A program made the position numbers and the translations under genes. Positions 1 to 64,000 of a stretch of DNA of 64,000 nt are shown piece by piece (position 1 is the stretch's first letter; every line of letters begins with the position of its first letter). The notes under the pieces are model-generated. The model made no database searches. It was given only the letters and a program-made list of their open reading frames with translations, and was not told the DNA's origin. This stretch comes from Tribonema minus (taxonomy: Eukaryota; Sar; Xanthophyceae; Tribonematales; Tribonemataceae). The stretch is from NCBI GenBank assembly GCA_017506865.1, contig JAFCMP010000157.1, positions 248,001 through 312,000 on the forward strand. Reading direction: 5' to 3'.

Positions 1-2044
1 GGTCTCCTACTCAGCGCTAGCCCTGTGACAGACCAGACGTGCACATCGGTCAATGTGAAGAAACGAAATGCACGGCGACGCCGCTGCACCCGCTGCAATG
101 GTTATTCCAATACTTCTGCTGCCTGCACCTCTACACTTTGATCTCAACACCTCACCCCCCCCCACGTGACTGCTTGCCTGTGCTACGCTAGCTATACCGA
201 TGCTTTGCTGCATATGCCCATTCCTCATCGACATCCATGTCCACAACTTCATTCCTGACCTCTTGCATCATCGTCTTCTACCCCCACAGCTTGGTACATG
301 GGGCAAGAGGTCCTGTAGGCAGCAACAAGTGTAGACTCCACGCATGCCAATACTGGCCGCGGCTCCCCTGTCACGGTAAATGCCTCCGACATTGGTATGA
401 CGGGGGCGCGGCAGGTTGCGCTTGCGCTGGCACCAAGCGCAAAGAGTCTGCCTGAGCCAGCACGGTGTTTATGCAAGTAGCCACAGTCTCAATGAAAGCA
501 TTGCTGCAATATTGCCAATAATATAAAGTTACTGGACGCTTAAGTTAACGGCATTGGCTTGCGTGGGTGCTGTTGAAGAATTGACGAGTCTTGTAGGGTC
601 GATCAGGTCGCGGAAGAAGGCATACACATTCTGGATATTGCATGGCGCCTGAGGCTCTGGAATATGGTAAATGGAAAAACGAAGCGATCCAGGGGTGCGG
701 TGAACAACAGCTGGATCATGACAAAGCTCTGAGATCATCTGAATAGCGCTGCAATGACCACCACAAGGCTGCTGCATTGTGCTGCTAATTGCACATGTGC
801 TCCGCGGTATGCACCTCAGTAATTCTAAATGTACTCTGAATTGCAAGTCATATTCTGAGGGAAAGAGACGCAAGCCCTCGCGGCCCTAGCTTTCATACGC
901 AGATGGCGCTTGCATGGCGTGTAACTCGTTGCAATGCATGACACAACTTGTGGTGCATCCGACAGAGTGTCGAGGTGTCGCACGCCTCACAAGCAGCTGG
1001 CTTGCAAAGATACTCGACAAGGTCTTGTTCGTACGTCAGACGGTATAGACGTATGTCCAGTGCTCAGCTGCAGCAAAAAGCTTTCAACGGTGGGCAGAAC
1101 AACCATGATCACCTGCAACACCGGCTCCAAAATCGCCGAGGCATGCGCTTGATGATCTGCGCTCCATTCCTCCCCCAGCGCCTTCCGTGTACGTGCCCGA
1201 CCATCCCTGTACTTGCGATCCAGACCTGCAAGGACAGAGCGCTCTTGCTCCTGTCGCATTTGTAATATACAACCCCTCTGCAACAAGGCCTGCATTTGCT
1301 GCTGCTGCTCTTGCTCCAGCGCTGCCGCTGCGCCGGCATCTGGTGCTGCTGCTGCTGTGACAATACAAGGGGCACATCGTCGCGTCCGAGCATCCCCGTC
1401 CATCTTGTCGTCCTCCATGCTCTCACACGACTCATACTGCACACCAGCAGCAAACATAGTGTGTCTAATGGTCTCGTGACGCACCATCTTCAAGGTCAAG
1501 CAGCATCGGCGTTGAAGCTCTTCACAGAGCAGAGCCTCAGCAGCTAGCGCGTGGTGGAGGCTTCAGGCATACGAGGAAGCGGGAGGACTCTTTGAGGAAA
1601 CATAATTGGACTAGGTCCACGGAGGACCACTTTCAGGATCGGCACCCAGCTGGTGAGACGCCTGCCGAATTCCCTGGCAAACCCTGCTACAGATTGTGTT
1701 TGAGCAGGCGGAGCTCGCCACTTCCAGGATCGTTAACCAGCTGGTGAGGTGCGTGCCGAGGTCTCTGGCGCATCCTGCTGCAGGTAGTCTTTGAGCAGAC
1801 CGGGTTCGTGCTGATTGTTGCTCTGCAATGTGGGTCAGAACAAAACACGTAATGTGCTGGAGCCTACTCCGCTTAGAAGCAGCTGCACGATAGTTTGCGC
1901 CAACCTCGGGGCTCCAACTCTGAAAGTGGTGATCAGGTCCGTCAGGAAAAGCCAAAGCAGACCCAAGACTGCTGTCAACACCAGCACAGATCGGCGCATC
2001 GCGGAGGCGAATACCAACTGCACCTGGGTGGTGAGAACCCCGAT
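1..2044. other. No recognisable gene; one 91-bp direct repeat
   Basis: I see no conserved coding signal here. The open frames are short and overlap on both strands. The only structure that stands out is a pair of diverged direct repeats at about 1629-1719 and 1720-1808, each containing CCAGCTGGTGAG and ending near TTTGAGCAG. A minus-strand frame at 987-1499 (170 codons) has a Gln-rich, charged, possibly coiled-coil stretch near residues 60-110. It has no recognised family and could be an exon or chance. Confidence 0.5.
1629..1808. repeat. Two-unit tandem repeat, about 91 bp per unit
   Basis: The second copy starts at about 1720 and repeats the first with substitutions. Each unit holds CAGCTGGTGAG, which reads as an exon edge followed by a GTGAG donor. 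It therefore resembles the exon-edge echoes of the two named genes, but no gene is identified around it. Confidence 0.6.
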
Positions 2045-2430
2045 GACTTCAGACGCATGGTCTTGTTGATCTGCAGCAGGACTTTACAGAGACGTGGATC
2101 AAAAGGCATGGCCATGCAGGCTGCTCAGATGATATGTGCTGCTTCTCGTTGTGCGGTCTGATGCAACAGGGCACTTGAAGATGGTACTGGCCCACGACTT
2201 CAGACGCATGGTCATGTTGATCTGCAGCAAGACTTTACAGAAATGTGGATCAATGCAACATGTGGATCAATGCAACAGGGCAATCGAAGATGGTACTGGC
2301 CCACGACTGCAGCAGGACTTTACAGAAATGTGGATCAGAAAGCATGGCCATGCAGCCTGCTCAGATGATATGTGCTGCTTCTCGTTGTGCGATCTGATGC
2401 AGCAGGGCACTCGAAGATGGGACTGGCCCA
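2045..2430 (+). repeat. Three-unit tandem repeat upstream of the Ala/Lys-rich ORF
   Basis: Units begin at about 2045, 2196 and 2305 with GACTTCAGACGCATGGTC or a variant. They share GACTTTACAGA, GATGATATGTGCTGCTTCTC and GAAGATGGTACTGGCCCA. The last unit runs straight into the ORF that follows, so this may be an acceptor-side exon-edge array of that ORF. Confidence 0.65.
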
Positions 2431-2983
2431 GCAGATCTTGATGATAGCCATTGGAGGCGCACTTTGGAGCAGCTTCATGAGGAGCAGCTTCATGATGATT
2501 GTCGTCGCAGCCATTATCGCCGAAGCGTTCGCCACAGCCAAGAAAACGGAGGATGCGAAGGTCGCCAAAGCGGAGGCCGCAGCGAAGGCCGCAGCGAAGG
2601 TTGCCGAAGCGGAGGCTGCAGCACAAGCCGTAGTTGTTGCTGTAGTCGGTGTGTGTGTTGTCGCCAGCGGCTCCCTCATGCTTTTTGGTTTTCTCGGTGC
2701 CAAGATTGCCGCAGTCAAGATCGCCGCAGCCACTGCAGCCAAGATCACCGCAGCTCCGGGGGCCAAGATCGCTGCAGCGGCCGCAGCTAAGGCCAAGATC
2801 GCTACAGCTGCCGCAGCTAAAGGCAAGATCGTTGCAGTCAAGCCGGCTGCCGCAACCCAGACGGCGACTGATGGTGGTTGCACTAGTTTTTGGAGTTCCT
2901 TCAAACACTTGATGAACCTTCATCACATTACCGGGGTTCATGGGAATGTCAAATCCGGTGAAGTAGGCCTGAATTTCGCATGA
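2417..2983 (+). CDS. Hypothetical Ala/Lys-rich protein with two hydrophobic segments (possible exon)
   Basis: I do not recognise this ORF. From the first in-frame ATG (2417) it would encode about 188 residues. A hydrophobic stretch near the start (ILMIAIGGALW ... MMIVVAAIIAEAF) is followed by a Lys/Ala/Glu helix-like segment. A second hydrophobic stretch (VVVAVVGVCVVASGSLML) precedes a block of short repeats of the form A-K-I-A-A or A-K-I-T-A. The end (CTSFWSSFKHLMNLHH...) is not repetitive. The frame is open upstream into the tandem array, so the real start may be a splice acceptor. The repeat block resembles low-complexity histone H1-like tails, but nothing fixes a function. It could be a real exon of a membrane protein or a chance frame in repetitive DNA. 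Confidence 0.35.
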   Translation: MGLAQQILMIAIGGALWSSFMRSSFMMIVVAAIIAEAFATAKKTEDAKVAKAEAAAKAAAKVAEAEAAAQAVVVAVVGVCVVASGSLMLFGFLGAKIAAVKIAAATAAKITAAPGAKIAAAAAAKAKIATAAAAKGKIVAVKPAAATQTATDGGCTSFWSSFKHLMNLHHITGVHGNVKSGEVGLNFA

Positions 2984-5145
2984 CGTAGCACTCTACTCTA
3001 GAGCTACATTATGGCTGTACAAAGAGTGTATGGTAAATAAAGCTCCTGTGTATAGTAAAGCTACACGGTGCCGAGGGCATCTCCATTCTGGCCGCTGGGC
3101 AATGTTGTGGCTGAAGGTGATTGTACCAACACTGCGCGGCAAGAGCTTTGAGCAGTGGCGCCATGGTCATCAGTCCGCCGTCGCTCACGAAGGAAACGTG
3201 TTCGTCACGTCCGACAACAATAACATATTTGTTCCTGAAACTGGCTTGTGAGACGAGAAATACATCTCTGTTCCTGAAACTGGCTCGTCTCGCACTCTTC
3301 ATGCATACATTGCGTTACCATGGTTACTAGCAAGTGCATGCACTACAAGTGTATGGCCCGTCTCGCACTCTTCATGTATACATGGTGTAATGCATATGTT
3401 AGCGCACAACATACAGCGTGTATATCCCGGCCAGGGCACAATTCCTAGGCGGTCATCTGGTGCGATTTGTTCTTTGTTCACATCGAAGAGGCAACCCTAA
3501 GCTGCTGTTTGGTAGGTAGGTGTAAGAAGTAGGTAGGTGTTAACAACTTCCATACCAAGGTGCATTGCGCAAGTGCATGCGGTAGAGGCAATGGCTTCAG
3601 ATTGACACGAGGGCTGCTTGCCACTTGTAACAGGCCGACCATTGAATTGATTGAATCAGTTGAATCACGTTGCCAATACCTTGACTTAGTTTGAATGGCA
3701 ACTACGGACGATCCTCGGGATGCTTTGTAGCACCGAACGGCTGCAAAGCGTGGGCAAGGCATTGCGCACACACTTGCCAAAGTGCAGAGCGACCCAACGT
3801 GTCTAAGGCAGCAATGCGATGCGTCTTTTGAGCGACTGCAACGGATTTCGCGGCATTACCGGCAAGGGCCTAGCAAGCATATGCAGCACAGGTAATGGTG
3901 GTGGGGGGGATCGACAACGTCAGCCCTGACGTTTTTCAAGTGAAACACAACAATCGGGTGTGTGTTTTCAAGCACAATGTCGGCCGATAGTGCTCAGAAT
4001 GTCACTGCGACCATCACACATCGCAGCAGCAGCAGCACATGCAGGCAAACACATGCAGCAGCAGCGCATGTCACGCGCCGGCGGCAGACAAAACTGCAGC
4101 AGCAGCACAGCAGCAGCGCGCAGGCAGGCAGCTGTCTAAGCAGGATGGTGGGAGCTGGAGCAGCAGCAACGAAGTTGGAATGGCGGCAGCATGCGCTGCA
4201 AGTCGAGGTGCTGTGACGACCTGTGTTAGTGACATGTATCGATAAAGAAATAAAACAGCATTGCTTCGCCGAGATTCTGCCTGACAGCTGCAGCGCAGCG
4301 CAGGAGCACAAATAGTCCAGCAAAGCCTGCACATAGTCCACAACAGCTGCTCTCGCTGGCCAAAGGTGGCGACCGCCATGGTGTTGCGGCAGTGCCCCAT
4401 CTTTAGTTGGCTGTCTTTGGCTGTCCTGTCTCTCCCTGCAGCAGCAGCAGCAGCAAGCAGAAATACAAAAGCAGGAGTGCGGTCAGCGTGATTCAAGAGC
4501 CACATTCTTCATGCCATCAGAAAGAGTTGCATTGCTGATGAAAAAACAGAGTTGAGTGTGGCTGAAAACTGGCTTTTATTCATGTATGTGGTAGCGCATG
4601 CTCAAGTCACATGAAAGAAAGACCATCCAGCAGCCAAAGAGTCAGCTCAACATGTGTGCATACTTGTCAAATAGTGTTTAAGGTGTACACACGCATAATT
4701 CAGGTCATATCTTTAATGAATACGCAAGGCATACACATATTACATGTGTTCACTTGGGCATAATAGGCGATGAAGCAATTCGAAGGGCAATGGACTTACG
4801 CAGCATGTACAGTACGAGTGCATAGACAGCCGCAGCAGGACGCTGAAAGAATAAGTGCTAGGTCAGACACGATGGATTGTATGGCGCAGTGACCGCCAAC
4901 CTGCACCGCGAGTCGAACTGTTACATTACAGCACCGCGCTTTCAACTAACGATTACGGATGCGCGCTGCTGGGCGCCGCAGCTTTAAAGTATGTATTAAC
5001 GAAACTATGAACGTGTGTAGCAAGTGCGGGTAGTGTATGCTTGCGTGTGTACAACATTTTTCACGAATTGTATTCAATTGAACAATAAGAGTAGAGCTGC
5101 AATTTGACACTTTGATCATCTGATGAAATCATGCTGTAGCGGTCC
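2984..5145. other. No gene seen; scattered short repeats
   Basis: Short duplications are visible, such as GTTCCTGAAACTGGCT twice (about 3231 and 3270) and CGTCTCGCACTCTTCATG twice (3284 and 3358). There are also GTAGGTAGGTG runs near 3515-3540 and CAG-rich stretches at 4025-4130 and 4437-4455. The open frames here are CAG-repeat translations or short and unsupported. Confidence 0.5.
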
Positions 5146-5439
5146 CGTAAATCACGAGGTATAAGATACCCGTTCCTTGTGAACGCCGGCCTCATGGTCC
5201 TTTTAGAACGTTTTTTTTTATACGGTGTACAAGAAAGTGGGTATCTTATACAGCATGCCATGCAAGTGGGTATCTTATACAGCATGCCATGCAATTATGT
5301 CACCTTACACAGCAAACCCAGTGTCTTACCTGTGTGTCCACCAACTTGCTATAAGAACCGAGTAACTTATATGGCGTATAAGACACTCATATCACGAGTA
5401 TCTTGTACAAAAGTAGTAGCTTATATCCCGTGATTTACA
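5146..5439. mobile_element. MITE-like element with about 23-bp imperfect terminal inverted repeats
   Basis: The left end (5147-5169) begins GTAAATCACGAGGTATAAG. The right end (5416-5438) is its imperfect reverse complement, ending CCCGTGATTTAC. The roughly 290-bp interior codes for nothing recognisable and contains two head-to-tail 28-bp units with TATCTTATACAGCATGCC (about 5237-5292). I found no convincing target-site duplication, so the class is uncertain. The form fits a small non-autonomous DNA transposon. Confidence 0.6.
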
Positions 5440-7300
5440 TCACTTGACAATGCTCACCAGTTTGTGAACGACTCGGATGGGGTGTTTGGTGCCATTTATG
5501 CCATATGGCGTTGACGTCTCCGGCAGCAACACACAGCACACTAATGTCCTCCTGTAGTCGTTGCAGACGGCAAAGAGAGCATCTGTCAGTGGCGCATTAG
5601 GGACACGTGCATAAGTTGATGCAGATGAGTAACTAAGCTAAGAACTCATTGAGCTCTGGGTGCACACATGTTATTGATGTGATTGCAGCTCCTGAGGCGC
5701 ATGAAATCATGGCCTGACACATATGATGCCGCAAATACTTGAAGGGTGTATTTTCAAAAGTTTGTATCATAATGCATGTTGGTCACCCATTACAACAGAG
5801 TTGCATGGGGCCTTTGGTGCTCAGTAGACATGGCAGGCTTGGCAGCAGCAATGATAACATTTGTCCTCCTGCAAGTCTGTCAGTGACCTCATGCGCACAT
5901 ATACGGTGCAGCTGGTTCTATGCAGCCACGCATGTTGTGAGCAGATGAATTAACTGAGCAGATGAATTAACGTACTCAACACCTCATGTACCATACTGGT
6001 TTGCGTTCAGGACAGCGTCTGCGATTTGCAGCACGTGTGACCATCTGACAGCCAAGTATGACATGCAGGGGCTTCAGCAAATCACCAGTGGCGAACATTT
6101 ACTTGGGCGTCAGGCATCAGCCTATGAACCAAAATTAAACATGCAGTAGTTATCTGTGAACCAAATGATGCAACAATCTCTAAAGCAGATCATCACTGGA
6201 TCTCTATATAGACTCGGCCTGCTACCGCAGGTGAGAGCTTTCCATTCCTTATCAATCTTTGCAACGAAAGAAATCTTGCTCGGGACGGCGGGCTTGCTTC
6301 CGCGTCAGCTTCCCCCACGGCTTCGGTTGCGGCAATAGCATCATGTGATGCGGATCAGAATACGGCCTCTACCAAGAAGTTGCACGGTAGGGCTATTAGT
6401 AAGGTGTGCAAGGGGCACAAGACAGGCGCTGGCGGTGGTCGGGGCTCATGGCGGCGACTTGAAGGCTGCTTTTGAAGCTCTGGTATCAAAGAGGAAGTTG
6501 GAATCGCTGGGTGGCGACCATTTTCTGTTCAAGTATGTAACGGGCATTGAGGATACCAATTTCAAAGCATGGAAAACGTTGTGCACAGGAGAGTGGTGCA
6601 CTCAGTGGTATTCAATCGGGTCACCATAGGTGGCGTGGACCTCTCCAAATACAATTGCTTGTACATGTGACAACACATGCTGTTATGCTACCAGTTGCAT
6701 TCTACAATAAATGGATACGTCTCGCCTCGTTAAGTCAATTGGCCTGTGCAATTGGCATGTGCAATCAGAGCTGCATTATGTGGCTTCCTCGTAGCTTACT
6801 GCATAACACGCACCATGTCACAACTCGCCCCGTGCAGTCCGTTGGCTGAATTGGCTTGGTCAGTTTGAGACGGGAAACCAATTGGCCCCATTTGGACCAG
6901 TTTCCTGCCCTCGCTAATCGAATTGGCCAAGCCAATTGGTACAAGCACTCGCCCAAGGCAGAAACTCACCCCCTGTCACCTCGCGCTAGCGCCAGGCGCC
7001 TCCCTAGAGGCTAGTGCTGCCAATCGATCCTGTCCAATTGGCGATAGGCCCGTCTCCGACTGTTGCTGCAATTGCAATGAAACGCTTCGCGAAAAAATAA
7101 AGCTGACTCGGTGACGAATTGGACGGTTCAGTTTAAACTGACCTTCGAATTGATTACGTGGCCGATTGGGTCCCAAAACAATCGTTCCAGACCGTAAACT
7201 TACATGAAGTTTGTCATGTTGAGGTCCACAAAGAAGAAGGGATGCCGTATGTATATAAGTGTGTGCACTCCATATAAAGACGAATCAAACACCGTAGAGC
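5440..7300. other. No recognised gene; CAATTGG-rich stretch
   Basis: No conserved coding signal was recognised. Between about 6735 and 7180 the palindromic word CCAATTGG, or its core AATTGG, recurs many times on both strands. A near-perfect palindrome, GGTTCAGTTTAAACTGACC, lies at about 7125-7143. This could be a foldback transposon remnant. A short frame at 6345-6629 has a non-repetitive C-terminal half but no recognised family. Confidence 0.4.
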
Positions 7301-7362
7301 TCTACATAGGTGACAAGGGATGGTTGGCCGCAAGTGCCTTCCCCCAATTACCGTGTACTCAC
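7300..7362 (-). repeat. Dispersed repeat copy 1
   Basis: The stretch around TGACAAGGGATGGTTGGCCG and the following GCAAGTGCCTTCC is the reverse complement of sequence at 55893-55965 and, more loosely, 37640-37715. On the plus strand here one frame reads GDKGWLAASAF, a peptide also found on the minus strand at 55910-55960. This may be a relic of a coding transposon, but no family is recognised. Confidence 0.55.
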
Positions 7363-7483
7363 AATCATGCTCTTGGCGCTGCGTGCTGCTGCCAGGCGTT
7401 GAAGTTCATTAGGACATTTCCTTATGCACCTTGCGCTGTGCACTGCTTGACCCTAGTCCTATCCCTAACACGCGGGCACAGAC

Positions 7484-7790
7484 ACGCTGAGGCTCACGAG
7501 GACAAGGACGCGCTACATGTATATGTGTGCGCGCTCAGCGTATTCGCAAGTGCGCGCTCCCTGATGCGTGCGTGCGCGTGCTGTGCGCTGCCGCCGCCTG
7601 CGCAGATGTGAGAGTGCGCTAGGCTAGGCGCGCATCGACCCGTGTGGCATGTTTGAGGCTCACGAGGACAGGGACGCGCTACACATATGTGTGTGCAATC
7701 GATACATTTGCAACTACGCGCTCTCTAATTCAATGTGTGGGCTCGCTGTGCGCTGCCGCCGCCTGCGCAGATGTGAAGATCAGCGCGCTG
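7484..7790 (+). repeat. Tandem duplication of exon 1, intron 1 and the exon 2 start (OB-fold gene)
   Basis: The unit at about 7490-7620 (GAGGCTCACGAGGACAAGGA to CCGCCGCCTGCGCAGATGTG) is repeated at about 7656-7775. In the first copy the exon 2 start is broken by stops. The second copy continues into the coding exon 2. Both keep the acceptor CTGCGCAG. Confidence 0.75.
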
Positions 7791-10700
7791 CGCCCGCAGA
7801 TGCGCGGCATCAATGTGGTGGCGCAGGTGAGCGCCGCCGAGCACTGCTGCTCACTTTATATATGCACATTTAAACTTTTTATGCTTTTATACAGATGTGT
7901 ATCTGCCTTGCCCTGAATCTGAACCCGGCGCATAGCGGTAGCATGTGCCTTACACCCTGTTTTTGGTAGCATTGGCTGAGCATCGCGGTAATCAGTTCTG
8001 GTGGTGCAGGTGAGCGCCGCTGAGCGCTGCTGCTCACTGTTTATATTTACAGATATTCATGTGTACATCTAACTCTAAATCTAGACCTGTCGCGTAAAGG
8101 TGAACACGCGCTTTGCGCCATGATTCCGGCAGGTGAGGGTTAGGGTCAGGGTTACGATAAGAGTTAGAATGAGGCATCACGGCATCAATCTGAGCACTGC
8201 CGCTCACACGCTGTAATCCTAACCCTAGCATCAAATCCAGCGCGTAACCGCTTTGCGCCATGGTCATGGTAGGTCAGAGTTCAAACGAGGACTGGGGGTA
8301 GAATTGGGATAGGGGTAGAAGTACGAATAGGTGGAGGCGGACCTGCAACAGCTGCCGCAGGGCACGCAACGCACGCAAGCACTTGCTCGATTCCGGTCGC
8401 AGCGCCACATGCACTCGATCGGCATGGCATTCCTCAACGAGCCCATGTACTCCACAACGGCTTCGTTCGATGGCCTATCCTGGCAGCTGGCCGTCAAACG
8501 CGCCATCGGAGTAGAGGAGCAGACGGCAGGCTGCAAGCTGTGCGGGAAGTCGCCGGGCGGCACCCTGCATGCACGGCTGTGTCAAGCGCCACGCGTCAAG
8601 GCGCACGACACCATTGTCCACAATAGCGTCAAGAGGGCCACGCAGCGCCTCCTGCGGCAATACCTCAAAACGGGACTGGTGGACGAGGACTACACGCCGT
8701 TTCTGGGGTCCGCCGGGCCGCCGGGGAGTCGCAGGATGGACATCGTGCTGCCTGCCGACGCCTTCCCGGTGACCGGCTACGACGACCCGACACGCCACCT
8801 ACCGCTCATGGTGGACGTTACCTGCTTCGAGGCACAGGTGGCGTCGCGGGCGGCGAAGACTGCAGCAGACCCCGAGCGATGCTGCCGCGACCAAGAGGCC
8901 GCCAAAACTACCCACTATTCTGGTCATTATGATCAGAATTGCTACAAACTTGCCACATTGGCAATAGGGTCATTTGGCAGCATCGGGGAGCAGGGGCGGA
9001 AGCTGCTGGAGGCTGTGGCGACGGAGTATGCCAGCAGGATGTCAGTGCCCGGAGGAGCGCGCCCTAAAGCTCTCAAGGGCATCGCCCTGGCGCGCTTACG
9101 CTCGGCACTGTCGGCAGCGCTCCACATGGCGTACTCTGGCCGTGTCATGACACACATGGCAGAATCCAGGGGGGGGGGGCACATGGAGGAGGACGTAGGG
9201 GAGGACCCCGAGATGCCATTTGGCGGCGGCGGCGTTTGAGTGGTTGTCGTTGCGACACTTTCAGACTGTCATACGACATGTAGATTCCTTACAGCTAGAT
9301 GCCAATCATCTGGGCTTTTTCGCGCCCTGAGCGAGAATTAATAAAAAGTACGAATAGGGTCAGAAATAGGTACAGGGTTAAGGGCAGGGTTGGGCATCAC
9401 GGCATCAACCCCATGGCACAGGTGAGCACCATCAAGCGCTGCCATTTTCATATATTAGTAACCCTACACTTCATTCCTGGCCTCGACACTGCGTCGCACG
9501 TTGCACGCAAAAGACAGTTCTGGTAGTATGCGGCAGTCTCCCGTATGTTTGCGCTGCATCCGTCCTTGACGCAGTGCCATGATTACCTGCACGCAACACT
9601 GACACCAAGTCGCTCATCCTCGAAATGCTCGCATTCACTACCAGTAGTGCTCCCTACATCATCCTCTCTTGTCTTGATGCCCTTGTTATTTGCACGCATT
9701 TTCTTGACACCACAGAGAGATTGGCCAGCCGTTTCGCGGTGCTTACCGCTCACAACCGCTCGCTTTGCTTCACACCAACCCTTCATCGTGAACCCTAGCC
9801 GTAACCTTGACCCTAACCCTAGCGTAATCCAACCGGGTGCGCGCTCACCATCACTCCCTTTCTTCACCCTGTGCCCTAACCTAACTCCAGCCTCGACCGT
9901 AGCCCTAACCCTCGTGTGACACTAATCAGGTGCTCAGTGCTCATCATCTGTCGCTTCGCTTCACCCTCTGCCTAACCAAAGCCCTAACCATATGATGACC
10001 TTAGCCCTTGCGTAAACCCTGATCAGGTGGTGGTCGTGTCAGTGCTTGCCGTGGACAAGCTGCGTGTAAACTTCTTCAGCTGTACTTCTTCAACTGAGGT
10101 TCAGCCTTAAACGTTGCGTAAACCCTAAGTCAGGTGGCGGCGTCAGTGCTCGCCATGGACAAGCCGCGGGTGGACAAGCTCAACTGTTATCTAGCCCCAA
10201 CTTCACACCATATCACCCTCGCATAACCCTTATCAGGTGGCAATTGTAACCCTAGCCTTAAGCGTATTATAACCCTAGCGCGCTCGCGTAAACCCTACTC
10301 AGGTGATGGCGTCAGTGCTCGCCGTGGACAAGCCGCGGGTGGACGGCACGCGCGTGCGCATTGCAGAGGTGACCATCGCTGACGCCACGGCCACCGTCAT
10401 TGTGCGCGCCCGCAACGGTGAGCAGATATGCGTCACTGTTATGTGCTGCGCATCCATAAGGCCAGCGCGCGCAGGTGTGAGCGAGTGCGTTGGCTGTCTT
10501 CCGTGCCGCACACTCATAGGATTGCAATTGAAGTCAGAAGAACCATCGCCGACGCCACGGCCACCGTCATCGTGCGCTCCCGCAACGGTGAGCATTTATG
10601 TTATGCGTTGCTGTCTTTTTTGTGCATCGCGGTTGACATCCCCCCCCTTGCAGCCGTGATTTGCGATGGTCTATGGCTTGATGGCATTGAAGAGGTGACC

Positions 10701-11324
10701 ATCGCCGACGCAACAGCCACCGTCATCGTGCGCGCACGCGACGCTGAGCATACATGCGTAACTATCCTTGTGGCGCGCCTTCCTTGTGAAGGAGGCGATG
10801 TCTTCGCAAGTCGTCGGCGCCACGGCCATGCTTCAGTGAGCACATGCGCATCGCTGCTTTTGTGCGCGGCGCAGTCGCGATATCGCAGCGAAGAGTGTGG
10901 CATTGACACCATTCATTGGCCGCCATCATGTGTGTGCGCATTGCGCGGCGTTGCATAGTGCATGCCCCCCCCCCCCCCCCCCCCCCCGTGCAGCGGCTCG
11001 TGACCATGCCGCGGAAAAAGAGGAAAGCATAAAGCACACGCTCACCGTTGCGCGTGCGCACGGCGGTCACGGCGGCCGTGGCGCCGGCGGCGGAAACCGT
11101 GCTATGAGCACAGAGATCTTTGACGGTGACTGAGCCACACACTATCGCCAATCGCCGTTGCGCCCACGCACCATGCAGCTCAGCGCCACGCGCGCTTACT
11201 ATGAGGCTGGGGCTGTTGCGTGCGCCCAGGACTGTCGTATAGGCACCATGAGGTGTCGCATCAACAGCACCTGCGCGCACAGCTGCCTCAATAACATGCC
11301 CCTTCTCATCGCTTCGCGATCGCT

Positions 11325-11356
<32 letters not shown>

Positions 11357-11638
11357 TGTGCAGAGCAAATCGAGCAGCTCCCGGAGGACCGCGTGGTGGT
11401 CATCCGCAACGCCAACGTCGAGATGTTCCGCCGCACCATGCGCCTTGTCCCCAGCAAGTGGGGCAAGATCACCCCCTACCCCGACGGCGTGCCCTCCACC
11501 CCCGCGCCCCCCCCTGCCCTCGCCGCCGCCCCCAACATGTCCGACGCGGTGTACGACACGCCCGCCGCCGCGGATGCGGCCGCCGCCGCCGCCGCCGCTG
11601 CCGCGAGGCGCCGCGCGCAGATGCCGCCCATGGCCTAG
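7649..11638 (+). CDS. OB-fold nucleic-acid-binding protein, plant At4g28440-like (spliced gene)
   Basis: Proposed exons are 7649-7688 (tentative first exon), 7771-7826, 10303-10417 and 11364-11638, ending at TAG. Phases agree (1, 0, 1) and every junction is GT-AG. The product is about 161 residues. It reads VKISALRPQMRGINVVAQ, then VMASVLAVDKPRVDGTRVRI, then AEVTIADATATVIVRARNEQ, then VVVIRNANVEMFRRTMRL and SKWGKI. This matches the small single-OB-fold family of plant At4g28440 (the VKV..LKPG, VGDETG..ARN.Q and N..IDMFKGTMRL..DKWGRI blocks); the family match is from memory. Such proteins are thought to bind single-stranded nucleic acid. The tail after residue 110 is Pro/Ala-rich. The first exon is the weakest part. 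Intron 2 is 2.5 kb and holds a retrotransposon fragment, telomere-like tracts and echoes of exon edges. Confidence 0.85.
7980..8055 (+). repeat. Donor-side exon-edge echo of OB-fold exon 2
   Basis: GGTGGTGCAG followed by GTGAGCGCCGCTGAGCGCTG repeats the end of exon 2 and its donor (GGTGGCGCAG|GTGAGCGCCGCCGAGCACTG at 7817-7846). A weaker echo with GGCATCACGGCATCAA ... GCACAG|GTGAGCACC lies at about 9386-9430, on the far side of the retrotransposon insertion. Confidence 0.7.
8331..9239 (+). CDS. Retrotransposon C-terminal fragment: CCHC finger + restriction-like endonuclease
   Basis: The 302-codon frame is uninterrupted. Near residues 68-84 is a zinc knuckle C-x2-C-x8-H-x3-C (CKLCGK ... HARLC). 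Then come RRMDIVLP (Asp137), LMVDVT (Asp162) and KTTHY (Lys192, K-x3-Y). This is the order of the PD-(D/E)XK restriction-like endonuclease at the C-terminus of R2-type and related non-LTR retrotransposons, where it nicks target DNA for target-primed reverse transcription. The reverse transcriptase domain is missing through 5' truncation, and the first codon (GTG at the junction) is not a real start. The 29.8-34.0 kb element has the same motifs but quite different sequence, so the two are different families. The tail after residue 280 is Gly-rich. The intact frame suggests a fairly recent insertion. Confidence 0.85.
   Translation: MEADLQQLPQGTQRTQALARFRSQRHMHSIGMAFLNEPMYSTTASFDGLSWQLAVKRAIGVEEQTAGCKLCGKSPGGTLHARLCQAPRVKAHDTIVHNSVKRATQRLLRQYLKTGLVDEDYTPFLGSAGPPGSRRMDIVLPADAFPVTGYDDPTRHLPLMVDVTCFEAQVASRAAKTAADPERCCRDQEAAKTTHYSGHYDQNCYKLATLAIGSFGSIGEQGRKLLEAVATEYASRMSVPGGARPKALKGIALARLRSALSAALHMAYSGRVMTHMAESRGGGHMEEDVGEDPEMPFGGGGV
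8332..9345 (+). mobile_element. 5'-truncated non-LTR retrotransposon in intron 2 of the OB-fold gene
   Basis: The 1014-bp insert is flanked by the identical 13-mer AAGTACGAATAGG at 8319-8331 and 9346-9358, a clear target-site duplication. It holds only the 3' end of the element: one ORF for the C-terminal endonuclease region, then a roughly 105-bp tail ending GAGAATTAATAAA. Its orientation matches the host gene. Matches to the tail occur elsewhere in the window (12955-13205 minus, 38320-38430 plus, 39340-39480 minus, parts of 53880-54100). Confidence 0.88.
9795..9920 (+). repeat. Degenerate CCCTAA (telomere-like) tract in intron 2
   Basis: Short runs of CCCTAACCCTA alternate with CCTTGACCCTAACCCTAG and similar degenerate units. 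Further CCCTAA-like words continue to 10300, just upstream of the exon 3 acceptor and its echoes. Confidence 0.75.
10012..10302 (+). repeat. Acceptor-side exon-edge echoes of OB-fold exon 3
   Basis: Echoed acceptors end at about 10026, 10133 and 10236, before the real one at 10302. The first two continue as GTGGTGGTCGTGTCAGTGCT and GTGGCGGCGTCAGTGCTCGC, diverged copies of the exon 3 start (GTGATGGCGTCAGTGCTCGC). All four are preceded by CCCT-type words such as AAACCCTACTCAG. Confidence 0.8.
10533..10765 (+). repeat. Donor-side exon-edge echoes of OB-fold exon 3
   Basis: ACCATCGCCGACGCCACGGC ... CGCAACG|GTGAGCA recurs with its donor at 10588, and again at about 10743 where GT has become CT. 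The real exon ends at 10417. The echoed part corresponds to the TIADATATVIVR peptide. Confidence 0.85.
10965..10987 (+). repeat. Poly-C tract
   Basis: A run of 23 C lies in the last intron of the OB-fold gene, followed by GTGCAG. Confidence 0.9.
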
Positions 11639-12950
11639 GGCTCGCGCCCTGTTAGAGGGGGCTCGTCGGAGGCTTGGCGGCATCGCCGCCGCCGCCGCCG
11701 CCGCCCCGCCGCCGCCGCCGCTGCCGCTGCCGCTGCCGCTGCCGCTGCCGCTGTCGCTGCCGCTGCAACGCCGAGTGCAGTTTGCGCCGGTGGCTTCTCC
11801 ATCATGCACCAGCGGGTCCTGTGCGACCCAGAGTTTTCTTACAGTCGGCAGGGGAAGGGGGCTCGCACGATCAACAGTGGGCAGGGGGAGGTTCGCGCGG
11901 TTCACGGCCGCGGCGGCTTTGCACCAGCCTGAGCGCTGCTACGGCTTGCGCGACTGCTCCTGTCGCGCGGCTCTGTCAGCGGCGCGCTTGCGCATTGCGT
12001 GTACCGTAGGACTTTTGACCTCAGTTGTGGCTGTAGCTGAGCGCTGCTGACAAACGTGCGGCGCTCGGAGAAGTGGCGCATGGTGCAATGCGTCTGGCGC
12101 CGCCACTACATACTCCCGCTCTTGAAGTGTGTTCCTCCGCCACGCTGCGGCCGGCTGCGACCCGGGGGTATACGTAGAAGCGGGCGGTGCCGACATGCGG
12201 TTGCAGATGCCGCCGGCGCTGCCAAGCGCACGCGGAGCGCTGCTGCCCTCGCGCCTCAGGGGTATGTATGGTGCGCTGCACGTGTGCGCCGCCTCCGACT
12301 GCACAGGCGTTGCACGTGTGCAGGGCGCCGCGCGTTGCACGTGCGCAAAAGATGACTTGTACATGCATGTGTGTGTTGCGTGTAGAGAAGCGCCCTTAGA
12401 GAGACTGCACCGTGCCCACTCAAACTGAGCACCGCTGCGAAGAGTGCACATGCGAGCCCCCCTTCCCCCCCCGCCCCCCCTCCTGCAATAGCTGATTGCC
12501 ATCAGTGTGTGCGTTTGAAGCTGGGCACAAGACCGCGCCGTCACTTCAACTCGAAGAACACAGATAGCGCCGCCCAGCCCAGCCCAGCCCAGCGGTGCTC
12601 CGAGCCAACATACAGAGGTCACTTGACCGCGGCCGCCGCCGCTGCCGAACAGAGGCTTTCAATGAGGCATTTCTTGTGGCGCGCTGTTTTTCAGAATTGT
12701 CATGTTTGATGTGTCGTGTCTAGTATATACAGTCATTTGAAGTGGAGTGGAGTGGTTATGTTTGTGTGCAACACACAAAATGAGTTTTGTGCGTACGTGC
12801 GGCTCCTGTCAGCGAGGGCGCTGTGTACCCATCGCCGGTCTGCGCGTGCAAGCTCCCTCCGTGATCACCAAGTATTTTGAGGCAGTATCACAGTATCATG
12901 ATGTAATGTATTACTAATACAATCGACTCTTTTCTCGCTTAGGGTCACCA
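11639..12950. other. No recognised gene
   Basis: GC-rich sequence with GCC/GCTGCC runs (11685-11765) and a duplicated GGCAGGGG(A/G)A(A/G)G block (11846-11900). CTGAGCGCTGCTG words occur at 11931 and 12038. The open frames overlap each other and show no known motif. Confidence 0.45.
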
Positions 12951-12954
12951 AGAG

Positions 12955-13205
12955 ATTTTTTTAAAAAACCCAGATGGTGGATGTCCAGCTCGCAACGAGA
13001 ATCTGCATGCGATTTTGTGAACACCTTGAAAGTGTCTCGAGCGCCTTGCCGATCACTTCTAACCAATGTGTGCTTTCGATTCATTTTTGCTCAGGGCGCG
13101 AAAAAGCCCAGAGGGTAGATGTCCAGCTTGCTACTCAAAATTACACGTCTTTTGAATGCTGTGAAAGTGTCTCAACGCAATCACTTCTAAACGACATCGC
13201 CAAAT
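12955..13205 (-). repeat. Two tandem copies of the retrotransposon 3' tail
   Basis: Read on the minus strand, both copies contain TGGACATC(T)ACC..CTGGG(C)TTTTT and, in the 13090s copy, CTTTTTCGCGCCCTGAGC. This matches the 3' tail at 9240-9345. They run at about 12955-13060 and 13088-13205. They may be heavily truncated retrotransposon copies or a SINE that borrows the tail. A C-tract follows at 13207-13224. Confidence 0.7.
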
Positions 13206-13224
13206 GCCCCCCCCCCCCCCCCCC

Positions 13225-13800
13225 TGAATACCCTCGTCCATCTGTCCCGCCTTAGTACATGTACACGAACGACATGTTCATCTTGCATGCTGCACAACAG
13301 TGTCAAGGCGCGGCCAAATATGTCGGATGTTGCACTGCACACATTCCCTGCAAGTGCGCGCACGCAAAAGAGGCATGAGACAATCACAACAATGACGACA
13401 GTAAAGCAGTGGTGAAACATACACAAAGCGAAATCTCTGCATTGCATCAGTCGGTACCGAGCGCCAGCAGCTGCAAGTGGGCTGCAACACTATATGCAAC
13501 CCACATTTTGCTGAGCGTTGCCCCCTCAAGCTCAGCCTCAACTCTGCCATTGCCGCGCATCTCTCCCTTCCTCATGCACCTCATCGCTTGAAGTTACGCA
13601 CAAGTTCATCTCTCTTGCCGTCTCGCACCAGTACCGGCCACCCTTTCCGCCCCAAACGCACTAAACTACATTACGACACAGTTACTGCCAACGCAACTCT
13701 TTCTGTAGAGAAGATGTCGCAAACGGGCTGTCGAACGCGTTAACTTCAAGTTGGCAGCACACAATCTTCAACAGCGGCACACGGCACTGTAGGGCGGGAG
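13225..13800. other. No recognised gene
   Basis: Unique-looking sequence with short overlapping frames on both strands and no recognised motif. Confidence 0.4.
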
Positions 13801-14028
13801 CCTGTCATGCGCCGGCGCCGCCTTGCGCATCTCTGCTGCCATCGCACACTCTGTTGCGTAGCGAGCGCCCCTGGTACTCTAATTATGCTTATGCAAGCGA
13901 TGCGCCCCCACTGCGTTTCGGCGGTGGCGGCAGCAGCAGCAGCAGCAGCAGCAACACGGACTCTAATTGTATCCATGGCAGCCACTGCTGCGGCTGCAGC
14001 TGCCGCTGCCACTACAGACGCTCCTACT

Positions 14029-14332
14029 GCCGCTGCCGCTGCCGCTCAGCTGCCGCTGCCGCTGCCGCTGCCGCTGCCGCTGCCGCTGCCGCTGCCGCTG
14101 CCGCTGCCGCTGCCGCTGCCGATGCCGATGCCGCTGCCGCTGCCGCTGCCGCTGCCGCTGCCGCTGCCGCTGCCGCTGCCGCTGCCGCTGCCGCTGCCGC
14201 TGCCGCTGCCGCTGCCGCTGCCGCTGCCGCTGCCGCTGCCGCTGCCGCTGCCGCTGCCGCTGCCGCTGCCGCTGCCGCTGCCGCTGCCGCTGCCGCTGCC
14301 GCTGCCGCTGCCGCTGCCGCCGCCGCCGCCGC
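14029..14332 (+). repeat. (GCTGCC)n microsatellite, about 300 bp
   Basis: The hexamer is almost perfect, broken mainly by GATGCCGATGCC near 14119. Read in different frames it encodes Ala, Leu-Pro or Cys-Arg on the plus strand, which explains the long open frames here. Confidence 0.97.
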
Positions 14333-14692
14333 TGCTGTCACCGCGCAGCGTGCTGCAGCACCCAGGACTCCAGCTCTCTTGCCCTCCACTCTTGCTTTCG
14401 CACAGTCGCAGCCTATTACAACTGCCGCAGCGCGCTCATCCAAACTCATAGTCCCCAACCCTGCCTCGACCCTGCCCCCCCCTTCTCCTTCCCCTCACTT
14501 CAAAGCGCTCGCAGTAGCACACAACTCCCCTCGCTCCCCCGCACCCTTCCCCCCCTGTCCCCCCTTCCCTTCCCTGACCACACCTCTCTTTCTTTCTATG
14601 GCAGCGCTCCACCCCCTCACCACCTGCAACTGAGCGCTGCCCCTTGCCACAACGGCCTCAGACTCATCACTCTGACTCACGACTTTGACTCA

Positions 14693-17364
14693 TTACTTGG
14701 ATTCGGCACCGCGCGCGTCGTCAGCGTCGAACGACGCCCGTGCCATACCTCGCGTGATGTGCGTCAGCAGCGGGCGCCAGGACAGCGCAGCGGTGCGCCG
14801 GTCAGCACTCAGCTCACCCTCCGCCTTTCGCTTGTGGGCGCTGCCGCCGCTGCTGCTGCCAGTGCTGCCGCTGCTGCTGCCGCCGATGCCGCCGCCGCCT
14901 CCGCTGCTGCCGCCGCCGCCGTTGGGCCCGCCATTGCCGTCGTCAAAAGCGGCGGCGGCGGCGGCCGTGTTCGTGGTGGCAGCAGCAGCGGCAGTGGCGC
15001 CGACAGCGGCAACGGTGGCGCGGACTCTCCTGCGCGCAGCGGCAGACGCAGCGCCGCCGTCCGATCCACGCCCACTCACAGCAGCAGCTTTCAGGCCAGC
15101 CCTTTTCGCCTCAGACGCTGGCGCAGACGTGTGGCGCGCCGCGGCGGCGGCGGCAGCGGCTGCGGCAGCGGCGGCGAGCCCCTCGAAGGCGCGCGCAGCG
15201 CTGGCCGCGGCGGCAGCGGCGGGGCGGTAGGTGCTGAGGTACGCGGCGTCAGCGTACGCGGTTGCTGCCGCGACGGCTGCGCTGGCGGTGACGCTGAGGC
15301 CATCCACACTAGCGGAGGTGGCGGCAGCGGCAGCGGCGGCGTCTTTGGCGGCAGCGGCGGCGGCGGCGGCGGCGGCAGCGAAGGCGGCGGCGCCAACGCC
15401 AGGAGCAGCGGTGGCGGCGGTGCTCATGGCGGTGGCAGCGGCGGCGGCGGCATCAACACTGGCCTCGCCGGAGGCGGCGGCGGCAGCGGCGGCGGCGGCG
15501 GCGGCGGCGCCGGCCACAGACGCCGCCGCCGCCGCCGCGCTGCGCGCCTGCGCTGCCCAGTCCGCTGCGGCGGCGGCGTTGTGCGCGATGGGCCACGCAC
15601 CCGCAAACCAGTCGGCGCTGTCCGTCGTGGTGACGCCGCCGCTGATCTCCTGATACGTGTACCTGGCGTTGGCGGCGCGGCGCGCGGCGACGCGCAGCGG
15701 CAGCAGCGCCGCCGCCGGTGCCGCCGCCGCTGCTGCTGCCGGCGAACCCTTAACTGTGGGCGCAGAGGCTGCCGCCCGCAGCACTGGCGGAGCGACGCTT
15801 GTGACTGGTGTGAAGCAAAGGTGTCTCAGGTGCGGCGGCGGCAGCGGCGGCGGCGGCAGCGGCAGCGGCGGCGGCAGCGGCGGCGGCGGCGGCATCAGCA
15901 GCAGCTGACGCGGCGTCAAGCGAGCCGCCCTCTCTGCGCGAGCACACGTGCACAGCATTTTGGTCAGAGCATAGGCTGTGACAGGCGGGGGCGAGGTTGG
16001 AGAGTTGTTGTGGCAGACGCAGCGAGGCACGTTTCAGTATGCAGTTGAAGTGTCATTAGCAACTTGAAGGCACGTTTAGCATCCATGCAGCCACCGTCAA
16101 GTTCAGTTTGAGTACGACACACATGCGAAGTCCGTTGTGCAGTATCTGCATACGAGCTGCGGGACCCACTTTGCGTCTCACTGGGGGATGTATGGTGCGG
16201 AACAAGGTAGGAAATAAATATAGTCGTGCGGTTCCAGCGCAGAGGCAGTAACCCTAACCCTAACCCTAACCCTAACCCTAATGCGTGCACTGGCGCCTGC
16301 GGACTGTTCCTAGAAATGTTCCTACAAATTTTCCTACTATAGAAATGTTCCTAGGGCCTGCTTTCAGAATGTTACAGACAACTGCCAGAATGGCGGTGAA
16401 CATACAAATCGGGATTCGGGCTAGGGTAAGCGTGAGATTGAGGTGCGCGACATGCACCTTAGGGTTAGGGTTAGCAGGGGCGGGAACGTTGACCTCAATT
16501 TAAGCACCAACACACCATGTTTGCGAAAACCCGCAACTTCCACAACCTTAACTTGATACAAACTCCTTTCCCAGTCCTTACCCTGACATCTACAGAAACC
16601 CGTTGATGTATCGGCAACTACCTCTGAACCTCACCCCTAAATCCCCCTGAACCTAATCCTCCCACTGAGGTTTACTTTGACCCTAGCGCTGTTAACCCCT
16701 ATTTCAATTGTTTCTGCGAATGGAGGCTAGGTTTAGGGAGGCCATGTGCAGTGCCTCACGCCGCTACTTCTAGCCTAACCCTAGCCTGACCCTAACCACT
16801 TGTGCTCACAGGAGGCAGGTAGCTTTGGTCGTGACACGTTTGCACTATCAGCGGACATGGGGGTGGCAGCTGCTTTCGAGGGTGGCGTAACGTGCGCTAT
16901 GAGGAAGGGGGGGCACAGATGCGCGCAGTCGCCATTTCTGCGCGCGCACGGAGAGTCAACTTGAAGTATCTGCATACTCAATGTCACACCACTCACATGC
17001 TGCCCCGCGGCTGCTGCGCTCCCCTCTCGCACCCCACCACCCCTATTTTGAAGCCGCTCCCCTCCATAGGAGCCCCCGCACCGCGCCCCGCCGCCGCTTT
17101 GCGCTTCGCAGCATTTGCCGTCTTGAGGTTTGTCTTTAAGTTACCGCCTCCAACGGCCTTGTTGGCTGGAAGCTCAGTGCCTTTGGTGCCCATCTTAAAG
17201 GGGGCATTGCAGGCGGTGGCGGCAGCGGCGGCGACGGCGGCGGCGGCGGCAGCAGTGGCAGCGGTGGTGCTGCCGCCATCAGCATATAGACAGCCGGGTT
17301 CGGATTTGTCCTGGCACAAAGCGGGCAGAAGAAGGGGGTGCGGCATGTGAGTTGAGGTGGCCAA
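14693..17364 (-). CDS. Ala-rich protein, paralogue 1 (proposed two-exon gene)
   Basis: The main open frame is 14693-16030 (445 codons, stop TAA). A candidate upstream exon lies at about 17041-17364 on the same strand. I do not recognise the family. The upstream exon has poly-Ala, then GTKGTELPANKAVGGGNLKT and AAKRKAAAGRG. The main frame has Ala runs, the block STYRPAAA ... ARAFEGLA, a Gly/Ser linker, and HKRKAEGELS near the C-terminus, an NLS-like basic patch. Two more minus-strand genes at 19.8-21.8 and 25.1-26.7 kb share these blocks in the same order. The first 80 or so residues of the main frame are Pro-rich and may be intron or another frame, so the acceptor is unresolved. A 693-codon plus-strand frame covering the same DNA is a repeat shadow. 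Confidence 0.45.
16249..16281 (+). repeat. Interstitial telomere-like (CCCTAA)n
   Basis: Five perfect repeats of TAACCC. The opposite orientation (TTAGGG) appears at 16460-16474 and 17378-17400. Confidence 0.97.
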
Positions 17365-17400
17365 GAGGCCAGCAGCGAGGGTTAGGGTTAGGGTTAGGAG

Positions 17401-18040
17401 GCATCGCTGTTCAACTGCTGCGACTGCAGTGGCGTGTGCCGTGACCAGAGAGAGCGCGTGAGCGGTTCGCGTTCATGCGCAGAGCTCAGCACCACAGCAT
17501 CACCGCCCAGCGCCCTGGATCCGACTCGCTTGCCAGCAGAAGGCAAGTCAGAGTCGGAGTCATGCCGCATCAGGTGCGCGCGGCGTGATCCGGTACATCC
17601 GTCGTTACGAAGCCCTCAGCGTGGTGCTGTGTCTGTCTATGGCTGTAGTATGTATCGACTACTGAATCGGCATGCAGGTATGGCGCCTTGCTGAGCGCTG
17701 CGCGTTTGCCCGCAGCATGCGCCTCGAAGCCCCACGCAGTCGGAAGCGGCGGAGAAGCGAAGCGCCATTTGCCTGCATCGCCTGCCGGTACGACTCATAC
17801 TCATGACTCGACTCGCCGCAGGCCTATGCAGCACCACGCGCAGAATTCACGCAGCGACAGAGCATAGCAACAGTGATCAACTACGGCTGGCGATTGTGCT
17901 CCACGCACGCTCAGCGCCTATGCTGCGCGCAGCGTGCTGCCGCAGCAGCGGCACCTGATTGTGCTGCGCAGCACGAATAATACACGGGCTCTGAGCGCTG
18001 CTGACATCTGCCTCGCTACTGAGACGTGATGTAAGTCCAC
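17401..18040. other. No recognised gene
   Basis: GC-rich sequence with two CTGAGCGCTGC words (about 17692 and 17990) of the kind that follow donors elsewhere in the window. No coding motif is recognised. Confidence 0.4.
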
Positions 18041-18079
18041 ATTTGTCACGCTTTCGTATGCATGCGCTCTGTGCGTGCT

Positions 18080-18236
18080 ATGAGCCTGGGGCTTATGACA
18101 CTTTTACTTTTAGCAGCCGTCCCAAGAGTTTGCAGCGCTCGCAGTGGCCCTGTCGGACTTTGCGCCAAGACTTACCATGGCAGCCGTGTCCATTGCGCCC
18201 TGGTCGCCAATGCTGTCCATATTTTTTTTCTTTACT
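18080..18236 (+). CDS. Possible first exon of a secreted protein
   Basis: From ATG 18080 the frame reads MSLGLMTLLLLAAVPRVCSA, a textbook signal peptide with an A-x-A-like end. About 30 more residues include three Cys (RSGPVGLCAKTYHGSRVHCA). TACT|GTAAGG at about 18236 would be a donor. An in-frame ATG at 18062 adds six residues. No downstream exon was found and the family is unknown, so this is only a candidate. Confidence 0.3.
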
Positions 18237-18239
18237 GTA

Positions 18240-19800
18240 AGGTAGTTTGGAGGCAGATGTAGAGCCCTGTAGTGAGCTATCTGCAATAAGGCACGTGCCA
18301 GGGACATGCAGGGAAAGTTATCACAAATGAGGCAGATGAGCAGAGTACGGGCTTCAACAGGACTGGGGAGCCATCGACAGCCATGAACTACTTTGCAAAT
18401 GCATAAAGGTACCCTAGTTGAACAAAGTAATAGAGCCTCAAGCGGTGCTGTGCCGGCAGCAGCGCGAGTAAAGCAATGGATATCAGCAAGATCGCAGCTT
18501 AGGTTTGCATCCCTCCCGAGCTACTTCGACGTCGCACGAGGCGCTACATGGCTGCAGACCTCGCAGCTGACCCACAGCAAGAGGCGAGCCTCATGAGGAA
18601 CCATGCCAGGCCTGCGCCACTACATCCCTGGACCATTTGGAGCCTACAGCACCCGCAAAGGCAAGCCAGGCTAGAGAGAAAGACTCGGAAGGACAGCACA
18701 GCTTTCAACCAACCAATGAGCGACGCCAGAACAGCAGCAATAGATGCGGTGGAAAATCTATCACCATTCCAGACCGAGAGATGCCGCAGTGGTGGCATGG
18801 CGCAAGAGTGTGCTACTGCTCTATGAGTACCTGTGTGTGTTGAGAGAAGTGCGCCGGATGCCCCAGTTCCACCTGTGCCTGCCACCGCTTTACGCCGCAC
18901 TGGTGCCTGCAGCAGCTCCAGAGCTCATCAACTAGCAATCTTCTCTGTAGCTCTGCAATCCGTGGCTCCCTGACGCTGGTGTGCAGTGCTTCTCTTGGCC
19001 TGGAGGAACTTCCAGCGCTTGTTGAAGTTGAAGTTGTGTGAAATCCGCAGGTTACGGAAGAAAATGAAGAGACAGAAAAGAAAATGCGACTGCGCTGACA
19101 GCCATAGCATTGCGCACATCGGAAAGTGTGTATTGCGTCGGACAGCGAAATCCAATCTGAATTGCACAATTCCAACCCGAATGCCACCACATGCAGACAG
19201 TGAGAACAGCGCAGCTGCGAGGCGTTCAGCGTCTCACCCAGCCCCTTGCAGCTGTCTCCCTGTGGAACACAAAAAATAATTATCTACTTCCCGTCTGAGA
19301 TGCAGACCCCCCCAACGGGACTTGAGCAGATACCAAACACACCAAACGACACAATTTGCAGCTTCGTAACCACCGCTAGGAGCAACGTGCAGCCCTCCTG
19401 TGTGCAGCGCCACCGTGCGCGCAGCGCGACCCTGTACGGGCCATCAGTACTCTGACCGTGCACTGCCATAGCAGCAGAAGCAGCAGCCGCAGCAGCATGA
19501 GCGCGGCGAAATGCAGCACCGCTCAACCACTGCTGCTGCGAGCTCGAATCTGCGCCCCTCAGCCGTCGCCGCTGCCACTGCCGGGCGCCTTGCAGCCGCG
19601 CTAGCGCGCCCTTTTGATTGAGTGCGCTGTTAAGCAGTGTAAATGTCCTCCCCCCCCCCTCACTGCAAACGCGCCCCCCCCCCCCCTCCCTTGCTCCCCC
19701 CCCCAACACCCCACGCACCACCCCCCCTATTTATAGCATCACACCACACTGCACAACGGATACCCCCCTATCTTATCCGCACCACACACGCCCGTCACCG
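18240..19800. other. No recognised gene
   Basis: Short frames on both strands, such as 18548-18826 plus, show no known motif. AAGATCGCAGCTTAGGTTTGC (about 18487) recurs as AAGATCGCAGCTTGGGCTTGC at about 23480, hinting at a dispersed repeat. C-rich tracts lie at 19648-19702. Confidence 0.4.
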
Positions 19801-19806
19801 CCATGT

Positions 19807-21812
<2,006 letters not shown>

Positions 21813-21840
21813 GGCTCAGCTCCACAGCAGCAGCGGCTGA

Positions 21841-24800
21841 CGCGCGTGCACAGCTCAAGGGGAGCTCGAGCGGGGCTGCATTGACGGCGGCAGCGGCGGC
21901 GACGGTGGCGGCAAGGGCCGTCCGATAGCTGGAACCTTACTCAACGGAACACACAGAGGGACAGGGCGCGCTGCGCGGGAGCGTTGCCGCGGTGCAGCGC
22001 CGCTCAGCAAGCAGCAGCAGTTGACACATGCGCATATAGTAAAGCGCGCAAGATGCTTGAGTGAGGGCCCAAGCGGCAGCGGCGGCGGCGGCGGAGGCTG
22101 CGGCAAAGCCAGAGCGCGCTATGCAAGCGGCGGCAGCGGGCAGTCACGCGTGCTGCGCGGGGCTGATGGTCTCCTAACCCTGACCCTAAACCCAATTCAA
22201 GTGCTAAAGCGCGTCGCAAGTGTTCGGTGAAGGGTGACCATGATCGTCATCGGCGCTCAGCAAGGGAACGTTGTCGCGCGCGCGGTGCGCACTGTTCTTA
22301 GGGTAAGGGCTTAGGGTTAAGAATAGGGGTACGGTCACCGCCACGTGTTGGCAGTAGGCAGCGGCAACGGTGTTGCAAGACATACTATCGCGGAGAATGG
22401 GGCGCGCGGCGCGGCGCGGGCCGAGCACTGCGTGACGCATCACGGCTCAGCATCAAGACTTCAAAGTTGAAGTCAATGCACGGCCTTGCGTACGTATGGC
22501 GCAGCTTTGTGTACGCTGAATGCAGTGCGCAGCTGTGCACAAGCTGAGCACTGGCTCGCGCTGGACGTCCAGGCTCGTCCGCCACTTGCGCGCAGCGCGC
22601 TCTCGTGCCCCCTGGTTTGCTGAGGCATGATACTAAAAAAAAATATGCGCGCCAAAGATTGCCAAAAAATGCGCGCCAAAATCGTGCGGACTGGCAATGC
22701 GAACTTTATCGTTCGCAGCGACCTGCTCCTTTGACAACGAAGATGGCGCCTGCGCCGGAGAGTCACTCGCTGCAGTGTCGCTGCACTTTGAAGTATCACG
22801 CACACAAACTTCAACGGTGCAGTGGCAGCGCTCAGCATCAGCCGAATTCCACAGCACAAACTGTGCTGACCGCGAGGCAGCGCGCAGGCGCGGAAGCCTG
22901 AGGCGCAGCAACTGTGGGGCGTGCGCTAAACCCCCGCTGGCTCCCACGTGTCGTGGTGGAGCAATGTCACCATCAATGACTGCGTCGCGATGGCCTTATC
23001 CAACAAAAAATTGTTCCAAGTAGACTTTCGCCGCTATTGAAAGGCATGGTGGGTCTGCTGCGCGTGCATCTTGCATACGAGTGTACTCGCGGCGTTTGGC
23101 AGCCTTGAAGGCTGCGCTAGGGGGGAGGCACACAGGCAGCTCACCGTGGAAAGGTCTGTTTGGGTGCCCGTTGCCCCTGGTACCTATATACTTTCAGCAC
23201 AATGGGAAAGTGCCACCCGCCGGTTGGTGCGTCCATGCAGAGATCGCCGCGACGGAGGGAAGTGGCTGACAGGCAACACAGAGCAGTGGGACGCAGCAGA
23301 GAGGAACTGAGCGAGCACAGAAGGGGGCAGTTGGAGAGAGAGGCGAGCTGCAAGCAGGCCTGACGAAGCCTGTGCAGCCTCCAACGCGCAGATCCTGTAC
23401 AAACAAGTTCAAACCGTATGAGGGGTGGAGCGAGCAATGCCGTGGACGCGGCAGCACGAGTGAGTGTGATGATCTGAGCCAAGATCGCAGCTTGGGCTTG
23501 CGTCGCTCCGATGAGCGCTGCAGTGCTGCACGAGGCACAGTGGGGCTCCCCGTCTAGCAAAACAAGGGCAACGCTACGTAGGCTCCGGAATCAGGCTGTT
23601 TGGGCTTGCGCCATTGCAGCACAGCACCAACAGGAGGCCGTACATCAGGCTATCAAGCGATCCGTGAAGTGACTTCACTCAGGCGAGAAGGACAGCAAGG
23701 TGTTCACTCGGCCTACGACCACTATCACGCTTGTAATACTCTGCGAGTAGTTGCAGAAGACCACAGATACCGGCATAGCTGGCGATGGCATGTCTCGTGC
23801 AAGAGCAGAAGCACCAGATCCCAAACTCACGTGCTGGGTCGCCCCTTCTAAGCTCCAGCTGTCACCAGCCGCTAAGCCACGCCCATGCAGTGCTGGTGAC
23901 GAGGCAACTGATCGCCGCTCTACCACTGAGCTCTACAGCCTCGCCGCCTGCAGGAGGCTGAAGTTGATTTCAGGTGTGTTTTGCTGTCTCTGGGGGAGAA
24001 ATGGAGACCGTGACGCTCCCACAATTGAAGTGAGCGATGCTGCAGTTGCTGTAAAAATGAGCGACAGCATTGCAGTGGCAGACATTCAAGCCCAACGCAT
24101 GGGGTCATCCTCATTGTATTGGCCGTAATGCGAGCTTTGCGCCTTAATGCTTCGCAATCGCGCGCACAACAGCATTATTAGCATTATTGCCTCAGATCCA
24201 AATCCGCACACGCGCCCTTGGCCTCGCCCCCCGCCCCCCGCCCCTCCGGCGCGACCAGCTTTACAACTGCCTTTGCCAAAACATGCAACCGTTACGCGCA
24301 CTGCCAAGCGCATCGCATCTCGCACGGCGCTTAATCGTCCGCGAGCGCTGCCGTCCCCCCCGCCATGCACACATGCATACCCCCTGAATGCGTCAGAAAC
24401 TCCCAAAACAACGTGACACGTACGCACGCCCCGCCCCCCCCTCAGCAATACGGGACTACTTGGAAGCATGAAGCCGCAGCAGCGCCCTTAACAGCGGCGC
24501 TGCGATCGCTGCGGTGTGCGCCCGTCGCTCTATGCGCAGCTCCTGCCGCAGACGCGCGTGCCGCGCACGACTCCTCCCACGCCGCAGCGGCAGCAGCAGC
24601 GGCAGCGGCAGCAGCGGCGGCACTATCTTGTGACGTGTGCGTGCCGCCGCACTGCCGCCGCCCCAGCGCTGCAGCTCTAATCGCCGCCTGTGCCATCGCC
24701 GCCGCTGCCTCAGCCTCCAGAACCCCTCCCCCCTGCCCCCCAACAACATAATCATCTACCGCACATCAGTCCGTGGCGGCCACAGTTTGCGTGCCCTTCC

Positions 24801-25058
24801 GCAGCGGCCGCGAATCTATGCGTGCCGCAGCAGCGTGAGCGCAGTGGTAATGCGCCTACCGCAGCGGCAGCCGCGCGCCGCCCCTTTGACCCCCTGCCAG
24901 CGAGGGAAATGCCGCCCAAAGCGCTGCTGCCACCTGCTAGCGCCCCCACTCAACATTTGCAAGCTCACTAAGCTGCCGCCATTGGACCTCAATCCCCGCC
25001 CTAGGGTTAGGGTAGGCTTTCCCCCGGTCCCCCCCCCCCCCCCCCCCGGTCCCCCCTC
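21841..25058. other. No recognised gene
   Basis: Mixed GC-rich sequence with TTAGGG-like words at 22303-22320, CAG/GCC runs (24575-24625), C-tracts (24225-24245, 24428-24440) and many short frames. A minus-strand Ala-run frame at 24442-24696 resembles the Ala-rich family only in composition. A plus-strand frame at 23751-24128 has no known motif. Confidence 0.4.
25028..25048 (+). repeat. Poly-C tract
   Basis: A long C run just beyond the C-terminal end of Ala-rich paralogue 3, next to a CCTAGGGTTAGGGTA word. Confidence 0.9.
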
Positions 25059-26724
25059 TCAACACACGTACGCCCCGTCCCATCGATCAGGTAGTAGGGG
25101 GGAGGTCACAGCGGCTCCTCCTTTGGGCGCGCGGCGGCGGCGGCGGCGCGGCGGCATCGAACGCGAGCGACAGCTTCTTGCGCGGCACGCCCGCCGCGCC
25201 GCCGCGCGCGCGCGCGCCGCCGCCTCCGCCGCATCCCACTCCGCCGCGACATCCCACTCTATCGCCTTCCTCTTGGGCGTGCAGCCCTCCTCCCCGCCGC
25301 CGCCGCCGCTGCCATAAGCACCACCACCATCGTCTTCATCGTCGTCGCTCGTCGCCATCGCCGCCAGCGCCGCGTGCGCGTCCGCGGCGTCGAGCGCCAC
25401 CGCCGCCGCCGCGTCGCGTGCCGCCGCCGCCGCCTCCGTCGGGTCCTCCGCGTACGCCGCCGCCGCCGCCGCCGCCACCTCCTCCGCGTCAAGCGCGCGC
25501 TGCAGTGCCTCCGCGCGCGCCGCGGCGCCGCCGGCGGCGGCGGCGACGGCGGCGGCGACGTGCGCGTCCGCCGCCTCCAGCGCCGTGGCGGCGGCTGCAT
25601 CGCGCGCCGCCGCGCTCTCCGGCGTGGGCTCCGCCTCGTGCGCCGCGGCGGCGGCGGCGGCGGCGGCGTCGGCCTCAACCGCGGCGCGCAGCGCGGCGGC
25701 GCGGCCGACGCGCTTGACGGCGACGGCGGACGCCGCCGCGGAGGCGGGTGTGGGGTCCGCGGCGTTGGCGGCGGCGGCGACGGCGGCGGCGACAGCGGCG
25801 TTCGAGGCGGCCTCCGCAGCGGCGGCGGCGGCGACGGCGGGGTCCTCTTCGCGCTCGGCGGAGGCCGCGGCGGCGGCGTCGGCGAGCGCCTGCATTGCCA
25901 TGGGGTGCGCCTCTATGGCGGCGGCGGCGGCGCCGCACGCGGCGGTGGCGAAGGCCTGCGCCGCTGCGGCGGCGGCGGCGGCGCTCGCGCGGCAGTTCGT
26001 CGAGCTCGCCGCCTTGGCGTACGCCGCGGCAGCCTTGGCGGCGGCGGCGGCGGCGTTGCTGGCGTCGGCAGCGGCGACGGCGGCGCCGCCAGTGGCCTCC
26101 GCCAGCGCGTCGCGCTCCTTCCTAGGGTCCGCGGCGAAGGCCGCGGCGGCGGCGGCGGCGGCGTCTTTCGCGTCCGCCGACGCCGCGGCGGCGGCGGCGT
26201 TGGCCTCACGCGCCTCCCTGGCGGCGGCGGCGGCGGCGGCGGCGCTGACGCGCGGCAGCGGCGCGTCGCTGAACGCCATGAGCGCCGCGCGATCGAAGCG
26301 CAGCCGCGCCGCGTACGCCACCTCCGCCGCGTGCACGCGCTTGTACTCCGCGGCGGCGGCGGCGGCGGCCTCGAACGCGCCCATCGGCTTGAACTCGCGC
26401 CGCAGCTTCGCGCCGAGCTGCAGCCCCGGCAGCTCCTCCGCCGCCGCCGCCAGCAGCTGCAGGCGCGGCGACTCTTCCGCCGCCGCTGCCGCCGCCGCTG
26501 CTGCCGGCGGCGGCGGCGGCGGCGGCGTGCGCGCGGCGGCGGTGCGCGGGGAGTAGCTGCTGCGGGACCCGGGGCTCGCTTTGAGAGTCGACTCGCGCGG
26601 CGCGAACACGCTGGGGGCGCTGAACCAGCCCTGCTTGTTGAAGTTAAAGTTTTTGTTGGGGGGCGTCGAGGGCGCATTGGCGGCGGCGGCGGCGGCGGCG
26701 ACGGCGGCGGCATAGGGGAACTCC
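25059..26724 (-). CDS. Ala-rich protein, paralogue 3
   Basis: The frame is open without a stop from about 26724 to a stop at 25059 (about 550 codons), so N-terminal and main parts are joined here. It starts at a possible acceptor (CTAG|GAGTTCCCC). An Ala run is followed by NKNFNFNKQGWFSAPSVF, Pro/Ala runs and LGAKLRREFKPMGAFEAA. Long Ala blocks are spaced by charged residues (ADPRKERDALAEA, EREEDPA). Then come TNCRASAAA ... QAFATAA, acidic TSDDDEDDGGG, PKRKAIEWDVAAEW, and an Arg-rich end. The CR.(A/S)AAA ... AFA block and the KRKA patch link it to paralogues 1 and 2. The family is not recognised. The acidic and basic patches are compatible with a chromatin or RNA-associated role, but this is not shown. 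A 563-codon plus-strand frame is its shadow. Confidence 0.5.
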
Positions 26725-27282
26725 TAGCCCGCGCGCTTGCCGCCAGTAGATGCCTTGGGACTGGTGGGCCTGCCCTTCCTGCCAGTGTTGGGGTTAGAGT
26801 TAGGGTGAGGGTCAGGGTGTCAGCAAGTAGAGAGTTGCAAAGGGGGTCAGATTCAGGGGTCGACAACAGCAAGAGATCAAGTCAGGGCGTGCTGTCCAGA
26901 CTTGTAGTTGCTGAAAGTGGGCATTTGAAGTTCCAACAAGGAGAATCTTGTTCAGCCAGAAACTTTGACTTCTTCAACTTGTCTTTGAGCCCGCAATGGT
27001 CCAACGGAACGATCTGTGCGTGCCGAGCCCGGATGATCCCCGTTACCTACATGCCTACATCTTAAGTAGCCAGCGCTCAACTGGCTGAGAGCGGATACAT
27101 ATATGCCCCGCACGCTCGCGGTTGCCATGTCAGAGAGAAATCTCGTGCATGCTTAGTACACACGTACACAAAAAAACAAAAAACGCGTCAGAGCTCAACA
27201 TGAAACTTGTGCGCGTAGCACCAGGGTCAAAGCTGCTGTTTAGTGCTGCACGTGCGGACGCTGCAGGTATGTAGCCGTAACC

Positions 27283-27362
27283 GCAACCCTAATCCTAATC
27301 CTGATCCTAACCCTACGCCAACCCTTACCCTAATTCTAACCCCAATCCTAACCCTAATTCAG
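27283..27362 (+). repeat. Degenerate CCCTAA-like tract
   Basis: Repeats of CCTAATCCTAATCCTGATCC and CCTAACCCTACGCC type, a decayed telomere-like array. Downstream, TTCAATTGGCTACTTCAA repeats lie at 27655-27790. Confidence 0.8.
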
Positions 27363-27954
27363 ACAGGTAGCGTGCGTGCATCAAACGCAGTTCACATGTA
27401 CAGAGTCAGTACAGAGTTAACGTGTACGCCGCCTTTACAGACGCATGTCATCTCGATGATGCGCGCTCCGCATAGGCATGTATGCATACCCCAAATACAA
27501 GCATCCCCCAAGTGTTTATGGCATGTATGCATACTCCGAATACATGCGTCCCCCAAATGGCTATGGGAATCATGCAGCATCGTCGAGGCACACTTCACGC
27601 AGGCATGTACGTATCCTCCAAGCGCACACACCGCCCAGGTTCAGAACCCCGCTACTTCAATTGGCTACTTCAATCGACTACTTCAATTGGCTACTTCGCA
27701 GCGCGCGCGCGCCGCAACAACAGCGCGCCAGGTATTTATGGCCCACATGCAGCAGTGCTCCTTCAATTGGCTACTTCAACTGGCTGCTTCAACGCTGCGC
27801 GCGCCGCAACCGCGCCTGCGCGCGCGTACGCATGTGAAAGAGCGCCTCCTCTGCGCACTCTGCGGAATGCGCACAGACGCCGCCTGCTATCGCAACACAA
27901 GCAACTACTTTCGCAAGTATTTGCAAAACCACCAGTCGCTGCTACTGCAAACAC

Positions 27955-28282
27955 TCACATGCCGCTCGGCGAGAACAAGAAGCGCGCCGCCGCCGCCGGT
28001 GCCGCCGCCGCCACTGGCGCTGCCGCCACCGCCGCCCACTCCTGCTTCACCAGAGGCCCGGGGCTCATTGCACACCCCGCCATGTCCCCCTGAAAACCCG
28101 CCCCACGCCAAACCTCCAGAGCGCTGCCGCTGCTGCCGCGCGCGCCGCCGCCGCCGCCGCCGCTGCTGCTGCTGCCGCCGCCGCCGCGCGCGCCCGCGGC
28201 GCCGCGGCCGCGCACCGGAGAGTCGCCGGCCGCGTTGTCATCCTCCGATGAATTTGCGCTGTCCTCCAAGCCGGAAGACACC

Positions 28283-28316
<34 letters not shown>

Positions 28317-28620
28317 TGGCGCCCGCCGCGCCGCCGCCGCCGCGGCGGCGGCTGCGCATGGGAGAGTCACCGCCGGCGGCACCGTCCTCGTCCGAGGAGT
28401 CCGCGCTGTCCTCCGCGCTCAGGGACTTTACTCTGCCGCTGCCGCTGCTGCCGCTACTGCTGCTGCCGCCGCCCTCGTCGGAGCCTACGTCCGCGCCTTC
28501 GGAGTCGATGTCGGCGTCGTTGGCGGCGGCGGCGGTGACGGACTGGCGGAAGGCCGCGGCGGCCGCGATGATGCTCAGTCCGACGGGGACGTCGTGGGGG
28601 GTCGTTGGAGGGGCGCGCAA
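27955..28620 (-). CDS. Acidic Ser/Gly-rich protein with repeated ED-SA-SS-ED motifs
   Basis: Not a recognised family. The frame ends at TGA (27955-27957) after FLFSPSGM. It contains three related acidic blocks (LSAEDSADSSDEDGAAGGDS, LEDSANSSEDDNAAGDSP and DSEGADVGSDEG) separated by Gly/Arg-rich stretches (RSRRRGGGG, RGRGAAG). These look like casein-kinase-type phosphorylation sites next to RGG-like segments, typical of nuclear or RNA-associated proteins; that is inference. The upstream end (IIAAAAAFRQSVTAAA) is Ala-rich. The start is unresolved. A candidate first exon at 28848-28889 (METIEKIMRELALS, followed by donor GTGAGTACTT) lies upstream, but I could not find an acceptor in matching phase. 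Confidence 0.45.
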
Positions 28621-28847
28621 TGGGGGGATGGGAGGTGATGCTCAGCGCAGTGCCAGGGGTACGCATGAGCCACATGTTGGGAAGGAAGAGAGGATTCTGC
28701 TGTCGCGTGCCTGCGGACCCGCGTACAATCCAGCGCTGTAATGCCCGTGTTGACGAGAGCGGGCTGTTGACTGCGCACAAGGCAAAATTACAGAGCAACA
28801 GCAGCTGCTTGTGCGTGACAACGTGAAAATTACCACCAAGTACTCAC

Positions 28848-28889
28848 CGACAGGGCCAGCTCCCGCATGATCTTCTCGATGGTCTCCAT
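28848..28889 (-). other. Candidate first exon with strong GTGAGT donor
   Basis: ATG at 28889 opens METIEKIMRELALS, followed at 28847 by GTGAGTACTT. It could start the Ser/Gly-rich gene downstream on this strand, but the phase does not match the visible acceptors at 28641 and 28574. Confidence 0.3.
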
Positions 28890-29728
28890 GTTACTACACG
28901 CTCCTGATGAAGTTTAACGGAGCTTGCAATGGACGGCGTACAGGTGCCTCCGTGGTAGTGGTGAAATGGGCCCAGCGTACCCTGGAACGCAGTAGAGCAA
29001 TGAGGGAGGGGCAGGGTGGACGCAACCTTCCTTGTGAGCCACGCTGCAGAAACGAGCAGAACGGTGGGTTCTACGCCCAGATTAGGCTTGCTCATAGCGT
29101 TGGAAACGATCTGTGACGTCAGCCAGTGAAACCGGAGGCGTCTGCCGCTCGGGCAGTGCTGATTGTGGGCTGAAATGGCTCAAGGATCCACTCGGATTGC
29201 GCCACTCAGATCATGTTTTGCCAGTCTGCACAGGGCTGCGAGACGCCAGAGCTCAGGCATCTCCGAAAGCATGGCCAGTACCATCATACGCGAGTGTATC
29301 ACGCCTGCGACACCGTCGTAGCGCTCGTAGCAGGGTGAGGATGGCCGCCAAAGGCAGCTGGGCATGGAGGTGATCTAGCCACCTTTGCGAGCGACGTGCG
29401 CCACGCCGAGGCCGCCAGTTGGCACAGCATGCTCAAAAACGGAAGTTCTACCAGTCCTCAAGCCCATCCAGGCCGTAGCCAGCGTGGCAAGTCGTGCTGC
29501 ACCTAGTACACAGCGGGCAAAGTACCTTGACGAGCTGCAGCCAAACCCGGAGTGCCTGCCTGCTGCAAGCGCTGGCTGCCGCCGATGCCAGAGCTACGCC
29601 AGCTGGATGCGCTTGCTGAGTTCACTCCTGGCCACACGCCACGACCCGCCACCTATCTGAGTCGATGGTTGCTGGCTGCTGCCTGGGGGCTAGGAGACGA
29701 AATGTTGAAGTACGTCCCCCTTTCTCAG
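28890..29728. other. No recognised gene
   Basis: Unique-looking sequence of intermediate GC. A plus-strand frame at 29552-29797 contains non-repetitive protein-like sequence (LSRWLLAAAWGLGDEMLKYV) but no family I recognise. Confidence 0.4.
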
Positions 29729-29742
29729 TGGGTTGATGTTGT

Positions 29743-32700
29743 ATATTATGTCCTGGACCGCATGGGCTGCGCGCACGATAAATCGGGCTTGCAATAACTA
29801 AATCTACGGAGGAGCCGGCGGTTCGGCGCTGGCCGGCGAGGGCCGCGGCACTTGCAACAGTGCGATGCGGCGGTAAGCGCTGACGTCGCCATCAGGGGCA
29901 ATGACTGCGTTCCAGTTGTCGATCACGACACGTGTGAGCGCGCGCTGTAGCGCGAGGGAGGTGCGGCGGCGCCAGAAGGCAACGCGCTGCGCGAGATTGT
30001 AGCTGCCCTGCGAGCTCTGCTCGGCGAGTGCGTGTAGCAGCGCTTGGGTGTCGCGTGACATAGCGCCGAAGTGGTCAAAGGCTGCGGAAAATAGGGTGTG
30101 TGTAGTGGGGTCCAGGGCCCCTGAGACTACGTATGTGTCTATCTTTTCCTGCGAAGCCGATTCAAGCACGCGCTGCACATCGCGCGCGCCCCCCTGAGCC
30201 TGACGGAGGCGGGAGGGGCATGAGCTGTCACGTATGGTGACGTCTATGCAACAAGCTACTTCAAAGCCGCCGCGCAGTTTAGTGCACCGGCCTGCTGCTA
30301 CCGCGTCGGCGCTCGGCTGCACTTTAGGGACTGGAAGGCAGACCTGGTTGCTGCCAAAGACGATGTCCATGAACTTGTTGAACCCGTGGCGCGCCGCGTA
30401 GCGGCGGAAGGGGGCAAGGGTGTCCCGGTCGAGACCGCGGAGGTGGGCCACCTGCTTGAGCATCTGAAAGAGCGCGTCTGCGAGCAAGTTGTGTCGCGTG
30501 ACGTTAAGCCCTTGTGTGCAGCGGCGCAGGTGGGCACCCGAGTCCACTGGTCTATGGCACTTGGGGCACCGCGCCGCAGCGGGGGCGGGGCGCTCCACGC
30601 CCAGGTGGCGCCGCAGCGTCTCGCGGAATTCCGGCGGGGACATGGTCTCCGCTGGGTCAGTGCTCGGCAATTGCGCCAAGAAACCCATGGCCCCCTTAGA
30701 GGCGCCGCTGCGCCACGCCGCGACTGCTTCCAACGCATTTGCTGCTTCAAGCCGACGCAGCTGCGTGGCGGCGAGCGCTGCGTCTAGCACCCGTGATAGC
30801 GCCGCTTGACGCCGCGGCAGCACGGCGGCCGGCGGGGCCTGGGCAGAGCCTGGCTCGCGCGCCACCGCTGGCGCAGCAGCGCGGCGCGCGCCGGCGCGAG
30901 TCCGCATGCCCGGCCCCGCAGCTCCGCCTGCCCGTTGCAGCAGATCGCGCAGCGCCCGCCATGCGCCGTCGTCCTGGCGCCAGTCCTGGTACCAGACCGT
31001 GGGCAGGAGCAGTGCGAGGGCCGCTGCAGCCTCATCGCTGCCGCTGCGCAGCTGCTGCAGGCAGGTAGCTATCTGGGTGAAGGTGAAGCCATAGCGGGCA
31101 TGCTCTAGGACGCGGCTGCGTGCCGCCACTGGAAATGCCGCCAGTGCCGGCCCCATGCACTCGAGGGAACGTGCAGCAAATGCGGCACATGCACGGGGCG
31201 CCGCGCCCAGCACGCCAAAGCCACCACTCCCCAGCCGCAGATGCACGCGTACCTGCTGATGTGCTGGTAGCGTCACTGGGGCCTCGCCACCCCAGTCGGC
31301 GCCGCGTACCCATGCCACTGCCGCCGCCCACAGAGAGGGCGGCGCCGCCGCCGCCGAAACCGCCGGCGGGCCGCGGCAATCGTCACCCGCCGCCGGCGCG
31401 CGCTGGTGGGCCGGCGGCGTAAGACCCGCCGATGGCTCCTGCGCCAGCGCGGCCACGGCCGCTAGCGTGATGGCGTCGAAGCGCCGTAGCTCCTCGTGCG
31501 TGAGGGATGGCGCTGTATTGCGCGAGACATGCCCTGCGCGGGCGGGGACGGCAAGACGCAGAATGGAGAAGGCAGCCTGCACATCCTCCATCTGCACAAG
31601 CTCCGCAACCAGGCGGTCGGTGCCGGGGGCACGAAGGGTCGCCGCCACTTGCGCGCGCACGAAGCCCTCGGTGCCGACCGGCACCCCCATCAGCGTGATG
31701 CCGTCGTCACATACTGGTACGGGGACATTGGCGGCGGCAAAGACGGCGGCGGCGCGCTCGCGGGCGCCGCCTGAGGCCGGCACCACCGCCGCGCATTTCG
31801 TGACGTTGACCTGAATGTTGAGCTCGCTCAGCGCCTGTTGTATGAAGCAGAACGCGCGGCCAACGTGGTCGAGCACCGGCGCGTCACAGCTGGGCGTCAT
31901 GATGGTGAGGTCATCGAGGTAGCCCGGAAGCGCCAGTTGCGGGAACTTGGCGCGGGCAGCCACCATGGTGCCGCGCAGTGCCAGCGCGAACAGCAGCGGC
32001 CCCAATGGGTCGCCCTGCTGCACGCCCTGTTGGGAGAGGATGATGGCGGCGTCGGCGTGCCCATCTAGGCCAAATTGTAGCCAAGGGGCCCGGCCGGGGC
32101 CGTAGATGTGCTCGACGTAGCCGTACAGGCCAGGCAGATGCTCGGCCACCGCGGTGAGGACTGCCGAGCGCGACAGCGCGTTGAAGGCATTACTGCCGTC
32201 AATGGCAAGGAGCACGCCGCCGCACTCATGCGTGAGCTGCGCCATGAGCGCCACTCTCTCTGCGCCCCCCCGCGCGCCGACCCCAAACTGGCCAATTGGT
32301 TCCAGCAGCGCGGAGACGCGGTCCCGGGTGTCCGTGCAGAAGGTGCGGGCGAACAGGCGGCGGATGGTGTCGCCGCACGCGATGGGGCGCGCCTTCTCGC
32401 CCACAGCGCTGAGGCGCGCGGCCGCGTGAAGGCGCCAAAAGGGGGCGGGCAGCGCGGCGGGGGTGGAGTACACCGCGGTACCCAGCCACGCCAGCAGCTC
32501 AAGGAGCCAGTCAACCGTGCGCCCCGACGTGTGCGCCGTGTGCCGGACGCACTGCTGGAGGTGGGAGTTGCGCAGCCCAGAGGGACCGGCGGCCGAGCCA
32601 GGGTTGGCGGCGAGGATGGCCTCGCGTAGCCCGTCCGCCGTGAATGAAGCGCAGTTGAGTGGTGCCGGCGCCGCCAGCGCCGCCGCCGCCACCAAGCTGC

Positions 32701-34482
32701 GCGCCCGCGATGCCGCGGCATCCAGCTTCGCAGACGCATCGCCAGCTGGGTGTTTAGCCTGCAGTTTATGCAAGGTAGCAGAGTCGCGGGGGGCAGATGT
32801 GTCAGCACCCTCCGCCAGCAGCCGCGCGGCGCGCCCGACGCCGCCCGGCTGCCGCGCCGTCGCCGCCGCGCGTTCCCGCACTGCCGCCGCCGCCTCCGTC
32901 ATAGACCTAGCGCGGCGCGTGCACGCACGGGCGGCGCCGCGGCGGCAGAAGGCCAGCGCTGTGCGCGTGAGCAGGTCCAGGTCGCCTGCCACGAAGGCCG
33001 CAAAACGGTGCGCCCGCGGCAGGGAGCCGTCGGGTACAAGCAGCAGGCACGGCAGCAGATGCAGCAGCTTGCACCATGCACCGGCTGTGGCGGACGCCTG
33101 TGCCGCTGCCTCAACCCCGTGTGCCTGCGCTACCGCCGTCTGCGCTTCCCGGAGGCCCGCCAGCGTGGCCGTCAAGGCGGCTGTGAAGTCCGAGCGGTGC
33201 TCCAGGCGAATGCGGCGGCCGACCACCAGTTGCTGCTGCAGAACATAGTCAAAGGAGAGGTCGTCAAGCGCTGCGCGCGCGGGCGAGAGCGGCGCCAGCG
33301 TCCAGAGCGGAAGCGCGCTGCGCCATGTTGGCCCTGCCGCAGCCACAGCGGCAGCTGCGCGGGCGCCGGGGCCGCGCGCGCCGCCGCTGGCTGTAGAGAG
33401 GGGGAGGATGGGGGGCAGAGGCGCGACGCGGGGCCCGTGTGGCCGCTGCGTTGCGGCCGCCCCCCGGGACTTGTACAGGTGGTCGCGCTGGTGCAATTTC
33501 GTGCGCACGCACCCTGGCTCGCCGCACGAGGCGCATGCGCAGAGTAGCAGCTCGGGTTCCACGGCGTAGTAGGTGCCCGCGCCGGCTCGGTGGAGAGTCA
33601 AACACTCATCGTCGACCGCCTGCATACGCGCGAGAAAGTCGGCAGGCACATTCGGATGCTCGCGGCGCTGGTGATCCGCCAGCGTCGTGGCGATGCGGCG
33701 CGCCAGCGCCAGCGACGCCGACGTCTGCGCCGTGAGCGTGTTCGCCTCCCCGTTCCGGCGGAGGCGCGGTTTGGGCACTGGCACCCGAAAGAGGCAGCCA
33801 GTGTCATATAAAGGGCAGCGCGGATAGATGGCAGCTGTTGCAGGCTGAGCGGGCGCCTGCACTGCCTCAGGCTGCGCAGGGTCTATGCCCGCCGCGGCAG
33901 CCGCTGCTGCAGCAGCAGCTGCCGCAATGGCCGCCGGTGCGGCTCCCCCTGAAGTAGAGTCAGACATCATTACGGTGGATGAGGGGAGCGCCGCACCGGC
34001 GGCTTACAGGCCCGAGGCGCCGCCGCCTCCCTCCGATGCCGGCGGCTGGGCCGTCGAGGTGGAGAGGAAGCGGTCGGCGGCGGACTGACCTTGGGGCAGC
34101 CCGCGCGCGGGGCGTGCAGCGGGGGGTTCCGCCGCCGAGCCCGGCGTGCGCTCAGCAGCCGTGCGCTTGCGGCTGGCGCGGGGTGTGCCACTGTCGGACA
34201 TAAGCGCGCTGCTGTCACTGGCAGGCATGGGGGGCTGCCTACTGCGCGAGGGGGAGGCGCTGCAGTCGCTGCCGTGCCGAGCCGCTGGCGACGATGCGCG
34301 CCGACACCGCGAGCGCCCGCGTGAGCAAGAGCGCGGCGGCTGCCGCGGCGCCGCCGCTGCCTCCAGTGCCACCGCGGGGTCCGCTGCCGCGCTTGCGGCC
34401 GCTGCCGCTGCCGCGCTGGCAGCGCCTACAGCAGGCGGCGGCGCGCCCGCCGCCGCCGCGCCTGCCGCCGCCGCGCCCGCGC
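29743..34482 (-). mobile_element. Non-LTR retrotransposon with restriction-like endonuclease, nearly complete
   Basis: About 4.7 kb on the minus strand, very GC-rich, with a full-length RT/endonuclease ORF. The 14-mer GTGGGTTGATGTTG occurs at 29729-29742 and 34483-34496 and may be the target-site duplication, giving a short 3' UTR of about 60 nt. If so, the element begins inside the frame that precedes the large ORF. Words like TTGATGTTG are common in this genome, so the boundary is tentative. No poly-A tail is seen. Confidence 0.8.
29804..33970 (-). CDS. Retrotransposon polyprotein: N-terminal zinc fingers, reverse transcriptase, CCHC, PD-(D/E)XK-like endonuclease
   Basis: A 1388-codon frame starting MMSDSTSGG. 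After an Ala-rich leader come Cys/His clusters (CPLYDTGC ... HQRREH and CASCGEPGC ... HQRDH, roughly residues 50-165) like DNA-binding fingers of site-specific elements. RT motifs follow: GPSGLRNSHL (about 460), AIDGSNAFNALSR (about 590), GVQQGDPLGPLLFALAL (about 647) and the catalytic YLDD box (about 683). Near 1133 is CPKCHRP ... HLRRC, a CCHC knuckle. Then come FMDIVFG (about 1200), CIDVTI (about 1241) and KIDTY (about 1275), the D ... D ... K-x3-Y pattern of the restriction-like endonuclease in R2-type and related non-LTR elements. It would nick the target and copy its own RNA there. No apurinic-type endonuclease was noticed. All catalytic residues look intact, so the element may be active or recently so. 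Confidence 0.93.
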   Translation of the reverse strand: MMSDSTSGGAAPAAIAAAAAAAAAAAAGIDPAQPEAVQAPAQPATAAIYPRCPLYDTGCLFRVPVPKPRLRRNGEANTLTAQTSASLALARRIATTLADHQRREHPNVPADFLARMQAVDDECLTLHRAGAGTYYAVEPELLLCACASCGEPGCVRTKLHQRDHLYKSRGAAATQRPHGPRVAPLPPILPLSTASGGARGPGARAAAAVAAAGPTWRSALPLWTLAPLSPARAALDDLSFDYVLQQQLVVGRRIRLEHRSDFTAALTATLAGLREAQTAVAQAHGVEAAAQASATAGAWCKLLHLLPCLLLVPDGSLPRAHRFAAFVAGDLDLLTRTALAFCRRGAARACTRRARSMTEAAAAVRERAAATARQPGGVGRAARLLAEGADTSAPRDSATLHKLQAKHPAGDASAKLDAAASRARSLVAAAALAAPAPLNCASFTADGLREAILAANPGSAAGPSGLRNSHLQQCVRHTAHTSGRTVDWLLELLAWLGTAVYSTPAALPAPFWRLHAAARLSAVGEKARPIACGDTIRRLFARTFCTDTRDRVSALLEPIGQFGVGARGGAERVALMAQLTHECGGVLLAIDGSNAFNALSRSAVLTAVAEHLPGLYGYVEHIYGPGRAPWLQFGLDGHADAAIILSQQGVQQGDPLGPLLFALALRGTMVAARAKFPQLALPGYLDDLTIMTPSCDAPVLDHVGRAFCFIQQALSELNIQVNVTKCAAVVPASGGARERAAAVFAAANVPVPVCDDGITLMGVPVGTEGFVRAQVAATLRAPGTDRLVAELVQMEDVQAAFSILRLAVPARAGHVSRNTAPSLTHEELRRFDAITLAAVAALAQEPSAGLTPPAHQRAPAAGDDCRGPPAVSAAAAPPSLWAAAVAWVRGADWGGEAPVTLPAHQQVRVHLRLGSGGFGVLGAAPRACAAFAARSLECMGPALAAFPVAARSRVLEHARYGFTFTQIATCLQQLRSGSDEAAAALALLLPTVWYQDWRQDDGAWRALRDLLQRAGGAAGPGMRTRAGARRAAAPAVAREPGSAQAPPAAVLPRRQAALSRVLDAALAATQLRRLEAANALEAVAAWRSGASKGAMGFLAQLPSTDPAETMSPPEFRETLRRHLGVERPAPAAARCPKCHRPVDSGAHLRRCTQGLNVTRHNLLADALFQMLKQVAHLRGLDRDTLAPFRRYAARHGFNKFMDIVFGSNQVCLPVPKVQPSADAVAAGRCTKLRGGFEVACCIDVTIRDSSCPSRLRQAQGGARDVQRVLESASQEKIDTYVVSGALDPTTHTLFSAAFDHFGAMSRDTQALLHALAEQSSQGSYNLAQRVAFWRRRTSLALQRALTRVVIDNWNAVIAPDGDVSAYRRIALLQVPRPSPASAEPPAPP

Positions 34483-34585
34483 GTGGGTTGATGTTGAGGT
34501 ACATGGTTTTACGAATTTTGAGCGCCATTGATGGGGTTGAATTGACACGCTCCTGCAGGTTCGATGTGTCACTTGTTGCCCCCAA
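34004..34585 (-). CDS. Upstream ORF of the retrotransposon (ORF1-like, Ala/Ser/Arg-rich)
   Basis: 193 codons ending at TAA (34004-34006). It is in the same frame as the RT ORF, separated by that stop and 11 more codons before ATG 33970. The body is Ala-rich, then Arg/Ser-rich (RSCSRGRSRCRRASSPAARH), then Pro-rich. No gag-type zinc knuckle is seen. The first 30 or so codons (up to MYLNINP) lie outside the suggested target-site duplication and may belong to the host sequence. It may act as ORF1 by reinitiation or stop readthrough, or be just a leader. Confidence 0.45.
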   Translation of the reverse strand: MGATSDTSNLQERVNSTPSMALKIRKTMYLNINPRAGAAAAGAAAAGAPPPAVGAASAAAAAAASAAADPAVALEAAAAPRQPPRSCSRGRSRCRRASSPAARHGSDCSASPSRSRQPPMPASDSSALMSDSGTPRASRKRTAAERTPGSAAEPPAARPARGLPQGQSAADRFLSTSTAQPPASEGGGGASGL

Positions 34586-34589
34586 TCAC

Positions 34590-36520
34590 TGCGGCACTCG
34601 CTGCAAGCCCCGAAGCATCACTAAAGGCGGCATCGCAGCGAAGTAGTACAGGGCTATCCGCCCCGTTCCAGTCGCCAGCTTGGCAAACACAGAACAGCGA
34701 GCGCCAGACCCCAGTTGTAGAGACAAGCACCGCAGATAGCACTTAGAGGTCGGCCGGCTACGTTGGGACAACGCATACGCTACAGCGCTTGGACCAAAAA
34801 TCGAGCACGCGGGGCTCGCACGAGCGCGAGCGCGCTTCGACTGGCGAGAGCTGGCTTGAGAATACACATGCACGGACCTCGACACCATCAAAAGCAGACC
34901 TGGGGTCGTAACGGCATACACCGTGGCACAGCTTGGCCTCCGCCAACAACCAGCAGCGGCCCTGAGGATGCGCAGATAAATGCATTGGAACGCGCGCGAA
35001 ATCCGCGGAGGCCGCCTGACGTGTGCCTGTGACAGACTGTGATGTTAAGCTTGGCAGCTCCCGCTTTCGGCCACAGCCTTTGTGAGACGTAGAAACGGCG
35101 CCGCTCCACACTGTTGGCCGCCAACAGTCTTTTGTCCTCATTAGCAGCGCGGTCGCCGCTGCAGCTTCCGCAGCAGCAGCTGGCGCGCGTGCTGCGACAC
35201 CTGCCGCACCTGCAGCAGTGCTCACAGAACTTCAAGTTCAAGCAGTGACGTCGTACACAGCGCGCGGTGGAGCTGTGCATGCCAGTTGCGCACGTGAGCA
35301 GGCCGCAGGCAGACGCGGCAGCAGCAGACGGCAGTGGCGCTGGACGGCGCTGCTTTTACCGCGGCACCGGGCGTCCCAGCAGCAGCGCTCACTGAACTTC
35401 AAGCAGCGACGTCGAGTACTTCAACAAGTACTGCGCGATGAAACCGTACAGACTCATTCACGCATGGGACAGGACCACAGGCGAGTGCAGCAGCGGCGGA
35501 AGGCAGTGGCGCTGGACGGCGCAGCTTTTACCGCGGCGTCAGCTTGCGCGAAAACCTCGAAGAGGTGGCGGCATTCTCGGCGGGGCGGCAGCAGCAGCAG
35601 CAGCGGCGGCGGCGGCGGTGGTGCAGCGGCGGCGGCGGCGGCGGTAGCGGTAGCGGCGGTGGCGGCGACAGCGGTAGCGGCGGCGCCAGTGCAGCGGAGG
35701 CGGCGCAGCGGCGGTGGCGGCGGTGGCGGCGGTGGCGGCGGGGCAGCGGCGGCAGCGGCTGCTGCGGCGACGGCAACGGCACCGCAGCGTTCGGGCAGGC
35801 TCCTTGATACGCGGCCATGGCAGCAGTGGACATCGTTGAGGTACTGACCACGGGGCATGGCAGAGGTTCACGTATGTTTGTTTGCTGGGTACACGGCTCA
35901 AATTGCGTGATGCCTATTGTACCGCGTGCGCACGCTGACGCTACAACTGTAACATATACCTCTATACTCTTTGAACGAGGAATATGTGTTATACTTTGAG
36001 GTGCGAAAGGCTTGTGGCCCTGTGAACGTACTGCAAAGCTGCCACTGGCAGACGATGACGAAACAGCAACTCCGTTGCACTACTGAAATGGTCTCCCTGT
36101 AGAGGGGCATGACTGCATGTGCACCTGACACGACAGGGGCGGGGAGCAGGTGGACGAGGCCGCTGAGGAGGGGGGGGGGCAATTAATTTCTTTTATCTAC
36201 ATATAGAGGGGGGTGATAATTCAAATTGGCAGAGCACGTTGGGCTGCCTCGTGCTGTCACAGCACAGCCCCCGCCAGAACTAGCCTCGAAGCACAATTCT
36301 CCTTTTATTTTGGCGCCCTAGGCGAGAGTGGTTTGAAAAGTGGTATTACCTCATTTTGTTTGTGTGCCCCACGAGAATGAGCTCGGAAAGCGCTGCAATA
36401 CTGCGTGCGTTGTGGCCTCCGTGGGCAGCTGCATTGTGTTGCGCGCCAGCGACAGAATGTTGAGAGTCGCCACACAAAAAGGTTGAAGAATGTACACCGC
36501 GACCCAACGAGCGGAATTGT
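34590..36520. other. No recognised gene; GC-rich repeats
   Basis: A unit with GGCAGTGGCGCTGGACGGCG ... GCTTTTACCGCGGC occurs twice (about 35329 and 35502), each near TTCAAG words. A CGG/GGC-rich stretch at 35576-35770 creates long Gly or Pro/Ala frames on both strands that I do not accept as genes. 35860-36520 is AT-richer and featureless apart from a G-run at 36170-36178. Confidence 0.45.
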
Positions 36521-36539
36521 TTTACGCGTGAAAGAGTGT

Positions 36540-37240
36540 GCATCTTGTCAATGTGCGCGGCCAAAGGTCATGCGCAGCTTCTTCCGCGCGCCGGAGACAA
36601 CGTACTTGTTGCTGTATAACTGCCAATAATTTTTCATGTAATTGCTCACACTTGAACTCCATGTAAACAGGGCCTTGCTGGCCCGTATGATTTTATATGA
36701 TTTGGCCACAAATCAAGCCCGCCTTGGGGCTGCTATAAACACGCAATCACAAATACGTGCGCAGCTCCTTCCGTGCGTCGGAGACAACGTACGTGGTGCT
36801 GTATAACGGCTGACAGCTCGACAGTTGCTGAGGTTGTCCTCAATGTAAAGCGGGCGTTGACTGGCTGGGCCGTCCAATTCTCACAACTCATATAGTTCAA
36901 ATATTCTCATGATTTCGTATGCATACAATTCACATATTCATATTATTCACAGGGCTCACACCAAGCCCGCCTTGAGCTGCTATACGTTCACGAACACAAC
37001 TACTTGATGGCATGCATTGGTGGCGTAGCGACCGGCATCTGACTTCTGAGGGCTGCCACGTCCTTCACCTGTTTTTGTACACATAGCCCCAAACCAAACT
37101 CGTCCTAAGGCTGCTATAAATTCACGAACATGAGCACTCAATGTAATGCATGGTTGCTAGCGACCGGCATCTGACTAACTCTAACTCTAACTCTAAACCT
37201 AGCCCTAACCTAGGCCCGCGCTGTCACGTCCTTCAGAGGC
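36540..37240 (+). repeat. Diverged tandem repeats around a possible exon edge
   Basis: GCGCAGCTTCTTCCGCGCGC ... GGAGACAACGTACTTGTTGC (about 36572) recurs at about 36760 with changes. A second unit, AAGCCCGCCTTGGGGCTGCT ... ACCGGCATCTGACT, recurs at about 36715, 36965 and 37095. The pattern resembles the exon-edge echoes of the GH10 gene, but no gene is identified. Confidence 0.6.
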
Positions 37241-37639
37241 TGTGAAGCAGTGCTGATGCTCATGCAGCAGTGCTCAACACCTGTGTCAATCCCCCGCCTG
37301 CATGCTGATCTCAAGAGATGCACACTTCAATATAGCACCCCGCTGCCACATGTTGAGCCGTGGCAACAGGTAGTCAGCAACTGTATACCTGACGCCCAAA
37401 ACCGTGCCACCAATCTCTGACAGTTACAAACTTGGACACAGATCCGTGAGCCCGCCTTCACCTCGCATTTCTTTGTCTCTGCTGAGCTGCGGCTGCAGGG
37501 CCATGGAAGGCACCCTCGCGACACCGCACGAGGTACGTATGTATCGTACATTGAAGCATGGCGTCGCTGTACGACATACATGTGTGTTGCGTACTTACTT
37601 ATATGTAGACGCGCATCCACCTCGACCTGTGTATCATAA

Positions 37640-37735
37640 TCATAATCAGCGGCGACTACGGTTATTGGCGGAAGGCACTTGCGGCTGACCACTGTCACCC
37701 AGAGCTCCACGATCTTCTGAATCGTTCCCATTGAA
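37640..37735 (+). repeat. Dispersed repeat copy 2
   Basis: CGGCGACTACGGTTATTGGC and the following GGAAGGCACTTGCGGCTGAC ... CAGAGCTCCACGATCTTCTG match 55893-55985, and in reverse 7300-7362. Confidence 0.75.
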
Positions 37736-37969
37736 GCACAAGCATTGCCTCGCTTGGTGTCAGCGCGAGTTCCCCACCGCCCAGCTGCGACGCAGCAGCC
37801 AGCGGCAGTGCTCAGATTACTGCCAGAGCACGCGCGCCAGTCAGACATGCATGATGCGCTTACGTCGTTGTGCTTACCTTACGCCGTCACACCACATGCC
37901 TCATCACGGCCTCGTCACGGCGTGCTGCTGCAGGCGGACCTGCGCTCTGCGCGCCACGCGTGTCGCGCA

Positions 37970-38005
37970 GGCGGCAGCAGCAGCGGCAGCAGCAGCAGCA
38001 GCAGC

Positions 38006-38038
<33 letters not shown>

Positions 38039-38110
38039 GGCAGCAGCGGCAGCAGCAGCGGCAGCAGCGGCAGCGGCAGCGATGGCGGCAGCGGCAGCAG
38101 CAGTATCAGC
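37970..38110 (+). repeat. (CAG/GCAGCG)n trinucleotide-rich tract
   Basis: GGCAGCAGCAGCAGC-type sequence encoding Ala, Gln or Ser runs depending on frame. The long frames here are not accepted as genes. Confidence 0.9.
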
Positions 38111-38192
38111 GCTCAACACGCGGACGCGGCAGGAAGCGCATCAGCTTTGCCAGCAGGTAATTGGCGAGCAGTTCGGTGCTGCTTGAGGTGTT

Positions 38193-38224
38193 GTTAGGGT
38201 TAGGGTTAGGGTTAGGGTTAGGGT
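38193..38224 (+). repeat. Interstitial telomere-like (TTAGGG)n
   Basis: Five perfect TTAGGG units, followed within 10 bp by a retrotransposon-tail-like word (TTTTTTGCGCCCTAAGC). Confidence 0.97.
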
Positions 38225-38319
38225 CAGGCTTTTTTGCGCCCTAAGCAAAGTTTCAAAGTCGTCAAGTACAGTGCTAATGAGAAGTGCAGTAGCACGGTTC
38301 ACAGATCAGAGGTGCACAC

Positions 38320-38430
38320 TTGGATGTGGTCGTCATTGAGGCGCTTTCAGATCGTCACATGACACATGAATTCTGTACTATAAGCTGTAATGCAGGTCAT
38401 CAGAGCTTCTTCGCACCCTGAGCGATAACT
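38320..38430 (+). repeat. Retrotransposon 3'-tail copy
   Basis: GCGCTTTCAGATCGTCACAT, CATGAATTC and CTTCTTCGCACCCTGAGCGA align with the tail at 9240-9340 (CACTTTCAGACTGTCATACG ... TTTTTCGCGCCCTGAGCGA). Confidence 0.7.
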
Positions 38431-38439
38431 GACAAGATC

Positions 38440-40510
38440 TCACAGCACATCAACGTGTGCGCCAACGGGCCCGCAGAAGCTCTCTTCTTCAAATGTTGCA
38501 ATGCGACCGGCAGGGTATGTAGGTTCCGTCCCATCATTATTTAGTGTGACAGGGCTGCGCTGCGCCAGCAATGCTGCGGGCGCCGCCGGCTTTGCTGCGT
38601 GTCGGTGCGCCGTAATTGTATATTTCCGTTGGGGCCGCAGATGACAAGATGAGCGCTGACACACCGGAACTAGTGGGGGGCATGTAGGTATGTGTTCGAT
38701 ACTGTACAGCCTTAACCCTAACCCTAAGTCAGCGCTTTGCGTATGTAGGACCCTGGTGCTGCAGCGGACTGAATGAGCACACTGGAACGCAAATGGTGGT
38801 ATGTAGGTATGTATATGATACCGTACAGCGGCAACACACACAGCGATCCGCGTCATCTGCCCGGTGCCGCAGGCTGCATGACAAACAGACAGACAAGATA
38901 CTCGGTCCTTACATCTGATGCCCACTTCATCAGGCTTATTATTCTACACGTGTTAAATATGCATGCAGCGGCTCGATCAATGGCAAGTGCGCACACTTCA
39001 AGCGAGGCAAAACCAACTTCAAGCGATGCTGATTTCACTGCTCCTTTGTGCGCCTGCTCCCCACCACAGGGCGCAAAGCCAAGTACAACCATCGGCAATG
39101 CTGTCTGTGAGTGAGAGCCCTGCGGCGGGGAAGTTATCTTCAACTTGAAGTCATCACCATACGTGCGCCGGGGGCCCGATAGTCCCCTTCGGCAAAGTAT
39201 CACTTGTTGAGCATTGAACATCTGCCCTAATGTTCTGTTGCATGCACTGGCGTGTGGTGTGCCCATCGGCTGTTGCCGAGTTCAGCAATCTTTGGATGCA
39301 CTCTCATCAGGGTATCCGCCCCTCGAGCTGATGTAAATAAAGTGCTTTCATCACCTCTTGCTTCGGGCGCATAAAGGCCCACATGATTGGTGTCCAGCAT
39401 GCAATCAAAAAAATATTAACGTAAAACAAAGAGTCTCAAAGGCGCATTGACGATCACTTTTGAACGACATGGCCAAGAAGTGTACTTGTGTTGTTCAAGC
39501 TGAGCATTTCACCACTTGCACACACGGCACAAGTTATTGGGCACTTTTGACATATATCAATGACATTGTGTGTCCTCAAGATGTGTCGCTTCTCCGAACT
39601 GCCGCGTGCATTTTTTTTGTTGCTGCGTCAGCGCTCCACAACTCTTCAGCGCCACCTGCCTCCAGAGTGTGCACCGTCTTGTGCGGCAGTTCGCACATTA
39701 CTATAGCAGCGGGGATTGAGCATATGCCTCAGGCTAGTAAAGTATTCGAGCGCTTCCAGTTGAAGTTGAAGTTGGTGCCACCGCGGCGGGCCGTGCTCTT
39801 GACACTCATGGTGCTTGGGTTTTTTTAATCTAATGATAAGCTTAAATTGCATAGGCGAGTAACTTGTTGAATTACAATGTTACATCGGCTTAGAGGTGAT
39901 GAGAAGCAGTACACTCCGGGTAATAGGACGCTTGATCAGGCCATCACCTTCTGTAATCACGCTTCAAGTTTGACCAGTATGATAAGTATCATTCTGGTCA
40001 AAGTTGCCTCAGCTCTCTACTTCAGTACATTGCAAGGCATGAGGGCAACCATTGCCGTCCTCCTGCAGATGTGTACCGCCACATCAATTGTGGTGCAAGT
40101 GCGAATACCTTGGTCTGCTGCTGTCTGCAGCTGCTGCGCGCTGCCCTGCAGCAAGTGTGTACTTCAAATTCAAGTACCTAAGGTTGCCCCGCGCACACGC
40201 ACGTCAGCCTTGAAGTGCATGCTCTCACGAGGCTGTAGGTTTGATCTTTTAAAAAATAACGTATGAATTTTGTGCAGTCAGCCACATGACTCACAGGCGT
40301 ATGACTTGTCACTGCAAAAGTCAGAGTTTCAAGTCACTCGCCATTGGAGAGTCGTCTCGGGTGAACTCATCCTGCTGTAAATTTCCTCAAGCGTCATACT
40401 GTAGCTGGCCTGTGTTAACGCGTAACAGTGAAAGCTCTGCTGAGCGGTTGCTCTGGCGCGCCACAGCTTCACCTGTAGCTCTTTTTGTGAAGGAACTTGG
40501 TTCATCAAAA
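38440..40510. other. No recognised gene
   Basis: Apart from the tail copy, no conserved coding or structural signal was recognised. A short CCCTAACCCTAA word lies near 38712. The upstream region of the GH10 gene begins here; no TATA-like promoter is convincing. Confidence 0.4.
39340..39480 (-). repeat. Retrotransposon 3'-tail copy (diverged)
   Basis: Read on the minus strand it has TTGGCCATGTCGTTCAAAAG, ATGCTGGACACCAATCATGT and GGGCC(T)TTATGCGCCCGAAGC, resembling the 12.96-13.2 kb copies. Confidence 0.55.
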
Positions 40511-43500
40511 ATGCGGCCTGGATACCTGGCAATGCTCGTTGCAGGCGCTGCAGGCGCTGCAGCAGCTTCAGCACCTGGCGCAGCAGCAACAGATGTGAAC
40601 TTGCTGGACAATCCTGGGTTTGAGAGCGGCTTGAAGAAGTGGAGGCTGACTGGGGGCAGCTCTGGTGCATGTCCTGTGAAGGCTCGGACTGGGAAGCGTG
40701 CTGCTGGCGTAGTACCCTTTGACGACCGTGCGAGTGAGTGATTAACATATATATTGCCATGCTTCACGAACCTCTAGCCTTGCCTCCACTATGCATATGC
40801 AAAATGGCAGAATAGTCTTTCCAGCAAGCTTGACTTCATGGTCGCTTTTGTAGAAGGTGCATGCATGCTACATGATTGCGTATGCATACAATGTGATATG
40901 TCCGTGCATAGTATGCCATCGCTTCAACGGCAATCACTCAGCCAAATGTCTCAGTGGCCGGCACCACCAGAGATTCACCACTGCTGTTTGGCACATAATG
41001 TCTCAGCCGCAGCTGCGGAGCAGTCTACTGCTGCAGCTGAAGCAGAGGCAGTCAATATGCAAATCAATTGCAAAAGTGTTGGCTCACTGATGGCATCAAG
41101 CAGCAATACACATCCGCAGCGCTCATCAGTCAACCCAGTCTATCGTATTATCTATTATTAAGCCCATGGGGCAAGTTTTTTTATAAGAGCGAAAAAAGGG
41201 GGATGGGGCGCCATTAACTACATGGAGAAAAAAAGGATGGGGTGCATTCATGTTTGAGCCGTTTCAGCTCATTTATTACCATCATGAGTTGCCAGCATGC
41301 TTCTACGCCGCTCCTGAAACCGTATATATTGCCATGCTTCACGAACCTCTAGCCTTGCCTCCACTATGCATATGCAAAATGGCAGAATAGTCTTTCCAGC
41401 AAGCTTGACTTCATGGTCGCTTTTGTAGAAGGTGCATGCATGCTACATGATTGCGTATGCATACAATGTGATATGTCCGTGCATAGTATGCCATCGCTTC
41501 AACGGCAATCACTCAGCCAAATGTCTCAGTGGCCGGCACCACCAGAGATTCACCACTGCTGTTTGGCACATAATGTCTCAGCCGCAGCTGCGCAGCAGTC
41601 TACTGCTGCAGCTGAAGCAGAGGCAGTCAATATGCAAATCAATTGCAAAACTGTTGGCTCACTGATGGCATCAAGCAGCAATACACATCCGCAGCGCTCA
41701 TCAGTCAACCCAGTCTATCGTATTATCTATTATTAAGCCCATGGGGCAAGTTTTTTTATAAGAGCGAAAAAAGGGGGATGGGGCGCCATTAACTACATGG
41801 AGAAAAAAAGGATGGGGTGCATTCATGTTTGAGCCGTTTCAGCTCATTTATTACCATCATGAGTTGCCAGCATGCTTCTACGCCGCTCCTGAAACCGGTA
41901 CGACTTCTGGAAAGCCAGCTGCTGCTTCTGGAAGTGTGAGTCTAGCTACATTATTAGCTGTCTTTCTGTGTGCTCTGCACGTCGGTGACCGTGCATGCGT
42001 GCGCACACACAATGTGGTGATGTAGCATGAGTCACTGAGTGTGCAAAGTACACGTACACAGATGATACATGCAGCGTATGCATGTAAGAAAAGGGGGGGG
42101 GGGGCACGTTATTGTGAGCGAAAAATAAGGGTGGGGCGTCATTTTGTGAGGGCTCGGAAACTCACCAAAAAACTCGCCCCATGGGCTTAATTATAGATAA
42201 TACGGTACGCTCTCAGCTTCTTCGCCTCTGGCAGGCTGGGCAGAAGCCTCATGGTGTTACAGCGCCAGTTTGCAGGTGTAGCCATCATGTCAATCTAAAA
42301 AGTGCTTGTGAGGCGTAGACGTGTCAATCAGGAGTACAATACTGCGCCGTGCAAGCATATACGTGATGCATGCGTGCACGCACAGCTACGGATGTCAAGC
42401 TGCAGGAGGCTCCGTGCAAGCATATACGTGGTGCATGCGTGCACGCTTAGCTATGGATGTCAAGCTGCAGGAAGCGCTGCACCAATAAAGCGTTTGATTC
42501 ATCAGAGATCCGCCTCTGGCCATCCGATGAGTAAGCTTTGAGTAATTGCGCGCATGGCAGCAGATGGAGGCGACCGTAATGCTTGTCGCTTCAATTTAAC
42601 TTCAAGTTGACGTTGGCACATATGCGTTCGTACAGGTGTTGTCGATGCCATTGCATACATCTACTGTACATGCACCGAAACCTGCGCTCTCATCACTTCA
42701 AGTTGAAGTTAGCGAGCACGCACGCACAGGTGTCGTCAATGTCCTTGCATACACCTACTGTAGAGGCACCGAAATACACGCAATCGCATTCGGAAAAAAA
42801 GTGTGGGCGCATGGCACCATCATGATGGCACTTGACATGTATCAGCACTCAGGTGGTATTGACACAGCAAAAGTCGGCACATGTTGAGGGTGGGGTGCTC
42901 ACTGACGTGCGACCTCTGAGTCAGACAGGGGCCGCGTCGTGTTCTTGATTCATTTCGTCTGTTACATAGCAACCTGTGCACATGCTCTAGTGAGTTGCGT
43001 CTGCTTGGCAGCTGCTTGGTAGCTGCTTGGTCGTCCACCTCTGGCACGGTGGTGGCGCCATGCGCTGTCAGGTATCAAGGACCGTCTGTGACAGCTATGA
43101 TGGAGGCACGCTGAATCAGCCTCAGAACCAGCACCGTGTCATCATAGACGACCCTGAGACCCCGCTTGTGCTAAACTCCCTTTGACTTCCCATGGTGCTG
43201 AACTCCACTGTCCAAGTCCCCACCAGCTTTCATTGCAAAAAGTTAGGGTTAGGGTTAGGGTTGAGGTGAGCCTGTACTCAATTTCCAAAAGCAAGCTCAA
43301 TGCGCCTCATCGTGCCGCGCTTGGAGTGCGCAACCATAAAAGCGCTGCCAGTCTGAGATGCGCAACTCATATGCATCAGCAACTGGTGCGACGACCTCTG
43401 AGGCGCGTGATTGAGGGTTAGGGTTAGGGTTAGGGTGAGGGTCAGGGTTAGGGTTAGGGTTAGCCCTAACCCTAATGATAACATGAAGGTGATGACACGC

Positions 43501-46500
43501 TCATGCTCGATCATGGAAAACCTGAACACAGATTCATCGATGATAGCATTAAGATGATGATGCCCTCACGTTCGATCATTGACCACACGCCCCCCCCCCC
43601 CTCCCCCTTCCCCCCTCCCTCCCCTTCGCCCCCCCCTCCTTCGCCCCCCCCCCCCCCCCCCTCCCTCTCCACCAGGACTCTCGCAGCAGCTCTCCAACAT
43701 CGAGGCCAGCACCCCCTACCACATCTTCGCCTACATCTGGCTGCCAAGCGACTCAAAGTGCGCGCTCGCGAGCGACAACGTGCAGTGCCCCTTCCTGTCG
43801 GTGCTCTCCGACGGTTACAGCGTGGGCGGCGGGAACCTTCTCAGCGCCGTCCCGGGGGCGTGGAACGCGGTTTCGGGCGCGTTCTTCGTCAACGCGCAGC
43901 AGGCGCGCGGGCGGATCGCGTTCAGCGTCACGCGGCTGACGCCGGGGGAGAAGGTGGGTAGGTATGGCGGAGCTGCGCAGCATACCCCCTAGATGAAGTG
44001 CGGGCGCATTTGAAGGTTCAAGGTGGTGATCCAGCAGGTTCCATGCGCGGGGCAGATCGCGCTCGGCGTCACGCGGCTGACGCCGGGGGAGAAGTGGGTA
44101 GGTATGGTATGGTGCTGAGCATCAGCAGCGCATCATACCCCTCAGGTGGGAGATGAAGTGGGGGCACCTTTGAAGTTTCAAGGTAGGCAGGCAGGTATGG
44201 TGGTGCGGAGCATCAGCAGCGCGTCATGTTTTTTAAAGACAGGGCAAATTTGAAGTTTGGAAGTTAGTGACCTGGCTTTTTTCAGGTGCGAGGCTTCGCG
44301 TGTGATTCGCGCGTGTAGGTATGGTGGTGCTGAGCATCAGCAGCCCACACCCCTCAGATGGAGTTTTCGAAACAGGGGGCACGTTTGAAGGTTGAAGTTG
44401 GTGCTCTGGCAGGTTCCATGCGCAGGGCAGGGTTTTGCGTGTGGTTCGAGCGATCGCGCGCGTTGGCTTGTGCAACCAAGTACGAGACGGTTCTTGAACA
44501 GCAGCACACCTCACATCAACACGTCAAATTATACGCATATATATGTACTCTGGAACACGCACTACTGTGCGCTCGCGTCGATGATACGCTGGTCCAATTG
44601 CTCCAGCGTGCGCAGTCGCAACCTCAACGTGTCATTGACGTTTGTCAATGTTACTGATCACGGAAAATGTGGGCTCAAATCTGAGCAGGTATGCATACAA
44701 GTAGACGATGTCCTGGTACGGCGTTGATTGACCCCTGACCCAAAGCGCGATCTACTTCACTATCTTTGCTACTAGTACTCACAACATTGTGTGCTCGCAG
44801 TTGCTGGGCAGGTATATATTTGATGATGTGATGGTGCGACGCTCTGGCGTTCGCGACTTCCCTGATTGCTACATTGTCAGTGACATCTACAATAATGTAT
44901 GCTCAAATCTGATGGGTAGGTATGTATTGACAACGTCATGGTGCGGCGCTCCAGCGTGCGCCAGTTCATCCTTCATTCAACTCTCACTCATGCGCGACTT
45001 CATCGTTTGCTAAATTGTCACTAACATGCTTCTATGTATGCTTGGATCTGGTGGGTAGGTATGTATCGACGACGTCATGGTGCGGCGCTCCAGCGTGCAC
45101 GACTTCCCTGTTGCTAGATTGTTACTGACTTGTACAACAATGTATGCTAAAATCTAATGGGCAGGTATGTATCGACGACGTCATGGTGCGGCGCTCCAGC
45201 GTGCGCGACTTCGTTGTTGGCTAAATCTACACGTTGTTGGCCAAACTTCACTCTTCGCCCAACTCTTACCATGCACGTTGATTTGTGCTCAAATCTGGTG
45301 GGTAGGTATGTATTGACGACGTCATGGTGCGACGCTCCAGCGTGCGCGACTTCCGCGCGCCCAGCGACGCGCTCATCAACAGCAACCGCAAGCGCGACGT
45401 GACGCTCCGCATTGGTGAGCGCTGCTGCTGCTGCCATGCCATCAGATGCCTATTTGATCACATCACATCATAGGTGTCCATGTATGTATGCATTTCTGAT
45501 CTGATTAGATGTGTATGGTATTGTAAAGAAGAGAGAGGTACCGCGTATACGTTTGCTGAAGGATATCGAAGCAACCGCAAGCGCGGCGTGACACTCCGCA
45601 TAGGTAAGCGCTGCTGCGGCTGAATTCTTGCCATCAGATGCCTATCTATAAATACGTGTAGTGACCATAAAGTACAAGGGTATTTTGTGCGCGCTTGTTG
45701 AGCGTATCGCAGCAACCGCAAGCGCAACGTGACGCTCCGCATAGGCGAGCGCTGCTGCTGCTGACCATAGTAGACGTATCCTGAAGTATGCGCTTCTGGT
45801 TTGGCTACATTACACACTTCTATGAAGTACTTCGAAGTGCAGAAGTATAGGTTCTGCTCTTTGTATGTATGCGCTTGTTAAGGATGTTGCGCGCAATGCA
45901 GTGACACTCCGCATAGGTGAGCGCTGCTGCTGCTGAATCCCTCCCATCACAAACCCATTTGAGAACCTCAAAGCATGCACCTCTGATTTTCGATAACATC
46001 ACATAGACTTTGAAGTAAGTGAATTGTGTAGAAGTATAGAGTTGCTGTGTAGGCATTTGCTGAAGGATATTGAAGCAGCTGCAAGCGCGGCGTGACAAGT
46101 CAGGAGTTGAAGTCAGGAGTTAAAGTCAACCCAGGAGGAGGGCCAGATCATGCTACAAGCAGTTTGCAAGTAGGGTTTGGGTTAGGATTACTCGTGACGG
46201 TACTGTTGCCAATCACATTGTGTGGACCATTGGTGTATTGCCAATTCAGTCATGTGAACTTGTGATGATTGCGGCCCCCCGCATAAATGAGGATTACTCA
46301 GGACGGTGCTGTTGCCAATCACATTGTGTGAACCAGCGACGTGTTGCAGTGACGTGTTGCCAATCACATTGTGTGAACCAATCACATTGTGCAAACCAAT
46401 CATGTGTTACAAGATGTCACCCGCTGCTGACTCTTGCCAATCACATAGTGTGGACCAATGATGTGTTGCCAATCACATCGTGCGAACCAATGCTGATTGC

Positions 46501-47832
46501 CTCTCAGATAAAAGCGGCAACGCTTAGGAGCCCGTCAGAATCGTGCAAAACAGTACTGTTGCTAATCACACCCTGCAAGCCAGTGATGTGTTGCCAATCA
46601 CAACCTGTGAATTAATGCAATCAAATCATGTGACCCGATGCTGTGCAAACCAATGACGTGCTGTCAATCCCAGTGTGTGAACTTGTGATGAATGCAGCCT
46701 TCCAGGCAAAAGAGGATAACTCTTGACGGTGCTGTTGCAGATCGCATCGTGCAAACCAGCAACATGTTTCCAACCGCATCGTGCAGACACTTTTGCCGAT
46801 CACATTGTGCAAACCGATAACGTGTCGCCAATCACATTGTGCAGACCAATGACGTGGTGCCAATCACACGTGTGAACCGGTGATGATTGTGGCCTCTCAG
46901 GCAAAAGCGACACCTCTCAGGAGCCCGTCAGAATCGTGCAGAACAGGCTAGCGTTCCCCATCGGCTCGGTGCTGAAGCCGCGCGCGCTTGAAGGCGAGGG
47001 CGATGGCGCGCGCTACAGGTGGGTGTCGCTGTGTGAGCACTGACGCAGTCGCTTAAAGTTGATGATACTTGAAGTTGATGGCGATTGAAGTTGAGGCGAT
47101 GGCCCGCGCTATGGGTGACCGTCACTGCTGAAACTGACACAGGCACTTGATGATGGCAGTTGAAGTTGAGGGTGATGGCCTGCGCTACCGGTGAGCGTCA
47201 CTGCTGAAACTGACACAGGCACTTGGAGATGATGGCAGTTGAAGTTGATGGTGATTGAAGTTGGCCCGCGCTACAGGTGAGCATTGCTGCTGAGCAATGA
47301 CACGGGCAGTTGACGGACATTCATTAATGGCAGTTGTAGTTGATGGCGATTGAAGTTGAGGGCGATGGCGCGTGCGCGCCCAGGTGAGCGCCGCTGCTGA
47401 GCACTGACATGGGCGCTGTAAAGTTGATGGCGATTGAGCTCTCTGTAGCCGTAACCCTACGCGCGAGCGGCGCTGCGCAGCCCAGAGACGCGCGCAAGAG
47501 CTGGCAGCGACACGACTCGTTCATCCTGAGCTGCGCAGGGCGGGAAAGAGGGCCCTTAATTGAGCACTACTGTATGCGGGGTCAGGTTGCGGTTAGACAT
47601 AGTTGGGTCAGGGATATACATACTTCTAGTTCAAACCGAGACAATCGACCGTGCGCTCTGACTTTGTGTGCCTTGTTGACCAGCTTGTTTGTCCTAGTCG
47701 TATCACTTGATGACTCGATGATGAGGGTTGGGGTTAGAATGAGGATTAGGGTTAGAGCCAGAGTTGGGCCTAACCCTTCCTGACTTCATGCACGTCGCGA
47801 TCTCAATCTGAGTGGGAGACGAGCCTCCATTG

Positions 47833-47869
<37 letters not shown>

Positions 47870-50800
47870 TTCTATATTGTACTTGGTCTTGTCTGCGACC
47901 TCATGTTGTGTATATTGTACTTGGTCTTGTTTGCGACCTCGTGTTATGTATGCGACCTCAAGCACAGAAGCCTACTGTATTACCATGTACCTAATGTGCG
48001 CACATATACCTACCTCTGTATGCAACATCAAAAGCGCATTTCCGCCTCCTCAACCTCGTGCGCCGCACATGCAGGGCGTGCTTTGAGCAGAACTTCAACT
48101 ACTGCTCCGACGAGTACGAGATGAGCCAGGCGTTTTCTACATACCTATGTATGCAATCTCAAAACCACATTGCCGCCTCTTACATCTTGGGCCATGTGAA
48201 CACAGGGCGTTCTTCGAGCAGAACTTCAACTACTGCTCCGACGAGTACGAGATGAGCAAGGCGTGGGAGGACTACTACCTCAAGGGCCAGCCATGGCCGA
48301 CTCATGCAAGTTCAACATATTGTCTTGAAGTTGTGGTATTTGAACTCACCAGTATTCTTTTTGGCAGTTAGTTCTTCAAGCAGAACTTGAAACTATTTCT
48401 CCGACGAGTTCGAGATGAGCCAGGCGTGGGCGTACTACTACCTCAAGGGCCTGCCATGGCTGACTCATGCAAGTTCATCTTTGAAGTTGCCTTTACTTAT
48501 GCAAGTTCATCTTTGAAGTTGCTTTTACGCGTGTTTGCCTCAAGGGCCTGCCACGGGCGACTCATGCAAGTTCAACATACACGATTGAAGTTCAATAATA
48601 GTTGAATGTGCAATAATTGCTGTAGTTCCAAGATTATACCTCAATTGGCACCTGTTGTATCCCTTCGACTTCATCAAAGTTGATGTTTGGCGGATATTTT
48701 GGCATGCAATGGCTGAGCAGCTTGATGGAAGTTGATGTTATTTCTGGCAGTTCAGTTCAGCTGAAGTTGTTCTCGGCAGTGTGACATTGGGTCCCCTTAT
48801 GTCAAAGTTGAAGTTGCTCTTGGCACTTGGCACAAGTGGCATATTAGCGATCCCCGTTGAGATATGGCCCACCCAAGCAAGCTATTCCATTGGAGAATCT
48901 CCAAGTGTTTGGCACAAAATCGTTGGCAGTCTTGACATCAAATGGTGCTGGTCAAGAGCGGGCTGTTGCACGGTCTGCGTCCTCGCTGGTACTTCATACT
49001 TGAAGTACCTACTAAATGCCACGCTGCAGCCAGGCATGAAGTTGTGACATGAAGTATATGGCCTTGCTGCTTTTGCTACAATACTGCTACTTCGAAGTAC
49101 AGGATTCAGGGCCAGCACTGCCCCTCATGTTGACCTGTTCTTCACCTGATGTCAGACGCTTCGACGCACCGAGACACACGTGTCGGAGCTGCGACGCGTT
49201 GTCGCTTGCTGCTTCAACCTTCAAGTGGTGACGCTGCAGTCAGGCGTCAAGTCGTGACACTACTGCACCGCGGCCTGCGCGCTCACTGTCTTCAAGTTCA
49301 ACAACATCTTGAAGTTTAAGACGTGCGCGTGGCGCATGGGCTGACACACCCACCATCTACATCGGTGCGACGTGTTTGCAGATGGTTGACTACTGTAACT
49401 GCTCTGCTAGTAAACTTAAAAGTTGTGATGCTACTGCCACGGGGCGCAAAGTCAAGTTACAACGCTGCTGCCCCACCACGGGGCTCGTTTGCGCGGCCTA
49501 ATAGACACTGAAGTATTGGCTCTGCAAAGGCTCTGACCTGTTTGAACGGGTTAGAAAAAGTGGGCATGACCCAGGCGCTGACACATTCACTCTGCAACAA
49601 CTCTGGCGCGCTCAAATTGTGCAAAGTTCAAGCTGTGACGCTACTGCCATACCGCCACACGGCGGTTTCTTCAGGCACCTGACGCATCTTGGCTCACAAA
49701 ACTCTCACCTGATGAAACATCCGATTGGGAGTAAATGCATGACTCAGAAAAAAAATGCTTGAGTCAGGCGCTGACGCATATACTCCGCAACCAATCTGGC
49801 TCGCTCAAACCACTGGACAGATCTTGGATTACTGCGACTCCATAGGCCACGGCACAGGCGGCCACTGCCTGTCAAATTTCAAGTTGTGACGCTACTGCCA
49901 AACTGCCACACTGCAAGACCCTTGAGCACTGACGTATTCGCTGCCCAAAACTCTCACCTCCTGAAACCAACCAGAAAATGATGGCAAGACTCAGGCGCTG
50001 ACGCACACAACCTTGGCTTGTTCAAATCAATCAACAGATTTTGGATTACTGCGATTCCGTTGGCTACGGCACGCGCGGCCACTGCCTGTCTGGCGAACTG
50101 TCAGACTGGAACAACAACAAGGACATTTTGCTCGATCTCCCACGGGACGGCGGCGCGGGCAGTCTTCAAGAGGTGAGGGACAAAATGAAGGAAAAACGGG
50201 GTCAGGTTTTAACAGTTGATGTAGAGGAGTTGATTGGAGAGTCTCTCCCGGACTGGAATAACAACACGGATCTGCGGCGTGATGGCGGCGCGGGCAGTTC
50301 CTCAAGAGGTGAGAGACAAAACAAAACGGGGGTACGGTGAAGTTGAAGTAGAGATGTTTGAACCCTCTTGCACTGGAACAACAATGAAATTCTGCTCGAT
50401 GTTCTGCGCGACAGCGGCGCTGGCAGCCTTCAAGGGGTGAGAGAGACAGCGGAAAAGGGGTCTGGCCAAGTTGAAGTAGAACAGTTGAACTCTCTCGGAC
50501 TGGTAGTCACAAGGAATTTCTGCACGGCGGTGCGATCGGCCTTGAAGAGGTGAGAGACAAAACTGAAAACGCCCTCCCTTGCACCCAGCCCTAGTGTTGT
50601 GCGATTCCGTGCAGCGTTTCGTTGTCAACATGCTCCGTGTAGACCAATTTGAAATACGTGCATGGAGGTGTGTTGCGCCGTTGGAATAGCTTTCAAAATT
50701 TCTGCTGCGTGTCGGTCTCCTCCCGTGTGTGCAAATGCATCCTGCATGCTCGAGCTGCATGCAGTATACGACCCCCTAGTACACACCTTGTGGCTTTACC

Positions 50801-53800
50801 CCCTGTGCAGCGCAGGTGCGTCACCGTCGACGCATACACAACTCCTTGAAGTACGGGCGCTTTGAGATGTAAATAACTGGCCCCTGGAACATACCCTTGT
50901 GACTGAACGGCGTCACCATCCGGCAAAAAACAAACATGCTTTGAAGTATGCTGCTTTTGAAGTATGGCCCACAAGCAGTAACATGCATTGGTGTACTGGA
51001 AGGGCCAGTTCACGCACGCCCCCAAAACGCGTACCTGGTGACTTTGCCCCCTGTCCGTTCGCGCAGCTGTTGCTCAACCGTGTCACAATCGCGTCATGAA
51101 CCGGTATACATGCGCCATCTCATGAATACATACCCTTGTAAATTTGACCCCTGTCTCCTCGCGCAGCTGTTGCTGAACCGCGTCACAATCGCGTTAGCAA
51201 CCAGTATACATACGCCCCCTAATACATACCCTTGTGGCTTTGCCCCTGTCCCCGTGCGCGCAACTGATGCTCAACCGCGCCACAATCGCGTTATTTACCA
51301 GTATACATAAGCCCCCTAATATACATAAGCCCCCTAATACATACCCTTGTGGCTTTGCCTGCTATCCCCTCGTGCGCAGCTGATGCTCAACCGCGTCACC
51401 GTCTGGATGAACGCCTACAAAGGCAGAGTTAAGGACGTGGAGGTGATGAACGAGATGGTCAACTCACGCATGTGGCCCAAGCTCCTGCCGTGCAACGGCA
51501 AAGGCAAGTTCCATCATGAACTTGTGACAAACTTCAAAAACCAACATCAACTGGACTCCCCCTTACGCTCAGTAGTGTAGACTGTGGGCGAGGCGACAGT
51601 CTACAGGCGAGCGCCGATTTCAACCTGAGACACCCGTCTCCACACATTTTGCCTACATCGGAAGCATATACTTGTAGTGATTTAACGAAAGATGGCCAAC
51701 TCGCGCATGTGGCCTAAGCTCCTGCTGTGCAACCGGAAAGGCAAGTTCCAAACATGAACTTGTGATGAACTTCAACACATCTTTATCTTCCGGATGTTTT
51801 TTGATACTGCAGATTGTGTTCAATGGCAAAGGTCAGCTTCATTGCGAGCCAGACACGTTGCACCCCATCTTTCGCCTCAAAGCCTAGCAAAGTGCGTCGA
51901 CAGCCATTGGGGGGAGTTGGGAGGTTGCCATTGCTCTGTCTGGAGGTATGTTAATGCTTGTAGGCAGCAGAATGCTGCATTCGACAGGCTTATAAACGGA
52001 GCGTCAAGCGTCCAGATTGTTCCACTGCACCACTTAAACCTGGCGCTGATTGAGGGCGACGGTTGAGACAAAGTTGCCTACTGGATTTTGCTAGGGCCTG
52101 TTGTAACTGCCACAACTGCCGCAGTGCCTACCTACCTACCCACTACAACTAGTGTTGCCGCAGTACCTACCTATTGCAAGGGCACGCTAGTGTAACTGCT
52201 GCAAAGCCTGCCTACCTACCTACGCACTACGACTGGTGTAAGCGCGGCAGTGTAACCGTAACTGCTGCAGTACCTACCTACCCACTACGACCGCAAGGCT
52301 GCGCGCTCGGTCACATGCCGCTGCTGATGCAGTGCCTCAGTAGCTGGGATTGCCCGCTCATCACGACAGGCGACCTCAGGAAATGCCCCAAGAAATTAGG
52401 CAGTGCTCATATTGAGGGTAGGGGGGGGGGGGGGGAGAGTTTAATGATGTGATGACGTGTCTTCTGCACGGCAGCAGCGCAGTTCTTCAAGTACGTGACG
52501 TGCCACAGTGAATCATCCCAACAAGGGAGCGCGCCAGTGCAGTTCTGCAGAGGCTGCAGTGCCAAGGCTCACGCACTGCTGGTGCTGAACTTCAATGCAT
52601 GATGCTGTACTTCAACATGTGACACTCCCCCAGGCCCCTGCATCTGCGACCACAAGCCGGCCTGTCCAGACGACATCATTCCCAACAAGAAGATCAGCGT
52701 GCGAGCGTGGGCTCAGGCGTACGCCAAGTCCCTGGCGCCGAATGATAGAATGGTGATCAATGAGGTGAGTTGACTCTGGAGTTCTGAAGTTGGAAAATGA
52801 AGTTTGATGTTTTGTGGTGAAGTTGAAGCTTGGGTTTTTGGCTGCCGGAGTCCCTGGCGCCAAACGACAGGATGGTGATCAACAAGGTGAATGGCATGTG
52901 ACTGAGTGCAGCCGTGCAGTGATGTGTGATGTACGTATGCTAGCTAGGGCAAGGGGCGCAGGAGATTAGGGTTAGGGCTGCGCTTGTGAAGCGGCGGCGA
53001 ACCCTAACCCTAGGTGAAAGTGAGGGCTGCATGATACTTTATGACAACACCAACATGCAGCACTTACTGCGAATGCCAGGGTTAAGGTGAGGGTGAGGGT
53101 TAGGGTTAGGGTTAGGCACTCATATATGCATCGCCCGCCCTTTCAGTCAGTTGTTAGTCAGCGATGTCCCTACGTAACTCCCAGTTGTATCTTTTGACCT
53201 ACTCTTAGCCCAACGCTACTTACCTATCCGCGTTGTGGCCTTCCCACGACGACTGCATGCTGGGTGCCTTTGAGTGAGAGCGTTCAAGGTGTGCACTACT
53301 CTTGAAGTGCCCTCATCTCAAAGGGACAACACTATGTACAGCTTGAAAGCATTAGAATACTGCAAGCCGAGTCTCAGCCCTAGGGTCAGGATTAGCCACC
53401 AGTATACATACCCGACCCTGCCCCATCGCTGAACCTGTATTTTAGAATAAGTGGGGCCCAGTCAGTACGATATTCAAGCCTATCACTTGCTGTTGATACA
53501 TGCATACCCTATCCCTCCTGGTACCCCCACCTCACCTTACCCACTGTTCGCACAGTACTCCGTGATGAGCACGTGCCAGCAGTACGATGCCCAAGCCTAC
53601 CGCTTGCCACAAATGTAGACCACTCATACCTACCGCTTGCCACCAATATAGACTATACGTACCCCTCACAATGACCCCATGCCCGCTTGTGCAGTACTGC
53701 GTGATGAGCACATGCCAGCCGGAGCAGAGCAACACCAGCTCCTTCGTCAAGTTTGTGCGCGGGCTGAACCGCGCGAATGGGGGCGCCACCACCGCCGTTT

Positions 53801-56800
53801 CTGATCAGGTGCGTATGCAACATCAAGTATAGAAATATGTATCTTCAAGAAGTGCTTGATTTTGTTGAGACAAATGTAGATTCTGGTAGCCAGCTGGGCA
53901 TCTACCATCTGGCCTTTTTCACGCTTTTAAAATTGGGTATCAATTTTTTATAAAACTTCACTTCCAAACTTCTTGATTGATAAAACCTACTCAGAGCGCG
54001 AACAAGTCCTGATGGCTATGACGTCAAGCTCATGATCAGAGTCTACCTATGCCATCCGAAGATCGTTGACGATGACACTGAATGACATTGCCAAACGCCG
54101 CCCTGCCCCCCCCCCCCACACACACACACATACACACACTACATTCTTGACTCAATACTGGCCCCTTTTGGACTCCGCCATGTGTGTGTAATCACCTGCA
54201 AAGTGTATCCCAAAGTGTAAGCTGTGTGGATCAGGTCTGCAATTCACAGTATGAAAACAGCACAACAGGTCAGGTAGTAGCCCCAATTATACCCCTTGCA
54301 CGTATACTGCTTGCGGTTCTCTCGCGCCGCTGCCAAAAGTATGAAATCAGCACAACAGGTCAGGTAGCCCCAATCCTACCCCATTTTATTTAGCAAACAC
54401 GCGTATTGCGCATTAGGTCTGGCAGCCGCTTGGCAAAGTCGCGTTGACTCTGGTGTTTGAGAGTGAAGGGGAGCATCACCTCTGTAATTGCCATGCAGGT
54501 GCGGTTTCAGCATCACAAAGGTAGATGAGCACAGCACTTGGCACAGACATTTTGCGTGATATGCAACTTACGAAGGGCGCATACGGTATGTACGCGACTG
54601 AGGTCCACCACCTGCCCGGGTAGTGAGACCCGTGATGCAGACATGTTGTGGGGTGGGGTGCATTGTTTGTCCCGTCGAGTGTCTGCGCTTTCACGCACTT
54701 GAAGTAGTCGAAAGTGCAAGTACGATGGGTGCCGCTCACAATGGCTTGTGGCCCAGTACAATGTTCATTTGGTTGAGGCACTCTCTGCGAACCTTACGAT
54801 GCGGTGCAAGCCCCATGTACAAAAGACTCGCAGAGCCACAGTGGCCTCCATTTTCTTGTTTTGCATCCGCCATTTCCATCTCCTAATCTCTATTATTCAC
54901 AGCCATTTGGCGTGTATGCCTAGTCTTGTGGTACGTGACCATATGTGCCGCAGTGAAATCTAAAGGCTGAGCGCTGCTGCATGTTTACATGCGCTACTTA
55001 ACTACCCCCGGTGCGACCGCTTGGCCTCTATGCCTAGTGACAGAGCAGAGCTCAGCACATGTTGAGGTTGGTGCCTCGGTGCGCGTGTGACGTGCCACCT
55101 CAGACGCAGTTCGCAGCGCGTTCCCGATGCACTTGTGCTTGTTACTGACGCATGCTGTTGTGAGTTGTATCTGCCTCGCTGCTTGGTCTTTGAACTCTGG
55201 CACGGTGTCGGCGCTATGCGCTGTCAGCCTGGCTCTGTGATCTGTGAGTGTGAGTGTCGCAGTCAAATCTATTGCTGAGCGCTGCTGCACGTTTACATAC
55301 GCTACCTACCTAGCCCCTCTGTACGGCTTGTGATCATGACTTCAATCCACTGCTGCGCGCTGCCTCTATGTGTTGACATACCCTACGTACCCGCGCGCGT
55401 GCAGGGGCACGTGTTCCTGTGCTACAGCCAGTGCTGAGCGCTGCTGCTATATGTTGACAAACGCTACCTACCCGCGCGCGTGCAGGGGCACGTGTTTCTG
55501 GGCTACAGCCAGTGCTGATCGCTGCTGCTATGTGCTTACATACCCTACCTACCCGCGCGTATGCAGGGGCACGTGCTTCTGGCCTCACCCTAACCCAGAG
55601 CTACAGCCAGAGCTGAGCGCTGCTGCTATATGATTACATACCCTACCTACCCACGTTGCGTGCAGGGGCACGTGTTTCTGGGCTACAGCCAGTCGGGCTT
55701 CGACCTTATTCTCAAGATTGCATCGATCAAGAAGCAGCTGAACGGCATTGATTTCTGGGTGAGTGGATGTGCATACGATGTGTGCATTCCACACCTCTCA
55801 TAATAGTGCCTTCGAACGCTAAAAAACTTGCACACAGAAGTCTTTTGACCTGTGGATATGATGGCACTGTCTGACTCGTGGCCAATGACTGCAGCAGCGG
55901 CGACCACGGTTACTGGTGGAAGGCACTTGCGGCTAACCATCCCTTGTCACCTAGAGCTCTACGATCTTGTGACTCGTTTCCAATACTCAGAAGTAGTAAG
56001 CAAACAGGGAAGAGTGCAGCAAACTGAGTAGCGCTTTGTTGACAGTACAGCCTCAGCAAGATGCGGAGCGCTGCCAGTGCTATTTGCGCCGCCATTTTGC
56101 TGCATCGTGTCCCCTCACTGGCGTACTTGAAAGCACACGTGGGCATTTCACACCTCTCATGAGATTTTAAAAATGAAAACGTGCAGCAGACTGACAATTT
56201 CTTGAGGTATAGCCCCAGCAGAATGCGCCGCGCAGCTACCGTCATGCGCCTAATAAGGCCGACCGGACCAACATTTGAAGCGTCCAGGGCAGCGATCCTA
56301 ATTGTGGCTGGGCGTTTTTCTGGGTATTCCCGATTAGGCCTCGTGGCACATTTTCCGTGTCGACCTCAGTGTTGCCTGGCCCGATTTGTGGGTACATGAA
56401 CCGTAACGCCATAGCAGGCAAGCAGGTGGTGAGTGCCATGCTCACGGGTGTCCTGGTACTGGTGCACAGACTCTTTTTAGGCACACGATACGGCCTTCCC
56501 CCCGTTAACAACCTGTTTTTTCTCACGGGCTCTAAGCCAACTTCACCTGAAGGTTGAATTTTGTGCCGACTGCTGCAGCGAAGACACATCGCGCTCACGA
56601 CGGGGTCACTGCGTGCTCATTGGGGTGTTCCTGATGCTCCGTCTCAAGAAGGCCTGGTGCTGTTTTCGTGCGATCCCAAAGCAGTGCCCGAGTGCTTTAT
56701 TTGGCGATGCATGCGTAATGTTGGTCTGGCCGGCCTATTCAGGCACACGACGGTAGTGCCAGCTGCGCCGCCATGCTGCGGCATCGTGTACTGAGGTCAC

Positions 56801-59800
56801 TGGCGTACTTCAAATTGTGTACTTCAAGCATGGATCCTGGACAACAGAGCATTGAAAACAGCACGGTGTGTGCTTCTGTGCTCTTGCGAGCCAGTTGTAT
56901 CTGCAGCGAGTCCGTCCCATGTAGCTCAGCTTTGTGGCTGAATGCCCCTTCCCCCCCCCCCCCACCCCTTGCTCTCTCTGCGATGCAGATGCCTGTGCTC
57001 AGCTGTCAGGCTGACACCCCTCCCCGCTCTCTCTGCCGTGCAGATATCGGAGCTCGACGTGGCGGATCCCGATGAGAACGCACGTGCGGATGGCATAGAG
57101 CAAATGTGAGCCTACCCCTAACCCTAACCCCGATCTTGACCCTAACCCTATCCTGAGCCTTATCCCAAGGCTTACCCTAACCCTAACTCTGATGTGAGGG
57201 GAACCGCAACACTCTCATAGACGGGGCAGAATCAAAATTGACTGCGAAAGTGATAGTGCATGGTGCCGCCATCGCGCCAGAGGCGCACAGCCAAGCAGAC
57301 AAGCACACAAACTTACAAGCGCACGAGTTGCCACCGAGCAGAAGCGGATCAGTAATGCGATGCGAAACCTGTCTTAGGTGGCACGTCACTACCCCCCAAC
57401 CTCAACATGTGATGCACGTGCACCACAGGACTGAAATACTGAGCAGAATCAAATTTGACCACCTGCCTGCAGCCTGCGCGCGTACTTTGCGTGGCTGCGA
57501 CTCAGCCGCGCATTATCTCTTACTCTGAGTAGAAGTTATGTATGTCTGCCGCGCTGCTCTACATGCGCATACATATTGTCTCCTTCACAATACGAACAAC
57601 ACTACTCGTTTCTGTGTCGTGCCTGCAGCCTGCGAGCGCACTTTGCGTCGCCGCACCTCAGCAGCAGTTCTTCTGCTGCAGCCTGCAGGTCCATGTACTT
57701 CAAGGACCACTTCTCCCCCCTTCTGGCATTCATCTGTCAGCCGATTTGCCTATCTCTCTGCCACACCGCATGCATGCACATTGTTCCTTGAAAACAGCAC
57801 TTCGAATTGAGTTACCATTTTCTACTTCTCCGCCTGCCTGCAGCCAGCGCCCGTTGGGCCACGTTCTTTCTCCCTTCAAGTGATTATTTTCCTGCCACGA
57901 TGCTCTACAGTACATTACATGCTATGCGCATACATATTTGAAAAACACTACTTGTTTAAGTGTCTGCAGCCTGCGAGCGTTGGCGCCGCACATTCTTCCC
58001 CAGTCTAAGTACTTCAGAAACGCATATGTTTCTGCGATGCCTCTACATGCGCATACATTTTGTCTCCTTCACAGTGCGAACAACACTCCTCGTTTCTGTC
58101 TCGCTTCTGTGCCTGCAGCCTGAGTGCGCACTCTGCGTCGCCGCACCTCAGCAGCAGTGTTGTGCTGCAAACTTCAGGTCCATGTGCATGCACACTGTTT
58201 CTGTGAACAAAACCTCAAGTTGAAGTAATGTTTCCTACTTTTTGCGCTGCAGCCTGCAGGTCCTGGCACACACTGTGCATGCGCTTTGGCATCTGCAAAC
58301 AGAACTTTAAGTTGAAGTACTCTTTCTCTACTTCTGTGCCTGCCTGCAGCCTGCGCGCCTACTTTGCCTCGCCGCACCTCAATGGCGTCATCCTGTGGGG
58401 CTTCTGGGAGGGGGCTATCTTCAACCGCAACACGTGGCTCGTCAATCTCGGTCAGTGCCACTGCCCCCTTTGATCAGCACCAAGAACGCCACCCAAAGTG
58501 GTGTGACATGATCGTTTGCTAGCGGTTCTAGAATGCTTTGCTTAGGTTTAAGTGGCTTTGGTGTGAGGTGATGAAGAGCTTCTGTTGATGTGCAAATGCA
58601 ACACCTGGCTCAACCTCGGTCAGTGCCACCGCCCCCTTTAATCAGCGCCAAAACTGCCCCCCAAAGCGGCGCGACATGATCGTTTGACAGTGAATCTGAA
58701 GCGCCTCTCGTAACTTCAAGTGGTTTTGATGTGACGTGAAGAGCTTCTGTTGATGTTCAAACGTAACACCTGGCTCGTCAATCTCGGTCAGTGCCACCAC
58801 CCCCTTTAATCGGCAGCAGCATTAATACCCCCTCAAAGCGTCATGGAGATCCATTGCTGTGTGACATGATTGTTCGCTAGCGGATCTGAAGTGCTTCGCA
58901 TAGCTTTGGGTGATTTTGATATGGTGTGAAGAGCTTCTGTCAAAAAGTTCAACTTCAACACGTGGCTCGTCAATCTCGGTCAGTGCCACCGCCCCCTGTA
59001 ATTAGCGCCAAGAACACCCCCTAAAGCGATATGACATCATCATCTGCTAGTGGTGCTGGCATGCTTCGCGTAGTTTCAAGTGGCTTTGATGTGATGTGAT
59101 GAAGAGCTTCTGTTGATGTTCAAATGCAACACCTGGCTCGTCAATCTCGGTCAGAGCCACTGCCCCCTTTATCAGCGCCAATAATACCCCCCAAAGCGGC
59201 GTGACATGCTCATTCGCTAGCGGCTCTGGAATGTTTGCATAGTTTTGGGTGGTTCTGCTGTAATATGAAGAGCTGTTGGCGATGTTCAACTTCCGATGTT
59301 GTACCGCACAACACGTGGCTCGCCAATCTCGGTCAGTGCCACTGCCCTTTGACCAGCGCCATGAAGAGTTACTGCGGCGTGACATGATCGTTTGCCAGTG
59401 GATCTGAAGTACTTGCGCAGTTTCAAGCGGTTTTGGTTCAATGTACATGAGCTTTGTGTTGTACATGTCCAATCTCAACAGATGACAGTCGACAGTCGAC
59501 TTCGGTGAGTGTGTACCAAGATTAGATTGGGGCGTCATCGCACGTGTTTGGTTCGAATTTATCTCACACAACCTCCAACTGTTCTGCAACTGTTCTGGGG
59601 CACTGCAGCATGCGAATTTTCAAAGCGTTTGCTAAGCGCCGCAACTCACTGTTGCGGTGTAATTTACGCATCTGGCTGCAAATGGCAAATTCCAGCTGTA
59701 GTTGAAGTTATCTTCACTTCAAGAGATGACGTGCCGAGCTGGCCAGCTCTGGCCGGAGTGCATCTCCACGCCCTCCGTCACCATGGCAGAGCAAGCATGA

Positions 59801-61274
59801 ACAGCGTAGAAGCAGTCAACAAGGAGCGGACGCAGGAAATCGAAGCAGTAGTTCAGCAACGTAGTGCTCTCAGCACTGGTGGACGCAACCCACCACCGAA
59901 CCTCTGCGTTGCCCGGAGTCTACATGTCAGGAAACTGCGACAGGTAGTGACAGTGATGCAGGTGTACTCCCATGCACGCCCGTACACTCCCGTGTACTTG
60001 TGTACTCCAATGTACTCCCATGTACAGACGAACGTCAGCACTGCCAGATGTCACGCAATGCCGCATCCCTGCCCTGTTGTAATGTGCGTCAACGCGTACC
60101 ATAAGTATTGGTGCCGCATAACTAAAAGCCTTCTTACAGCAGCCCCCCTCGGTGATGTATCTTCGATATGCAGACTGGACGTTGAATGCGGCGGGGGAGC
60201 GGTTATTCGGCAAGGACGGCCTGTTGAGCAACAAGTGGAAGACACAAGTGAATGCCACCGTCAACACAAAGGTGCGCCTCAGCCTGCCCGATAATTGTGC
60301 CTTGTGCAGCGTCCAAACACAACATTTGAGTGTGTTCGCTCCTCAGTACAGTGATGCATCGCATTGTTTCCCCCCCCCCCCTCCCCCCCTCCCCTGTACC
60401 CCCAAGTTGGCCTGCCACACACGGACCTCATGTAGAAATTGCGGTTCTGTTGAAAGTGAATGTGGTCCCATCGCGGTACGGCGCACTTGAAGCGAATGCT
60501 GCGCACACTGTAGCTGCGTGCATGTTGCGCTGGACGGTGCCTCTTTCTAGATAGTGTAGGATGCTAGATATACCCATATACATGCTTCAAGTACTTCCGA
60601 AGAATAGTGCACAAGTGCACTGATGGTATCATTACAGTCGTCCGCCATCTCTGAAGCACTGCTGCGCCCGCATTTAGATCAGCAAGGCCCTCAAGTTCAA
60701 CACGCCAATGCATGCATATAACCTCACTTCCGTTCCGCAGAGCGGCGCCGATGCCATCGTGTTTTGCGGCTTCCTCGCGACAACATGGCCCACCTCTTTG
60801 CAGCATTGGTGCGACCGAAAATAGCGATCATCAAGGCCCTCAATTTCAACATACCAATATCATACATACAACATTGAATATACTTCGAAGTACTTCAAGT
60901 TATGACTTCAACTTTTGTTCCGCAGAACGGCGCCGACGCCGTCGCAGTCCGCGGCTTCCACGGCAACAACGTGCCCCACCCCTTGGAAGCACTGGTGCGA
61001 CCGAAAATGGCGATCACCCAGGCCCTCGAGTTCACCATACCAATATACATGCAACACACCAATGTATATATACAAGTACATGACTTAAACTCCTGTTCCG
61101 CAGAATGGCGCCGACAACGTCAAGTTCCGCGGCTTTCACGGCGACTACGTGGCCTACTTTGGACAGGACGACAGGTGCTCCACCAGATTCACGGTGCCAG
61201 AGGGCAGGGCGCCTATCGCCATACGCACCAGCGGCTGGCGGTGTAAGTTCGGCTCGCCGCCGGATGATGCCTGA
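40511..61274 (+). CDS. Secreted GH10 endo-1,4-beta-xylanase with N-terminal carbohydrate-binding module (14 exons)
   Basis: Exons: 40511-40733, 43676-43953, 45306-45414, 46901-47018, 48206-48305, 50038-50172, 51380-51503, 52634-52764, 53695-53808, 55666-55758, 57044-57105, 58350-58450, 60174-60271, 61104-61274. They total 1857 nt, 618 residues plus TGA, and all phases agree. Residues 1-27 are a signal peptide (LAMLVAGAAGAAAASAP). About 30-180 is a CBM of the CBM22/CBM4_9 type (NLLDNPGFESGLKKW ... YHIFAYIWL ... VCIDDVMVR). NRKRDVTLRI opens the GH10 barrel, followed by FFEQNFNYCSDEYEMSKAW, RGHCLSGE (His291), VEVMNEMV (acid/base Glu346), ISELDVADPDENARADG (nucleophile Glu478), NGVILWGFWEG and VKFRGFHGDYVAYF. 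This is the architecture of plant GH10 xylanases, which cut xylan outside the cell. Start: ATG in AAAAATGC. Introns 5 and 7 start with GC; the rest are GT-AG. Confidence 0.93.
40750..41899 (+). repeat. 575-bp near-identical tandem duplication in GH10 intron 1
   Basis: Sequence starting ATATTGCCATGCTTCACG at about 40751 recurs from about 41327 at an offset of 575-576. Only a few substitutions and one single-base deletion were seen, so it is recent. The 107-codon frames at 40838 and 41413 are twin by-products. Confidence 0.95.
41144..42204. mobile_element. Inverted-repeat pair, possible foldback or TIR element remnant
   Basis: CGTATTATCTATTATTAAGC followed by CCATGGGGCAAG (41144-41175, again in the tandem copy at 41719-41750) is inverted at 42173-42204 (CTCGCCCCATGGGC ... 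ATAGATAATACG). The nearby GGGGCGCCATTAAC/AAAAAGG and AAAAATAAGGGTGGGGCGTC stretches also pair. The original element would be about 0.5 kb (41719-42204), with its left end copied by the 575-bp duplication. Confidence 0.55.
42347..42476 (+). repeat. Two-unit 65-bp tandem repeat
   Basis: CCGTGCAAGCATATACGTG ... GATGTCAAGCTGCAGGA is repeated once with few changes. Confidence 0.9.
42880..43105 (+). repeat. Dispersed 220-bp repeat family, copy 1
   Basis: CACATGTTGAGGGTGGGGTG ... GACGTGCGACCTCTGAG ... TCTGGCACGGTGGTGGCGCC and ATGCGCTGTCA align with 55050-55260 (plus) and 57185-57415 (minus). The copies are diverged by roughly a quarter by eye. Confidence 0.75.
43240..43475 (+). repeat. Interstitial telomere-like repeats with a head-to-head junction
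   Basis: TTAGGG units at 43243-43262, then a larger array at 43413-43462 that flips directly into CCCTAACCCTAA at 43463-43475 (GGGTTAGCCCTAACC). The two strands face each other as in a fused pair of telomere ends. It lies in GH10 intron 1. Confidence 0.9.
43588..43675 (+). promoter_or_regulatory. 88-bp C-rich polypyrimidine tract and acceptor before GH10 exon 2
   Basis: Almost purely C/T sequence ending CTCTCCACCAG at the exon 2 boundary. It is far longer than a usual polypyrimidine tract. Confidence 0.8.
43905..44110 (+). repeat. Donor-side exon-edge echo, GH10 exon 2
   Basis: GCGTCACGCGGCTGACGCCG and the following GGGGAGAA|GTGGGTAGGTATGG at about 44060-44105 repeats the exon 2 end and donor (43930-43968). 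Fainter echoes of the intron part (GGTATGGTGGTGC..AGCATCAGCAGC) follow to about 44470. Confidence 0.88.
44689..45305 (+). repeat. Five acceptor-side exon-edge echoes, GH10 exon 3
   Basis: Echo exon starts at 44689, 44812, 44920, 45059 and 45165 precede the real one at 45306. Each has AG|GTATGTATTGACGACGTC-type sequence and some of GTGCGGCGCTCCAGCGTGCG, then decays into intron. Spacing is 106-141 bp. All keep an AG acceptor. Confidence 0.93.
45560..46100 (+). repeat. Donor-side exon-edge echoes, GH10 exon 3
   Basis: AGCAACCGCAAGCGCG.CGTG ACRCTCCGCAT followed by GTGAGCGCTGCTGCTG or a variant recurs with edges near 45603, 45745 and 45918, plus a remnant at 46070-46097. The real edge is 45414. 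Donor forms are GTAAGC, GCGAGC and GTGAGC. Confidence 0.9.
46190..46900 (+). repeat. Minisatellite (CCAATCACATTGTG) and acceptor-side echoes, GH10 exon 4
   Basis: GCCAATCACATTGTGTGAAC and ACCAATGACGTGTTG alternate in some 15 units. Echoes of the exon 4 start (CTCAG|GCAAAAGCG ... GAGCCCGTCAGAATCGTGCA) lie at about 46506-46548 and partly at 46702. The real exon starts at 46901. Confidence 0.88.
47080..47400 (+). repeat. Four donor-side exon-edge echoes, GH10 exon 4
   Basis: GAGGGCGATGGCGCGCGCTA(CAG|GTG) recurs with donors at 47115, 47191, 47277 and 47384 (real: 47019). Each is followed by GTGAGCGTCACTGCTGA-like sequence and separated by TTGAAGTTGATGGCGATTG words. Confidence 0.9.
47832..47864 (+). 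repeat. (CA)n microsatellite
   Basis: About 16 CA units in GH10 intron 4. Confidence 0.95.
48055..48600 (+). repeat. Exon-edge echoes on both sides of GH10 exon 5
   Basis: A truncated copy (CAG|GGCGTGCTTTGAGCAGAACT ... GAGATGAGCCAGGCG) sits at 48079-48132. A copy at about 48372-48480 extends to GGCTGACTCAT|GCAAGTTC. Two shorter donor copies (CTTATGCAAGTTC, CGACTCATGCAAGTTC) follow near 48497 and 48562. All donor copies carry GC rather than GT. Confidence 0.9.
49560..50037 (+). repeat. Intron tandem units with acceptor-side echo, GH10 exon 6
   Basis: CAGGCGCTGACGCA..A..CTC.GCAAC...TCTGGC units recur at about 49570, 49767 and 49993. One carries an echo of the exon 6 start at about 49819 (CAG|ATCTTGGATTACTGCGACTC ... 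GGCCACTGCCTGTC). Confidence 0.85.
50240..50560 (+). repeat. Three donor-side exon-edge echoes, GH10 exon 6
   Basis: GACTGGAACAACAACA ... GCGGCGCGGGCAGTCTTCAA followed by GAG|GTGAGAGACA recurs with donors near 50309, 50437 and 50550 (real: 50173). Spacing is 113-136 bp. Confidence 0.9.
50790..51379 (+). repeat. Four acceptor-side exon-edge echoes, GH10 exon 7
   Basis: CTTGTGGCTTTGCCCCCTGT ... GCGCAG|CTGTTGCTCAACCGTGTCAC echoes start near 51067, 51167 and 51264 (the last with AA instead of AG), with a remnant near 50810. The real start is 51380. Spacing is about 100 bp. Confidence 0.9.
51688..51840 (+). repeat. Donor-side exon-edge echo, GH10 exon 7
   Basis: GATGGCCAACTCGCGCATGT ... CAACCGGAAAG|GCAAGTTCC repeats the exon 7 end and its GC donor. 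A weaker one (TTCAATGGCAAAG|GTCAGCTTC) lies at about 51818. Confidence 0.85.
52095..52300 (+). repeat. CCTACCTACC minisatellite, about 70-bp units
   Basis: Units of GC(C/A)GCAGT(A/G)CCTACCTACC ... ACTAC(A/G)ACT(A/G)GTGT recur three or four times in GH10 intron 7. Confidence 0.85.
52845..52900 (+). repeat. Donor-side exon-edge echo, GH10 exon 8
   Basis: GAGTCCCTGGCGCCAAACGA and the following CAGGATGGTGATCAACAAG|GTGAATGG repeats the exon 8 end at 52727-52771. Confidence 0.88.
52960..53118 (+). repeat. Telomere-like words in both orientations (GH10 intron 8)
   Basis: TTAGGGTTAGGG (52966), CCCTAACCCTAGG (53001) and GTTAGGGTTAGGGTTAGG (53098-53116). Confidence 0.85.
53540..53694 (+). repeat. Acceptor-side exon-edge echo, GH10 exon 9
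   Basis: CGCACAGTACTCCGTGATGA and the following GCACGTGCCAGCAG at about 53549-53583 copies the exon 9 start (GTGCAG|TACTGCGTGATGAGCACATG). Confidence 0.85.
53880..54110. repeat. Retrotransposon-tail-like fragments, plus then minus
   Basis: TGGGCATCTACCATCTGGCC and the following TTTTTCACGC (about 53905) is plus-sense. GACATTGCCAAACGCC (about 54085) matches the other end in minus sense. Two degenerate copies facing each other are possible. Confidence 0.45.
55050..55260 (+). repeat. Dispersed 220-bp repeat family, copy 2
   Basis: CACATGTTGAGGTTGGTGCC ... GACGTGCCACCTCAGACGCA ... TCTGGCACGGTGTCGGCGCT and ATGCGCTGTCA. It is flanked on both sides by CTGAGCGCTGCTGCA.GTTTA words (54968, 55275). Confidence 0.78.
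55390..55665 (+). repeat. Three acceptor-side exon-edge echoes, GH10 exon 10
   Basis: CCTACCTACCCGCGCGCGTG ... CAG|GGGCACGTGTTTCTGGGCTA with CAGCCAG recurs with exon starts at 55405, 55486 and 55567 (real: 55666). Units of 81-99 bp each then run into TGCTGAGCGCTGCTGCTAT. All three keep CAG. Confidence 0.95.
55893..55985 (+). repeat. Dispersed repeat copy 3
   Basis: CGGCGACCACGGTTACTGGT and the following GGAAGGCACTTGCGGCTAAC ... AGAGCTCTACGATCTTGTGA match 37640-37735, and in reverse 7300-7362. It lies in GH10 intron 10. Confidence 0.75.
57115..57190 (+). repeat. CCCTAA-type tract just after GH10 exon 11
   Basis: CCTAACCCTAACCCCGATC and CCTAACCCTATCCTGAGC style degenerate telomere-like units. 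Confidence 0.85.
57185..57415 (-). repeat. Dispersed 220-bp repeat family, copy 3
   Basis: On the minus strand: CACATGTTGAGGTTGGGGGG ... GACGTGCCACCTAAGAC ... CCTCTGGCGCGATGGCGGCA and CCATGCACTATCA. Confidence 0.72.
57460..58349 (+). repeat. Six acceptor-side exon-edge echoes, GH10 exon 12
   Basis: (TG)CCTGCAG|CCTGCGCGC.TACTTTGCGT-type edges begin at 57473, 57629, 57844, 57970, 58119 and 58253; the real one is at 58350. Two extend into TCGCCGCACCTCA. The intervening intron sequence (TGCGCATACAT.TTGTCTCCT) also repeats. Confidence 0.93.
58451..59345 (+). repeat. Five donor-side exon-edge echoes, GH10 exon 12
   Basis: CAACACCTGGCTCGTCAATC and the following TCG|GTCAGTGCCACCGCCCC recurs with donors at 58619, 58787, 58979, 59150 and 59332 (real: 58451). 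Spacing is 168-192 bp, and all keep GTCAG. The units also share GACATGATCGTTTGCTAG and GAAGAGCTTCTGTTGATG. Confidence 0.95.
60725..61103 (+). repeat. Two acceptor-side exon-edge echoes, GH10 exon 14
   Basis: TTCCGCAG|AGCGGCGCCGATGCCATCGT (60741) and TTCCGCAG|AACGGCGCCGACGCCGTCGC (60926) precede the real start (61104). They reach 50-60 nt into the exon and stay largely translatable (GADAVAVRGFHGN against GADNVKFRGFHGD). Confidence 0.93.
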
Positions 61275-61285
61275 GCACTGCTGCT

Positions 61286-61540
61286 TGAGCGCTGATGCTG
61301 CTGCAGCAGCAGCAGCGCTAAGGCAGCGGGCAGAGGTGCGTGGCGACGCGCTGCCCTCGGTGGCCAGCGCTGCCGCCGCATTGCCGCTGTTGCTGCTGCC
61401 GCCGCCGCCGCTGCTGCTGATGCTGCCGCCGCCGCTGCTGCCGCCGCCGCTGCTGCCGCCGCTGCTGCTGCCGCCGCTTGCTGGCGGCACTTCGCACTGC
61501 TGCCGCCGTCGCTGGGGCTGCTGTAGCTGACGCTCAGCGC
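61286..61540 (+). repeat. CTG/CCGCCG-rich tract
   Basis: CTGCTGCCGCCGCCGCTGCT-type sequence directly downstream of the xylanase stop codon. Ala/Ser frames on the minus strand here (61032-61742) are treated as repeat by-products. Confidence 0.85.
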
Positions 61541-64000
61541 CTGCTGCACACGTGTAAAAGCGTGAGTTTCCTTCGTAGAGTCGACGACATTCCGCTGCTG
61601 CCTCACGCCTTCCTCCGGCGTGACGAAAGCGCAATTTTCTCAGGGCGCTTGGGGGGTGGGGGGGGGGGGGGGGGGGAGGCTGCACGCAATCTGTAGCCAT
61701 GTAGTATGTACCAGCTTCCTTCCAAGCGTCCTCCCACGTCAACGGCAGCAGGACCGCTGCTGATGCTTCGAGGTATGTGACTGCAGGTGTTGAGCGCTCT
61801 TGAGCGCTGCTGAGCGCTGCTGCAGTCCCCGCATCCGCTGCAGTCTGCCTCCCTGCGGCGAACCGCTGTGGGGTGCGTTGCCGTGTGCTTCAAGCGCATT
61901 GACAGCGCGCGCACGCAAGTATCTGCCAGCCGCTGGGCAAGCAGTCACCGGGAGGTAGCGCGACGATAGCTGTGCATGCTTTTTTCATTTGTTGAACTTT
62001 TCAGATCGCTCGCCTGTAACTGTTGGTTCGTCCCCATAACCGAACGAGGCACCCTCCCAGTGCGCCTTCACTGCCTGGGGAGCTGTGAGCGACGTACCAC
62101 ATAGCATTCGCGCCTAGAGAGTGCCCCGGAAATACCTGTGATTTGTGGTGAGAGGGAGCCACGGAGGATACCATACCGAACAAGGGTTCCACATTCGGCC
62201 CAGCACATGGTGCATCCTGAGCAGTGCTGCTGAACGTTGAGATTCTGTAGATCGCGCGTTGCAACCTGAACGGTCCTGGCCAGTTCAACTTGTAGTTAGC
62301 CATATCCCAGCCTTGACAGTGTTGCTGCTTCGAGGGTCGAGGTTTGCGCAAAAAAATTAGAAGCGTGTGCTTGTCAGTTTACAGCCACCTTGCAGTGTGC
62401 GGCTTCCATGAGTTCAAGTACTGCTGTCAGTTTGCTGATTGATGGGCGCTCAATAGATGTGTCGTTTTTTTCTTGCAGATCTGCGGCAGCACTCGCTGCC
62501 TGGTGCAAATCAAATAGTGGGGCCTAGTTCTGTCTGCTGCTCTCCTTAATGTGCACTGGTGTGGCTTGGTACGCTTGCAGTGCTTGATTGTTCAGTTTCT
62601 GCATAATTTTGGTGTGCCCTGCCTTGCGCATTTGTCAGCGTTGCGCAGTTGTGAGTTGGGTCAGAGCCTACATTGGGTGCGCACACTACACTGTCTGATC
62701 ATCTGCTCAGCCATTCGAATTTGTGGTAACAGCGTCGCAATGCATACCTGGAGCCAACTGGCAGGTGCAACCCTGGAGTACGCCTTCCCCCCTGCCCCTT
62801 GTTGTTATACCTGCAATAACACACTGCTTGTTTTCTCATGCCATATCCATAGCATCACCAACAGTGCTTGTTCATGAGGCATTTGGTTGGTTGTTTCAGC
62901 GCATGCATGGCTTGATATCTTGTCAGTCAAGCCGTCAAGACAAGCAAGCCGCTGCTTGACGCTTATGCTTGAGAACAGCGCGCCAACATGCCTGACCGCT
63001 GCCATCCCTTCAATGGGAATTAAAGCATTATCTGTCGAGCACATACCAACTCCAATGGAAAATAAATACATTATCTGTCAAGGCACATGCACATGCATGG
63101 TTGTGAGCAGGTGCACAAGTTGAAGGTGCACTGGCTGGAACTCTACAGTAAGTCCATGCAGGGCAGTGAGCATACACTTTGTGAGCAGGTGCACAAGTTG
63201 AAGGTGCACTGGCTGGAAATGTAGCCATGCAGCAAAAGGTGCACTTCGGAGCTCAACTTCAACCCGCGCTGATCACGTGTGCCAGTTGCTCTTTGCTGAG
63301 CGTCAACAGACACAACCCCAGTTTTTGATGCTTCAGTGCTGCGCTCGTGTCACACTGAGCCGGCCAGATGGCTGAAGCTCGGCGCAGCTCCGTGATGCCC
63401 ACTCTTGACGTAGCTTTGCAGAAGAAGCCGGTGCTCCGCCGAGGTAACATCTGCTCCAGGCCTCGTGACAGGCGACGACGCAAATGCGCTTCTTGCAGAG
63501 AACGCCCAGTCGCAGTCGGCGCGCCTCCCTCACCTCTGACGTGCTGGCTGGGAGGGACGCTAGAGACGAGAGCGCGTCCACCACCAGCGCTGCCGACAGC
63601 CACCTAGAGGTGCGTGCGTGCGCCAGCCTCGCCTCTGCCCATTGATAGTATTTGATACCTTGCAACAAGTGTTGCAGGCGACTGCAATGCTGGTGTGGTA
63701 CAGCTTGCCTCTGTATCGAGGAAAGGTAAACCGCTATCCTTTCCTCCCTGGCAATGGCGCAGTAAGCATTGTCTCATCAACTGTTTGAATTGCTGCGCTG
63801 TGCAGCGTGCAACGCCATAACTTCCAGAAGCAATTGCACTTGTTGAGCACAGCACAGACGCAATCGCTGTTGACTACTCAGATGCTGACCCGCCCAAATT
63901 TTTAGTAGAGCCTCCACTAATACAAAATGCTATTGATGATTTGGAACTATCAACTTCAACAAGCTGAAATGAGCCCTATATAACCAGCAGTGGAGGATGA
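61541..64000. other. No recognised gene
   Basis: CGTGTAAAAG at about 61549 contains TGTAA, the usual chlorophyte polyadenylation signal, and could end the xylanase transcript. A poly-G tract lies at 61656-61676. TGAGCGCTGCTG words cluster at 61790-61820. A 78-bp tandem unit with GAGCAG|GTGCACAAGTTGAAGGTG and CACTGGCTGGAA (63103-63219) could be an exon-edge pair of an unknown gene. Frames at 63368-63607 (plus) and 63333-63668 (minus) overlap and neither is recognised. Confidence 0.4.

Follow-up and report, generated by a model that had tools for sequence, protein, structure and literature searches.

Direct copies of exon edges are anchored on splice junctions in introns of Tribonema minus genes

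Introns of a GH10 xylanase gene of Tribonema minus carry direct copies of the neighbouring exon edge together with its splice site. Clusters of these copies, here called echoes, reach exon junctions more often than random placement predicts. The pattern recurs in many of the genes sampled, some of them housekeeping genes; these include myosin and chaperonin genes and a second gene of the window. On average the echoes decay as neutral DNA. The window is the whole stretch of 64,000 nucleotides that was analysed, bases 248001-312000 of contig C157 in an assembly of 158 Mb and 554 contigs.

The GH10 gene and its echoes

The xylanase gene lies at 40.5-61.3 kb of the window and has 14 exons and a 1857-nt coding sequence with an unbroken frame, a model that was checked against homologues. 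Its spliced product matches PF00331 with 47.2 bits against a cut-off of 22.1 and is most similar to a EukProt transcript, at 52% identity, and to a Tribonema minus protein, at 49%. The protein used in the PF00331 and relative searches had exon 13 starting at 60129 and hence carried 15 surplus residues; this acceptor is ruled out by alignment to a homologue (P0001), which sets the start at 60174. In the following list, exons come from the gene model, with the start of exon 13 taken from the alignment to P0001, and arrays were located by self-BLAST and junction probes unless stated otherwise.

40511..40733, + strand, exon 1; donor without echo
43676..43953, + strand, exon 2
43900..44452, + strand, exon 2 donor array; 54 exon bp per unit, period 142
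44781..45354, + strand, exon 3 acceptor array; 4 echoes, 142-495 bp away
45306..45414, + strand, exon 3
45380..46097, + strand, exon 3 donor array; 3 echoes
46184..46946, + strand, exon 4 acceptor array; 3 echoes
46901..47018, + strand, exon 4
46984..47437, + strand, exon 4 donor array; 4 echoes
48007..48592, + strand, exon 5 flanks; 1 acceptor and 2 donor echoes
48206..48305, + strand, exon 5; GC donor GCAAGT
49553..50090, + strand, exon 6 acceptor array; 1 junction-spanning echo
50038..50172, + strand, exon 6
50113..50571, + strand, exon 6 donor array; 3 echoes
51005..51399, + strand, exon 7 acceptor array; period 100, 3 echoes
51380..51503, + strand, exon 7; GC donor GCAAGT
51453..51775, + strand, exon 7 donor echo; GC retained, copies separated by an unmatched spacer
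52634..52764, + strand, exon 8
52727..52890, + strand, exon 8 donor echo
53553..53719, + strand, exon 9 acceptor, short echo; self-BLAST, missed by the junction probes
53695..53808, + strand, exon 9
54945..55693, + strand, exon 10 acceptor array; period 81, 3 echoes
55666..55758, + strand, exon 10
57044..57105, + strand, exon 11
57462..58381, + strand, exon 12 acceptor array; 4 echoes
58350..58450, + strand, exon 12
58417..59437, + strand, exon 12 donor array; 5 echoes, spacing 168-192
60174..60271, + strand, exon 13; both sides without echo
60648..61157, + strand, exon 14 acceptor array; 2 echoes
61104..61274, + strand, exon 14

Junction probes that take in at most 60 bases of exon and 60 of intron about each of the 26 internal junctions find 44 direct echoes at 18 junctions, in agreement with the count of about 45 in the initial annotation. 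Two of the 44 are weak (E9D, with 65% identity, and E11A, with 12 exon bases), and the probes are negative at E1D, E2A, E8A, E9A, E10D, E11D, E13A, and E13D. At stricter BLAST thresholds a repeat copy crosses 15 of the 26 internal junctions. The regular spacing and the general retention of splice dinucleotides that had been claimed both hold. Echoes are spaced 81 bp apart at exon 10, about 100 bp at exon 7, 106-142 bp at exon 3, and 168-192 bp after exon 12. AG, GT, or GC is present in 42 of the 44: AG in 20 of the 22 acceptor echoes, and GT (18) or GC (4) in all 22 donor echoes. The further claim that copies decay with distance from the junction fails as a general rule. Among the nine GH10 arrays with at least three copies, five rank correlations are negative and four positive, with a mean rho of -0.15.

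Copies have diverged by several to 30 per cent and run head to tail at regular intervals in direct orientation, as in ordinary tandem-repeat arrays. Near-range repeats number 70 direct to 1 inverted in the GH10 gene and 292 direct to 0 inverted in 33 other loci. Arrays cover 0.46 of the GH10 gene.

The introns with donor GCAAGT at 48305 and 51503 are of the GC-AG type, and the GC is kept in three of the four echoes at exons 5 and 7.

Anchoring on exon junctions

Self-BLAST of the GH10 gene gives 22 near-range repeat clusters, 16 of which reach a junction; with at least 100 matched bases, 13 of 14 do so. Counted per intron, 17 of 23 clusters are anchored, compared with 4.5 ± 1.7 (maximum 11 in 4000 draws) when clusters are placed at random within their own introns and allowed to extend up to 60 bp into the exon. 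Six array-rich genes with 34 introns have 36 of 47 clusters anchored against 14.0 ± 2.5 at random, an expectation that rises to 18.4 ± 2.7 if intrusion of up to 100 bp is permitted. For clusters of at least 200 bp in these genes the figures are 33 of 37 against 11.7 ± 2.3. The six were selected as array-rich from eleven (the GH10 gene and ten modelled genes), the other five being array-poor. Introns were used where both boundaries were confident HMM-to-HMM boundaries, assigned by a scoring script and repaired by hand in two cases, and C457 and L050-L053 stand outside the modelled-gene set.

A test of 34 loci without preselection of rich genes gives the same direction. Under circular shifts, 84 of 149 clusters reach an exon edge against 48.8 ± 4.6 expected (maximum 63 in 2000), and the number of touched edges is 86 against 67.1 ± 6.4 (maximum 88). 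Edges in this test are those of HMM cores, or of exact exons for the GH10 gene, and exons that the HMM misses go uncounted, such as the one at the donor-echo junction of L050; C190 has two clusters. Seven loci contained in longer stretches were dropped (L018, L020, L024, L025, L027, L029, and L034), and 2 of 56 chaperonin matches (C135:208473 and C51:22169) were excluded as repeats of their neighbours. The matches at C5:353415 and C51:21979 are echoes themselves; they were removed from the 34-locus counts and the codon-position set and are still counted as exons in the covariate and single-locus p tests. In both placement tests array location depends on gene structure, unlike that of ordinary tandem repeats.

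Other measures are weaker. The GH10 gene alone has 17 of 28 edges touched under circular shifts against 15.0 expected (p 0.31), with 16 touching clusters against 9.0, and by touched edges no single locus, the GH10 gene included, reaches p 0.05. Rotation of the coverage mask gives a weak excess of 21 crossed junctions against 16.7 ± 2.4 (maximum 24). A peak of repeat density at junctions is true of the GH10 gene, where coverage falls from about 0.6 within 200 bp to 0.35-0.37 at distances over 400 bp. It fails in the six pooled array-rich genes, where coverage stays approximately flat, at 0.34-0.53 between 60 bp on the exon side and 1000 bp on the intron side. The initial annotation had described the repeats as centred on junctions; this stands for the anchoring of clusters, which exceeds both random placement and simulation, but not for pooled coverage with distance. 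Arrays are also less dense outside the gene in the stretches compared. Coverage is 0.14, 0.20, and 0.03 in three arbitrary 9.9-kb stretches and 0.08-0.17 in 1-40 kb of the window, against 0.46 in the gene; these stretches are unannotated, so the comparison bears only in part on whether arrays are equally common in intergenic DNA.

Anatomy and divergence of the echoes

The modelled genes yielded 30 anchored arrays for measurement. Their units take 19-139 bp (median 47.5) from the exon, never more than 46% of its length; the E5A echo, outside this set, includes at least 59 of 100 exon bases. The period has a median of 170 bp and falls at 80-260 bp in 27 of the 30. Full units make up 17 of the arrays, and 13 have partial units with an unmatched spacer between copies. 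Six introns hold both kinds of echo, and in all of them every echo of the upstream exon lies nearer the donor than any echo of the downstream exon.

The divergence of echoes from their exons at codon positions 1, 2, and 3 is 11.4, 7.4, and 15.4% for 41 GH10 echoes and 9.1, 6.8, and 14.3% for 111 echoes from 20 other loci. Gaps occur in the exon part of 6 of the 41 and 43 of the 111. On the assumption that position 2 of the exon barely changes, the age of the echoes comes to about 7%, and the excess at position 3 reflects synonymous substitution in the exon. The echo branch would then be young, about 7% decayed, and retention of AG and GT needs no special cause because the echoes are young. As read from these sequences, the divergence fits, on average, neutral decay of the echo together with a synonymously drifting exon. 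The pooled codon positions give no sign of coding constraint on echoes, and the idea that they are in general conserved coding copies is rejected on this ground.

One array departs from this picture. Four echoes in the donor array of L052 (6013-6785) have 0/222, 3/222, and 37/228 differences at codon positions 1, 2, and 3, summed over six copy pairs that are not independent. They vary almost only at third positions, as if each had once been coding, whereas neutral decay predicts otherwise. E3A, with 0.09, 0.06, and 0.27 at the three positions, is a less clear exception.

Recurrence and heterogeneity in other genes

A scan of other genes found junction arrays again in myosin, chaperonin, and Ssb-like OB-fold genes. 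The last of these is the second gene of the window.

9973..10763, + strand, Ssb-like OB fold (PF21473); exon at about 10303-10418 with acceptor- and donor-side echoes, next exon near 11363; self-BLAST, by eye

Part of the Ssb-like gene, searched against PDB, gave no clear match. Many of the myosin and GH10-paralogue loci have arrays that reach exon cores, and no arrays were found at C357, C312, C71, C509, C401, C527, C501, and C57. The Cpn60_TCP1 chaperonin family comprises ten gene loci in our grouping. Six are loaded with arrays (L047, L048, L049, L051, L052, and L053), and in L048 all nine clusters touch a core. Three are nearly array-free (L044 with 3 clusters, L046 with 1, and L050 with 2), and L045 is free of them.

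Echoes accompany 78 of the 276 core edges in the 34 loci. Twelve loci, L050 among them, have no echoed core edge, and ten have no cluster at all. The spread from locus to locus is far over binomial (chi2 88, df 33, p 7e-7). The paralogues L050 and L052 have common boundaries in the stretches compared; arrays occur there in L052 only, and the L050 introns are shorter. At one exon end of L052 a unit of about 162 bp stands in five copies (exon included), and another of its exons is preceded by several acceptor echoes. The one donor echo of L050, near 3795-3857, lies outside the junctions compared with L052.

Across loci, array load has no correlation with intron GC and a weak one with intron CpG observed/expected (rho 0.36, p 0.04). 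It is correlated with mean intron length (rho 0.51, p 0.002), a figure that is inflated because arrays lengthen introns and missed exons add length. Median intron length in the five array-poor genes is 262-957 bp.

In the kinesin family, 3 extra partial HMM matches among 134 are placed immediately beyond an exon and repeat its edge (C246:701357, C511:562024, and C479:315317); judged by their coordinates, they are probably echoes.

Simulations and the origin of the echoes

Forward simulations combined uniform tandem duplication, rejection of exon-breaking events, and point mutation, and were analysed with the identical detection pipeline. Residual and 100- or 200-bp starting lengths had 12 replicates per setting, while 350- and 500-bp starts, long growth, and exon-breakpoint settings had 14. 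The real GH10 gene, with 16 of 22 clusters anchored (73%), was compared with all of them. Uniform duplication anchors 28% and 25% of clusters from residual intron lengths. Introns of 350 and 500 bp at the start give 44% and 35%, and prolonged growth from 100 bp gives 23% and 29%. When an exon breakpoint is imposed on 70% or 90% of events, 62% and 84% are anchored at coverage 0.51-0.53, and 18.4 and 20.8 of 26 edges are echoed, somewhat above the real 15. These uniform simulations are too low and the exon-breakpoint ones are near the real gene, and we therefore infer from simulation a bias of duplication breakpoints to the exon side.

The explanation that we favour, and to which we give an even chance, is that short direct duplications with one exon breakpoint are frequent, are tolerated at the boundary by splicing, and then undergo array growth and neutral decay. 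The initial event would be a short direct tandem duplication running between a breakpoint inside the exon (19-139 bp from the edge in the 30 arrays measured) and a second breakpoint in the intron. Selection would remove duplications within exons, and those crossing a boundary would survive, the spare copy of the exon edge leaving with the spliced intron. Such copies would be tolerated because the splice site adjoining the exon body stays in use; presumably this site is the one chosen. Some units would expand into regular arrays, and the spare copies would decay as non-coding DNA. Candidate causes of breakpoints at exons are exon-positioned nucleosomes, transcription-linked breaks, and GC-rich exon DNA. 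Counting against this explanation are the flat pooled coverage, the weak result of mask rotation, and the p of 0.31 for the GH10 gene alone. The partial units of 13 of the 30 arrays also count against it, since plain slippage yields no such spacers, as do the strong heterogeneity of loci (chi2 88, df 33) and the third-position array of L052.

It is possible, if somewhat doubtful, that a lineage-specific mutational process tied to boundaries recurrently duplicates the exon edge and splice site in tandem, through exon-phased chromatin or through breaks linked to transcription and splicing. Boundary-anchored duplication would then be one of the main ways in which introns lengthen, active in some genes and missing from others.

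Templated insertion during break repair, in which a junction-spanning segment is copied nearby with filler (X-filler-X) rather than duplicated by slippage, is unlikely as a general source, and it is a serious alternative for the 13 arrays with partial units. Four two-copy cases seen by eye, three in L040 and one in L039, have copies 90-95% identical around unrelated spacers of 60-134 bp. This reading is weakened because inverted copies, which it also predicts, are nearly absent (none to 292 direct copies in 33 loci, one to 70 in the GH10 gene). The full units of 17 of the 30 arrays also oppose it, and the high-identity BLAST pieces favour the exon part.

Introns may instead have been very short, 100-200 bp, at the onset of duplication, so that nearly all tolerated duplications crossed a junction. 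We consider this quite unlikely. Simulations from 100 and 200 bp do resemble the GH10 gene in anchoring (79-80%) and in echoed edges (about 15 of 26), but their coverage is 84-86% against the real 46%, and prolonged growth with array decay drops anchoring to 23-29%. Further evidence against a short start comes from the array-poor genes, whose median introns are 262-957 bp, and from the non-array stretches of introns 5 and 12, for which no second copy was found in a search that skipped very common words and does not prove uniqueness. Intron 10, by contrast, contains the two dispersed repeats described below.

Uniform neutral duplication of intron DNA, better detected near conserved exons and giving junction arrays by chance overlap with edges, is improbable. 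It agrees with the flat pooled coverage, the weak mask-rotation excess, and the neutral decay of echoes on average. Against it, simulations that include detection anchor 23-44% of clusters at coverage 0.35-0.64, with 0.65 in the highest replicate, whereas at coverage 0.46 the real gene has 16 of 22 anchored, and 14 of 16 for clusters of at least 200 bp.

Echoes could be functional, as decoys or alternative exon ends under selection. The splice dinucleotides in 42 of 44 echoes, the third-position pattern of the L052 donor array, and the E3A values (0.09/0.06/0.27) would suit such a role. The neutral decay of the pooled set, the gaps in the exon parts (6/41 in the GH10 gene, 43/111 elsewhere), and the lack of any echo in several myosin and chaperonin loci make it very improbable. 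A misassembly, or DNA of two organisms mixed together, would match the all-or-none distribution of arrays among loci and has a practically negligible probability: copies have diverged by several to 30 per cent, ten chaperonin loci are about one eukaryote's number, and base composition overlaps. A mixture is rejected on this gene count and on contig C279, which carries one loaded and one nearly array-free gene.

Relation to known processes

Intron lengthening is mostly credited to mobile elements. Introners, which are dispersed mobile introns without exon sequence, are a source of introns in algae and protists. Echoes resemble introners in supplying intron sequence and differ in being local copies of the adjoining exon edge. 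Second copies of two array-free GH10 intron stretches (951 and 731 bp) were not found in a search that skipped very common words and does not establish their rarity. Intronic minisatellites have a regular period, head-to-tail order, neutral decay, and growth in copy number. Echoes share all of these features; they differ in being anchored on exon edges beyond random expectation, at many junctions of a gene and with different units.

Two described routes of intron gain are closer. In tandem genomic duplication, an exonic AGGT segment is doubled and a new intron lies between the copies, according to PMC3443670 and, for Drosophila cases, PMC2891723; these papers also describe intron gain in break repair. 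Tandem genomic duplication as presented there resembles the echoes in that exon DNA is duplicated over a short distance and the redundant copy is spliced out. It differs in that the echo unit spans an existing junction and lengthens introns instead of creating them. The AGGT-type hallmark, with the start of the downstream exon at the 5' end of the intron or the end of the upstream exon at the 3' end, was found in none of 26 comparisons within 150 bp of GH10 intron ends. Insertion during double-strand-break repair likewise places direct repeats around inserted DNA, which suits the X-filler-X cases. The repeats there are short and flank a new intron, whereas echoes are longer repeats that include the splice site, sit within introns already present, and are often arrayed.

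The initial annotation had proposed a junction-centred mode of intron growth that matched no named process. Anchoring beyond random placement and simulation, recurrence in other genes, and the contrast between array-poor L050 and L052 support the first part. The second was too strong a claim, as tandem genomic duplication, reviewed in PMC3443670, closely resembles short tandem duplication whose spare copy is removed by splicing. Among the open-licence papers listed, judged by title and the start of the abstract, no description of junction-anchored arrays was recognised.

Echoes are fossils of exons, about 7% decayed on average, that mark lengthening steps at known junctions of conserved genes. 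The process can therefore be dated and its breakpoints mapped. If duplication is indeed targeted to boundaries, mutation is linked to gene structure, and the arrays are natural tests of how the spliceosome chooses among near-identical tandem splice sites.

Other features of the window

Intron 10 contains two dispersed repeats. One, at 56237-56755, is an element of about 520 bp with terminal inverted repeats of about 39 bp and has copies of 73-80% identity on many contigs. The other, at 55807-55982, is about 175 bp long, with genome copies up to 95% identical and similar sequences in L049, L052, and L053. Mobile elements account for part of intron 10; none turned up in the array-free stretches of introns 5 and 12 in the search that skipped very common words. 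On the - strand, 29804-34003 is an open frame of 1399 codons that includes a reverse transcriptase domain (PF00078). Intron 1 has a 575-bp tandem duplication at 40748-41897 that is 99.65% identical and clear of exons. Interstitial telomere-like AGGGTT/CCCTAA tracts occur in introns and elsewhere (43414-43463, 53078-53116, 38193-38228, and 27288-27358). Between 11.3 and 28.5 kb, long GC-rich trinucleotide tracts give alanine- and arginine-rich frames on both strands.
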